From IMG/VR virus record IMGVR_UViG_3300031566_000099, positions 1 to 44,293 of that record: DNA of 44,293 nt; one strand, 5' to 3'. This DNA comes from a virus. Within the stretch, counting starts at the first letter, position 1. The number at the start of each line of letters is the position of its first letter. Below are positions 1 through 44,293 of the stretch, in pieces. The notes under the pieces were generated by a model. It was not told where the DNA came from. It saw nothing but the letters and a program-made list of their open reading frames with translations, and made no database searches. The position numbers and the translations under genes were made by a program.

Positions 1-187
1 CAATCGCTTTCACTAGCTCATGAACCGACCTGCGTAGCTGTGCAATGCCGCGATCCATCTGAACCTGTTCAGACTGTTCCATCTGATCACGCTTTGCTGC
101 CGCCAAATACAAATGCTCAATCACTGGAATACAATCTTGGTATTTCGTGGGGATATTCCCACTCACTGGCAATTTAATCATCTTCAT
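1..187 (-). CDS. hypothetical protein, 3' end beyond the window
   Basis: The reading frame starts at the ATG at 187 (complement) and stays open to the left window edge, so at least 62 residues are seen and the C-terminus is missing. The start MKMIKLPVSGNIP is preceded by the purine-rich stretch AGAAAGGATAGAG, a good ribosome binding site. The visible part is mainly helical, with an Ala/Lys/Gln-rich segment followed by a run of charged residues. I recognise no domain. The leader is nearly identical to that of the next gene upstream (see the repeat at 194-215 and 496-517), which supports both starts. It is the last visible gene of a short leftward pair. Confidence 0.6.
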   Translation of the reverse strand, partial: MKMIKLPVSGNIPTKYQDCIPVIEHLYLAAAKRDQMEQSEQVQMDRGIAQLRRSVHELVKAI

Positions 188-193
188 CTCTAT

Positions 194-215
194 CCTTTCT
201 CTAGCTAGTTAGGTT
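194..215 (-). repeat. repeated leader/RBS module, copy 1 (copy 2 at 496-517)
   Basis: On the minus strand, AACCTAACTAG followed by AGAGAAAGG lies just upstream of the ATG at 187. The same 22-bp block occurs at 496-517 before the ATG at 489, with 20 of 22 positions identical. It carries the ribosome binding site of both genes. In copy 1 its first bases overlap the stop codon of the gene ending at 214. Confidence 0.7.
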
Positions 216-489
216 AAATCTCGAACTCAGTGCCATCCGGAAGAAGCACACTCAACACGTCAGGAATGATTCCCATCTCACGAGCATCATACAACGCACG
301 ACGAAGCGTGAACGGGTCAGGTTTAGGCCATCGAACTGTGTCACAATCCCCTTCAGGATACTGCGCCACAAGAATCACATCCTTTTCAACGTCGTCCCCA
401 ATCAGGAAGCCGCGAACCCCGTCTGTCATAACTGCGTGAGGCGTATGCAGCCTGCCGTCTTCCACTGTTAGCTTTATCTTGTCACTCAT
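214..489 (-). CDS. hypothetical protein (91 aa)
   Basis: A 91-residue acidic, soluble protein starting MSDKIKLTVEDGRL, with no membrane segment or cysteines in pairs. The start is supported by AAAGAGAAAGGCAAAGC directly upstream, part of the repeated leader module. The N-terminal half is predicted beta-rich (KLTVEDGRLH, RGFLIGD, VILVAQYP). The C-terminal part has a helix (RRALYDAREMG) and a short strand pair. No family recognised. It is the most upstream leftward gene of this pair, and the region between it and the divergent gene at 576 (490-575) must hold its promoter. No clear -35/-10 pair was seen there. Confidence 0.6.
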   Translation of the reverse strand: MSDKIKLTVEDGRLHTPHAVMTDGVRGFLIGDDVEKDVILVAQYPEGDCDTVRWPKPDPFTLRRALYDAREMGIIPDVLSVLLPDGTEFEI

Positions 490-495
490 GCTTTG

Positions 496-517
496 CCTTT
501 CTCTTTCTAGTTAGGTT
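496..517 (-). repeat. repeated leader/RBS module, copy 2
   Basis: Second copy of the 22-bp block described at 194-215. It ends a few bases before the ATG at 489. Confidence 0.7.
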
Positions 518-575
518 TTCCCCACCGATCCCCGTCCATTCAATACCACAAATCCCTAGCCAAAACCAGTCCGTA

Positions 576-1139
576 ATGATACTGAACCGAACCGTGGCAT
601 ACCAATACCCTCAATCAAAGAAGGTCCAAGCCGAAAAGGATTACATCAATGGCATGGGCTCCCTCGCCAATATCTCCCGCAAGCTTGATATCAACTATCA
701 AACCGTCAAACGCTGGTCCCAAGAGCAAAACTGGAAACGTTCCCGCACCAATCGCCTAGAACTCGAACGCGAGCACAACCTCACTCCCGACCTATCACCT
801 GCACACCTGCCGCAACCCCCTCAGGCATCAACTGCATACCATCTGGAGCGCATTGGCGTGCGGATTGACAGGGCTGAAGACCTTGATCAGCTGGAACAGT
901 TGGTGCGCATCAGGGGGATGCTCCAGAAGCAGGAGGATCAGGCGCAGGAGACCAGTAGAGCAGGCGCCCTTGCTGCCGATCAGCGCCGTCATCCAGCCAA
1001 AGGGAGGTCTCTGGCGCCTCTGGGCAGATCAGGAGGTCCAGTCGCACCACCGACCCAGCTCGAAGGCCGCCTGGACGATCCTGAGGACATCCAGGGGGAG
1101 GAGGCTGTGTCCACAGATGAGGCAGAAGAGGCAGGCTGA
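576..1139 (+). CDS. helix-turn-helix protein, possible terminase small subunit-like
   Basis: A 187-residue protein, the only rightward gene in the first 4.4 kb. Residues about 22-56 form a helix-turn-helix of the type found at the N-terminus of phage small terminase subunits and transposase-like regulators (GSLANISRKLDINYQTVKRW, then SQEQNWKRSR). A Pro-rich linker and a charged helical region around residues 85-125 (LERIGVRIDRAEDLDQLEQL) follow. The last 60 residues are low-complexity, rich in Ala, Gly, Arg and Glu, and look unlike the rest; a frameshift there cannot be excluded. No good ribosome binding site precedes the ATG. If this is TerS, it is far from TerL (15265-17040), which would be unusual. 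A DNA-binding regulator is the alternative. Confidence 0.5.
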   Translation: MILNRTVAYQYPQSKKVQAEKDYINGMGSLANISRKLDINYQTVKRWSQEQNWKRSRTNRLELEREHNLTPDLSPAHLPQPPQASTAYHLERIGVRIDRAEDLDQLEQLVRIRGMLQKQEDQAQETSRAGALAADQRRHPAKGRSLAPLGRSGGPVAPPTQLEGRLDDPEDIQGEEAVSTDEAEEAG

Positions 1140-1140
1140 A

Positions 1141-1167
1141 GGGGTGGGGGCGGGATGGGGGTGGGGG
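1141..1167 (+). other. G-quadruplex-type G-tract cluster
   Basis: Immediately after the stop codon of the gene ending at 1139, five runs of three to five G are separated by one or two bases. This satisfies the usual G-quadruplex pattern on the + strand. It could act in the RNA at the 3' end of the gene or in single-stranded DNA. Confidence 0.5.
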
Positions 1168-1189
1168 CCCCCTGTGCCCTCGGGGGGGG
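1163..1189 (+). terminator. candidate hairpin terminator (C-run/G-run)
   Basis: CCCCC at 1168-1172 can pair with GGGGG within the eight-G run at 1182-1189, closing a loop of 9 nt; GGGGG at 1163-1167 could compete for the C run. It shares CCCCCTGTG and a long G run with the hairpin at 12326-12349. There is no U tract, only TGTTAG. It lies between the end of the rightward gene and the leftward genes beyond. Confidence 0.35.
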
Positions 1190-1260
1190 TGTTAGAGTCT
1201 CTCCATTTTTATCCCCCTCCAAAAAGTATCAGTTCGAGTTGGTAGCGAAGGCCGCCCTGA

Positions 1261-1307
1261 GTCCACAAAAGTCCACAAGTCCACAGTGGACATCCACAAG
1301 TCCACAA
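1261..1307. repeat. TCCACA direct-repeat cluster with palindrome
   Basis: Five direct copies of (G/A)TCCACA begin at 1261, 1271, 1279, 1292 and 1300. The third copy forms the perfect inverted repeat GTCCAC-A-GTGGAC (1279-1291). Such clusters are typical of iterons or operator arrays, and TCCACA is also the 3' part of the DnaA box TTATCCACA. The cluster lies in an otherwise nearly gene-free stretch between convergent genes. Confidence 0.55.
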
Positions 1308-1323
1308 CAGTTTCTATTGGTGA

Positions 1324-1349
1324 GTTACTCTGTTGCTCGGTTACTCTGT
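1324..1349. repeat. direct repeat GTTACTCTGT x2
   Basis: Ten-base perfect direct repeat at 1324-1333 and 1340-1349, with starts 16 bp apart, next to the TCCACA cluster. Role unknown; possibly part of the same control or origin region. The second copy contains the stop codon of the small gene 1341-1439. Confidence 0.45.
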
Positions 1350-1439
1350 AAAGGTAGAGTTGTAGCAATTGGGCGCCTGATTGCTAGTAGTGGTTGGTAA
1401 CGGTCTGGCCGCTTCCGTTCTAGGTGTTGGTGTTTTCAT
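1341..1439 (-). CDS. small MKTPTPRT peptide (32 aa), hypothetical
   Basis: A 32-residue reading frame beginning MKTPTPRTEAARPLPTT and rich in Thr, Pro and Asn. It starts just after the stop codon of the gene ending at 1448, with AGGAACACCA before the ATG as a reasonable ribosome binding site. Its initiation region is identical over 18 bp (ACCAATGAAAACACCAAC, complement of 1426-1443) to that of the gene starting at 3847, which argues that it is translated. No membrane segment or domain. I recall similar MKTPRT-type short proteins from phages of Verrucomicrobiota, without being able to verify that. It could instead be a decayed gene remnant carrying a copied start region. Confidence 0.4.
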   Translation of the reverse strand: MKTPTPRTEAARPLPTTTSNQAPNCYNSTFTE

Positions 1440-1447
1440 TGGTGTTC

Positions 1448-1741
1448 CTAAATTTGCTCTTCTGTAGTCCATTCATCAACACAGAACCTCAGACTGAGGG
1501 AAGAACTGTCTGGGTCGTATTCAGCCTCAAACCCTCCACAAGCACTGTAGTTTGACTTTCTACAACTGGCCTCCTCCAGACGCTCCCTGGCAAACTCGCG
1601 GATTTCGGACACGTCAGGAACCCTGCCGCCATCAAGCTGCGCCCACTTCCAGCCCAACGCTTTCATCGTGGTTGCAACACTAGCGAAGTCAAACCAGTCC
1701 ATGATTTGATCTATCCTCTTTTGTTGATCAGGTGTTTTCAT
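1448..1741 (-). CDS. hypothetical phage protein (97 aa)
   Basis: Starts MKTPDQQKRIDQIMDWFDF. I chose the ATG at 1741 rather than the in-frame ATG at 1768 because AGAGGAACT sits directly before it. The N-terminal helix pair with DWFDFASVATTMKALGWKW, the middle VPDVSEIREFARERLEEA helix and the C-terminal strands (GGFEAEY, SLSLRFCVDEW) match a small phage protein pattern I have seen often (helical first half, then GGF-x-A and a strand ending in EW). Its function is unknown. It is the end of a translationally coupled leftward series that includes the two genes upstream. Confidence 0.7.
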   Translation of the reverse strand: MKTPDQQKRIDQIMDWFDFASVATTMKALGWKWAQLDGGRVPDVSEIREFARERLEEASCRKSNYSACGGFEAEYDPDSSSLSLRFCVDEWTTEEQI

Positions 1742-1799
1742 AGTTCCTCTGGTTATTTGAGGTTTCATACGCTATTCGCGAATGGAGATTGTGTCCTTC

Positions 1800-1886
1800 T
1801 CACAAGGCCGGGATCACGGTAATCAGGTATGCAGCAAACATCCCAAGCGCAAGGGCAAGAGCCATAATGTAAAGTTCTGTTGTCAT
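1800..1886 (-). CDS. 28-residue single-pass membrane peptide
   Basis: The ATG at 1886 is preceded by CGGAGGAAACG, one of the strongest ribosome binding sites of the left arm, and overlaps the stop of the upstream gene as ATGA (1883-1886). The product begins MTTELYIMALALALG and is almost entirely one hydrophobic helix (residues 5-27), ending at PAL. Such peptides in phages may be small holin- or antiholin-like or superinfection-exclusion proteins; the sequence does not decide. The strong site and coupling make chance unlikely. Confidence 0.6.
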   Translation of the reverse strand: MTTELYIMALALALGMFAAYLITVIPAL

Positions 1887-2194
1887 CGTTTCCTCCGTGG
1901 GTAATCGCCGCCGGTGCCGTCGTAGCTTTGTCGGCCTCTAGCGGAACCGGAGCCGTAACCGTTATCGTGGGCCTGGGCATCCCCATCGCAGCCGCAGTAG
2001 CAGCCGTAACCGTAGCCGGAACCGGGGGAGTCGCCGTGACCGCTGCTGTCGCCAGAGCCGTAGCTGCAGCCGTCGCCGGAGCCGTGACCGCCGCCGAAGC
2101 CGCTGCCTTCAAAGGCGGCGACGGCTTCGGCGGCGCCGCCGCCGACGCCGCTGCCGCCGCCGAAGCCGTCGCCGCGCATATCTTCAGTTTCCAT
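1883..2194 (-). CDS. glycine/serine/tyrosine-rich low-complexity protein
   Basis: A 103-residue protein starting METEDMRGDGFGGG. The start overlaps the previous stop as TGATG (2192-2196), which chooses it over a longer frame beginning at 2263. It is dominated by Gly, Ser, Asp and Tyr in patterns such as GSGYGYG and GDGCSYGSGDSSG, and ends in the basic tail GGDYPRRKR. Glycine-rich repetitive proteins of this kind occur in many phages with no known role. The DNA is very GC-rich here because Gly and Ala codons dominate. Alanine-rich reading frames in other frames of the same DNA are by-products of the repeats. Confidence 0.65.
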   Translation of the reverse strand: METEDMRGDGFGGGSGVGGGAAEAVAAFEGSGFGGGHGSGDGCSYGSGDSSGHGDSPGSGYGYGCYCGCDGDAQAHDNGYGSGSARGRQSYDGTGGDYPRRKR

Positions 2195-2571
2195 CACGCC
2201 TCCCACACCTTCACCCCAGCAATGGACAACCTTGCAGCCTCGGTCGCATAGATGATCTCGCACACACCCAGCACCTCAACCGTGTCCACCTCACAGGGGA
2301 ACTTACAGTTCTCAGGCTTCTTTACACCCTCCATCGCCAACTGCGACAAAGTTGCCGCCCCATCCCAATACCACAAACGACGCGCCTTGGAGAGCCTAGT
2401 CTGACCAAGAAAGCGGTCATGTTCCACCGCCGTCTCCCACCCCGCCCAGCAACCGCTGTCCTTGGACCGGACAATAACATACCTGTGCCCATCCTCGTAT
2501 GCCGCCTGCTGCGTGTCCTTACGAACGTATTCAGTCCCATCAATGCTTATTGTGTTTGGTTTGTCTTTCAT
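2194..2571 (-). CDS. DUF6948-like phage protein (125 aa)
   Basis: Starts MKDKPNTISIDGTEYVRKD. The first 20 residues are a short strand-like segment; the body (residues 30-125) contains HRYVIVRSKDSGCWAGW, ARRLWYWDGAATLSQLAMEG, then VKKPENCKFPCEV and the end GVKVWEA. The W-Y-W-x-G-A-A-x-L-S-Q-L-A-x-E-G-V core followed by P-E-N-C-K-F is what I recognise as the DUF6948 family of phage and bacterial proteins of unknown function. Length fits the family. The ribosome binding site is weak. The stop overlaps the start of the glycine-rich gene downstream. Confidence 0.7.
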   Translation of the reverse strand: MKDKPNTISIDGTEYVRKDTQQAAYEDGHRYVIVRSKDSGCWAGWETAVEHDRFLGQTRLSKARRLWYWDGAATLSQLAMEGVKKPENCKFPCEVDTVEVLGVCEIIYATEAARLSIAGVKVWEA

Positions 2572-2643
2572 AATAGTAGTTTTCTAGCTGTTTGTTGTTG
2601 TTAATCTTCACCGTTCCCGTCGCCTCCGTTGCTGGCCTTATAG

Positions 2644-2934
2644 TTAGGCTTCAATTCGCTGGCAGAGTTCCATATACCGGCCCGCTATCACTTCCAGCCT
2701 TTCTGTGATGTTCCGCAGCCTTGCGACAGCAGGTGGCTCTGGGTTCCTGTCGCACCCTGTCTCCTCTTTGCAGGGTGTCGGAGGATCTGGTGTGAGCACG
2801 TCTTGAAGCTGGTGCGTTATTTTGATCTGAATCTCCCCGTGTTCCTCAGTCAGCTTTTCAAGTCGATTTATAGCTATGCTGAGTTGGGTTTCTCTTTGTG
2901 GTTCACTTGTTTTGCTTAGTGTTTTCATAGTCAT
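2644..2934 (-). CDS. small helical protein (96 aa), hypothetical
   Basis: Begins MTMKTLSKTSEPQRET. The ATG at 2934 overlaps the stop of the upstream gene as ATGA; the second ATG at 2928 starts the MKT motif shared by neighbouring genes, so either could be used. Two long amphipathic helices (about residues 14-42 and 65-96) are separated by a Pro/Asp/Cys-rich loop (LTPDPPTPCKEETGCDRNPEPP). The second helix ends in LCQRIEA. Probably coiled-coil forming, with no recognised family. Followed by a 72-bp gap before the DUF6948-like gene in which no convincing gene is seen. Confidence 0.55.
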   Translation of the reverse strand: MTMKTLSKTSEPQRETQLSIAINRLEKLTEEHGEIQIKITHQLQDVLTPDPPTPCKEETGCDRNPEPPAVARLRNITERLEVIAGRYMELCQRIEA

Positions 2935-3230
2935 ATTCCGCGACAGTTGGCTGGCCATGAAAGGGTGGGTTGGGGTTTAAGGCGATCCTCTAATTGAGTT
3001 ATTCGCGCCTGCGCCTGCTCCAGTTCTGCGTCCTTCTCCAGTTGGATCGCGCCATGACGATTTATTTTCTCGTCACGGTCACGAATCACAGCCTGCGCCT
3101 GCTCTAGTCCCACTGCAAATTTACGCAGGTGCTTGATCAACTGTTCAATCTGCCTGTGAGGAGCCCGAAACCCTAAAGCGTCCACGATTGCCGCCTCTGC
3201 TGTTGTTGTTGTTGTTGTTTCAGTTTTCAT
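2931..3230 (-). CDS. coiled-coil protein with LEQAQ repeats (99 aa)
   Basis: Starts MKTETTTTTTAEAAIVDALG at 3230, with GGAGAACAACC as ribosome binding site and an ATGA overlap with the upstream gene. A Thr-rich N-terminus is followed by a coiled coil (residues about 25-85) holding LEQAQAVIRDRDEKI and LEQAQARITQLEDRL. The LEQAQ units are encoded by near-identical 18-bp DNA blocks (3009-3026, 3093-3110) that also occur in the next upstream gene, so the repeat has spread between the two genes. Function unknown. Confidence 0.55.
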   Translation of the reverse strand: MKTETTTTTTAEAAIVDALGFRAPHRQIEQLIKHLRKFAVGLEQAQAVIRDRDEKINRHGAIQLEKDAELEQAQARITQLEDRLKPQPTLSWPANCRGI

Positions 3231-3580
3231 TGGTTGTTCTCCATTTTCGTAATCCATTCAGACAAGCCACAGTCGCAGACACCTGCGTAGTTCCAATGGG
3301 TTCTCCATCTGCACGTTCCAGAATGCTCCATCCAAGTTCGTGACTGCTTGAGGTCTACCTGCGCCTGCTCCAGTTCAGCTTTCTGTTTGCCAATCAAATC
3401 CACAACAGACGTATTGCCGTCCATCTGGAATTGAGCGCAGCAATCATCAATGATTTTCTTGTAGTTGTTGAGCTTGTCGTAGATGTATTTGACTGTGTTG
3501 CCTCTATAGCAGAGACGGTCAATGCGTCTGTCCTCATTCTTCTTCAGGTGCTCTAGCTCCCGCTGCGCCTGCTCCAGTTC
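3009..3580 (-). repeat. dispersed 18-bp repeat encoding ELEQAQ
   Basis: The + strand block CTGCGCCTGCTCCAGTTC is perfect at 3009-3026, 3359-3376 and 3563-3580, with two mismatches at 3093-3110. A shorter degenerate form lies near 3649-3664. On the coding (minus) strand each encodes ELEQAQ in two adjacent genes, always in frame. Confidence 0.75.
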
Positions 3581-3727
3581 TGCTTGCTTGATTGCGGACT
3601 GTTTTATTGCCGCCTTACACAGTGCTGTCTCTGTCTCCAGTTCGACCTTTGCCTGCTCCAGTCTACGCTCCGCAGTTGCGAGTTTGGACTCTGTTTCTGC
3701 AAGAATGTTGCTGAGGTTGTCACTCAT
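3227..3727 (-). CDS. coiled-coil protein with Cys/His C-terminus (166 aa)
   Basis: Starts MSDNLSNILAETESKLATAE, with GGGGAGGTTGATTTAA upstream. Residues 1-70 are a continuous coiled coil with LEQAKVELE, ELEQAQRELEHLKK and similar heptads. A middle helical part (RIDRLCYRGNTVKYIYDKL) and a third unit, ELEQAQVDLKQSR, follow. The C-terminal 40 residues change character: HSGTCRWRTHWNYAGVCDCG contains three Cys and two His and may bind zinc. It shares the LEQAQ DNA repeat with the downstream gene, which suggests unequal recombination or repeat spread. No family recognised; a small structural or adaptor role is only a guess. Confidence 0.55.
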   Translation of the reverse strand: MSDNLSNILAETESKLATAERRLEQAKVELETETALCKAAIKQSAIKQAELEQAQRELEHLKKNEDRRIDRLCYRGNTVKYIYDKLNNYKKIIDDCCAQFQMDGNTSVVDLIGKQKAELEQAQVDLKQSRTWMEHSGTCRWRTHWNYAGVCDCGLSEWITKMENNQ

Positions 3728-3847
3728 TTAAATCAACCTCCCCTCTCTGTCGCAGGTACACTCGTTCCTGACATCATCTGCCATGTCTGCCCACCGCGCC
3801 CACAGCCCCAACAGTTCTCGTGTTTTGTTTTTAGTTGGTGTTTTCAT
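3728..3847 (-). CDS. small hypothetical protein (39 aa)
   Basis: Begins MKTPTKNKTRELLGLWARWA at 3847 and ends CTCDREGRLI, directly adjoining the next ATG. The initiation region is identical over 18 bp to that of the 32-residue gene at 1439, and over 16 bp to that of the gene at 3230. No classical ribosome binding site is present, but the shared AACAACCA context recurs. The product has one amphipathic helix (RELLGLWARWADMADDVRNE) and a CxC near the end. It overlaps the upstream HTH gene by 17 nt. Function unknown. Confidence 0.5.
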   Translation of the reverse strand: MKTPTKNKTRELLGLWARWADMADDVRNECTCDREGRLI

Positions 3848-4085
3848 TGGTTGTTGGCGTTTTGCAATTGGGCGGCATCTTTTTTGTTTGGCTAAATTCT
3901 CCAGTCTTGGCTCTCTCAATAAACGCATTCAGGGAATCCATAAGAACGAAAGGGCGCCCATTTATGTTTACAGTTTGCAGCCACCCGTATTTACGCCATC
4001 TCCATAGAGTTGTGTCGCTGATCCCTAGGTCCTTAGCTACAGAACATGTGCTTCGGATTGGTACATCTGTTTGTTTTTCATTCAT
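3831..4085 (-). CDS. helix-turn-helix DNA-binding protein (excisionase/MerR-like fold)
   Basis: An 84-residue protein. Residues about 12-60 form a winged helix of the MerR/excisionase type: STCSVAKDLGISDTTLWRWR, then a wing (WLQTVNINGRPFVL) and a final helix (MDSLNAFIERAK). The tail is Thr/Asn/Lys-rich and probably disordered. AGGAGGAACAG lies 11 nt before the ATG. Phages use such proteins as small repressors, excisionases or activators. Since it is near the start of the leftward operon next to the divergent control region at 4303-4480, it is a candidate regulator of that region. It overlaps the upstream gene by 8 nt. Confidence 0.7.
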   Translation of the reverse strand: MNEKQTDVPIRSTCSVAKDLGISDTTLWRWRKYGWLQTVNINGRPFVLMDSLNAFIERAKTGEFSQTKKMPPNCKTPTTNENTN

Positions 4086-4302
4086 GCTGATCTGTTCCTC
4101 CTATTGGGTTTGCGTTCCAGTCCTGGACCGCAAGGAATTTGGGTCCCTCTGCAAACGCTCTGGAACCACACTGACAAACTGCCGTGTAGGTTATGTGATG
4201 GCAGTCTTTGACCTTTTTCGTCCATTTCGGGATTTTGTGGCAGATAATGCACTGCCGACCGTTTGAGTTTGCGATAATCCGCCTTCTTAGAGTAGGTATC
4301 AT
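4078..4302 (-). CDS. Lar-like zinc-ribbon protein (restriction alleviation type)
   Basis: A 74-residue protein with the Lar pattern: CIICHKIP (Cys18, Cys21), HHITYTAVCQCG (His35-His36, Cys43, Cys45), then AEGPKFLAVQDWNANP, matching the CPFC...C-x-x-CG...G...A...WN layout of Lar-family and other small phage zinc ribbons. Lar of Rac prophage modulates type I restriction; many phage homologues have no tested role. The ATG at 4302 lacks a clear ribosome binding site; a 12-codon leader frame ends in an ATGA overlap with it, so translational coupling is possible. It is the first gene of the leftward operon. Confidence 0.6.
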   Translation of the reverse strand: MIPTLRRRIIANSNGRQCIICHKIPKWTKKVKDCHHITYTAVCQCGSRAFAEGPKFLAVQDWNANPIGGTDQHE

Positions 4303-4480
4303 AGGGCAATTATGGTTGCACCACAGTTAATGACCATGCAACTGCTTTTTGCTCCGTAATACTACGTAGTTGCGAAAAACAGCCAATGTCCCACTTTTGA
4401 CTGTTGGATCTGGATTCCATTTTCTTGGGCAGCCCTTGACGTAATAGTACGGATGGACTACCTCACTGGGTAATGGCGTA
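4303..4480. promoter_or_regulatory. divergent control region between leftward early and rightward capsid operons
   Basis: This gap separates the first leftward gene from the rightward capsid operon. It holds the perfect 10-bp palindrome ACTACGTAGT (4361-4370) and an inverted repeat GTTGCA/TGCAAC (4315-4320 and 4337-4342). On the minus strand TTGGCT and TAGTAT are 16 bp apart and could be a -35/-10 pair. On the plus strand TTGACT (4397) and TTGACG (4436) are -35-like but lack good -10 boxes. These are pattern matches only. Confidence 0.4.
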
Positions 4481-4666
4481 TTGACCGTGCCTCCATTGGG
4501 AGGGTCGCCCACGGTAAGAGTGCGTAAGAAAGCCCCTTCTCCACTCGGGGGCATGAGCGGTGTGGCCACTCTGGCCAATGAGGTCCCGCGCCTCGCTAAC
4601 ATCACCAATAATCTGCCCACAACTGGGCAATCAACTGAACAGGCTTATGGCTGTAAACTGCGATAA
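4481..4666 (+). CDS. small hypothetical protein preceding the major capsid gene
   Basis: An open frame of up to 61 residues, read from TTG at 4481, that ends inside the capsid gene start (20-nt overlap). It reads PPLGGSPTVRVRKKAPSPLG and then MSGVATLANEVPRLANITNN. A shorter version from the ATG at 4553 would have 37 residues with GGGGG next to it. The composition (an LGG motif repeated, Asn/Thr-rich end) looks protein-like rather than random. Its position fits a small capsid-associated or accessory structural protein. The start is uncertain. Confidence 0.4.
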   Translation: MTVPPLGGSPTVRVRKKAPSPLGGMSGVATLANEVPRLANITNNLPTTGQSTEQAYGCKLR

Positions 4667-5969
4667 ATTTAATGATTACCTCTTTCGGCGTCTCGAAAAC
4701 TGGGACAAAGAATTGGCCAAAGACAGGTATCCTCACAACTACCTGTATTCGAACATGTATCAAACAAAGACCTGGCCAGCGTTCACGGGCCACGTCCACA
4801 AGTGGGATCGTGTCCACGTTACTCGTGCCAACGACACAGGTTGTTGGGAGGAAATGGATTCAGATTCCTGCATTACCAACATCTGCGATCCGACTCCGAA
4901 GTATCTGGGCTGGGGATCCACCCGAGATGAATACGTCAAGTATCATCAGGATTACCGTACCCCAGTCTTTTGCTTCGACCAGCTTCGACACGTCCAGGAG
5001 GCAAGGGCGCAACTCGCGGCTGTCGTGGAAGGGCTTCAGAACCAACCGGAAGAGATTATTTCTGACTTCCTTCGTATCCTATCGATGCGACAAGCAGATT
5101 ATCTTCACATCTGCGGATCGGCCAACACCAAGGTAACTGTCTCGGATCCGGACACACTTTTCACTGAAGGGTGTCTAAACCTCGATCTCGGTGGGGTTGG
5201 AAATCTGCCCACATCAAAGTTGTCTATGGAGTATCTGGACAACCATATCGAGGACCTGATGTACAACGGGTATCATAACAAGGAATTCGTTCCGAACGGC
5301 AAGTTTATGATCACCTGCGACATCCAGACTCAGCGCAATCTGGCAAATGCAAACCCGGCACTGACGGGTATGTATCAGGCTGCTGACTTCGTGAAGGGCG
5401 GGAAATTCTACGCCTATGGAGTGATGAGCGGAGTTGGCAACTGGTTGTTCCATGTGGACAAGGCGCCGTTGCGCTTCAACCATATTGGAGGAGGCAAGCT
5501 GCGCCGGATCTGGCCGTATGAGAACGAAGCCGCTACTGTCGGCAAGAAGCCGGTGTTCTCGGATCAGTACAAAAACGCAACCTACCAGATGTATCACGTC
5601 TACAACCGCGCAGCGCGTGAGGTGTATGTCGGTGATATTACCTCTGTGAACAACACCATGAAATTCGGGCTTGCCCGTTCCCTCATGGGCAAGTGGTCTT
5701 GGAAAAACCCTGACTACTTCGATGCTTGGGACATCAACACCGGAACCGTTTGCCCTCACGACAACGTGAAGAAGAACAAAGGTTTCTTCCTTGGGGAATA
5801 CGAGATGGGCGTCAAGACCATCTACCCTGAGATCGAAATGATCATCATTGCCAAGCGCGAGCCGCAGGGCATTGTTAACGTTCCTCGCGTCGCTGCCGAC
5901 ATTGTGATGGGTGGAACTGGAACTGCCTATCAGGAACTGACTCCGTACAACACCCTCTGCGAAGGTTAA
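4647..5969 (+). CDS. probable major capsid protein
   Basis: A 440-residue protein beginning MAVNCDKFNDYLFRRLENWD. It starts at 4647 after a weak AACAGG; a longer frame from 4560 reads through the upstream small gene and is unlikely. Features typical of a major virion protein: mixed alpha/beta, no membrane segment, aromatic-rich N-terminal arm (YPHNYLYSNMYQTKTWPAF), helical middle (QEARAQLAAVVEGLQNQPEE), and a strand-rich C-terminus with EYEMGVKTIYPEIEMIIIAK. It is first in the rightward structural operon, stands alone before a hairpin terminator, and is followed by decoration-type genes. I recognise it as capsid-like by size, composition and context rather than by a specific motif; an HK97 fold is expected but not shown. 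Confidence 0.7.
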   Translation: MAVNCDKFNDYLFRRLENWDKELAKDRYPHNYLYSNMYQTKTWPAFTGHVHKWDRVHVTRANDTGCWEEMDSDSCITNICDPTPKYLGWGSTRDEYVKYHQDYRTPVFCFDQLRHVQEARAQLAAVVEGLQNQPEEIISDFLRILSMRQADYLHICGSANTKVTVSDPDTLFTEGCLNLDLGGVGNLPTSKLSMEYLDNHIEDLMYNGYHNKEFVPNGKFMITCDIQTQRNLANANPALTGMYQAADFVKGGKFYAYGVMSGVGNWLFHVDKAPLRFNHIGGGKLRRIWPYENEAATVGKKPVFSDQYKNATYQMYHVYNRAAREVYVGDITSVNNTMKFGLARSLMGKWSWKNPDYFDAWDINTGTVCPHDNVKKNKGFFLGEYEMGVKTIYPEIEMIIIAKREPQGIVNVPRVAADIVMGGTGTAYQELTPYNTLCEG

Positions 5970-5987
5970 TCGCTACCTTGTCCTATG

Positions 5988-6013
5988 GCGCCTCCCCGTA
6001 CTTGGGGGGGCGC
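5988..6013 (+). terminator. hairpin terminator after capsid gene
   Basis: GCGCCTCCCC (5988-5997) pairs with GGGGGGGCGC (6004-6013), one G-T pair, around a 6-nt loop. TTTAGGGCTTT follows. It lies between the capsid stop codon and the next gene and would attenuate read-through, lowering downstream expression relative to the capsid protein. Confidence 0.65.
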
Positions 6014-6054
6014 TTTAGGGCTTTGTGGTTTTACAAGAACCAGAAAGGAAACAA

Positions 6055-6465
6055 ATGGCTAATCCTACATGCACTTCTACAACCTGGATTGAAAACGCAG
6101 CGGCTTACACCGGAGTTGGAAATGGTGGATCTCTTGATCCAAAACAGCAAAAGGCGCTAGAGCTTCACGCAATGGCTTTAGAGTTGGCGGCAATTGGAGG
6201 AACCGATTACACCGCGGCTTTAGAAACAACGTTGATTGAGGATGCGGATGCAATTGCCGCATACATGAATGAAGATCAACTGTGTGCAGCGAAAATAGCA
6301 ATCTGCTATGCAAACGCGGATTCGGCCGGCGCCGCGGATCCTGGATCAATCACCGACAAGCTTGAGGCTGTAAAGTCGCTAGTTTTGTTCGACTGTCAGC
6401 GCCTAGACAAGGCATGGACCCTTTTGAGGTGCCAGCTTGGACGGGCAAAAGACTACGTTCAGTAG
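6055..6465 (+). CDS. helical structural protein downstream of capsid (136 aa)
   Basis: Begins MANPTCTSTTWIENAAAYTG at 6055, directly after AGAAAGGAAACAA. It is almost all alpha-helical: LDPKQQKALELHAMALELAA, then DYTAALETTLIEDADAIAAY, LCAAKIAICYANADSA, and a C-terminal SLVLFDCQRLDKAWTLLRCQ. It resembles the MATC family that follows (N-terminal MA..C, LxxDAxxxxxxLxxxQ pattern) but is not a clear repeat copy. I remember similar small proteins after the capsid gene in uncultured phages. Likely a virion component such as a head decoration or head-completion protein. Confidence 0.5.
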   Translation: MANPTCTSTTWIENAAAYTGVGNGGSLDPKQQKALELHAMALELAAIGGTDYTAALETTLIEDADAIAAYMNEDQLCAAKIAICYANADSAGAADPGSITDKLEAVKSLVLFDCQRLDKAWTLLRCQLGRAKDYVQ

Positions 6466-6480
6466 TTTTTGGGTTCATGG

Positions 6481-6515
6481 CCCTGCTTCCTGCAATATGC
6501 TTGCGGGAAGTGGGG
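6481..6515 (+). other. long RNA hairpin between structural genes
   Basis: CCCTGCTTCCTGCAA (6481-6495) pairs with TTGCGGGAAGTGGGG (6501-6515) around the loop TATGC, giving a 15-bp stem with three G-U type pairs. No U tract follows, only TTCATTG. It lies 20 nt before the next start codon. It may act as an attenuator, an RNase processing site or a translational control element. Confidence 0.55.
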
Positions 6516-6535
6516 TTCATTGAGAAAGGTGAGGT

Positions 6536-6772
6536 ATGGCTACTTGCGACGCCGAAACCCTACTTGCTGCTGCGGCGGCAAACCGATTTACAGAACTGTC
6601 TGAAACCGATGCCTGGAGCGTGCTAGTTGCCCTCGCTCAGCGTTGGGAGAGCGGTTCTGACACGGCAGCACAACTTCTGGCTTCTGCTGCAACCAACGAA
6701 TACCTGTTCCTGTCCGATGGATCAGTGTGGGACTGCATCTGTCAGAAGGCGTGTGACATCGCCAATCCATAA
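6536..6772 (+). CDS. MATC-family helical repeat protein, repeats only (78 aa)
   Basis: Begins MATCDAETLLAAAAANRFTE after GAGAAAGGTGAGGT. It contains two copies of a 30-residue helical unit: residues about 5-36 (AETLL..AA..F.ELSE.D) and 44-74 (AAQLLASAATNEYLFLS). The same unit occurs at the start of the next three genes. Unlike two of them it has no beta-rich tail, so it may be a minimal form or an ancestor of the fused versions. Its stop overlaps the next start as TAATG. A virion surface or capsid-binding role is inferred from position next to the capsid gene. Confidence 0.55.
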   Translation: MATCDAETLLAAAAANRFTELSETDAWSVLVALAQRWESGSDTAAQLLASAATNEYLFLSDGSVWDCICQKACDIANP

Positions 6773-7878
6773 TGGCTACATGCTTGGCCGAAACTATTCT
6801 GGAGACTGCCGCGTTAAGCGGATTCAGCAAGCTATCTGAACAGCAGAAGCTGCAAGTGATGCTCCAAAGCATCTATGAGGCATCTGGATCTGCTGATGAT
6901 CTGGATACACTCATGCTGGCGGCGAACACGGCTGGATTTGCGAAGATAGCGGATCAACGCTACAAAGCCTGCATCCTTCTTCAACTGCTGGTCAACATCA
7001 ACGCGGGAACTACGGCTGCATCAACGATCCTTTCCGATGCAGCCACATCCCAGTTCATGTTCTTGGCCGAGAACGACAAGAAAACCGCGTTCCTACAGTT
7101 GATGTGTGATTACAATGCCGTGGATGCCGATGCGGCTTTGTTCATTTCCACGGCGGGCATCACTGACGCAACCGAACAGGCCGCAATCATCGCACTGGTG
7201 GAGGAACTGAAAACAACTGCTCCGCTGTGGGACAATGGGGTTGCACTGTATCCCATTGTTGGTGGGACACAGGCTAAGTTCGCCTACAACCTTGTTGATC
7301 CTACTGCGTATGAGATTAACTGGGTGAACACGCTGGTTGTCAGTGATCAGGGTGTAAAATCCAACGGAACCGATTCATACGGAAGAACTGGAATCACTAA
7401 AGCAGTCACAACAAACAACTATTCCCTGTCGTGCTATAAGGTGGAAGTTGCCTCTGGACCCGGTGGTTTTCCGCAAGTCATAAGCGCATACTTAGGTCCA
7501 GCGAATTCCCCAAGGGAACTTGGACATAACTCAGCGACTCAGCTTTTGTGCCGAACCCCTGACACACTTGCACAGAACATCGGTGGATCCAACCAAACAG
7601 GAACTGTCTTGATGACTTGCACGGAAGGAGGGCAGTTCAGAGTGTTTGTGCGGGGGGTAGAAGGCTCATCTAGTCCGGTTGCTCAAGCAGGGAATATGAC
7701 CGCAGATCCCACTGCTGAGTATGGAATTCTAAACCGCTTTACTACTAGCCCAAGCAGTTTGTGGTACACGGGCTTTATTGGGTTCTTCGCGTTTTGGAGT
7801 GCTGACGTAAGCGCATATACGTCTGAGTGGAACACGGCGATGGAGAATTTCCAAACAGCACTAGGGAGAAACGCATAA
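6772..7878 (+). CDS. MATC-family repeat protein with LamG/concanavalin-like C-terminal domain
   Basis: A 368-residue protein. Three helical units occupy residues 5-36 (SGFSKLSEQQKLQVMLQSI), 44-74 (AGFAKIADQRYKACILLQLL) and 83-114 (TSQFMFLAENDKKTAFLQLM). From about residue 150 it is beta-rich; the end, with GFIGFFAFWSADVSAYTSEW and NFQTALGR, matches the C-terminus of laminin-G/concanavalin-like domains found in phage fibres and surface proteins. These domains bind carbohydrates or cell surfaces. The helical N-terminus probably anchors it to the particle and the lectin-like part is displayed. TAATG couples it to both neighbours. Confidence 0.6.
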   Translation: MATCLAETILETAALSGFSKLSEQQKLQVMLQSIYEASGSADDLDTLMLAANTAGFAKIADQRYKACILLQLLVNINAGTTAASTILSDAATSQFMFLAENDKKTAFLQLMCDYNAVDADAALFISTAGITDATEQAAIIALVEELKTTAPLWDNGVALYPIVGGTQAKFAYNLVDPTAYEINWVNTLVVSDQGVKSNGTDSYGRTGITKAVTTNNYSLSCYKVEVASGPGGFPQVISAYLGPANSPRELGHNSATQLLCRTPDTLAQNIGGSNQTGTVLMTCTEGGQFRVFVRGVEGSSSPVAQAGNMTADPTAEYGILNRFTTSPSSLWYTGFIGFFAFWSADVSAYTSEWNTAMENFQTALGRNA

Positions 7879-8441
7879 TGGCTACGTGCAACGTAGAAAC
7901 CTTGATGCAGGATGCCGCAACCAGCGGATTCCCCAAACTGGCTGCGCGTAACAAGGTGGACCTTCTGTTGCAGTTGTTGTGCAACAAGAGCGCAGGAGGC
8001 GCGGTGGTAACGCCGAATCGCAGCTATGCCACTTACGTCGGTAGTTTGCAGACAAACAGTATTACGGGTGTTTATACCGGACAAGGAGTTCAGTTCACTC
8101 CAGCAACTACGGGGCAAATGAAAATCTACGTCGCTGGCGGAATGCAGCCTGTTTACTTTTCCAACAAAGTTATAGTTTCCTTAGCGTACGGGACTGGAAC
8201 AATCCCAGTTCAAAACACGGCTGCCCCTGACGGTTCACACCTTGCTTATTTGTCTTCAGAGCAAGAAAGTGACATAGCAGTGTCCTATTCAAATGCATTC
8301 GCAATGTATGCAGAAATAAATGGTTTAACACCCGGTACATTGTATTATGCCTCAATTATTTACCGCAGCAATACAGCGTTCAACGTCCGGATACGGCAAA
8401 GTAGTTATTACGCTGAAGAACAAGATCCGCAATCTCCGTAA
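7878..8441 (+). CDS. MATC-family protein with beta-rich tail, paralogue A (187 aa)
   Basis: Begins MATCNVETLMQDAATSGFPK, with start and stop both in TAATG overlaps. One helical unit (residues 5-36, LxxDAAxSGFPKLAxRNKVDLLLQLL) is followed by a Ser/Gly linker and a beta-sandwich-like domain from about residue 45: NRSYATYVGSLQT, GVQFTPATTGQMKIYVAG, AYGTGTIPVQNTAAP and NGLTPGTLYYASIIY. The next gene has the same domain order and matching motifs, so the two are paralogues. The tail resembles jelly-roll modules of phage fibres in outline only. A candidate displayed decoration protein. Confidence 0.55.
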   Translation: MATCNVETLMQDAATSGFPKLAARNKVDLLLQLLCNKSAGGAVVTPNRSYATYVGSLQTNSITGVYTGQGVQFTPATTGQMKIYVAGGMQPVYFSNKVIVSLAYGTGTIPVQNTAAPDGSHLAYLSSEQESDIAVSYSNAFAMYAEINGLTPGTLYYASIIYRSNTAFNVRIRQSSYYAEEQDPQSP

Positions 8442-8986
8442 TGGCAATCGAACCGGCAGAAACAATTGTTGCAAATGCAACTGCCAGCGGATTTCCGTTG
8501 TTGTCAGAAGCATCCAAGATGGATGTTACCTTGCAACTGCTTGCTGATGCGCCAAGCGGGGCTGTTCCAAACAGAAACTACACATCCAACCTTGCCACTG
8601 TAAGCACACAGCTTCGCTTTGTTCATGCTGGATACGGTTTAACACTCGTTCCCAAAACCACAGGAACAGTCAGAGTGATTGCAACCATGCGCGGAAGGTT
8701 TACTGGCACAAAAACGTCTGGTCAGTGCGTTACTTTTTTGCAATACGGAGATGGCAGTGTTCCAGTTTATCAAGAAGCCAGAAAAGGAACACAATGTCCC
8801 GGTACTCCTGATCTTAGTAATTGGGAGAGCCAACCAAATGCTTGGATGAGCAGACCTTACCTTTCCGTGGTAGAAGGACTTACGGTTGGCCAACAATATT
8901 GGTTTGATGTAATTATAGATAACACTAATCCAGCAGACACTTCACACATCCAACATGCTAACATTGTGGTTGAAGAACTAGAGTGA
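8441..8986 (+). CDS. MATC-family protein with beta-rich tail, paralogue B (181 aa)
   Basis: Begins MAIEPAETIVANATASGFPL, overlapping the previous stop as TAATG. It has one helical unit (residues 5-36) and then a beta-rich domain parallel to paralogue A: NRNYTSNLATVST, GLTLVPKTTGTVRVIATM, QYGDGSVPVYQEAR and EGLTVGQQYWFDVII, ending VEELE. The shared order NR-Y, P-TTG, YG-G-PV, GLT-G-Y shows duplication and divergence of the whole gene. The N-terminal MATC has become MAIE, so the cysteine is not essential. Same inferred role as its neighbours. Confidence 0.55.
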   Translation: MAIEPAETIVANATASGFPLLSEASKMDVTLQLLADAPSGAVPNRNYTSNLATVSTQLRFVHAGYGLTLVPKTTGTVRVIATMRGRFTGTKTSGQCVTFLQYGDGSVPVYQEARKGTQCPGTPDLSNWESQPNAWMSRPYLSVVEGLTVGQQYWFDVIIDNTNPADTSHIQHANIVVEELE

Positions 8987-8993
8987 AAACATC

Positions 8994-9194
8994 ATGGCTC
9001 AAATCACACTAACTATACCGGACGTACACGTACCAAGGATTCTTACTGCACTTGGTGCGGCCAATGCCGCAGAGGCAAAAACCAACATCATCAACTATCT
9101 CAAAGGAACTGTTATTATCTATGAGAACCTACAGTTACGAGAGGCCCAAGATGCTCAAGTCGCCCAAGACCTAAACGATCTGCCAATAACGTGA
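8994..9194 (+). CDS. small conserved-type phage protein (66 aa)
   Basis: Begins MAQITLTIPDVHVPRILTAL. An N-terminal beta strand is followed by an Ala-rich helix (LGAANAAEAKTNIINYLKG) and a C-terminal charged helix (LREAQDAQVAQDLNDL). The start MAQITLTIPD..., with helix and a K-x-x-I-x-x-L-K segment, resembles small phage proteins I have often seen near structural genes, with no known function. Its stop overlaps the GTG start of the glycosyltransferase gene (GTGA). No ribosome binding site beyond GAGTGAAAAC. Confidence 0.55.
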   Translation: MAQITLTIPDVHVPRILTALGAANAAEAKTNIINYLKGTVIIYENLQLREAQDAQVAQDLNDLPIT

Positions 9195-9823
9195 GCACTG
9201 CAATAAACATTGAGGAGTTGTTTATTCTCATTGTTCCAACGTCTAGCGGCAAAGCCGAAATCAACACGCTTTGGCGGCTGGCCATGCTTCCTCAACTGTT
9301 GGGCAGGCATTTTTTCCCAGTAACCGTAACAGGTAAAGGGGTCACACAAGCCAGAACCCATGTCTTGGAGCAACTCAAACACAAGTTAGACCAAGGCAAG
9401 ATCGAACATAATGGCAAAGTCAGAGCGCTATGGTGGGACGACGATCTAATCATTGATCCACAATACGACCTTCGGAAGCTGGCCAACACAATCGCAGAAT
9501 CCGACCAGCGCGGGATCAACCTTATAGGCAACTACCGTATTCAATGCGAAACGAACAGCAGAGACATGCAAAACGTGTTGATGCACCTAACGCCCGGAAA
9601 AAAAACCCGATGCTATACTGACCAAGAAATCGCTGGACTGAAGAATTTAGACCCATTGCCTGATACCGTCTCTGGCATGGGGTTTTATTACGGAAACGTC
9701 TTTCTGGATTACAAATTCCACTACGACGAAATAGCCGAAGACGTGAACTTCTTCATAGACCAAAATCTTGAGCTTCACTATTCGGACGTTCAATTATGGC
9801 ACGAAAAGAAAGTGCTGATATGA
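9191..9823 (+). CDS. GT-A-type glycosyltransferase-like protein
   Basis: A 210-residue protein starting at GTG 9191 (GTGA overlap with the previous stop). The N-terminus ELFILIVPTSSG is followed by a helix and the segment VTQARTHVLEQL. LWWDDDLIIDP at residues 80-90 is a DxD-like metal and nucleotide-sugar binding motif preceded by a hydrophobic strand, as in GT-A enzymes. The end YYGNVFLDYKFHYDEIAEDV with DVNFFIDQNLEL fits the acceptor half with an acidic base. Short for a full GT2 but usual for phage versions. It is coupled to an FkbM methyltransferase. It would transfer a sugar to a virion or host glycan; the target is unknown. Confidence 0.6.
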   Translation: MSTAINIEELFILIVPTSSGKAEINTLWRLAMLPQLLGRHFFPVTVTGKGVTQARTHVLEQLKHKLDQGKIEHNGKVRALWWDDDLIIDPQYDLRKLANTIAESDQRGINLIGNYRIQCETNSRDMQNVLMHLTPGKKTRCYTDQEIAGLKNLDPLPDTVSGMGFYYGNVFLDYKFHYDEIAEDVNFFIDQNLELHYSDVQLWHEKKVLI

Positions 9824-10497
9824 GCGTAATGATAAACACCGATCTAGGGATAACGATAGAATACGAAAACTGGATTTCTAACAAAGAGCATCTACACGAA
9901 GTTTTTAGCGAGATCGAAGCAGGAGCGTATTCGGTAGATGTGAACGGTTTGGACGTTGTTGATGTCGGAGCATACTTCGGAGAAACGGCTGTTTATTTTT
10001 CCAAGCAAGGAGCAAACAAAGTGTTCGCTTACGAGCCTTTTCAGAGTGGGCGGTATATCGCATCAAATGCGAAAACCAACCATTGCAATAACATCGAATG
10101 GGTTCATGCCGCTGTGCATAGCGAGACAAAAACAATATCCATTAACCCGAAGTACAAAAACAATGGAGCAAGCAGGCTTCATTACGGCGCTGAATCCGGA
10201 ACAACCCTGCCCCAAATGTCACTGGATGATTTAACAGCCGCACACAATATCAACGGCGGCATATTGAAACTAGATTGTGAAGGGGCAGAAGGCCCAATAA
10301 TACACGGTGCTTCACTGGACACTTTACGCCAATACCAAACAATCTTGATGGAAGTTCATACGGCTATGGCAGACCCGTTTCAAATAAGCTCCAAGCTGGA
10401 GGCGGCTGGGTTTAAGGTAAAAATAAAAAACATCCTGAAAGACAACCGTGGTGTAGAGTTGGGCAGAGAGTTTCACGTTTACGGATATGACACATGA
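9820..10497 (+). CDS. FkbM-family SAM methyltransferase
   Basis: A 225-residue protein; the ATG at 9820 overlaps the glycosyltransferase stop as ATGA. SAM-binding motif I is VVDVGAYFGETAVYF (residues 46-60), the acidic loop is YEP (71-73), and the FkbM signature LKLDCEGAE lies at 149-157 followed by ILMEVHTAM. FkbM-type enzymes O-methylate sugars and other hydroxyls, which fits its coupling to a glycosyltransferase. A second FkbM gene is at 38758-39513. The pair sits inside the structural operon, so the natural inference is modification of a virion protein glycan, though a host surface target is possible. Confidence 0.8.
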   Translation: MSVMINTDLGITIEYENWISNKEHLHEVFSEIEAGAYSVDVNGLDVVDVGAYFGETAVYFSKQGANKVFAYEPFQSGRYIASNAKTNHCNNIEWVHAAVHSETKTISINPKYKNNGASRLHYGAESGTTLPQMSLDDLTAAHNINGGILKLDCEGAEGPIIHGASLDTLRQYQTILMEVHTAMADPFQISSKLEAAGFKVKIKNILKDNRGVELGREFHVYGYDT

Positions 10498-11057
10498 AAA
10501 AGATCAGCCAAAAAACAAAGTGGGAACTCGTTGTATGGCTGATTGTGTTAGCCATCTGCTTCTGGGTCATGCTGAAGATTTCCTACGGTCAACCGCTTCC
10601 CCTTCCGTTGATAATGACAGGAGACGAGAAAGCTTCTGTCACACTCGCATGGGATCCCAGTCCGGACTCTGGTGTAGCATCATACAGGGTGTATATCGGA
10701 ACCAACGCTGGACTCTATGTTCAGAATACCAACGCAGGGCCATCCACAAACCTCACAGTGAACGGGTTGGAGTATGACGTTGAACAGTTCTTCGCTGTAA
10801 CAGCCATCGGAACGAACCAGCTGGAAAGCGATTTCTCCAACGAAATATCCTACATACCAGTTGCCGAAGATGCACCCGGAAGCCCATCGGCACTGACGCG
10901 GCTTCAAAACCCGCAACTGACGCTGCACATTGAAGGAAAGACCGGAACCAACTGGGTAAAACTGGACTCGGTTGAAGTCATTGTAATCAGCACTCAATCC
11001 TTCGGAACGTTCAGGATCCGTCAGGAGATGAAAACGGTCAACGCAGTCGAGTATTGA
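10494..11057 (+). CDS. membrane-anchored fibronectin type III protein
   Basis: A 187-residue protein, with ATGA overlap at the start. Residues 11-32 (LVVWLIVLAICFWVMLKISY) are an N-terminal transmembrane anchor or uncleaved signal. Residues about 45-122 form a fibronectin type III domain: SVTLAWDPSPDSGVASYRVY, LTVNGLEYDVEQFFAVTAIG and ESDFSNEISY. The remaining 65 residues are beta-like. FN3 domains in phages often serve in surface contact with the host. Here the anchor suggests an envelope protein made during infection. It precedes two further membrane-type genes. Confidence 0.7.
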   Translation: MKKISQKTKWELVVWLIVLAICFWVMLKISYGQPLPLPLIMTGDEKASVTLAWDPSPDSGVASYRVYIGTNAGLYVQNTNAGPSTNLTVNGLEYDVEQFFAVTAIGTNQLESDFSNEISYIPVAEDAPGSPSALTRLQNPQLTLHIEGKTGTNWVKLDSVEVIVISTQSFGTFRIRQEMKTVNAVEY

Positions 11058-11059
11058 AC

Positions 11060-11584
11060 ATGGTGCACGACAGAAAGCCATCTGAAGCTGCCATAGCAGA
11101 GCACGAAGCACACATCAAAGTGCTGATGGCTAATGATGCCGAATTGTTCCGTCAGGTCAGCGATACTCGCAAAGAAATGGGCGACGGTTTCAATCGTCTG
11201 TCAGAACTAATCCGCCAATCAACCAAACATCAGCCAGCCAACTGGCCAGCATTGGTTGCAACCGCAGTAGCCATGGTCGCATTCGGCTACAACCACATTC
11301 AAACCGTAAAACAACCTCTTGAAGCGGCAGACGCTAGAGCATCGAGCCGCATTGAGGGAATTACAGCAATCGTGAATGAGACTGCGCGGCTGGCCGGAAT
11401 CACAGAAGCCAAAACCGACCACAATTTCGCACGTGTCCATGAAATGAGTGAGGAAGCGGCTGTTACGCGGGCCAAGGTGGCGAATCTGGAAGGGACTCTT
11501 CACATGCTGGAAAAGCAGACTGATGCCATAGATCTAGGGCGAAGCCGAGGCTGGAACCAATCCGCGCAGCCCCTGAAACCATAG
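11060..11584 (+). CDS. single-pass membrane coiled-coil protein, holin- or spanin-like candidate
   Basis: Begins MVHDRKPSEAAIAEHEAHIK. An alternative TTG start at 11054 overlaps the previous stop as TTGA and would add two residues. A cytoplasmic-type charged coiled coil (residues 8-55) is followed by one hydrophobic segment, PALVATAVAMVAFGYNHI (about 62-80), and a long second coiled coil up to about 155. This layout is seen in inner-membrane spanins and in some phage holin-like or tape-associated proteins. The following gene encodes a lipoprotein, as expected for a two-component spanin, but the topology details do not prove it. Confidence 0.5.
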   Translation: MVHDRKPSEAAIAEHEAHIKVLMANDAELFRQVSDTRKEMGDGFNRLSELIRQSTKHQPANWPALVATAVAMVAFGYNHIQTVKQPLEAADARASSRIEGITAIVNETARLAGITEAKTDHNFARVHEMSEEAAVTRAKVANLEGTLHMLEKQTDAIDLGRSRGWNQSAQPLKP

Positions 11585-11610
11585 TAAAAACCACAACAAA
11601 AAGGAACCAA

Positions 11611-12267
11611 ATGCAAGGACCATACAAATTCATTCTGTTATCAATCATCGCCCTGTCGCTAGTTGGATGCGCTACGAACAAGCCTCCCGGACAATTTGAA
11701 CAGGTTATCTTCAATACGCAGACCAACTGGATTACTCAGGTTGCAGTAGTCACCAATGAAGTCTGGGAAACAAACATTGCGGTTGTATCTGTGACCAACC
11801 AGATCGGACAGATTGTTAAACAAACCAACGAAATCTTTATTCCAAAGTACGAAACGGTTTCTGTAACAAGCACTGTCCCAACCTATATCTTCACTCCTAG
11901 CACCAATGCCATTGCGGATGCCCAGATGATTGGCGGCATTGCCAACGTATTTCTTCCCGGATCCGGTGGTATTATTGGCGGATTGCTGGTGGGGGCTTTA
12001 GGTGTATGGGGCAGGATGCGTAGCTACAAAAAATCAGGAACTGTGCTTGCCCAGAACATTGAAGCAATCCGAGAGTTCATCAAATCCAGCGTTCCTGAAG
12101 GGAAGATTTATGATGAAGCACTTGTAAAATTCATGAAGGACAAGCAGCAGGAAGCTGGCGCTATAGATAGCGTGTTGTCGCTTCTTAGGAAATATGTATC
12201 CAACAAGGATGCTCAAGTTGCTGCAACGGAGATCCAGAACCTTCTGGATACCATACGCAAACCATAA
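11611..12267 (+). CDS. outer-membrane-type lipoprotein with VTN-rich region
   Basis: A 218-residue protein with AAAGGAACCAA before the ATG. Signal sequence FILLSIIALSLVGC ends in a lipobox (LVG-C at residue 22). Residues 35-100 are rich in Asn, Thr and Val (FNTQTNWITQVAVVTNEVW, VVSVTNQIGQ). A Gly-rich hydrophobic segment (GGIANVFLPGSGGIIGGLLV) near 110-130 is followed by a C-terminal helical domain (GTVLAQNIEAIREFIK and beyond). Lipoproteins of this layout I recall from Verrucomicrobiota phages and prophages. A role as outer spanin partner, or in superinfection exclusion, is conceivable. It is the last gene before a terminator. Confidence 0.6.
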   Translation: MQGPYKFILLSIIALSLVGCATNKPPGQFEQVIFNTQTNWITQVAVVTNEVWETNIAVVSVTNQIGQIVKQTNEIFIPKYETVSVTSTVPTYIFTPSTNAIADAQMIGGIANVFLPGSGGIIGGLLVGALGVWGRMRSYKKSGTVLAQNIEAIREFIKSSVPEGKIYDEALVKFMKDKQQEAGAIDSVLSLLRKYVSNKDAQVAATEIQNLLDTIRKP

Positions 12268-12275
12268 AGATCAAT

Positions 12276-12323
12276 CACCCTGCCTTGACGTTTGTCCCGA
12301 CAAGGCATCGGACTGAAAGGGTG
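12276..12323 (+). other. two-part stem-loop upstream of terminator
   Basis: TGCCTTG (12281-12287) pairs with CAAGGCA (12301-12307). An outer CACCC (12276-12280) can pair with GGGTG (12319-12323). No U tract follows. It lies in the 88-bp gap between the convergent rightward and leftward genes and precedes the stronger hairpin at 12326-12349. Confidence 0.45.
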
Positions 12324-12325
12324 AG

Positions 12326-12349
12326 CCCCCCCTGTGAGTGCAGGGGGGG
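12326..12349 (+). terminator. strong hairpin terminator between convergent operons
   Basis: CCCCCCCTG (12326-12334) pairs perfectly with CAGGGGGGG (12341-12349) around TGAGTG, followed by TATTTGTT. It ends the rightward operon after the lipoprotein gene and may block leftward transcripts leaving the portal gene, although that side lacks a U tract. Confidence 0.75.
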
Positions 12350-12355
12350 TATTTG

Positions 12356-14551
12356 TTAAGCTTTCGGCTTTTGGGTCTCCATCTCTATGAGGTCTTTCCG
12401 GTCGATCTCAGCAGCCGCTGCGGCGTCTTTCCTCTCCTGCTCTGCGTCTGCCGCGGTGTCTTTGCGAACTTGTTCAGCAGCAGCTTGCATCGCATCTCTC
12501 TTTATCTTTGCCTGGGACTCCATCTGCATTGCCTGAAGCTTGGCCTGAGTTGCTGGATCCATCTGAGACTGCTGGCTTTCCTGCAACCTCTGTTCAAATC
12601 CTTTTACCTCATTCATCAGTTTCCCAAGAGAGTCCATATACTGTTTAACTCTGGGCATCTGTGTTGTGTCTTGGGCTAGTTGCTGAATGAGTTGTTTGGC
12701 ATGTGCCTCAACAGTTCTGATCCCTATAACCTCGTGCATCTTGGCGTTTCCTCCGGATTGAACGATTCTGGAGATTACACCAGCAGACAGCCCTATGAAT
12801 ACCTCAACTTGATCGGGGATATTCAATTCCTCTCTTACTCTGACAGGAACGCCATTCATTAAGGTGGCAAAGGCAAACTCGGCATCTCTTCCTGCCTCGG
12901 AAATCTGTGGTTTCCCTTCTGTTGGCACCCATCTTTTTGCTGTCTTCGGGTCTCCAGTCATCACATTGGCGAACATGTGCAGGATCTCCTGCTGTGCCGT
13001 TGGAGAGAACATCGGGCGTGCCTGCATCAGTTGCTGAATCTGGGTTTGCTCTGCAATGGGATTGCCGGCGCCTATCGGAACCTCTGGATCGAGGTCCCAC
13101 TTTGACGCATCAAGCCACTCTTCAGGAACCCCAAAGTCTTTGCACTCTTTCTGAAACTCCTGAACGTCCTTGTCACTGCTGTCTTTGATCGTAAAGCGCC
13201 TGCAAATCTCCTTATGCGAATAGGTCTCATACTGGAAAGCAGTTGCAAGGAGGCCGGTCAGCATTGCATTGACAGTGGACTGCTTCACTGAGGTCTCATA
13301 AGCAGTCTGCTCTTTCTGTGTTCCGCTATCTATCTCCTGTGTATAGGACATAGACGCCTCAGACATTAGCTGCCGAGTCTGAGACATCACCATTTGCACA
13401 AGATTGCCGTCAATTTGGTGCCTCTCGCTCTGTGGAACTATCCCAATACCCTCTGGTATAAATGCGCGGTCAAAAAGCTCAACTGAGTTAGCCCTACCCC
13501 TTCCATTTGGATCGGAAGACCGGAATATAGTGTTGAAATTCTCAAACATGTGCTGCATCAGCCTGCACCTTGTCAGGTTGGTCCAGAAACATGGTTCCAT
13601 GAGAAGGAAACCCAGTGATCGAACACTGTGGTACAGGAACGGTGCGGTTGAGGACAAATCCCCAAACTGTATGTGCAGGATCTGGGATAGGTCTTCAGCA
13701 ACTGGCGTGTCGCCGTTATCGAAGAGGAACTCGTCCCACTCAGCACCGCGAGTTTCCCTGTCTGGAATGACCCTGAGCTTCCATTTGTTGTCATCTTCAT
13801 CCAGGAAATAAAGCTCCCAGAGCCGAATTGTCGGCACCGCGTCTCCAGAGTAGAACGCTCCATTCTGCTTGTAGATTTCGGAGCTTCGTTCAGGCTGATT
13901 CTCCCAGTCAACTTGTTCATCGGTTTCCCAGTTAATTTGATGGTATTCTTTGAGTATCTTTTTAACCGCGCCCTTTTTCCATCCTTTGCGTGCATGTTTG
14001 CCAAAGGCTACTTCAGACAGTTCCCCTATGGTATAGTTACGTCTTTCGGCGAACCATACTAAGTTATCCAATGCTGTGCGAGTATCAGTAGGGACTCGTA
14101 GCTTATCGATGGAGGCCAATCGAGGAACCCATCCCTCTGCTGTTGGCCAGATCCATGCCCCTATTCCGTGGGAGACAACAGAGGCGAACTTTGATTTATA
14201 GAGTTCGTAGAAGGTCCTGTTCGCCTTCATCTTTCGATTGATGGCCGTGGTAATGAATGTCTCCCAATCCATTGACTCTCGAACTGGACCGTTTACTAGG
14301 CGAATTCGGAAGTAGATGGATGGTTTAAGGAAGGCGTTATAGTATTGCCTTCGTGCGTGATGATTCAGAACAGAGGCTTCCCCCCAATTGACGTTTATCT
14401 TGAGGTTCCATTTGCTAGCGTCCTCCTTTGAAACTGGTGGAACTCCGTTAAATAAATCGTTTATCCGACGCCGGTTTTCGGATCGGACCCTCTCAACATC
14501 ATCGCCAGCACGAATCGTATCCAGTGCTTTTCTCGCATCAGTGAATTTCAT
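12356..14551 (-). CDS. portal protein
   Basis: A 731-residue protein starting MKFTDARKALDTIRAGDD, with TGGAGATTAAAA as ribosome binding site. Portal-like features: an N-terminal arm with basic residues (VRSENRRRINDLF), Trp-rich stretches (NVNWGEASVLNHHARRQYYN), a wing region with strands (WELYFLDEDDNKWKLRVI), a long helical crown region, and a C-terminal Ala/Gln/Lys coiled coil (KLQAMQMESQAKIKRDAMQ). Its length is close to that of P22-type podovirus portals (about 725 residues). Directly upstream lie TerL and two small genes in the same operon, the usual packaging neighbourhood. It forms the dodecameric DNA entry channel and head-tail connector. It overlaps the upstream gene by 14 nt. Confidence 0.8.
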   Translation of the reverse strand: MKFTDARKALDTIRAGDDVERVRSENRRRINDLFNGVPPVSKEDASKWNLKINVNWGEASVLNHHARRQYYNAFLKPSIYFRIRLVNGPVRESMDWETFITTAINRKMKANRTFYELYKSKFASVVSHGIGAWIWPTAEGWVPRLASIDKLRVPTDTRTALDNLVWFAERRNYTIGELSEVAFGKHARKGWKKGAVKKILKEYHQINWETDEQVDWENQPERSSEIYKQNGAFYSGDAVPTIRLWELYFLDEDDNKWKLRVIPDRETRGAEWDEFLFDNGDTPVAEDLSQILHIQFGDLSSTAPFLYHSVRSLGFLLMEPCFWTNLTRCRLMQHMFENFNTIFRSSDPNGRGRANSVELFDRAFIPEGIGIVPQSERHQIDGNLVQMVMSQTRQLMSEASMSYTQEIDSGTQKEQTAYETSVKQSTVNAMLTGLLATAFQYETYSHKEICRRFTIKDSSDKDVQEFQKECKDFGVPEEWLDASKWDLDPEVPIGAGNPIAEQTQIQQLMQARPMFSPTAQQEILHMFANVMTGDPKTAKRWVPTEGKPQISEAGRDAEFAFATLMNGVPVRVREELNIPDQVEVFIGLSAGVISRIVQSGGNAKMHEVIGIRTVEAHAKQLIQQLAQDTTQMPRVKQYMDSLGKLMNEVKGFEQRLQESQQSQMDPATQAKLQAMQMESQAKIKRDAMQAAAEQVRKDTAADAEQERKDAAAAAEIDRKDLIEMETQKPKA

Positions 14552-14927
14552 TTTTAATCTCCATTGGTATCCAGCAGTTTGCTTTTGTGAACTCGTTCAT
14601 TTGATCGTCTGTAATTGTTGAAACAAAATGCTCAAGCGGAACATGTACCTTCAGCCTCATTGCACACCCACACACAAGGCACATTGCTAGGTCCTGCTCA
14701 TTTTCAACAGATACCTTCATGTTGTTTTTCACACTTAAAGCCTTTTGTATTGCAGAAGCGATAGGGTCTTTAACAACCTCCCACCATAGCCCCCCATGGT
14801 GCTTAACACACTTCATGCAATGATTTGCCCTAGACTGAGCTAACTCTCGATCTACGGGTTTGGCTCCGTCTCCCAGCCAATCTGCCAATATAAAAGCCAT
14901 GGCTTCGGCCTGTTGTATTGGGTTCAT
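14538..14927 (-). CDS. Cys/His-rich zinc-binding-type protein (129 aa)
   Basis: Begins MNPIQQAEAMAFILADWLGD and overlaps the previous stop as ATGA. Two candidate zinc half-sites are NHCMKCVKHHGG (residues 35-46) and MCLVCGCAMRLKVHVP (81-96), four or more Cys plus His in zinc-ribbon spacing. The C-terminal part (EHFVSTITDDQMNEFTKA) is helical. I have seen such double-CxxC proteins near portal and terminase genes in uncultured phages, with no assigned role. Binding DNA, RNA or TerL is possible. It lies between the portal and TerL modules in the leftward packaging operon. Confidence 0.6.
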   Translation of the reverse strand: MNPIQQAEAMAFILADWLGDGAKPVDRELAQSRANHCMKCVKHHGGLWWEVVKDPIASAIQKALSVKNNMKVSVENEQDLAMCLVCGCAMRLKVHVPLEHFVSTITDDQMNEFTKANCWIPMEIKNEIH

Positions 14928-15268
14928 TTCTTTATCCTAGCTCCGCAGGTAGAGCATCCACCTGGACGCTTAATGGGGGGAACGCTTGATGGAGAAGCTG
15001 TAACAATAGACACTGACCCCGATACTTGCCTGCACCATTTGGGATCATTCCCAAGCCTGTTGCAATTGTAAGTATGCAAGTCTTCCGCAACTTCTTCCAT
15101 AGTGGCTCTGGAGCAGTTGTTTGCTTTTCGATATGCAAGTATCAACTGAAGCTGAACAGAGAAGCTGTAGTCTCCTGGAAAATACATTTCCTTTCCGCCG
15201 CACAGTTCTTTATACGGAAAAGCCCCTGGAGGATGTTTATGCGTGCTCCTAAGAATCCACTTTGTCAT
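14924..15268 (-). CDS. small packaging-operon protein with C-terminal Cys motif (114 aa)
   Basis: Begins MTKWILRSTHKHPPGAFPYK, with ATGA overlaps at both ends. An N-terminal strand pair (PPGAFPYKELCGGKEMYFPG) is followed by helices (FSVQLQLILAYRKANNCSRA, MEEVAEDLHTYNCNRLG) and the end GGCSTCGARIKK, where CxxC could bind metal. The pattern of an HPPGGF/Y start, a helix with RKAN, and C-x-RLG-x-x-x-x-W-C is known to me from small phage proteins beside TerL. Function unknown. The clean coupling to TerL suggests a packaging or head-assembly job. Confidence 0.6.
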   Translation of the reverse strand: MTKWILRSTHKHPPGAFPYKELCGGKEMYFPGDYSFSVQLQLILAYRKANNCSRATMEEVAEDLHTYNCNRLGNDPKWCRQVSGSVSIVTASPSSVPPIKRPGGCSTCGARIKK

Positions 15269-17040
15269 ATGTGCTGTAGGGTTGCTCTGCTTAACACGTC
15301 TCGAAACTCTTTTTCCTGCTCGTAGTAATCATCAAACGGATCGGCCTCGTCAGCGTCTGCTGCGATATTCCCAATCTGAAAGCCTTGATCTCTTGCCCCC
15401 TCAATGCAAATGGCAAGCCAGTCAAACAAATCAGGGGACCGCCCCATTCTCTTGCGGGTATCAGACTTTTTCTCGATCTCAGTTTTATTGCCTTGAACAA
15501 CTCCGTATTCCCTCAAGCATCCCTCAAGCATCACGTCATGCGGGAGTTCTCGCATTTGGTTGCATTCAATCGTGTAACGGACGGAAAACCACATCTCAGT
15601 TACGAACTTGGAATAGTGTTCATCACAACGCTTATGGCGTTTCTGATGCTTTGCTTCATCCCATATGAGAAGATCAGACCTAACCGGACGGCTGCTAGGT
15701 CTAGCTCCAGAGTCAACTGGCTTTGGAGTCTGGTGCCCGAAAAGAAGGGCAAAGGCGTGTCCTACAGTTCCTTTCCCAAACGAGTCGTAATAGCAGTTCT
15801 CGACTGGGATATTGAATCGTTGCAGGTCTCGTTGGACTTCTGCTGCAATTTGATCCTCTGGCTTTTCTGCAATTCCGGGTTTTACTGGGATTACCCTTGG
15901 AGGATAGACCTTCAGAATCATCTTCCCGTCTCGATCCGGACCCCACTCAATCATGCCCCCCACGCAGCGATCCTCTCCGCCGTATGCAGGATCAACCCCG
16001 TAAATTCTAGTAACGTTATCCCCTCCCCAGATAGCGGGTTCGTGCGCGCCATGCTGATTGCACATCTGCTGCGTAACTACCCTGTGCCCGACCAGCCCGT
16101 ATCGCATTACCCCCTTACATTGGGAATAATACTGGATTGAGTCCTCTTCCCAGAAGCTTTTGACTGCATCAACCTTCCGCCAGCTGATCATGTAAGGATA
16201 TCTAGGAGGCAGATAGCTGGGGTGGTCGTAGTTGGGGGAGTCAGTTCCGACGAAGTTAATGCAGATTCCGTTATGGAACCGCGTTCTCCATGTGGTTGTT
16301 TTCTCGGGTTCTTCCTGCTTATCCCAGCCCTCGACAGGCTCTGCAACTCTCCCAAGCGGGTCCATTGGATCCAGAGGGTTTCCTAAAAACACCCCTTTAT
16401 AGTCCTTCCCTAGGAAGTTGGGGATTGCGTCCAAGAAGCTAGATCCCATCAGCTGGCACTCGTCTGCGACTTGTCTAAGGCGTTTCTGCTTAACTCCGAC
16501 GTATTTCCCCAATCCAACGTATCGATTTGACTGCATACACGGGATGCAAATGATCCCCTTCCTTAAAACCCTGGCCTTGTCGTCTCTGGTAATTTTGTCG
16601 GTTGATATCGAGTGGTAGGACTCTAGTGGGGTTCCAGGCAGATGGGGGTAAATGTCTCTTGCTCGGTTGAAAAGGTCCTTAATGGCGCCCCATACACGCA
16701 GTTCTAGCCCTCGAACGTCCGTGGAACTGACTAAAACGAGAGTATTATCCGGATCCGTCCAGTATTCGATAAGAGCCCATTTGGCGGCAGGATAGGTTTT
16801 CCCAGCGTCAGCTGGCCCCATCATTACCGTGATAGTTTCCTCTACTAAGGTTTTGAAGGCCAATTCGCTCCATCGATGAACGTCGTCTTCAGGCCATAGA
16901 AGGCGTTCTATTTTGTTGAAGTGTTCGACGGCTTTGCCCTCGGCAAACAGATTGTCTCGCAACATCGCTAACTCGATGTCTATTTGAAGCGAATCTTCCG
17001 GCCAGTCGTAGCCGTATTGGGTTATTATTGCGTTTGACAT
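15265..17040 (-). CDS. terL: terminase large subunit (packaging ATPase/nuclease)
   Basis: A 591-residue protein. The ATPase domain has Walker A GPADAGKT at residues 75-82, preceded by strand ETITVMM, and Walker B RQVADE with the catalytic acid pair at 193-194. The nuclease domain (RNase H fold) has acidic Asp350 in YGVDPAYGGEDR, Asp419 in CYYDSFGKGTVGHAF, and Asp537/Asp540 in GRSPDLFDW. The length and domain order are usual for TerL. It drives DNA into the head through the portal and cuts the concatemer. First gene of the leftward packaging operon, starting opposite the rightward tail operon. No strong ribosome binding site precedes it (CTAGAGCCG). Confidence 0.93.
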   Translation of the reverse strand: MSNAIITQYGYDWPEDSLQIDIELAMLRDNLFAEGKAVEHFNKIERLLWPEDDVHRWSELAFKTLVEETITVMMGPADAGKTYPAAKWALIEYWTDPDNTLVLVSSTDVRGLELRVWGAIKDLFNRARDIYPHLPGTPLESYHSISTDKITRDDKARVLRKGIICIPCMQSNRYVGLGKYVGVKQKRLRQVADECQLMGSSFLDAIPNFLGKDYKGVFLGNPLDPMDPLGRVAEPVEGWDKQEEPEKTTTWRTRFHNGICINFVGTDSPNYDHPSYLPPRYPYMISWRKVDAVKSFWEEDSIQYYSQCKGVMRYGLVGHRVVTQQMCNQHGAHEPAIWGGDNVTRIYGVDPAYGGEDRCVGGMIEWGPDRDGKMILKVYPPRVIPVKPGIAEKPEDQIAAEVQRDLQRFNIPVENCYYDSFGKGTVGHAFALLFGHQTPKPVDSGARPSSRPVRSDLLIWDEAKHQKRHKRCDEHYSKFVTEMWFSVRYTIECNQMRELPHDVMLEGCLREYGVVQGNKTEIEKKSDTRKRMGRSPDLFDWLAICIEGARDQGFQIGNIAADADEADPFDDYYEQEKEFRDVLSRATLQHI

Positions 17041-17057
17041 GAAACGGCTCTAGGACG

Positions 17058-17081
17058 TTACTGCCTCAGTAATTATACTGA
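17058..17081. promoter_or_regulatory. overlapping palindromes in the divergent TerL/tail promoter region
   Basis: TTACTG-CCT-CAGTAA (17058-17072) and TCAGTA-ATTA-TACTGA (17066-17081) overlap, giving three alternating half-sites of CAGTA/TACTG. The whole 56-bp gap between the divergent start codons of TerL and the first tail gene is otherwise plain, so this is the best candidate operator. The downstream start also lies in a small AAGG-CAAA-CCTT hairpin (17085-17096), which contains its ribosome binding site. Confidence 0.55.
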
Positions 17082-17096
17082 ATCAAGGCAAACCTT

Positions 17097-17924
17097 ATGA
17101 GCGCGACTACACCCTGCGTCCCCTGCTGCACCACACCTCAAACTGTTCAAGTTCCTGGAACCATTGGCAACGATGGAGATCCTGGAGTTGATGGTTCTAA
17201 TGGATTCAACGCATATACCACTGTTTCTATTGCAAATACCGTCCCCGCCTCAGTTGGATCAACCGTCCTTTTAGATGTTGTAAACTCTTCATGGATGGTG
17301 GTCGGACAGCCAATTTATGTTGAGGGAGGGTCAAATTATGTCGTAACTGCCATCCCAAGTTCGACACAGGTTACTTTACAATGGAAAGGCTTCGAAGATG
17401 ATGCTGCGGCTTTGTCCGCGATTGCGTTAGGCGCTGGGGTTTCTCCGGGAGGTAGCCAAGCCGTAACGACTCACACTCGGCTGACGGTATATGCGTCTGG
17501 CGATCCATATCCCATGAAAGTCACTTCAGAACTGTTGGACTTTGGGGGAACGGACCCCTCTCTAGTTCTCAACGAGGCCGGCACTTGGTTGATTTTTCCA
17601 AGGGCGCGAATTGACTACTTCAATGCGACTTATGCAGCTGCCACCTATTTGGATGAAGTTCCTACGTTTACGTTGGTGCTAAGAGAGACACTGAACACAA
17701 ACCTTAATCTGGATGACAGTTCGACTACTTTTCAGATGCGAGATGTTACGACCGCCTATTTTACGGCGCAAACTACCAACCTGCCTGGAGTAGTTTACAA
17801 AACCACATCGACTACCGACAGAATTCAGCTATGGGGCTCTGTATCTGCTCTCCCGTCTACTGGACAAATCTGGGCGGTAGAGGCAGACATCGTTGCCTTG
17901 AAGATTTCTGAATCGACCACATGA
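17097..17924 (+). CDS. collagen-like start, beta-rich structural or appendage protein
   Basis: A 275-residue protein starting MSATTPCVPCCTTPQTVQVP. Residues about 21-38 have six collagen-type G-x-y triplets (GTIGNDGDPGVDGSNGFN). The rest is beta-rich, with ANTVPASVGSTVLLDVVNSS, VGQPIYVEGGSNYVV and an Asn/Thr-rich end. Segments such as SWMVVGQPIYVEGG followed by a GTW/GY strand are known to me from surface or appendage proteins of uncultured phages. Cysteines cluster at the N-terminus. Likely a fibre or head-surface appendage. It is the first gene of the long rightward tail operon. Confidence 0.6.
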   Translation: MSATTPCVPCCTTPQTVQVPGTIGNDGDPGVDGSNGFNAYTTVSIANTVPASVGSTVLLDVVNSSWMVVGQPIYVEGGSNYVVTAIPSSTQVTLQWKGFEDDAAALSAIALGAGVSPGGSQAVTTHTRLTVYASGDPYPMKVTSELLDFGGTDPSLVLNEAGTWLIFPRARIDYFNATYAAATYLDEVPTFTLVLRETLNTNLNLDDSSTTFQMRDVTTAYFTAQTTNLPGVVYKTTSTTDRIQLWGSVSALPSTGQIWAVEADIVALKISESTT

Positions 17925-17928
17925 TCCA

Positions 17929-19944
17929 ATGGCAGGAGTACGATTAACTTCAGACACCACGGTATGGGATGGGTTCCTCGAACTAACTGGGGGAATCAAC
18001 TCCGGATGGGCGCCGTCTTTGCTCAAAAGAGACCAGTTAAGCTTTGCTTGGAATTGCACGATAAGGGGCGGATATATCACTCACAGGCCATCCCGCAGCC
18101 CGAGAGTGATGGATTTTGGATCAAACTCAGTTGTTCAGCAAAGAGTTCAAGGCGGTGTTTTTCAATTCGGTGAGTTTTATCAGCCTGACAACGCGGCAGC
18201 TTATATTGTTGCCAGCATATCTGGTCGGTTATTCTCGTTCTCTCTAGTTGGGGCCACAAGTGTTGTAAAAGAGATAACAATACGAAACCAGACTCTAACT
18301 ACTTCCGATTTCGTGACTCCTGCCGTTGACACGATAATAGGAATCAACGTTGCAAGCACTGACAACATCAAGGCTAACGTCCAAGTGGAGATTGCAGGGG
18401 CAACCTATAGCATTGCTAGTGTTCTAAGCTCCACTTCGCTTGAGATACGCAATGTAAACGCAATTCCTGGTAACACAGTATCCTCTGGAACAGGCGTTAT
18501 CATATGGGACGTGAACCCTGCGCTTCGTCCTCAATCTTGGTTTTGTCAGGCAGAGAAGTGGCTCATTATTCAGGATGGACAGTCGGTTCCTGTTCTGTGG
18601 GATGGCGCCAATGCGGAAAGGTCCAAGCTGAGTCTTGGGCAAATCACGGCAGGGAAGATGATGACATACAATCTGGGCAGGATTGTTAAGGTCAATCCAG
18701 ATGGCAAAACTTTCCTGATTGGAGATATTGTCTACGGATCTTCTGGAACGGCTGGGGAAAGAAACAGGGATGCCATTCTCTATACAAAAGAGAACACTTA
18801 TCTAACTGGCGGAGGATTCTTCACTGTTCCAGGAGGGTTTGGAGAAATCCGGTTTCTAAAGCCTGTTGCAATCCTTGAAAAGGAACTCGGGCAAGGCCCA
18901 GTTCAGGTTGGGACTCCGGAGGTTCTGTTCGCTTTAGACCTTCCGGTAGACAGAACAACATGGCAGGACCTGTCTAACCCAATACTGTCCGTTTCACAGC
19001 TAACCAATGGAGGGCAAAGTCAAACATCGGCAATAAACGTCAATGGAGACTTGTTCTACCGGGCAAAAGACGGGATCCGCAGCTTCGTCCTAGGCCAAAG
19101 GGATTTTGCATCTCAGTGGAGTAACACTCCCGTATCCCGAGAAATGAACCGGGTACTTCCGAAGGACGATCCAACGCTTCTAAAATACGCAAGTGGAGTC
19201 GTCTTTGATAACCGGCTGCTGATGACGACTTCTCCAGTCCACAGTACGCGCGGCACATATCATAGGGGTCTTGTCGCATTGGACTTCGATGTTCTATCCA
19301 GTATGCGAGACAAGGCGCCTCCCTCGTATGATGGGGTATGGGTAGGGGCGAACACGCTGCAAATACTGAAGGGGGACGTAGAGGGAGACGAGAGATGCTT
19401 TGAATTTGTAATGACTGGGGACGGGGTTATTCAGCTATGGGAGCTTTCGAGAGAGGGGAAAAAAGATGCAAATAACATCCCAATTAAGTGGACGTTCGAG
19501 ACCGCGGACATGTTCAGAAGCTCAGACCAATATACGCAAATCGACATCAAAAAACTGATGAACGGAGAGCTTTATGTAAGCGACGTTCAAGGGCGGGTTG
19601 ATTTCAAGGTGTTCTTCAAGCCAGACCAGCATCCATGTTGGGTCCCGTGGCATAACTGGTTTATCTGCCAAAAGGAAAGTGAGTGTGTCATAGACGAAAG
19701 CAACTGCGTTTCAAGAGACGTGTATAAGCTAACCTATAAGCACAAAATGCCTTTTGGACAGCCGACTGATGATTGCGATTCAAACACAGAATCCCCTTAC
19801 AGGATTGGAAGGACGTTTCAAGTCCGTGTCGAAGTCATTGGATCATGCAAAATCAGAGGGTTGCGCCTTATGGCTGTTCTTCAGCCGGAACCAGCTTTCG
19901 GAGCGCCAATCTGCAACATAATCGAAGAGTCAGTTGACGTGTAA
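17929..19944 (+). CDS. probable tail nozzle / beta-propeller tail tube protein
   Basis: A 671-residue beta-rich protein beginning MAGVRLTSDTTVWDGFLELT. Blade-like repeats occur: GGVFQFGEFYQPDNAAAYIV, WFCQAEKWLIIQDGQSVPVL, NGDLFYRAKDGIRSFVLGQR, VFDNRLLMTTSP, YDGVWVGANTLQ, CFEFVMTGDGVIQLW. The segment DLFYRAKDGIRSF is typical of podoviral tail nozzle proteins (T7 tail tubular protein B and related stabilisation proteins). The C-terminal 150 residues hold five Cys in loops. A long rightward operon with an adaptor-like gene (21621-22703) downstream supports a nozzle call. The family was not verified. Confidence 0.65.
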   Translation: MAGVRLTSDTTVWDGFLELTGGINSGWAPSLLKRDQLSFAWNCTIRGGYITHRPSRSPRVMDFGSNSVVQQRVQGGVFQFGEFYQPDNAAAYIVASISGRLFSFSLVGATSVVKEITIRNQTLTTSDFVTPAVDTIIGINVASTDNIKANVQVEIAGATYSIASVLSSTSLEIRNVNAIPGNTVSSGTGVIIWDVNPALRPQSWFCQAEKWLIIQDGQSVPVLWDGANAERSKLSLGQITAGKMMTYNLGRIVKVNPDGKTFLIGDIVYGSSGTAGERNRDAILYTKENTYLTGGGFFTVPGGFGEIRFLKPVAILEKELGQGPVQVGTPEVLFALDLPVDRTTWQDLSNPILSVSQLTNGGQSQTSAINVNGDLFYRAKDGIRSFVLGQRDFASQWSNTPVSREMNRVLPKDDPTLLKYASGVVFDNRLLMTTSPVHSTRGTYHRGLVALDFDVLSSMRDKAPPSYDGVWVGANTLQILKGDVEGDERCFEFVMTGDGVIQLWELSREGKKDANNIPIKWTFETADMFRSSDQYTQIDIKKLMNGELYVSDVQGRVDFKVFFKPDQHPCWVPWHNWFICQKESECVIDESNCVSRDVYKLTYKHKMPFGQPTDDCDSNTESPYRIGRTFQVRVEVIGSCKIRGLRLMAVLQPEPAFGAPICNIIEESVDV

Positions 19945-21086
19945 TGGCTACATCATGTGATAAAATCAAATGCTGCCAAACCGACCCAGCTTTAGGCGAT
20001 TTCGGAGGGTTTTCCATAGTCGGTGGTGATTTTCCTGGTGGTGCCGTTCAGGGCAATCTTGAAAGCACTTACATCATAGATTGTCCAGAAGGGATCATCT
20101 GTACAGAAGGTCAATATCCGGTTTCCATAACAATCCCAGATGGAACAGTCACAAACCCGTATGGGCCAACTCCAGACGGGTTTCCTTATACGATTCAAGT
20201 TCCGTGTGGAAACGATTATCTTTACAAGACTATCCCAGCTTCAGCTACACCGAGGGAGATTAACAGAGCCACCTTCGACCTTCTTGCTCAAGCGGCAGAA
20301 TGTGAAGCGGAAATTATAGGCTCATCTCCGCCTTACAGTTCTGGAGGAACTACGTCAGGATCACTGTTCGCAAACTCGGAAATAGATCCCGTTCAGTGCA
20401 GCGTAGAAGATCCGTTATTTGCCACAAATCCCGGAGGACTTCTCAGGTATGATAGCGCAACTAAACTGGTGACTCTTCCAGCTGGGACACACTCAAGCAC
20501 TGTATCCCAAGCTGCTGCTGATGCTGCTGCTGCTGCCTATGTGGAGGCGCAGGTTGCAAAATACGTTGCAGAAGGAGGGCTTTGCATTCCGGAGAATTGC
20601 TGGGCTGATTCTGATTTGATGACTTGGGAGGAAACTGGCATCCCTACGTCCGCCTTCAACTTTGTATGTGGATCCGACTGTTCTGGAGTTAGCACATTCT
20701 CGCCAGCTGTAGGGCGAATTGTTTCTGGAGAAGTCACTTGTATTCGCCCAATAGGTTCCACGGTAAGCTGTGGGACTTCCCGTGGTTATATCAAAGGAAC
20801 TATGTCCGTTGTTATCGGGGTAGGGCAAACGCCTCCAACCTGTGTTCAAACTTTTACAGCTGTTATTCCAGTCGGTGGGCAGATCAGGGTTCGATATATG
20901 CGAGCAACAAGCGACGTGATTTACAACACTCCCGGCCCACTGGAGGTGAAAGTTCCTGTGACTTGGACGGATCTTACCCCCCCAATCTCTACAAGTGCTA
21001 ATGTATTCATAACCACTATAGGCGGCACGCCTGATCCCGGTGAGACAAGTACGTTGACTTACATTTATAAGATAGGCGCGACATAA
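19944..21086 (+). CDS. Cys-rich beta-structured virion protein (380 aa)
   Basis: Begins MATSCDKIKCCQTDPALGDF and overlaps the nozzle stop as TAATG. At least 15 cysteines, mostly in short loops (CDKIKCC, CPEGIICTEG, NFVCGSDCSG), suggest disulphide stabilisation outside the cell or metal binding. Beta strands with Pro/Thr/Ser linkers dominate. An Ala-rich helix, SQAAADAAAAAYVEAQVAKY, lies in the middle. No family recognised. Position between nozzle and adaptor suggests a tail fibre, tail spike component or structural accessory. A C-terminal lectin-like or adhesion domain is possible but not visible. Confidence 0.55.
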   Translation: MATSCDKIKCCQTDPALGDFGGFSIVGGDFPGGAVQGNLESTYIIDCPEGIICTEGQYPVSITIPDGTVTNPYGPTPDGFPYTIQVPCGNDYLYKTIPASATPREINRATFDLLAQAAECEAEIIGSSPPYSSGGTTSGSLFANSEIDPVQCSVEDPLFATNPGGLLRYDSATKLVTLPAGTHSSTVSQAAADAAAAAYVEAQVAKYVAEGGLCIPENCWADSDLMTWEETGIPTSAFNFVCGSDCSGVSTFSPAVGRIVSGEVTCIRPIGSTVSCGTSRGYIKGTMSVVIGVGQTPPTCVQTFTAVIPVGGQIRVRYMRATSDVIYNTPGPLEVKVPVTWTDLTPPISTSANVFITTIGGTPDPGETSTLTYIYKIGAT

Positions 21087-21099
21087 CCAATAAAACATC

Positions 21100-21624
21100 A
21101 TGGCAGAGAACATCGATCTACAAGTTATAGCCCCAACAGCAGCCCCTGGAAGCTGTGTTGATTCATACTTGTTACAACTCATGGGGCAAATTCGTGTCCT
21201 ATTCCCAGCTCAGTACAGTCTTTTTATCACGGGATCAAATGAACCGACAGTCGAGCAAAGGGACTATGCGTGGATTAAAACAGATCCCAGCACGAACGAA
21301 ATAACGGGGATATTTACATGGAGTCCGTTCTATGGGGCATGGCTCTACCCGTATCGGGTTGCTCCAGAAGCCAACGAGAGACGCCTTTGGGTTGGAACAG
21401 AAGCTTCTCTGGTGACGTACGAAGGCGGAGAATCGTCCAGCATATCGGCAACAACAGGCCCATTCTGGGAGAACGACGTAGACTTCACGAACAAAATGTT
21501 GATTGGTGCTGGGGCTCTTGCAGTCTCAGTAGACGACACATTTGGAGGTGCTGGAACGACTTACACTCATCGCGGAATCTACATCATCAAGCGAACAGCG
21601 CGGAAATATGTGAGGTCAGCATGA
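21100..21624 (+). CDS. tail-associated structural protein (174 aa)
   Basis: Begins MAENIDLQVIAPTAAPGSCV. The middle holds SNEPTVEQRDYAWIKTDPST and GIFTWSPFYGAWLYPYRV, then ERRLWVGTEASLVTYEGGES. The order acceptable-numeric strand, RDYAWIKTD, then a WSP-x-GAW/LYP segment is one I recognise from small structural proteins of related uncultured phages, often in front of the adaptor or tail-fibre genes. The C-terminal part reads HRGIYIIKRTARKYVRSA. Its stop overlaps the next start (ATGA). The role is likely structural in the tail; no domain is named. Confidence 0.55.
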   Translation: MAENIDLQVIAPTAAPGSCVDSYLLQLMGQIRVLFPAQYSLFITGSNEPTVEQRDYAWIKTDPSTNEITGIFTWSPFYGAWLYPYRVAPEANERRLWVGTEASLVTYEGGESSSISATTGPFWENDVDFTNKMLIGAGALAVSVDDTFGGAGTTYTHRGIYIIKRTARKYVRSA

Positions 21625-22703
21625 CATTTCTTACTCTAGGGGATGTTAAGAACTCTCCCATCAAGCGGATTACTGGCACATGTCCAACATCGGCAACGTT
21701 CACGAGCCTCGTCAATGAGGCTACCGAGAGGCTGATGACCCGTGGGGACTGGGCAACGACCATAGTTCCAATTCACGTCTGCATGAAATACGGCTGCGTG
21801 ACGTTTCCCAGATATGTCGGGCAAGTGCGGAAGATGAACATTTGTGGGACTCCGGTCCCAGTCACAAGCTCATGGAGTCCGTTCTTAGAGAACTCTAGCG
21901 GGTGGTATGATTGGCCAAATGTAAATACATGGGGAGACCTGTCTTCCTCTTATTCGATGAAAGGCGGATCCTTACGGTATAGCACTCTGGGGGCGAATAA
22001 CACTGGGCACTCTTCTGTTTACTCGGATCCTTGGGGAGACCGATACATCCGCGCGTACTGCCAGTATCCTCAGGATTACGGGAAAACACTGACGATCTTT
22101 GCAGAAGATTCCAATGGCCAGCCTGCGATGACCAAGAACACCGCAGACGACGGGACGGTAACATACACTCCAGGTGCAAAGATAACCCTTGGCTCAATAA
22201 CTCAGCTGGGGGTAGCTAGATATGGCAGCACTGCAATAAAGCTTCGGGCACCTATTCACCGAGTTCTGAAAGACGAGACCGAAGGGCGCGTTTGGCTATA
22301 CGGTTACAACGACGAAAACGAAGACTTGGAGGACATGGCTGTTTATGAGCCAAAGGAGACAAATCCAACTTATGTCCGCATGAGCATTCCGGGGTCAACA
22401 AGCGGAAGAAACTGTAGTGGATCAGATTGCTCAACAAGCGTTATGGCGATGGTGAAGCTTCAATTTATTGAGGCAGTAAACGATGAAGATTTGATTCTGA
22501 TTCCCAATAAGGCCGCTTTGAAAACGATGATTCAAGCCATCATCTTTGAAGAGGCTAATGATTCAGCACAGGCAGACACATTTGAGACTAGGGCGATCAG
22601 GGAACTCAACCTACAGCTTAGGGATGTGATGCCCGAAGCCCAAACCGCAGTAAGCATTGAAGCCTTCAATGCTACAGGAATACCCGAACAACGTTGCTTT
22701 TAG
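21621..22703 (+). CDS. probable tail adaptor / head-tail connector protein
   Basis: A 360-residue protein. I chose the ATG at 21621 (ATGA overlap) over a longer frame from 21318 because the extra part lies inside the upstream gene. It starts MTFLTLGDVKNSPIKRITG, then LVNEATERLMTRGDWATTIV and ITLPRYV-like strands (MKYGCVTFPRYVGQVRKMNI). A long helical C-terminus (KAALKTMIQAIIFEEANDSA, RAIRELNLQLRDV) resembles the connector or gatekeeper proteins of podoviruses that sit under the portal. No exact match was verified. It precedes the internal-virion genes. Confidence 0.55.
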   Translation: MTFLTLGDVKNSPIKRITGTCPTSATFTSLVNEATERLMTRGDWATTIVPIHVCMKYGCVTFPRYVGQVRKMNICGTPVPVTSSWSPFLENSSGWYDWPNVNTWGDLSSSYSMKGGSLRYSTLGANNTGHSSVYSDPWGDRYIRAYCQYPQDYGKTLTIFAEDSNGQPAMTKNTADDGTVTYTPGAKITLGSITQLGVARYGSTAIKLRAPIHRVLKDETEGRVWLYGYNDENEDLEDMAVYEPKETNPTYVRMSIPGSTSGRNCSGSDCSTSVMAMVKLQFIEAVNDEDLILIPNKAALKTMIQAIIFEEANDSAQADTFETRAIRELNLQLRDVMPEAQTAVSIEAFNATGIPEQRCF

Positions 22704-22714
22704 GAGACCAGACC

Positions 22715-23413
22715 ATGCCATACACACAAGAGGGAGTTGATTATCATTACGTTGATGGGAGATACGTTGTTGGTCCTCCGGGAGGAGACACGCAAGGACC
22801 GGCTACGCAACCGTCATACACTACTGGAGGGTTTGATTACACTCCTGCTCCGACAGCTGGGAGGGGGGCTTTCGGGGCAGTTCCGGGCGCCATCGGGGTG
22901 CCAGACCCCGCGGCTGATCTTTCCGCACAGATTCCAGGACTTCAAGGGCTCAATCAGCAGGCATCAAGTAACATCCTTCAGCAGCTTAGGGGAGAACTGT
23001 CACCAAATACTGTGGCAGCGATTCAAGACGCATCGGCACAATGGGGTGTAGGGTCAGGAATGCCTGGTGCAGGGCTGTCTATCAATCGTGGGCTTCGGGA
23101 TGTGGGACGAACATCAGAGCAGGTTCAACAGCAGGGGCAACAGAACTACGGGGCATTAGCTTCAACTGTAGCGAACACACAAACAGCCTCTCCGGAATTA
23201 CAGGCCCAAATAGGGATGCAAAACGCTATTAACGCAGCGGCTCCAGACCCAACAGTAGCCGCCAATTATTCTCAGTCACTGTTCAACAACTACATGAGAA
23301 TGATGAATCCAATGGAGGTTACTACAAGTGAACAGTGGAACGCGGGGATCAACGACACTTTCAGGAGATCATACGATCCTCTGACAGGACAGACTACAAC
23401 CGATAGGATCTAA
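22715..23413 (+). CDS. internal virion-type structural protein (232 aa)
   Basis: Begins MPYTQEGVDYHYVDGRYVVG, after TAGGAGACCAGACC. A Gly/Pro/Thr-rich N-terminal half (residues 20-70) is followed by Gln/Ala/Asn-rich helices (LQGLNQQASSNILQQLRGEL, GALASTVANTQTASPELQAQ). The composition is like that of short internal or ejection proteins of podoviruses, which are low-complexity and helical. Its last residues read DPLTGQTTTDRI. It is followed by one gene and then the giant polyvalent gene, which is the usual order for ejected proteins. No family is recognised with certainty. Confidence 0.5.
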   Translation: MPYTQEGVDYHYVDGRYVVGPPGGDTQGPATQPSYTTGGFDYTPAPTAGRGAFGAVPGAIGVPDPAADLSAQIPGLQGLNQQASSNILQQLRGELSPNTVAAIQDASAQWGVGSGMPGAGLSINRGLRDVGRTSEQVQQQGQQNYGALASTVANTQTASPELQAQIGMQNAINAAAPDPTVAANYSQSLFNNYMRMMNPMEVTTSEQWNAGINDTFRRSYDPLTGQTTTDRI

Positions 23414-23414
23414 T

Positions 23415-23918
23415 ATGGCACAAATCGCACCTTGGCTACGGCCGGCAGACATGGATCAGATGAGCAAGGGTTCATCTGCTGGGGCTCAATTGCGCTCGAT
23501 CCGAGAAACCGCAAAGGCAAGCATCCGCAACAACGCTACAAGGCTTGCGCAAATCGCCGCCTCACGACAAGGGCAACAGGCTGCGATTCAGGCTGGACGT
23601 GAACGGGATTCTGCTCGGCTGGGGTTGGCCCGAGAGGAAATGAAGGCACAGCAGGGGCTTCAGCAGGAGAAGCTTGGTATGAGCGAACAGCTATTGAACC
23701 AACGCAAGGCAGAGTTTGGCGCCGAACAGGAAACAGAGTGGACCCCCATGAGCACAGCTAAAGGGGTCGTTCTCGTGAACAAAAAAGGAGAAGTCAAAAT
23801 GGCGACTCCGGAAGACGTGGCCGCAGCGGAAGGCGATACGCGACAGGCTGATTTTGTTTATGATGCGACTAAGGGAGCAACTCCGTTTGTTCCAAAGAAG
23901 AAGCGGGGAGGGGCGTAA
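23415..23918 (+). CDS. helical internal virion-type protein (167 aa)
   Basis: Begins MAQIAPWLRPADMDQMSKGS. It is highly charged and helical: LRSIRETAKASIRNNATRLA, QIAASRQGQQAAIQAGRERD, LGLAREEMKAQQGLQQEKLG and LLNQRKAEFGAEQE. A small C-terminal part with strands (TAKGVVLVNKKGEVKMATPE) ends in the basic tail KKKRGGA. Long coiled coils of this kind are common in ejection or structural proteins located next to polyvalent proteins. The stop overlaps the ATG of the giant gene as TAATG, so expression is linked. No function can be assigned from the sequence alone. Confidence 0.5.
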   Translation: MAQIAPWLRPADMDQMSKGSSAGAQLRSIRETAKASIRNNATRLAQIAASRQGQQAAIQAGRERDSARLGLAREEMKAQQGLQQEKLGMSEQLLNQRKAEFGAEQETEWTPMSTAKGVVLVNKKGEVKMATPEDVAAAEGDTRQADFVYDATKGATPFVPKKKRGGA

Positions 23919-26900
23919 TGCCTAAGTTTGTCGAGGTGCCGTCCGTGGGTCTGATTGAGTTTCCAGACGACATGGATGAAAAGCAGATTACTGCTGCCAT
24001 CGATAAATCATTGATGGATCTGGCTCCGGACCTTCTAAGGGATCCGGCAGCTAAAGAGCAGTGGGCGAAGCGAACCACTTGGGAGGGAATGTCTGAGACA
24101 GAGCGGCTTCAGTCTGATCTTTCGAGAATGGGGCAGGGTGCTGGAAAGACAGTAGGGGTGGGGCTTAAAGGCGCTGCAATCACCGACATACAAAGCAGGG
24201 AAGCCTTAGCAAAAGGACAAATCCCTGAGTTTATGAATGTTGGGAAGCTTGCCTCCGATAAAATAAAGCTCCCAGCGGACTCCGGTTGGCGGACTGCAAT
24301 GGAAGGGCTTGGGAATCCACTCACCATTCCAACAAAAATTGGCGAAGCTGTTTTTAGAAAAGCTGGGGAGGCTTTAGGTCTTGAGAAGTACATGAGCATC
24401 CCTTTGGAGCAGACCAAAGACACTCAAGAGGAACGCCTGAAGCGAATTGAAAACCACCCGCTATACAAGACGGGTGAGAAGGTAGAGAAAGCAACCGATA
24501 AGGCGTTCCCTTCAATTCAGCCTGCCAACGTGTCCCGTCCACTTGGAGGAACAGCTGAAGCAGTTGGGAATATCGGAGTGATGTTGCCATTAATGCACGG
24601 TGCCCTAGCTGCTGGGTCAATGATGGAACTCGGGGACGCTTTCGAGGCCGAGATTGCACGTCAAAAGAAAGACGGGGAAGACGTGGACGTGGACATGGCT
24701 TGGAACAAAGCCGCATCATATTCCACTGTTGCAACAACTATCGAGATGCCTCTTGGAATAGGGCGCATTCTCAAAAAGGTTGGGCAATACTTTGGGAAAG
24801 AAGTAGCAGAAGAGGCTGGAAGGAGGATGGCCAGAGAAGGAGGCCCTGGATTATTTGGATACATCCGAAAGCAAGGGTGGGAAAGAGCAAAGGATTCAGG
24901 AGCAGGCTTTACTGAAGAGTTTACCCAACGGGTTTCACAGGATTTGATTGTAAGCGGAGAGGTTGACCTTGCTGCGGCTTGGCATGAGGGGATGATGGGC
25001 ATGGCTGGTCAGACCGTCATTGGAGGAGTTGCCCAAACAACTGCCGATCTTTCAAAAGCTGCTCAACGTGGTGCTTCCCGAGGTGGTTCCAAAGCCTCAC
25101 CATCCCGCGAAGGAACTCCGCCCAAACCCGGCGCCCCTCCGAAGGCTCCAGAACCGGGCGCGGGAGGGGTTCCTGCTACAGGAGGTCCAGCCGATGCTGC
25201 GTCTGCCGAAATGGAAAGGGAGTTCATTGCTGCTGCGAAGGAAGAGAATCCAGCACTTTATGGCAATGACACTACAGCCGTAGAGATCGACGAGACAGAC
25301 CGCGAAACCCATGCAGCAATTGTAGCGGCAGAAGGGCTAGAGCCCATGAGCGACGGGGCGACAGGGCCTACTACTGGCGTGCTTGGATTCCAAGATCCCG
25401 TAACCCAATCGTATATCCAGATTAACACAGCAGACGCGCAAAACCCCGAGCGCGTTAGAGCGATAGTTAATAACGGAAGGCTTAAATGGGCTGCTGCTGA
25501 AATTGAGGCTCTGGCCCAAGATAATATTGCTGGAAAGATAACTGAGACGGAGTTTGCAGATGCCGTGTATGGGCTGGCAGAGAAATTCCCCCCTTCTATC
25601 AAGGCCAAAGCTGAAAAGCTGATTGAGGTATGGCAGGACCAAGACAGTAGCGGGAAATCCGACCCCGAGACTTCTGGGGACCTTGTGGCTGCCTTGATGA
25701 ATTTGGCTGATGAGGGCATGGCGGAATCGGCTTTACCCCTACCAGGAGATAAAAAGGTCGAGGTTTTGTCTGACGGGCAACGACTCCAACTAGAGCAGGA
25801 AGCCCAAGCTCAGATTGATATTACCGAGGATCCGAAAGAGCAGGAGAGACTGGGCAACAAGCTGACGAACCTGAAGACGGAAATAGGCTTAATCCTCGAA
25901 GAATTAAAGGCCGAAAACCTAGGTATTGGGGCAAAACAGGCATTACAGAAGCAGTTGGCTGGGCTGGAGGAAAACATGCGGAAGCTCCGAGGAGCTAAAA
26001 AAGCCCCTGAGAGCCCTTCTAAGGTACCGGAACGTGCGGAGGCGCCATTACCCAAAAGTACGGACAAAACGGCAGCTGGGCCTAAACCCGGTGCAGGGCT
26101 TCCTATTATAGAGCAGACTGGGAAAAGTCCCGAGCTTTGGGCGTTGGTAAGGGCTGTAGCGACTATGCCAGCCTCGGAACTGATGAAATTGGCTGGGTTC
26201 AACCGGATCAACGACAAATTCGCCCAGCAAGCCACTTTGGAGCAGGCGCGGGAGGTTGTTAAGCTGGACCGTCAGATGGTGGCGCGGTCCCAGAAGCTGC
26301 TGGATGAGTTTCAGGATATGCAGGACAGGGGCGGGGTTCCGAATCCACAATGGATGGATGAGTTCTCTGCCGTAACAGGCACAGCCCAATTTTACCATGA
26401 GATCATCCAATACCTGACTGGCAGGGACCGAGAAGGGAAGCTTACCGGCAAAAATGAAGCGAAAGACTCCCCATATCCTGCTGATTGGAAGCCAAGATTC
26501 ACTTTGGAGGAACTGGGCCTTAAAACGAAAGGAGGTGAGGCAAATGGGTTGCGGAAAGAAACACAAAGGGAAGGGAAAAAAGAGGATGAAATGACTCCAA
26601 CAACAGCTGGGGCTGGCCGTCCACTGGCCCCAGCTGCTTCTGGTGAGGTTCCAGGGACAGGGGATAACCTTACTCCAGCAATCCGGTTTACGTTTAACGG
26701 AACAACCCGATACATCGTAGGGCCGTCTCACGCCGATGCGATTTCCCTTGGGGTGAAAACCTATGGGAAAGACTTCGTAGCCGATATGCCCGAGGAAGGG
26801 GGATACGGGTTCCTTCATAAAGGCAAATGGCAGACTCGGGACCAAGCTGGAAGAACGATTGGGCAAATGCGGGGGAAGGCTCCTGTTCCATACCTCACCA

Positions 26901-29900
26901 GTGAGGGGATGAAGCCAGCAGAACTGGCGCATATCACAGAGGCTCAACAATACGCAGGCCCTGCTGTTCCCGAAGAGGCACCAGCACTAGACGATTACCC
27001 ACTACTTACCGCGAAAGTTTTATGGCCGAAGGTAAAGGCCAGTATTCAGAAAAATGTATATGGAGCCCGCGGTGGGTGGTTTGTTATCTCGGATGGGAAC
27101 GGCGGAATTAAAGTCGTCGATGTAATTGGGCCTGAGACGACCAAAGAGGTTGTTCTTACTAAAAGCGATCCGAACTTTAGCAATCTCCCAGAAGGAGGCT
27201 ACACATACGAAGAAGCATTGAAGGCTCTGGCAAAAGCGGCAAAGCCTCCCGCGCCTGCCCCGCCTGCCCCGCCTGCCCCGCCTCCCGCGCCGCCTACAGC
27301 AGGGCCCTCTCAAGCTGAACTGGATGCCATCAAGGAGGAGCGAGACGCCATCATTCGTGAGTTGGAAGACACGATGGGTCCGGAAGGGTTAGGGGCAGGC
27401 GCCCCGATTGATCCAAAGGTTGCCGCATTAGCTGCAAGGCTGGCTCTAACGTATGCGAAGCAGGGCATTCTCGTTTTCAAGGAGTTTGCCGCGAAGGTAA
27501 AGGCAGATGCCCCTCAAATCTGGGATAGGATTAAGAAATACTTGGCAGGCGCCTGGACTACAGCGGGAGAGCTATATGAGGGGCTAGATGAAGTCAACAG
27601 GGCACAGGTTAAGGCGATATTGTCCGAAATCGACGGGGCGATCCCAAGACCAGAAGAGCAAGGCGAACGCGGGGGAATGGCTGGTCCGATTGATAATCAA
27701 TACATCGATGCGCTCAAGCGGCTGATGAAGAGCCGATACCCGAACATTCCTGACGCATTTTGGGATGGTCCCTACGAGAACGTCATCCGCACCGAGCTTT
27801 TGCCAGATTTGACTCCAGAGTTCAAAAGCATGTTCGTCAATCAGGCCGAACGGAGAGAACGGGAGGGAGGGTTCGTTATGGAAACGAACACTATAGAGAG
27901 TTTGGCTATCGAGGACACGGCGGCTGTCTACGACTACATCCTTGAGCTAGTCAACAATGGTTACGGCGGATTCGGTGTCTACGACGACACAACCGAAACC
28001 CTGAGGGTTGCCAGTAACGATAATGGCAGTGTCAGCCTTGCGGCGATCAAGGAGGATTACGCAGAAAATACAGAAGCGTACACTGGGTGGTCGAGCACTG
28101 TTGGTAAATTCCTTGATTTGACCGAGGAAGAGCTGAGGTCCGATTATTCCATCAACCTGATTTACACCTTTGCGAAGGATGTCCGTGCGGCTGAATGGGA
28201 GGCGGAAAAACAGCAGGAGGAGAATACACCAGGACCAGAATCCGACGACATCACCCAGCTGCTTGATTCTGACGAAGACAATCGCGCCAAATCTGGGCAG
28301 ATACGCCGCATGGCTAAAAAGCGGGATATCTCTGTTAAGGATATGGAGGAAATGATCGAGGCTGAGATAGTTCGTCGAGCCCATCTGATTGCTTCTAATC
28401 CTAACATCTCTGCTGAAGAGAAATTCAGTCAGTTGCGGGATGAATACGAACGTCAGCCACTGCTATCTTCGAGGACCGCAGGAAGCGTCGGAGCACAAGC
28501 TTACTCCACCCCATCCCCGCTTGCGTTTGCCAACGCCCACATGACTGGCGTAACTCCCACCGTTTCAGTCCATGACCGGACAGCAGGAAACGGGATGCTG
28601 ATGATTGGATCCAACCTTCAGAAGGGGAGTGCCAACGAGACAAACAAAGGCAGAGTAGAGAACTTGAAGAAGCTAGGGGTTCCGGAGGTGACAACACGGG
28701 ATGCTACTCAGCCCTATCCGAATCCACCAAAAGCCAACGTTGTTGCTCTCAATCCTCCATTTGGAAGTAGCCCGGTCCAAAACTATAACGGCTTTGGAAT
28801 CAGGCGCCTTGAGCACATCATCGCACTTCGCGGGTTGGAGTCCATGCAAGACACCGGACTCGCTTCGATCATCGTAGGAGCGAAGAGAGAAGAAGCGGAT
28901 CAAGGAAAAGGGGCTCAGTGGGTGTTTGAGAACTACCTCTACGGACATTTCAACGTTGTCGGTAATTTTGAAGTATCTGGGGAACTATACGGAAAGCAGG
29001 GGGCAAAATGGCCCGTCCGAGTTCTCATTGTTGCTGGAAGAAAGGCACAGCCTGTAATAGCCGACTTAGCTCCCAAACGTGTTGACAGGCTCAATTCTTG
29101 GCAAGAGGTTTGGGAAAGAGCAGAGAGCATACGAAATGCAACTGAATCCTACAGACGTAATTTGGGCTCCGAAAACAAACTCGGATTACCTCCTAGTGTC
29201 CCAAAACCCGAAACTGACACAGGACAAAGACCTGTATCTGCACCTACAGGCCAGCCTGCTCAACCGCCTGATCGGGGAGGCGTCGGAGGAGGAACTGGAG
29301 GATCAAGAGCGCCTACTGCGGGAGTCACTCCCACAGGCGGAGCAACTGTGGCTAAACCCGAAACCACTCCACGACCCGCAATTCGGCCAAAGACTCCTGC
29401 TACAGCCGGCGGAACTCGGAAGCCGACTGGCGGACTGGAAGGAGGGGATACAGGAAGCCCTACAGCAATCCCCAATGTCACACCCCCTAGCCCTCAGTCT
29501 GGCGCAAAGCCTGACACTCGAAAGCTGCCTCAGCCGCCTCCTATAAGCGAGACTGGCGGAGCGCAGGTCCAATATAATCCAGCTTCTGATGCTCGTGCGC
29601 TTGGCACACTTTCTCCCAGAAACATAGCCAACGGGATGAGAATGGCGCTTCAGGAGTTGCGCGATCGTCTTGGCAACAGCGATGAATTTGTTGCCAACCG
29701 TCTGAACATGATGGTTGAAGAGGTTAAATCCGTCCTAGCAGCAGAGCAAATTGACGGAGTTGCGCTTTCAATTGATCAGATGGAAAACGGAGATGCCGTA
29801 ATCATAGGAGATCAAACCGGAATCGGTAAAGGGAGGCAGGCCGCTGCGATAATCCGGTATGCCATTCTTAACGGCAAAATCCCAGTGTTTTTCACGAAGG

Positions 29901-32900
29901 ACCCCAAACTGTTCTCCGACATGTGGCGGGATTTGCAGGATATCAATACGACGATCAACCCGATGATTCTTGGGGGTGCTGGGAAAGCCGATATTGTGTC
30001 CGAGGAAGGAACAGTTATCAAAAAGGCGCAGAGCAGTCTCGCCAAGCAGCAGCGTCTATTTGCTAAAGCTAAAACTCGCGGAGGATTGTTACAGCAGGGA
30101 TTTGACTCTGTATTCCTAACCTATTCCCAAATTCGAGATGCGGGTTCAAAAGATCCGAAGACTGGCGCATACAGCAAACATGCACGGCAACAGTTCTTAG
30201 AGGATCTAGGGAACAACGAAGATGTAGTCCTTGTGCTAGACGAATCGCACGAGGCTGCTGGGGATTTGGGAACCTCAATGCAGGCGGCATTTATGGCAGG
30301 GGGGGAGATTGAACGCGGCAAGGGGAGATTTAAGCAGAAGATTGTATTGCCCGGAATTCTTAACTTGCCTGGAACAAAGCGGGGCCGCGGTGGGGTGGTT
30401 TACCTTAGCGCAACATTCGCAAAACGGGCCGATAACATGATGGTCTACTTCCGGACGGCTCTCAGTCGTGCAGCAGACAACATGCCTCAGATTGTTACGG
30501 CCCTTGCAAAGGGTGGAGTTGCGTTACAGCAGGCAGTCAGTGAATCCCTCGCAGCCGTTGGGCAATATATCCGCAGGGAACGTGACTTCTCTGACTCTAA
30601 CTATGAGATGAAACGCATTGAAGTTGCCGACATGCGTGAGCTTCTGTTGCAGGTCAATTCGATCACTGGAGTTCTAGCAGAAATCGTCAAGTTCTCAGAT
30701 AAAGTGATTGAAGCATCGAAGGGCATGGACTTTGGATCCACGGCAATGGGGGAAAATGAGGCTTCAATGTCTCCATTCGCATCGATTGTTCATAACCAGA
30801 TATCCCAGCTACTGCTAGCTGCCAAATCGGAGGAAGTAGTTTTGGAGGCTGTCAGAGTGTGGAAAAACGGGGAGAAACCAGTCATCGCCCTGATGAACAC
30901 TATGGAGAGCTTCTTGGATCAGTGGGTAACGGAAAACGATGTTAAAGAGGGGCAAAAAATCACCCTCAGATGGAATGAACTTGTAGAGTACGCACTGACA
31001 AGAACTCTTAGAGCCACAATCAAGGGGCCAAACGGTGAGCAAAGCCCGTTTGTAATCGATCCCAAAGACATAGGGCTGGATCTTGAATATAATCGCATCA
31101 GAGAAGCGGCTATGGATATTCAGTCTGCATTCCCAGTAAGCCCAATCGATTACATCATCCAGAGACTTCAAGAAGAAGGCGTCCCAACCGGAGAACTGAC
31201 GGGGAGAACCTCGGGGATCCAGTACACCGACTACAAGAAGAACAAGGGGACATATAAGAGGTTCCGGAAGGCTGATAAAAATGCACTCGTGAACGGATTC
31301 AACTCCGGAAAACTCGGGGGGCTTCTGTTAAATGCAAGCGGATCCACGGGGTTAAGCATCCATGCAAGTGAATCGTTCCCAGAAAGGCCGGTCAAACCGA
31401 GGAGAATGATCATAGCGCAGGCGGCATTGGATATTAACGTATTTGTCCAGACTCTAGGCCGAATCCTGAGAACAGGAATGATTCCTGGAGGCGCCAACTA
31501 CATGCACTTGGTTCTACCGTTGCAGGCTGAAATGAGGCCAGCAGCCGTATCCATGCAGAAGATGAAATCACTCAACGCGAATACTACAGCGGAGAGTGAA
31601 AATGCAGTCAAAATCGAAGCGGTTGACTTCCTGAATAAGTACGGGGATCAGGTTGTAGCAGATTATCTTGATGCAGATTTTGAGCTTCAGCAGAGGCTTA
31701 GTATTTACATCGAGCACCGAGAGGACGGATCAGCTATAGCCCCGCAGGATACGGCCAGAAAGTTCTCTGGAAGGCTTGCATTGCTTTCAGATGAAGAGCA
31801 GCAGCAAATCTATGGGCAGATTCTTCCCAATTACAAAGAACTCATAGAGCAACTGAAAACTACTGGTGAATACGACCTGGAAATAACAATTCACGATGAC
31901 TGGGATGCAACTCTGGAATCGGACATGGAGTTAGTCCCTGGAACGGATGAAACGAATTACCTAACAGCAAGCGTTAGGGCACAGCAATATGAAGTTACCG
32001 ATAACAGGCACGTTCCCACGGGCGAAGAAATGGAGGCTGAATTCGCAAAGAACCATGGAGATGCAGGCGAGCTTCAAGCAAAATGGGATCAATTCAAAAT
32101 CGATGTAGCTGTACGCTTCAACGCCATGCTGGAGCGACTACAAGAAGACATTGCGGAAATAGAAAACAGCAGCAAGGACCAGCGAGTTAAGGATGTAGAA
32201 TTATCAAAGCTGACCACTAGGAGAGATAAGCTTAAACAAAGGGAAAACAGTTGGAACTCCCTAGTAGAACGGCTTGAGCCTATGTTCAGAAGGGCTGGCA
32301 CTGTGATTTCGATACAAAACAATGAGCTACAAGAGTTGTATGAAGGAATGCTAGTCGGGGTTAAGCTTCCAGACATAAGTGATCGCCTTGTCTTGGCCCC
32401 AAGTGCATTCAAATTCCGTTACCTTGTAGATGCTCCGGGGGGCAGGATCTATGTTCCAGGATCTGGATTTATGGGAACCCAGTGGACGGAATCCTCCTCG
32501 TTCAAAACCACAGGCGACTTCAAGGGTGCCGCAAGAGGACAGAGATATAATCGCTGGTTTGTAACTGGAAACCCAATCAGGGGATATGCCGCTACTGACG
32601 GCAAAGGAAAGGTCGTAAGGTTCAACACTCGTGACGGACAAGTGGTAACTGCCATTAAGATGCCTAGCAATTGGGACATCTCGCAGCTTGCTAACGATCC
32701 AAGGAAACAGCTTCTGAATGGGGCAGCTGCGGATTCGTTCCTAGCCAATGGAACACAAATGGTCAGCATTGAAGCTGATAACGCACGGATTAACAGAAGC
32801 TCAAGTGGAGTATATGGGTTCTCAGTTCCATCTGCACGCAGAACAGGAGGCAAATACTATCTGGACCCGACCATACAGACGATAGTAGGGAACGGGGATA

Positions 32901-35900
32901 AAAGCCGAGGAGAGGCTAGGATCAGAAAGCAAGGCAATCGGATGCTGGCGGAAATCAGCAGGGCCATGATTCAGCCTTTGGTAGACCGGATTGGAGAAAT
33001 CGCAGGAACACGCCTCACGGTTGTAGGCGGGGATGCCAGAACTATAGACGATGTTGCCAGAGCGAACGCCAGCGCAAAGCCTGACGGGGACGGTGGCGGT
33101 GGCGGTGGAGGTGGCGGAACCCAAGCAAGGCCCCCAAATCCCGATGAGCAAAGATCCAGAACCCTCGAACAGCTGCTAGATGATGCCATCAGGGCAACGG
33201 ACTTTAACCAAGGTCGCGCAATGGAGGGCATTACTGGGGCTCCGATATGGATAACAAAAGGCGCCCTCAACTCAGCTTTAAGGGTTATTCGGCTGGCTGT
33301 CAGGGCAGGCAAGAGCCTAGCTCAAGCAATTCAGGATGGAGTTGAGCATATCAAATCATTGAATGACCCGAGATTCGATGCTGTGGTTACAAGGGACTTC
33401 TTCAACGAATACTTTTCCGAGGAACAAAGAAAAGAAGAAGAGAGGGTAAAGCAGGTACGTCTAAACAGGAGCAAGGCCGCTAAGAAAACAGCCGAGACAA
33501 AGCGCCGTCGCAAGCTGCCAGAAGCTCCGGATGTTGCAGGCAAAACGTGGCGTAGGCGAGTCGCAGCACTTTTCGGGAACCGAGATGAGAAGACCGCCTA
33601 TAGATCAGGCAAACTGAGCCGCTTCTTTTCTACCCTGATAAAGGGCAATTCCCTTGGAAAGTCCATGAACCAGGTGCGTGATTGGGGAATGGCGTTTCAA
33701 GAGTTTCTGGAGGAATCGGGGCGCCTTCTCACGAAGGACATGAACCTAGCCATAGCGCAGGAGTTCCCCAAGAGGGAGCATGATGCGGTAAGGCAACGTG
33801 TGCTGGACTTTCTGGAGGGGAGGGGAGAACTGAATGGAATAGGGGGTCCGCAAGTTCAGCTAGTTGCCGCAAAGATCAGGGCAAACATCGACAAACTTTC
33901 AAAGCTCTCTGTGGACAATGGTCTCGTTTCAAGCTCTATGGCTGAGACGTGGCTTGAAAACACAGGGATTTGGCTCCGCAGGACCTATCTGGCATTCGAT
34001 CCTTCGTCAGACTGGAACATGGATGCCCTTGAGCGCCGCAAAAACAAGGGGGACAGAGAAATAACCCGTATCTGGAATGCCTTAGAGGAATATCTTCAGG
34101 AAGCCTTCCCAGAATCTGATGAGGGAGAAATCAGGGTAATCATGCGCCAGCTGATTGATAGGCAAGAGGTGGAAGATATCATGCGAACAGGGGAAATGGG
34201 GACAGTCGGAACCGGAGACCAACTCGGGGTCAACATAGGGAGCCTGATCAGGCGTAAGGACATTCCCAAGGTTGTGCGCGATTGGATGGGCGAGATAACC
34301 GACCCGAATGCCAAGGTCCTACAGTCTTTCAAGTGGATGTCCCAATTTATCACGCGGAACTTGGTTCAGCGAAAGTTCGCCAGAATAGGGCTGGAACTGG
34401 GCTGGCTTAGTGAGAAGAAAACGGATCCTTACTCTGTAGAGCTTTATCCCAACACAAGTCGGCTAGCTCAGAAGATGGTCCCTCAATTGAATGAAGACGG
34501 GGAGGTAATCACAGATTCTGATGATAAGCCAATAATGGTCCCAGCATACACTCCGGACGGTGAGATTATTGCAGTGCCGCGTCAACGCATGGATCGGCGT
34601 TATGCCCCGCTTCACGGGCTTTATACCACAATCGAGTTTGCCAACGCTCTCAAGGAATACGAGACCCGAACACAAAACATGCTGGAGGTTGCCCGTCCAG
34701 AGAATGTTCTATGGAGCATATACAAGAGAGCGGTTTCATATTCCAAGCTGCTTCTTGTTGGTCTTAATCCCTACTCCTATCCGGTCAACGGGATCGGAGG
34801 CTTTGTAATGAGGCTGGCAGCAGGAGGGACGAGTCCGCTTCGACTGCGTAGGGCCTTTGATGCGGTAAGACTTGGTGAGCATCCAGTTGATGCATACGCA
34901 ACAAAGCGTGAACTAATGGCCCGAGCGGATTACCTGATGGCGACGAAAGCAGGCGTTACTGGCAAGGGAATCATAATGTCAGACGTACGCGCGAACCTGA
35001 GAAGAGATGCCGACAAGAACGTATTTGCCAGAACAATCGAAGCAGTTAAGAGAATCGCAGCAGACAGTCAGAACAAAAGCGGATACAGGCTGTTGATCGA
35101 GGCCATGGAAGATGCTCTAGCCAAGCCCGGAGACCTTGGCATCCGGTTCTTGGATGACGTGTACAGGGTTGATGCGTTCCTGTATGAGTTGGAGGTAATG
35201 TCCAAAGCCTATCCGGAAAGCACTCGGGAGGAACAGGTAGACATGGCCGCAGATAGAGCCGCGAACGTCTACCAAACCTATGACCGAGTGTGGCAACTGT
35301 TCCGCGGTCTCTCTAATGCAGGGATTCTGGGGACATTCGTGACGTTCAAGCTGGAACTGATGCGTAATACCTTCTGGATTGCTTACTACGCTGCAAAGGG
35401 CGCCGCCAGTGGCAACGCCGCACTGCGAGTAGACGCGGCAAGAAAAGGGGTAGGGCTGTCTGCAATGATATCACTTCCTTTCCTTGTGGCTGCGATTGCT
35501 AGAGACAAAACAGATACGGACGACGATGAAATGCTCGCCTTGAAAAGGTGGATTGTTCCCCCTTGGGACATGGCAGAGGTTATATTCCCAATTGAACGCA
35601 ATGGAACTGAATGGAGATATGTTCCAATGTCCTACCTGCTTCCTCATGTCGAAATGACACGGATAATGACAGCAGCCTATGACGCTTCAAGAACAGGGAA
35701 CCCACAACAGGCATTCAAGCAGGCGGTGCAAGGTCTCGCGTCTGATTATCTAGGTCCTGGAGTTCTGGGAGGAACGATTCTGGCATTCGCCAGCAACCAA
35801 CGTGAATCGGGTGGGCCAATTACCAGAAGAGAGGGAGCAGCTGGAATGGTAGACCGCATCAAATATGCAGCAGACAACCTCAAGCCCGGTTTCATGCGGC

Positions 35901-36289
35901 CAGCCAGAGAACTCTACTATGCAGCTACAGGCCAGAAGATGCCCTATAATAAGGAGCCAAGCGCAAGAGATGTTGGATTAAAGCTGCTGGGACTACGCGT
36001 CCGAAGGGTGGACGTGAAAGAGGACATGCGGTGGACGATGATGGATTTTGGGACAAAGTGGAGGGCTACGGCAGCAGACGCTACAATCAGGGTCCGGAGG
36101 GCTGGTGAAGGGTCTGATGAGGCTACAGAGGCAATGGAATACACCGTGAACAAGAAAGAGGAAATCTGGAGGATGTATCAGGAGTTTCGCAGAGACATGA
36201 TTTTACTCGGTGTAGAGGATAGGGAACTCGCCAGTGCCGAAAAGGAACAGCGAGTCCCCAATGATTTGCGGGATCCGGATGCGTATTAG
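23918..36289 (+). CDS. 4123-residue polyvalent protein: adenine-type methyltransferase plus strawberry-notch-like helicase
   Basis: Residues 1-35 (VEVPSVGLIEFPDDMDEKQI) are a start shared by many phage injected proteins. Residues 210-390 are helical and hydrophobic; 614-694 coiled coil; 1113-1130 proline-rich. Residues 1524-1715 are a methyltransferase with DRTAGNGMLMIG and NPPF at 1612-1615, the N6-adenine type. From 1885 to about 2560 lies a strawberry-notch-type helicase: Walker A GDQTGIGKG (1964-1972), DESH (2108-2111), and QTLGRILRTG (2511-2520). Residues 2750-3050 resemble the extension following such helicases. After a Gly linker (about 3059), the C-terminal 950 residues with two hydrophobic helices match PLxRFG/LPD38-type large polyvalent proteins. 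DarB-like protection of injected DNA is inferred. Confidence 0.85.
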   Translation: MPKFVEVPSVGLIEFPDDMDEKQITAAIDKSLMDLAPDLLRDPAAKEQWAKRTTWEGMSETERLQSDLSRMGQGAGKTVGVGLKGAAITDIQSREALAKGQIPEFMNVGKLASDKIKLPADSGWRTAMEGLGNPLTIPTKIGEAVFRKAGEALGLEKYMSIPLEQTKDTQEERLKRIENHPLYKTGEKVEKATDKAFPSIQPANVSRPLGGTAEAVGNIGVMLPLMHGALAAGSMMELGDAFEAEIARQKKDGEDVDVDMAWNKAASYSTVATTIEMPLGIGRILKKVGQYFGKEVAEEAGRRMAREGGPGLFGYIRKQGWERAKDSGAGFTEEFTQRVSQDLIVSGEVDLAAAWHEGMMGMAGQTVIGGVAQTTADLSKAAQRGASRGGSKASPSREGTPPKPGAPPKAPEPGAGGVPATGGPADAASAEMEREFIAAAKEENPALYGNDTTAVEIDETDRETHAAIVAAEGLEPMSDGATGPTTGVLGFQDPVTQSYIQINTADAQNPERVRAIVNNGRLKWAAAEIEALAQDNIAGKITETEFADAVYGLAEKFPPSIKAKAEKLIEVWQDQDSSGKSDPETSGDLVAALMNLADEGMAESALPLPGDKKVEVLSDGQRLQLEQEAQAQIDITEDPKEQERLGNKLTNLKTEIGLILEELKAENLGIGAKQALQKQLAGLEENMRKLRGAKKAPESPSKVPERAEAPLPKSTDKTAAGPKPGAGLPIIEQTGKSPELWALVRAVATMPASELMKLAGFNRINDKFAQQATLEQAREVVKLDRQMVARSQKLLDEFQDMQDRGGVPNPQWMDEFSAVTGTAQFYHEIIQYLTGRDREGKLTGKNEAKDSPYPADWKPRFTLEELGLKTKGGEANGLRKETQREGKKEDEMTPTTAGAGRPLAPAASGEVPGTGDNLTPAIRFTFNGTTRYIVGPSHADAISLGVKTYGKDFVADMPEEGGYGFLHKGKWQTRDQAGRTIGQMRGKAPVPYLTSEGMKPAELAHITEAQQYAGPAVPEEAPALDDYPLLTAKVLWPKVKASIQKNVYGARGGWFVISDGNGGIKVVDVIGPETTKEVVLTKSDPNFSNLPEGGYTYEEALKALAKAAKPPAPAPPAPPAPPPAPPTAGPSQAELDAIKEERDAIIRELEDTMGPEGLGAGAPIDPKVAALAARLALTYAKQGILVFKEFAAKVKADAPQIWDRIKKYLAGAWTTAGELYEGLDEVNRAQVKAILSEIDGAIPRPEEQGERGGMAGPIDNQYIDALKRLMKSRYPNIPDAFWDGPYENVIRTELLPDLTPEFKSMFVNQAERREREGGFVMETNTIESLAIEDTAAVYDYILELVNNGYGGFGVYDDTTETLRVASNDNGSVSLAAIKEDYAENTEAYTGWSSTVGKFLDLTEEELRSDYSINLIYTFAKDVRAAEWEAEKQQEENTPGPESDDITQLLDSDEDNRAKSGQIRRMAKKRDISVKDMEEMIEAEIVRRAHLIASNPNISAEEKFSQLRDEYERQPLLSSRTAGSVGAQAYSTPSPLAFANAHMTGVTPTVSVHDRTAGNGMLMIGSNLQKGSANETNKGRVENLKKLGVPEVTTRDATQPYPNPPKANVVALNPPFGSSPVQNYNGFGIRRLEHIIALRGLESMQDTGLASIIVGAKREEADQGKGAQWVFENYLYGHFNVVGNFEVSGELYGKQGAKWPVRVLIVAGRKAQPVIADLAPKRVDRLNSWQEVWERAESIRNATESYRRNLGSENKLGLPPSVPKPETDTGQRPVSAPTGQPAQPPDRGGVGGGTGGSRAPTAGVTPTGGATVAKPETTPRPAIRPKTPATAGGTRKPTGGLEGGDTGSPTAIPNVTPPSPQSGAKPDTRKLPQPPPISETGGAQVQYNPASDARALGTLSPRNIANGMRMALQELRDRLGNSDEFVANRLNMMVEEVKSVLAAEQIDGVALSIDQMENGDAVIIGDQTGIGKGRQAAAIIRYAILNGKIPVFFTKDPKLFSDMWRDLQDINTTINPMILGGAGKADIVSEEGTVIKKAQSSLAKQQRLFAKAKTRGGLLQQGFDSVFLTYSQIRDAGSKDPKTGAYSKHARQQFLEDLGNNEDVVLVLDESHEAAGDLGTSMQAAFMAGGEIERGKGRFKQKIVLPGILNLPGTKRGRGGVVYLSATFAKRADNMMVYFRTALSRAADNMPQIVTALAKGGVALQQAVSESLAAVGQYIRRERDFSDSNYEMKRIEVADMRELLLQVNSITGVLAEIVKFSDKVIEASKGMDFGSTAMGENEASMSPFASIVHNQISQLLLAAKSEEVVLEAVRVWKNGEKPVIALMNTMESFLDQWVTENDVKEGQKITLRWNELVEYALTRTLRATIKGPNGEQSPFVIDPKDIGLDLEYNRIREAAMDIQSAFPVSPIDYIIQRLQEEGVPTGELTGRTSGIQYTDYKKNKGTYKRFRKADKNALVNGFNSGKLGGLLLNASGSTGLSIHASESFPERPVKPRRMIIAQAALDINVFVQTLGRILRTGMIPGGANYMHLVLPLQAEMRPAAVSMQKMKSLNANTTAESENAVKIEAVDFLNKYGDQVVADYLDADFELQQRLSIYIEHREDGSAIAPQDTARKFSGRLALLSDEEQQQIYGQILPNYKELIEQLKTTGEYDLEITIHDDWDATLESDMELVPGTDETNYLTASVRAQQYEVTDNRHVPTGEEMEAEFAKNHGDAGELQAKWDQFKIDVAVRFNAMLERLQEDIAEIENSSKDQRVKDVELSKLTTRRDKLKQRENSWNSLVERLEPMFRRAGTVISIQNNELQELYEGMLVGVKLPDISDRLVLAPSAFKFRYLVDAPGGRIYVPGSGFMGTQWTESSSFKTTGDFKGAARGQRYNRWFVTGNPIRGYAATDGKGKVVRFNTRDGQVVTAIKMPSNWDISQLANDPRKQLLNGAAADSFLANGTQMVSIEADNARINRSSSGVYGFSVPSARRTGGKYYLDPTIQTIVGNGDKSRGEARIRKQGNRMLAEISRAMIQPLVDRIGEIAGTRLTVVGGDARTIDDVARANASAKPDGDGGGGGGGGGTQARPPNPDEQRSRTLEQLLDDAIRATDFNQGRAMEGITGAPIWITKGALNSALRVIRLAVRAGKSLAQAIQDGVEHIKSLNDPRFDAVVTRDFFNEYFSEEQRKEEERVKQVRLNRSKAAKKTAETKRRRKLPEAPDVAGKTWRRRVAALFGNRDEKTAYRSGKLSRFFSTLIKGNSLGKSMNQVRDWGMAFQEFLEESGRLLTKDMNLAIAQEFPKREHDAVRQRVLDFLEGRGELNGIGGPQVQLVAAKIRANIDKLSKLSVDNGLVSSSMAETWLENTGIWLRRTYLAFDPSSDWNMDALERRKNKGDREITRIWNALEEYLQEAFPESDEGEIRVIMRQLIDRQEVEDIMRTGEMGTVGTGDQLGVNIGSLIRRKDIPKVVRDWMGEITDPNAKVLQSFKWMSQFITRNLVQRKFARIGLELGWLSEKKTDPYSVELYPNTSRLAQKMVPQLNEDGEVITDSDDKPIMVPAYTPDGEIIAVPRQRMDRRYAPLHGLYTTIEFANALKEYETRTQNMLEVARPENVLWSIYKRAVSYSKLLLVGLNPYSYPVNGIGGFVMRLAAGGTSPLRLRRAFDAVRLGEHPVDAYATKRELMARADYLMATKAGVTGKGIIMSDVRANLRRDADKNVFARTIEAVKRIAADSQNKSGYRLLIEAMEDALAKPGDLGIRFLDDVYRVDAFLYELEVMSKAYPESTREEQVDMAADRAANVYQTYDRVWQLFRGLSNAGILGTFVTFKLELMRNTFWIAYYAAKGAASGNAALRVDAARKGVGLSAMISLPFLVAAIARDKTDTDDDEMLALKRWIVPPWDMAEVIFPIERNGTEWRYVPMSYLLPHVEMTRIMTAAYDASRTGNPQQAFKQAVQGLASDYLGPGVLGGTILAFASNQRESGGPITRREGAAGMVDRIKYAADNLKPGFMRPARELYYAATGQKMPYNKEPSARDVGLKLLGLRVRRVDVKEDMRWTMMDFGTKWRATAADATIRVRRAGEGSDEATEAMEYTVNKKEEIWRMYQEFRRDMILLGVEDRELASAEKEQRVPNDLRDPDAY
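27253..27279 (+). repeat. 3 x 9-bp tandem repeat encoding a proline-rich linker
   Basis: GCCTGCCCC is repeated perfectly three times (27253-27261, 27262-27270, 27271-27279) inside the giant gene, encoding the PAPPAPPAP linker at residues about 1113-1130. Slippage-prone; it separates two folded regions of the polyvalent protein. Confidence 0.7.
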
Positions 36290-37485
36290 GTCCAGATATC
36301 TTCTGGCACATCCTCAAAGTCAGTCCCTGTGGGGTCTGCGCTTGAATCCCCCCGCAGGTCCCCTCCTGGACCAGAGCCCTGAAGCTTACGGATTTTACCC
36401 TCAAGCTGTTTTACCTGCTCTTGCAGGAGGGTCTTTTCTCTAGCCATTCGCGGGAGTGCTGCGGCCCGATGCCTTAAATGAGCTTCGTAAACAACAACAT
36501 CCTCCGGTTTCATCTTCGAACGATCTCGGAAATAAGCATCGAAGGTTTCATAGCCCTTCTTGAGAAGTTCATTGCCCTCCTTATCCCCGTCTCTATCGGA
36601 ATACCAATCGGGCTTCTTGGTTTTGATATCAGTGTTAACACGATCCCAAAGCTGGTTTAATTCCTGACCCTGCCGGATCCGCTGGGCCGATGCTGATGTC
36701 TGCCGCTCCTGCCATTTCTCTTTCTCTTCCTCCATGGCAATCTCCATCTCTCCGTCTCTGCGTTGGAAATCGGTTAGAAGGGCCTGAACCCGATAGGCAG
36801 ATGCTCCAAACATGTCGATAACGTTCTGGTCAGCTTTCCCGTCTGCGTTCTGGTATAGCTTAACGAAGTCATCCCAAGAGGCTTTCCGTGTGGTTTCCTC
36901 TCCGGTGCTAGGATCCTCTTGCCGAACCGACAGGTTCTCAACCAACCGCCTAGCGGATCGGGCTGCGAAATCATAAGCCTTTTCATACTTCTCAACATAT
37001 TCCGGAGACTTCTGGAACTTCTCTGCCTGAAGCTCCCCGTTCAATCTCGCCAACTCTGCCTCCTTCGCAGCGAGTTGCTTCGTTATCGTTTCCACATCCC
37101 CGCCCTGAGTCTTACGGGCATCTTCTAGTTGCTGGGACAGTTCCTGTTCTCGCTTCCTAGCTGTTGCAAGCTCGGAATTTACAACCTCAAGACGCTTCCG
37201 GAAATCTTTGGGTAGCTTGGATGTTTCATCGCTAGGGGTTAGTGCGGGTTCTGGCGGATCTTCAGGAGTATCCGTTGGAGATGGATCCTTGGGTGGTAAC
37301 GGGGCCTCGCCAAAGATTTCACCAGGAACATCTTCAGGTGTAAAGCCGATCTCTTCTGGGTCCCCTTCGGAAGACTCCGATTCGGTTGTTGCGTCTTGTG
37401 GTCGTAAATCCGCGGCGGGACTCGGGCTCTCGGCAGGCTCGGAGGATTCTCCCGGTAGATCCGTGTTTAGTGGTTCATCTGGCAT
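36286..37485 (-). CDS. probable capsid scaffolding protein
   Basis: A 399-residue acidic protein starting MPDEPLNTDLPGESSEPAES after AAAAAGGAATAAGCC. Residues 1-95 are disordered and rich in Pro, Glu, Ser and Asp. Residues 95-165 are a coiled coil (LEVVNSELATARKREQELSQ, QLAAKEAELARLNGELQAEK). Then helical segments (YEKAYDFAARSARRLVENLS, MEIAMEEEKEKWQERQ) and a second coiled coil near the end precede an acidic tail. Acidic, helical, coiled-coil proteins of this size beside head genes are typically scaffolds, removed from the mature head. It is far from the capsid gene and convergent with the giant gene, overlapping its stop. Confidence 0.55.
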   Translation of the reverse strand: MPDEPLNTDLPGESSEPAESPSPAADLRPQDATTESESSEGDPEEIGFTPEDVPGEIFGEAPLPPKDPSPTDTPEDPPEPALTPSDETSKLPKDFRKRLEVVNSELATARKREQELSQQLEDARKTQGGDVETITKQLAAKEAELARLNGELQAEKFQKSPEYVEKYEKAYDFAARSARRLVENLSVRQEDPSTGEETTRKASWDDFVKLYQNADGKADQNVIDMFGASAYRVQALLTDFQRRDGEMEIAMEEEKEKWQERQTSASAQRIRQGQELNQLWDRVNTDIKTKKPDWYSDRDGDKEGNELLKKGYETFDAYFRDRSKMKPEDVVVYEAHLRHRAAALPRMAREKTLLQEQVKQLEGKIRKLQGSGPGGDLRGDSSADPTGTDFEDVPEDIWT

Positions 37486-37488
37486 GGC

Positions 37489-37773
37489 TTATTCCTTTTT
37501 TGTTTTTGCGTCTCCTGGATGTTGCACCGATAGATTATGTATCAGTCCAACTCCTTCGGCTGTGAATGGTTTATCTTCATCTTCTGTCATCTCTTTTAGC
37601 GCATCAAGCGCCAGCTGGACTCCCTGTTGAATGCCTGGAGTCAACGTAGACGTATCCATGATGTGAGATTTCGTGAGTGAAACGCAAAGGTCCCACCAGC
37701 TTGAGGTCACTACGGCTGACAGTTTGTTCCGAAGCTTTTCGTTGTTATGAAGCTGCTGTTTTGATGGTGTCAT
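37489..37773 (-). CDS. hypothetical protein upstream of scaffold (94 aa)
   Basis: Begins MTPSKQQLHNNEKLRNKLSA, read from the ATG at 37773; an upstream in-frame TTG at 37797 is possible. It overlaps the end of the upstream glycosyltransferase gene by 29 nt. Helices: residues 8-30 (NNEKLRNKLSAVVTSSWWDL) and 50-70 (GIQQGVQLALDALKEMTEDE). The acidic/basic C-terminus is VQHPGDAKTKKE. No family is recognised. Its coupling to the scaffold gene (3-nt gap) suggests a head-assembly accessory role. The ribosome binding site is weak. Confidence 0.5.
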   Translation of the reverse strand: MTPSKQQLHNNEKLRNKLSAVVTSSWWDLCVSLTKSHIMDTSTLTPGIQQGVQLALDALKEMTEDEDKPFTAEGVGLIHNLSVQHPGDAKTKKE

Positions 37774-38761
37774 TGGGTGGTTTTGTATGTGGAACAATTA
37801 CAGATGTGTCTGGATTATACATATGAAAATCACGCAGATCGATCCCCGTGAACCATTCTGTAGTGGGCTCTCTTCGCACTGGGAAGAGACCTCCGTTAAG
37901 CATGTGCTGCCTCAGTTCTGAAATCGTCTTAAAATCATTGCCAAATGACTGCTCAAAAAATGTCTGCCCCTTATTCACTTCCAAAAGACGATGGCTTTTG
38001 TCCAATGGCGATTTGCCTGGATCATATCTTAACGGGGATTGCTGATTGTGATGGTCTTCCTCGCTCTCTTTAGTATGCATCTGTAGTGAGTACCGGAATA
38101 TATTGCCGCGTCTCGCCATGGTAGTTCCCATAACGCAGTCCTCATATCCCATTCCATCGCATAAAAGTTCTGGGAACCCGTTCACATTAAGAAGGTAATC
38201 AACAGGGCAAGCTATAGAGCAGCCGAACATCCACTGAGGAGAACACACTACATCGATATTAGGCTCTCCGCAGAGGAATCTTGGGTCTATCCCCTCCTTA
38301 TAAGCCTCAAAGTAGCAAATCGCACCTTGTTCGACTTTCAGCTTCAATACCTTTTGGAAAGAGCCACACAAAACGTAATCATCTGGCCCATCCATCAACC
38401 TAACTATTGGCTTTATCCAGTTGGGGCAGAGAACTGAAAGGTCATCAACAAAGGCTATGTATCCGTCCGGTGCAACAGCTAGGGCTGTGTTGCGGCAATT
38501 AGCGGCGGAGAAAAAATCTTGCTCCGTAAGGCGGAATCGCCCCTGCCAAACAGAAGGCTTTGGCTCAACCCACATCGCTTTAATGATTCTGCCGTATTTG
38601 GAAAGTGTCCTGTGTGTCCGTGACGGCGCCTGAAGATCCACGATAATAAGGGTGACATCAATGTGGGCAGGAAGAGACTCAACCTCTCGCTGTAGCGAAT
38701 CCAAGAACCATTCAATCTTTGGGTCACGCCGAGATGTGATATAGGCAATAGTCAGGTTCAT
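37745..38761 (-). CDS. family 2-like (GT-A) glycosyltransferase
   Basis: A 338-residue protein, beginning MNLTIAYITSRRDPKIEWFL and overlapping the FkbM gene upstream as ATGA. GT-A features: N-terminal Rossmann half with VTLIIVDLQAP, AANCRNTALAVA at residues 86-97, the FVDDLSVLCPNW motif (VDD at 105-107, the DxD position), and the acceptor half with MFGCSIACPVDYLLNVNGFP and GYEDCVMGTTM (ED at 207-208, catalytic base position). The C-terminus has segments such as KSHRLLEVNKGQTFFEQSFG. Predicted to transfer a sugar from an NDP donor to a glycan; part of the four-gene cluster 37745-42588. Confidence 0.75.
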   Translation of the reverse strand: MNLTIAYITSRRDPKIEWFLDSLQREVESLPAHIDVTLIIVDLQAPSRTHRTLSKYGRIIKAMWVEPKPSVWQGRFRLTEQDFFSAANCRNTALAVAPDGYIAFVDDLSVLCPNWIKPIVRLMDGPDDYVLCGSFQKVLKLKVEQGAICYFEAYKEGIDPRFLCGEPNIDVVCSPQWMFGCSIACPVDYLLNVNGFPELLCDGMGYEDCVMGTTMARRGNIFRYSLQMHTKESEEDHHNQQSPLRYDPGKSPLDKSHRLLEVNKGQTFFEQSFGNDFKTISELRQHMLNGGLFPVRREPTTEWFTGIDLRDFHMYNPDTSVIVPHTKPPNDTIKTAAS

Positions 38762-39513
38762 ATCGCCAAAGTCATCAATGTGCTGACTTGCTCTTGAGGG
38801 ATGAGCATTACGTCAAAACTCGTGTTCCATGGAAACAGCGAAATGAGTTCTTGTGGAGTTTCAACCCTGTGCTTGCCGTCCATGCTGACAACATCATAGT
38901 GCATCTGGTTGTAAATGTAGTAACACATTTCCTCAACACTATCCCCAATTAGCTGTGGCAGATAGCTTAACTCGAACTGGATTGGCGGCCTGTTGGCCTC
39001 AATGAGGGCTTCGCCACCGCGCAGAACCCTGAGTTCGTATCCGTCAACATCGATTTTCAGATAGTTTGGAGACCCGCCAGTATCAGAAGACTCCAGCATT
39101 TTGGAAATAAACCCGTCTATCGTGATGACAGGAACATTAAACGGCGGCTTATCAGCATACTCAACCGACTTGGCCTGCATTGGCCAACCGTTGGACAGTC
39201 TCGGTTGTTCGTTTGGAAGAAGGGTCCAACAGTTGAATACGTTAACATTTTCGAGTGTTCCGGGTTTGTCAGACAAGGCGGTGCGGTGGAAGGCAACTCT
39301 TGTGTCCCCTTCAAATCGCTTGGCAACCTTCTCAAACATGTTTGGAACGGGCTCGAAGGCAAAAACATACTCAGCACCCCAATCAAGAAAACACTGGGTA
39401 TAGCCACCTTCGTTAGCGCCTATGTCCATCGCTATTCGCGGCGTGGACTTGAACAGGCCTATGGCCAAGTCGTGCGAGTTTTTGCAAAAGTAAGGAAGGG
39501 TGTAGCCACTCAT
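38758..39513 (-). CDS. FkbM-family SAM methyltransferase
   Basis: A 251-residue protein. SAM motif I is MDIGANEGGYTQCF (residues 29-42), acidic loop FAFEPVPNMF (51-60), and FkbM signature YLKIDVDGYE (151-160) followed by IQFELSYLP. A typical FkbM size. It methylates hydroxyls, usually of sugars. It overlaps the glycosyltransferase downstream as ATGA and follows the class I methyltransferase upstream with a 4-nt gap. A second FkbM protein at 9820-10497 has the same motifs but little other similarity by eye, so the two seem to have been acquired separately. Confidence 0.82.
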   Translation of the reverse strand: MSGYTLPYFCKNSHDLAIGLFKSTPRIAMDIGANEGGYTQCFLDWGAEYVFAFEPVPNMFEKVAKRFEGDTRVAFHRTALSDKPGTLENVNVFNCWTLLPNEQPRLSNGWPMQAKSVEYADKPPFNVPVITIDGFISKMLESSDTGGSPNYLKIDVDGYELRVLRGGEALIEANRPPIQFELSYLPQLIGDSVEEMCYYIYNQMHYDVVSMDGKHRVETPQELISLFPWNTSFDVMLIPQEQVSTLMTLAI

Positions 39514-39517
39514 ATCT

Positions 39518-40168
39518 TTAGTTTTTCTGCCATACGCCGTAGTCGTCTTTTTCCTCTGCTGTTTCTCGCTGGACTACAAACCTATTTTCAAAGCCCATGC
39601 TCTCCAGTGTTTCAACTGCGGCAGCTGGCCCCCCGTTGTCCCATTGTAAATCGTCCATCACACAAAAGCTGCCAGCGTTCATACGACAGGCAAAGTTCAA
39701 AACATCTTTTATAGCCTGTTGTGAATGGTTTCCATCAACATGAAGCAGGCCATATTTGTTTCCTTCCTGTCGCAGCAGCGTGGAATAATCGTCTGATGTC
39801 ATTTGATGTGTTTCTACAACGTCATGTAATCCGAGTCCGGCAACCCAAGACTCAAAAACCCCCTTGGCGTTGTCATGTAAAATTTGCTGGCCCCACCACT
39901 TTTGATGATCTTCTGTTTGCCCCTGAACGCTGGCATCGCTTCTCCATGGGTCTACACCTATTACCCTCACATTCCCAACCGCTTTAGCAGCCAAAGCCAT
40001 TGGAATAAGGCTGCGGCCGGCAAAGATCCCCAGTTCCAGGACCAACGTTGGGCGCCTCACCATGATGATAGCCGCCAACGTTTGAGCCTTGGATATAGAA
40101 CACCATCCCGGAATCCTAGGAACCATTTCCGAGATTTTAGTAAATAGGTCCGTGTATTCGTTGTTCAT
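39518..40168 (-). CDS. class I SAM methyltransferase (Methyltransf_24/CmcI-like)
   Basis: A 216-residue protein starting MNNEYTDLFTKISEMVPRIP. Motif I is VLELGIFAGRSLIPMALA (residues 43-60), motif II GVDPW (71-75), and the metal or substrate motif is LLHVDGNHSQQAIKDV (141-156) with FCVMDDLQWDNGG following. The HVDGNH and DDLQW segments match the Methyltransf_24 family, including small-molecule and sugar O-methyltransferases such as CmcI-like and macrocin-type enzymes. It overlaps the giant glycosyltransferase gene's stop as ATGA. A second tailoring step in the same glycan pathway is likely. Confidence 0.72.
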   Translation of the reverse strand: MNNEYTDLFTKISEMVPRIPGWCSISKAQTLAAIIMVRRPTLVLELGIFAGRSLIPMALAAKAVGNVRVIGVDPWRSDASVQGQTEDHQKWWGQQILHDNAKGVFESWVAGLGLHDVVETHQMTSDDYSTLLRQEGNKYGLLHVDGNHSQQAIKDVLNFACRMNAGSFCVMDDLQWDNGGPAAAVETLESMGFENRFVVQRETAEEKDDYGVWQKN

Positions 40169-42588
40169 AGCTTTAGTTGGTCAGGTGATAGGTCGGCCAA
40201 CAAGCAGGAGCAGTCGTTCAGCCCTATAGCTGTTCTATATGCCGTTCCATTGGTGTGTATTTCCCAGTTACTAGGGAAAGCGACGTTAGCCTTATAGTGG
40301 GCACACGCATCCGGTTTTGGGGCTGCCGTGCCAGACATGATCGGCTCTTTGCTCATGCGGATAACCTTAAAAGGCGGAGAAGGTTCAAGCAGCAACGCCC
40401 CTATGTGGTATCTCCAAGGAGCATCGCCAAAATCGTTAATTGTTCTTGAATGGAACAGCCTGACTAGCTTCCCGCTTTCACGGTGCGGGAGTGGCTGTGT
40501 TCCCCCTCTTGGAGTTCCCCAAGCCCAAGCAACACCGTCCGTAATCCATTCTTTTAGAACCTTGTTCTTAGTGATCTTCCATAAAACAGTCTTCGGGTAA
40601 GTGGAATACCAACAGTAAAGGTCTTCACCATGGTCGAAAAAGATCCAGTTCTTCTCCATGTCCTGCCTTCTTGTGAAAATTACAGGGCTTGTAAGCTCCC
40701 ACACTCCTTCCACTTCTTCTGACAGGGACACTTTTGCATAACCGACTTGGCTCTTAAAAGGGGTTTGGGGATAGTTGCTAACTACAAACGACATGTGAAG
40801 ACCTCGTTCATGCCAAAACAATCGAGGGTCTTCAAAACTCTGTGGTTGGGTGCCAAATTCGGATAGAGAGCCAATGCTATGCTTTATCCATGCGTTGGTC
40901 CGGACGTTCCCACTGATGTCTAGGGTAGCTGCCGCCAAGTCTGTCCGATGATCCTTAAACCGATGGGCTCTGTACGCGAGCAACATCTGCGGGTTACCCG
41001 AAAAATTCAACCTCACTTGGGTTGGGTTATATCCGAAAGGGAACAGAGCCTCTGGGTTAATAACAAGTTTTCGAGGCAACGAAGAAGCACCGTAATACTC
41101 TGGTGTAACCCCATGCTCGGTGAACCAAGCCTCTCCAAGCTTGGAATTGATATTTCTCCAAGCTGTGTTGATCATACTAACTGGGGGTCCCATTGGTCGG
41201 AAAGTTGCCGAGTTGCTTTCCTGGCCTCCAGTGCTGCGAATATATTCTTTCAGCAATCGATGCCAATACGGATCGTTCCCCATAATAACGTCGGGAAGTT
41301 TGGATAAATTATCGCGGCACCATTTTGCTGTGAAGGTGAATAAATCAACGTCAGCATGTGGAACTCCCTCTTCTGCTTCAGAGTCTGCAACCCACCTTGT
41401 CCCCCATCCCAGAGGCTCGTATTCCTCAAACTGAACAGCCCATCTCCATCGGATAGAAGCGTCTGGGCGGGTAAGGACAATTATGTCGTCATCTTTCTTT
41501 GTGGCGAGCAATGCGGCACGCAGTACATCGCGTAAAAACGGGTATGCCTCTGAATCGGGTCCTTCATATTGTGTGTATGAATCTCGTCCAAACGCCCCTG
41601 AATCAATGCATACTTCTTTCCATCCCAACTCGCTGTAAACTTTTTCCCATGTTTTACGCGCCGATTTATGTCGGTGCCTAACCAGATCGGTGAACCCATA
41701 GCCGCACCACACATGATAGACGGATGCTGTTGACTCGCTAAACCTACAACCCGGTTTCCCAATCCTATAGATTGCTTGATAAATGTCAGGAATACGCTCT
41801 GGGCGATGGTAGCGTATATGTGCTGCATGTTGTGGCGACCAAGGACTTCCATGCCAATGCTTCGGGGAGTCCTGTATCAGAGCACACACTGGCAGTTTTG
41901 GAACAGCCCTAGCAAGATGAAGGGTTGCGGTATCAAGAGTGATTAGGCAGTGCGCCTTTTCGTATAGGCCCAATAGATCGTAAACCTGTTCGGCTTTGAG
42001 ACAGGATATATCCAGCAACTGAAAGTATTTCTTGTGCAGCTTGGCATTAAGATAATCCAACAACAGGTCTTTGTAGGGATATGGGGAAGTGTTCCCGCCA
42101 AGGTTAATCAGAATCAGCCGTTTGTTCTTCGAGATGGGGGGCAGGTCCTCAATCAGCTGTTCTTCGCGGCTTAAATCCCTGTTGTCGAAAACTAAAGGCA
42201 GGTTTAAGCGCCAGTCCTGAAGCTTTCCTGCCAACCGCCACGCCTCCTTCGCAAAACTCTCGGTATTGGGATCTCCCAGTTTCAGCCCTGCACGCTCATA
42301 GGCTTCTACCAGCTGATCCAGCTTAAACCCAGCAACCTGGCAAACCTTCAGATCCCTGTATTTCTCACCATGCTCCCTAACTGCTTCGCTGATGGCCATC
42401 CAGTTCCCAGTAAACTCTACCGGATCCACATAGCTAACTCCGGAAAGCACACCTATGAACTCAGAAGCGACTAAAAACGCCGGTTTCTCCTTCTTTTCTA
42501 CCCAGTGTTGGCGTAGTAGCGGGAGTAGATTAAGAATGTCTCCGGTTTTACCAAGGCAGACGTAAAGGGTCTGGTCTATTGCGTTCAA
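40165..42588 (-). CDS. triple-domain glycan enzyme: GT9-like + GT-A-like + GH130-like beta-propeller
   Basis: Read from TTG at 42588 (GGCGG before it; TTG at 42603 overlaps the previous stop and is the alternative), giving 807 residues. Residues 1-285 look like a GT9/heptosyltransferase: LYVCLGKTGDILNLLPLL, LILINLGGNTSPYPYKDLLL and TLDTATLHLARAVPKLPVCA. Residues about 290-520 are a GT-A-like module: VWCGYGFTDLVRHRHKSA, FGRDSYTQYEGPDSEAYPFL and DDDIIVLTRPDAS. From about 545 to the end is a five-bladed-propeller type region with SFEDPRLFW near residue 585, KNWIFFDHGEDLYCWYSTYP and a blade ending YHIGALLLEPSPP, as in GH130 phosphorylases. Both adding and remodelling a glycan by one polypeptide is inferred. 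Confidence 0.65.
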   Translation of the reverse strand: MNAIDQTLYVCLGKTGDILNLLPLLRQHWVEKKEKPAFLVASEFIGVLSGVSYVDPVEFTGNWMAISEAVREHGEKYRDLKVCQVAGFKLDQLVEAYERAGLKLGDPNTESFAKEAWRLAGKLQDWRLNLPLVFDNRDLSREEQLIEDLPPISKNKRLILINLGGNTSPYPYKDLLLDYLNAKLHKKYFQLLDISCLKAEQVYDLLGLYEKAHCLITLDTATLHLARAVPKLPVCALIQDSPKHWHGSPWSPQHAAHIRYHRPERIPDIYQAIYRIGKPGCRFSESTASVYHVWCGYGFTDLVRHRHKSARKTWEKVYSELGWKEVCIDSGAFGRDSYTQYEGPDSEAYPFLRDVLRAALLATKKDDDIIVLTRPDASIRWRWAVQFEEYEPLGWGTRWVADSEAEEGVPHADVDLFTFTAKWCRDNLSKLPDVIMGNDPYWHRLLKEYIRSTGGQESNSATFRPMGPPVSMINTAWRNINSKLGEAWFTEHGVTPEYYGASSLPRKLVINPEALFPFGYNPTQVRLNFSGNPQMLLAYRAHRFKDHRTDLAAATLDISGNVRTNAWIKHSIGSLSEFGTQPQSFEDPRLFWHERGLHMSFVVSNYPQTPFKSQVGYAKVSLSEEVEGVWELTSPVIFTRRQDMEKNWIFFDHGEDLYCWYSTYPKTVLWKITKNKVLKEWITDGVAWAWGTPRGGTQPLPHRESGKLVRLFHSRTINDFGDAPWRYHIGALLLEPSPPFKVIRMSKEPIMSGTAAPKPDACAHYKANVAFPSNWEIHTNGTAYRTAIGLNDCSCLLADLSPDQLKL

Positions 42589-42599
42589 TGTGCCGCCAT

Positions 42600-42791
42600 T
42601 CAAAAACCAAAAAACGGTTCCGGCAAGCCTTGTTTGCGATTCCACCCCAAAGAAAAGACCCAACCCGCATTATTCTTGCCCAATGACATCTGGTAAATTA
42701 CGAACCGCCCCTCCCTAGCCTCCCTGAAAACTTGGTCGGCGTCCTCGTTACTAACGGTAGTTACGGTCTGCTGCCCCTCGTGGATCTCCAT
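42600..42791 (-). CDS. small hypothetical protein (63 aa)
   Basis: Starts MEIHEGQQTVTTVSNEDADQ at the ATG 42791, which overlaps the stop of the RusA-like gene as TAATG. A longer frame from 42839 is less likely. A beta-alpha-beta-like sequence (TVTTVSNEDADQVFREAREG, RFVIYQMSLG, WVFSLGWNRKQGLPEPFFGF). The ending resembles a small phage protein family but I cannot name it. It couples the RusA-like gene to the glycan operon. Its stop overlaps the possible TTG start at 42603 of the fusion gene. Confidence 0.5.
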   Translation of the reverse strand: MEIHEGQQTVTTVSNEDADQVFREAREGRFVIYQMSLGKNNAGWVFSLGWNRKQGLPEPFFGF

Positions 42792-43141
42792 TACAGACGT
42801 TCTAAAACAATGATGGCGCCCTCTTTCCCCTTCTCGCACATCTCAGTGTGTACGCTTCCTATCCTCAATGCCTGCCAAGTGTCGTCCTGCGGCAATGATT
42901 GCATCGCAAACTGTCTCAAGCATTCCGGGGTTGTCCCTCCTTCTCTTGTCTGACACAAGGAACGTAACTGAGATTCGATACTCTTTATCGCGCCAAGCAT
43001 CCATTTCTTTGTCTTGTATTCCGTGGCTAGGAACGGTCTTCCGGTCTTTGGGTTTGTCACGATCCGCTTCTTGTTCTTGAAGCTGGGGACTGGTCCCTGC
43101 CCTTGGATATAGATGCGGATTTCGTCGTTTGGTGGATTCAC
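42791..43141 (-). CDS. RusA-like Holliday junction resolvase with frame-exchanged core
   Basis: A 116-residue frame starting MNPPNDEIRIYIQGQGPVPS. The N-terminus (GQGPVPSFKNKKRIVTNPKT, GRPFLATEYKTKKWM) is typical of RusA. The C-terminus DDTWQALRIGSVHTEMCEKG and then KEGAIIVLERL matches the RusA end. In between, the family's acidic motif is absent in this frame but present in the -1 frame (+1 back at the end): KRRRDNPGMLETVCDAIIAAG (DNP..ML....D.I). So RusA residues occur in frames A, B, A. Either the gene has two compensating frameshifts or the protein evolved a new core. ATGA links it to the upstream gene. Confidence 0.6.
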   Translation of the reverse strand: MNPPNDEIRIYIQGQGPVPSFKNKKRIVTNPKTGRPFLATEYKTKKWMLGAIKSIESQLRSLCQTREGGTTPECLRQFAMQSLPQDDTWQALRIGSVHTEMCEKGKEGAIIVLERL

Positions 43142-43314
43142 TTGCGTTTGGGAGAATTGCCATAATCAACATCCAATGCGGAAGCCTTCATGTTTCGGAG
43201 AGATTCCGCTATGTAGTGGCGTTCTTCTTTGGTGGGTTCAATTCCGTCGATAAGATTCAAAGGCCAGTAGCCAGCCTTCAAACTAGCTTCGTATGCTTCC
43301 AATCTTGGGTGCAT
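43138..43314 (-). CDS. small hypothetical protein (58 aa)
   Basis: Starts MHPRLEAYEASLKAGYWPLN at the ATG at 43314, 7 nt after the previous stop, without a strong ribosome binding site. A TTG at 43389 would give a longer version overlapping the upstream gene by 68 nt. Helical: EAYEASLKAGYW, KEERHYIAESLRNMKASALD, and a Lys-rich end NSPKRK. Its stop overlaps the RusA-like start as ATGA, suggesting translational coupling. No family is recognised. Confidence 0.45.
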   Translation of the reverse strand: MHPRLEAYEASLKAGYWPLNLIDGIEPTKEERHYIAESLRNMKASALDVDYGNSPKRK

Positions 43315-43321
43315 CAGATGT

Positions 43322-43747
43322 TCATGTGTCCAGCAGCCATTCTGGAATGTCCGAAATAAGCGATTTGGCTGAGGAACTCGGGCAAGCAAAACGCACCAGC
43401 CAAGTTGGAATCTTAATTACATCTGGCTCGATTGGAGGAAAGAAGATAAAAACCATTTCAGTCGGACCCCAGAAGAACTCTTTAAGGGTCTTCATCATCT
43501 CTGATCCCATCTGCTTGGACACAGCCTTGTAGGTTGGCTCTGCCCCTTCGATGGAGCTTAACTCTGTAAAGTCTTCAATTACTTCGGCTTCAAGAATTTC
43601 CCATCCGTCCTTAACATATCGTTTGGCTTGAATCCGTTCTCTTTCAGTAAGCCCGATGATAAACGCCCCATCAGTATCTCCCACCTCAGTAGCATGTAGC
43701 CCTGTGACTACGCGCCAGTCTTCCACCATATCAGTTCTAAAGCTCAT
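43322..43747 (-). CDS. hypothetical protein (141 aa)
   Basis: Starts MSFRTDMVEDWRVVTGLHAT at 43747, with AAGGATACTG before the ATG; a longer frame from 43837 lies within the upstream gene. N-terminal strand and loop (VEDWRVVTGLHATEVGDTDG, AFIIGLTERERIQAKRYVKD), a central basic helix, then FFWGPTEMVFIFFPPIEPDV and the C-terminal WLVRFACPSSSAKSLISDIP. The FFWGP...FFPP segment recalls small phage proteins with a similar ending, which I cannot name. It overlaps the HNH-like gene by 11 nt. Function unknown. Confidence 0.5.
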   Translation of the reverse strand: MSFRTDMVEDWRVVTGLHATEVGDTDGAFIIGLTERERIQAKRYVKDGWEILEAEVIEDFTELSSIEGAEPTYKAVSKQMGSEMMKTLKEFFWGPTEMVFIFFPPIEPDVIKIPTWLVRFACPSSSAKSLISDIPEWLLDT

Positions 43748-44069
43748 CAGTATCCTTTGGAATTGTGTTGAATTGGCCTGCCTCGCACAAAAACCCCATT
43801 CTCCTGGCCTCATTCGGGTTTCGGTGTATCCAATCATGGCCCCATTGCGAGACTGGGCACCAGAAGTTTTCCAGTAAAAGAAGGCGCCCTATTCGGCCCC
43901 GCGTATGGTGACACTGGGTTGCCCTGCGTCTGGGCATATTCAAATGCTGGCTTACTCTGCACCTCATGTTATTGGGTTCAAGAAGCCATTCCTTAACCCT
44001 AGCATTATACCTTCTGGTCTCAGCTGCCCTCTTGCTCGTTCTTGATTTTATTCGCTGTTTCTGTGTCAT
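43737..44069 (-). CDS. HNH-like nuclease protein (110 aa)
   Basis: A 110-residue basic protein: the N-terminus is RKR-rich (MTQKQRIKSRTSKRAAETRR). The core is CRVSQHLNMPRRRATQCHHT, then GRIGRLLLLENFWCPVSQWG and HDWIHRNPNEARRMGFLC. The HH pair at 54-55, Cys71, His78 and His82 (HDWIH) follow the layout of small phage HNH-like proteins with H-H-x-x-x-R-G near the N-terminus and H-x-x-x-H-x-N-P at the end. Such proteins act in recombination or packaging. It overlaps the SWIM-finger gene by 50 nt. Nuclease activity is an inference from motif similarity. Confidence 0.55.
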   Translation of the reverse strand: MTQKQRIKSRTSKRAAETRRYNARVKEWLLEPNNMRCRVSQHLNMPRRRATQCHHTRGRIGRLLLLENFWCPVSQWGHDWIHRNPNEARRMGFLCEAGQFNTIPKDTDEL

Positions 44070-44293
44070 AATGTTCTCTGGCTATTGATTGAACAGTTCT
44101 TCTGCCGACAACAATCAAACATGCATCGATGTGCTTGCAGGTGTGCCAATCACCGTCCTTCCCAACCTTAGGGGCGTGATGGCATTTGAAATCAGGGCAA
44201 TCGCATTGCCCATTGCAGTCCATCTCTTCTAGGTCCACTAAATAAGGCTCTACGGAGTTTGGAGATGTTTCGCTAGTAACGAAAAATCGTGCG
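44020..44293 (-). CDS. SWIM-type zinc-finger protein, 5' end beyond the window
   Basis: The frame is open to the right window edge and its start is not in the window; an internal GTG at 44238 is probably not the start. The visible part reads EPYLVDLEEMDCNGQCDCPD, then FKCHHAPKVGKDGDWHTCKH and IDACLIVVGRRTVQ. A CxC followed at distance by CKH (CDCPDF...CKHI) is the SWIM zinc-finger pattern, found in many phage and bacterial proteins that bind DNA or partner proteins. The downstream HNH-like and RusA-like genes suggest a DNA-processing set. Confidence 0.65.
   Translation of the reverse strand, partial: ARFFVTSETSPNSVEPYLVDLEEMDCNGQCDCPDFKCHHAPKVGKDGDWHTCKHIDACLIVVGRRTVQSIAREHYDTETANKIKNEQEGS

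Follow-up and report, generated by a model that had tools for sequence, protein, structure and literature searches.

The chlorovirus PBCV-1 encodes A111/114R, a three-domain glycosyltransferase for its capsid glycan (PMC7826918). Among phages, virus-encoded capsid glycosylation has been reported for the mycobacteriophages Che8 and Rita, as cited in PMC11256854. The -1 subsite mannose triad of GH130 enzymes consists, in BF0772, of Asn73, Asp131, and Asp344 (PMC4264767). In GH130 phosphorylases, three basic residues bind the phosphate; the hydrolases have Glu in their place, and the known GH130 hydrolases are secreted (PMC4599007). GT108 has a fold related to that of GH130 (PMC8950772). We analyzed an IMG/VR virus contig of 44,293 bases from an uncultivated phage (hereafter, "the window" refers to this whole stretch), in which a single gene is predicted to encode a GT9-like glycosyltransferase, a GT-A-like glycosyltransferase, and a GH130-fold propeller in one chain. 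We give about an even chance to the reading that this is a multidomain glycan-building enzyme, that the genes coupled to it extend and O-methylate its product, and that the likeliest acceptor is a virion protein, resulting in a decorated capsid.

The three-module gene is a single uninterrupted frame of 807 codons with zero internal stops. Its position, strand, length, and intact frame are exactly those given by a first-pass annotation made from the sequence, and all motifs quoted there are present in the protein. The TTG at 42588 is the likely start codon because homologues begin at the equivalent place (MSNQRIYIQ, MSKNTYIQ, and MSHTLHIC); upstream of it, the frame stays open to 42663. At the other end, the stop codon overlaps the ATG of the Methyltransf_24-type gene by 4 nt (ATGA).

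Table 1. Features of the three-module gene and the adjoining cassette in the window
Feature	Coordinates	Strand	Basis or remarks
Three-module gene	40165..42588	(-)	807 aa plus stop; TTG start; TGA stop at 40165-40167
GT9-like GT-B module, residues 1-285	41734..42588	(-)	Foldseek 3tov; hhalign
GT-A-like module, residues ~290-465	41194..41721	(-)	AlphaFold2 pTM 0.85; Foldseek, PDB and BFVD
GH130-fold propeller, residues ~520-807	40168..41031	(-)	Foldseek 5ayd; profile match 5b0p, E=2.6e-11
Methyltransf_24-type methyltransferase	39518..40168	(-)	PF13578, E=1.3e-13; ATGA-coupled; syntenic in L003, L042, L044
FkbM-family methyltransferase	38758..39513	(-)	PF05050, E=6.7e-18
GT2-like (GT-A) glycosyltransferase	37745..38761	(-)	PF00535, E=2.5e-4, slightly below cut-off; syntenic in L003, L042, L044
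Proline/acid-rich coiled-coil-like protein, putative scaffold	36286..37485	(-)	3' end of cassette; kept in L003, L033, L042

With the 807-residue protein alone as query, Pfam gave only a subthreshold GT9 match, PHROGs gave phrog_28262 (E=0.07), and a sequence search of the PDB gave a marginal match to the GH130 enzyme Uhgb_MS (E=0.011). Profile searches of the PDB with the first two domains yielded no meaningful match; both were resolved by structure search alone. The full-length AlphaFold2 model, for which the input alignment had 17 rows, had a mean pLDDT of 80.5 and a pTM of 0.54, indicating that the domains are reliable and that their packing is not. GH130 phosphorylases and hydrolases were its top Foldseek matches in the PDB (best 5ayd, E=4.6e-11; TM-score by target length up to 0.64), and the GT9 enzyme 3tov_A was also matched (E=2.3e-8). 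As modeled, the C-terminal part has the five-bladed beta-propeller fold of GH130, judged from the overall match rather than from a blade count. The structure prediction proposed in the first-pass annotation was run, and it yielded the three folds (GT9-like GT-B, GT-A, and GH130 propeller) in the order and with the approximate borders suggested there.

Single-protein motif scans of viral contigs returned nothing, and relatives were reached only with a degenerate GH130 motif and two-sequence alignments. Scanning with a degenerate version of FEDPRLFW located one phage in which the gene for a stand-alone propeller adjoins a head protein gene. A two-sequence alignment of this propeller and that of the 807-residue protein then pulled 29 loci, and further scans of this kind gave L033, then L037 to L039, and then L042 and L044. 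Propellers of the relatives were 21-33% identical to that of the 807-residue protein. The same three-part chain, with its modules in the same order, was present in L003 and L004, apparently one phage in two metagenome assemblies. The L003 copy is about 37% identical to the window's protein end to end, and downstream of it lie the same methyltransferase, GT2-like, and putative scaffold genes. Other relatives are split or partial: in L033 and L042 the GT9-like and GT-A-like parts share one gene and the propeller is encoded by the next, with an ATGA overlap; in L044 the GT9-like part is fused straight to the propeller, the middle domain being absent; and L037 to L039 have the first two parts only. 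The gene splits and the L044 deletion mark the module borders, and the split and partial forms indicate that the parts are real and separable and that more than one fused arrangement arose. Neither the propeller tree nor the tree of the GT9-like domain resolved whether the fused or the split form is ancestral.

The separate propeller genes of L033 and L042, with their ATGA overlaps, raise the question of whether the fusion is a sequencing or assembly artifact joining neighboring genes, since the gain or loss of one base could be enough to join or separate the genes. A frame-joining artifact was rejected, and we regard it as almost inconceivable: the fusion recurs at substantial divergence in L003/L004, recovered from two assemblies (possibly of one phage), and L044 contains a different, independent fusion. 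The 807-residue protein and six relatives or pieces, used as tblastn queries, had no credible match among 50,697 isolate-phage records, and no relative of the protein was found in plasmids. GTDB genomes had no match for the GT9-like/GT-A part or for the GT-A part in scans with exact short motifs, which distant relatives could escape; the GH130-like part, whose alignment contains no sufficiently conserved motif, was left out of these scans. The earlier remark that no phage protein is known to have this domain order therefore holds for the isolate phages and fails for IMG/VR, where L003/L004 have it. Within the collections searched, the three-part combination occurs so far only in metagenomic phages.

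Residues 1-285 have, in the model, the GT-B fold of GT9. Comparison by hhalign with an E. coli WaaF/WaaC/WaaQ profile gave 78.5% probability (E=1.7e-5), against 0.1% for a GT4-type profile used as negative control; together with the Foldseek match to 3tov, this bears out the GT9-like transferase first proposed. The module resembles the GT9 heptosyltransferases (WaaC/WaaF; 3tov) in its GT-B fold, N-terminal GD motif, D-[TS]-x-x-x-[HQ]-L motif, and profile match, and differs from them in falling below the Pfam cut-off (PF01075, 11.1 bits versus 22; E=0.24) and in being fused to further modules. G16-D17 of the GD motif (D17 codon 42540-42538) and D219 of DTATLHLA are invariant in seven relatives, and the His following D219 alternates with Gln among them.

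Modeled alone (residues 287-506), the middle domain reached a pLDDT of 84 and is predicted to have the GT-A (nucleotide-diphospho-sugar transferase) fold. Foldseek matched it in the PDB to the chondroitin synthase 9o4g (E=4.2e-6) and to 2p73, a PBCV-1 capsid glycosyltransferase (E=4.1e-5) and the closest solved viral match; in BFVD, it matched many phage glycosyltransferases. TM-scores were modest (about 0.4-0.55), supporting a GT-A fold, as originally annotated, and no particular family. The canonical DxD metal/nucleotide motif is lacking: its counterpart is degenerate (R374-P-D376), and the same position reads NxD in L037 to L039 and RxS, with the Asp lost, in L042. Catalysis by this module appears doubtful because RxD replaces DxD, the Asp is gone in L042, and the whole module is absent from L044; the module may be inactive.

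N521, D587 (codon 40830-40828), H713, and D792 of the propeller are invariant across the phage set, as is the Lys-Asn pair K646-N647. Profile alignment to 5b0p and 7fip places N521, D587, and D792 at the -1 subsite mannose triad of GH130, and the Asn/Asp/Asp triad, including the catalytic Asp, is on this alignment retained. The adjacent E586 corresponds to the Glu that precedes the catalytic Asp in the GH130_NC group. The 807-residue protein did not match PF04041 (GH130) at the gathering cut-off, which was passed by its relatives in L003 (26.5 versus 26), L044 (30.3), L017 (27.8), and L005 (39.1). The Foldseek match to 5ayd and the retained triad uphold the assignment of a GH130-like propeller.

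We take the phosphate-binding positions to include the R/K before V/I-G-x-G (5b0p, 7fip, and 9fj8) and the His of the YHG motif. The first of these is Thr692 in the 807-residue protein, Pro in L003, Glu in L033 and L044, Gln in L042, and Arg or Lys in several stand-alone propellers. H713 of YHG is kept and the third position has no reliable alignment, so that three basic phosphate-binding residues were not found. A canonical GH130 phosphorylase was rejected because of the Thr at one of these positions. Judged by the residue at this position, the propeller of the 807-residue protein appears GH130-like with neither a phosphorolytic nor a hydrolytic role indicated. The first-pass annotation had suggested that the chain both adds and trims sugars; on that reading, the GH130-like part would be a genuine phosphorylase or hydrolase of glycosides. 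The sugar-adding folds were recovered; for trimming speak the GH130 fold, the catalytic Asp, and the Glu of L033 and L044, as found in GH130 hydrolases (PMC4599007). Against trimming stand Thr692, the missing PF04041 match, an N-terminus that is a GT9-like fold rather than an export signal, and the biosynthetic rather than degradative genes around it, and we consider it very unlikely.

A second possibility is that the propeller is a sugar-binding or structural module and that catalysis is confined to the GT9-like part, perhaps together with the GT-A part. The incomplete phosphate clamp is consistent with this, as are the stand-alone copies that, in L002-type phages, directly follow the major head gene, as a decoration protein could. 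Invariance of the triad, K646-N647, and His713 at so low an identity is, however, what would be expected of an active site, and a noncatalytic propeller seems unlikely to us. The stand-alone gene of L002 (L002:2375-3382 (-); about 20 similar IMG/VR loci, L006 to L028) follows an HK97-type major head protein/protease gene (phrog_617, E=3.8e-171) and encodes Arg at the phosphate-binding position and a conserved C-terminal tail. In L005, a stand-alone propeller gene lies between scaffold-like and capsid-like genes. L002-type propellers could be head-associated enzymes or decoration proteins.

The genes that accompany the modules make or modify sugars in every cassette examined. In the window, the GT2-like gene overlaps the FkbM gene by 4 nt. 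The L033 cassette includes a DegT aminotransferase, a PglD-type acetyltransferase, and a GT25 (L033:10471-12475); that of L044 has GT25-like, GT2-like, FkbM, and weakly GT11-like genes; GT25, GT32-type DXD glycosyltransferase, DegT, and GNAT genes surround the L017 copy; and L037 and L038 encode a GDP-mannose dehydratase and a C-methyltransferase. The DegT, PglD-type, and GT25 genes of L033 suggest an N-acetyl amino sugar in the glycan of that phage. In L037 to L039, a second gene, beside the GT9-like/GT-A gene, repeats the GT-A part ahead of a Stealth-type domain (PF11380, E=2.7e-6 in L037; GT-A repeat plus Stealth_CR2-type protein at L037:7992-9476 and L038:7992-9458). The second half of the L038 protein matches phrog_7999, of unknown function (E=2.9e-21).

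In L003, L033, and L042, a capsid-like and a scaffold-like gene, both conserved, flank the cassette; in the window, the capsid-like gene and the cassette are separated by the ends of the contig. For this phage group, both labels are inferred from position and conservation, no family match having been found, and the putative scaffold at the cassette's 3' end likewise matched no family. Elsewhere in the window, positions 9191-10497 (+), 3' of the capsid-like gene, encode a small ORF that is GT-A-like by motif alone and an FkbM methyltransferase (PF05050, E=1e-12), and positions 23918-36289 (+) encode a giant protein of 4123 aa with a Strawberry-notch-type helicase (PF13872, E=1.6e-23; PF13871, E=1.5e-8). 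The C-terminal part of the giant protein has distant relatives among the proteins encoded upstream of the cassette in L037 and L039. The structural proteins of the window that were tested had no convincing PHROG or Pfam match, and the isolate-phage records contained no match to its terminase-like or capsid-like proteins, suggesting a poorly sampled phage group.

Capsid-gene synteny is possibly compatible also with host surface glycans as the acceptor. The cassette might then alter a host surface polysaccharide, for receptor masking or superinfection exclusion, with the enzyme adding and capping sugars on LPS or capsule. GT9 is the family of LPS heptosyltransferases, and the GT25 and Stealth-type partners seen in relatives are typical of LPS or capsule synthesis. 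However, we noticed neither a membrane anchor nor a lipid-carrier or O-antigen-type gene in the cassette, and the adjoining capsid-like and scaffold-like genes suggest late expression; a role on the host surface is in our judgment rather improbable.

We therefore return to glycan building for the virion. The three modules form one intact chain; two divergent phages have this fusion, and six others have the modules as coupled or partial gene sets. The biosynthetic company of the cassette points to glycan building and not to trimming. The GT9-like module, and perhaps the GT-A module too, would transfer sugars from nucleotide-sugars. The propeller would bind a manno-configured sugar and most likely form a bond to it rather than degrade a polymer, acting as a synthase or transferase as in GT108 or Uhgb_MS. 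The products of the Methyltransf_24, FkbM, and GT2-like genes would then extend and O-methylate the product. A virion protein is the likeliest acceptor because the cassette adjoins putative capsid and scaffold genes in related phages. More specifically, and only tentatively, the propeller may have turned into a biosynthetic transferase within an assembly-line chain that adds one sugar after another to the capsid, the sugars being probably manno-configured and O-methylated afterwards.

As a transferase, the propeller would belong with the rare glycan-building enzymes of propeller fold, such as GT108. Like the GH130 mannoside phosphorylases and hydrolases and GT108, it has the propeller fold and the -1 mannose triad, and E586 is as in GH130_NC; unlike it, those known members stand alone, and its clamp for phosphate is incomplete. 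Phage gene clusters for glycan synthesis and for the head repeatedly include GH130-fold propellers, and the natural fused, split, and deletion variants make the role of each module directly testable. PHROG 28262 (765 positions, unknown function), only weakly similar to the 807-residue protein, matches the GH130-like part at profile positions 541-641 and, at positions 299-344, the GT32-type glycosyltransferase adjoining the L017 copy; by these profile matches, it is probably another phage fusion of a transferase with a GH130 fold. The gene analyzed here combines its domains in a new way and belongs to a known kind of system, the multidomain viral glycosyltransferases, to which it adds a third, unexpected fold. 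As in PBCV-1 A111/114R, one viral chain carries three glycan-synthesis domains of about 300 aa, and the middle domain matches the fold of a different PBCV-1 capsid glycosyltransferase (2p73). The likeness to A111/114R is one of domain description: its three domains are all ascribed to glycosyltransferases and its virus infects an alga, whereas here the third module is a GH130-fold propeller and the virus is an uncultivated phage.
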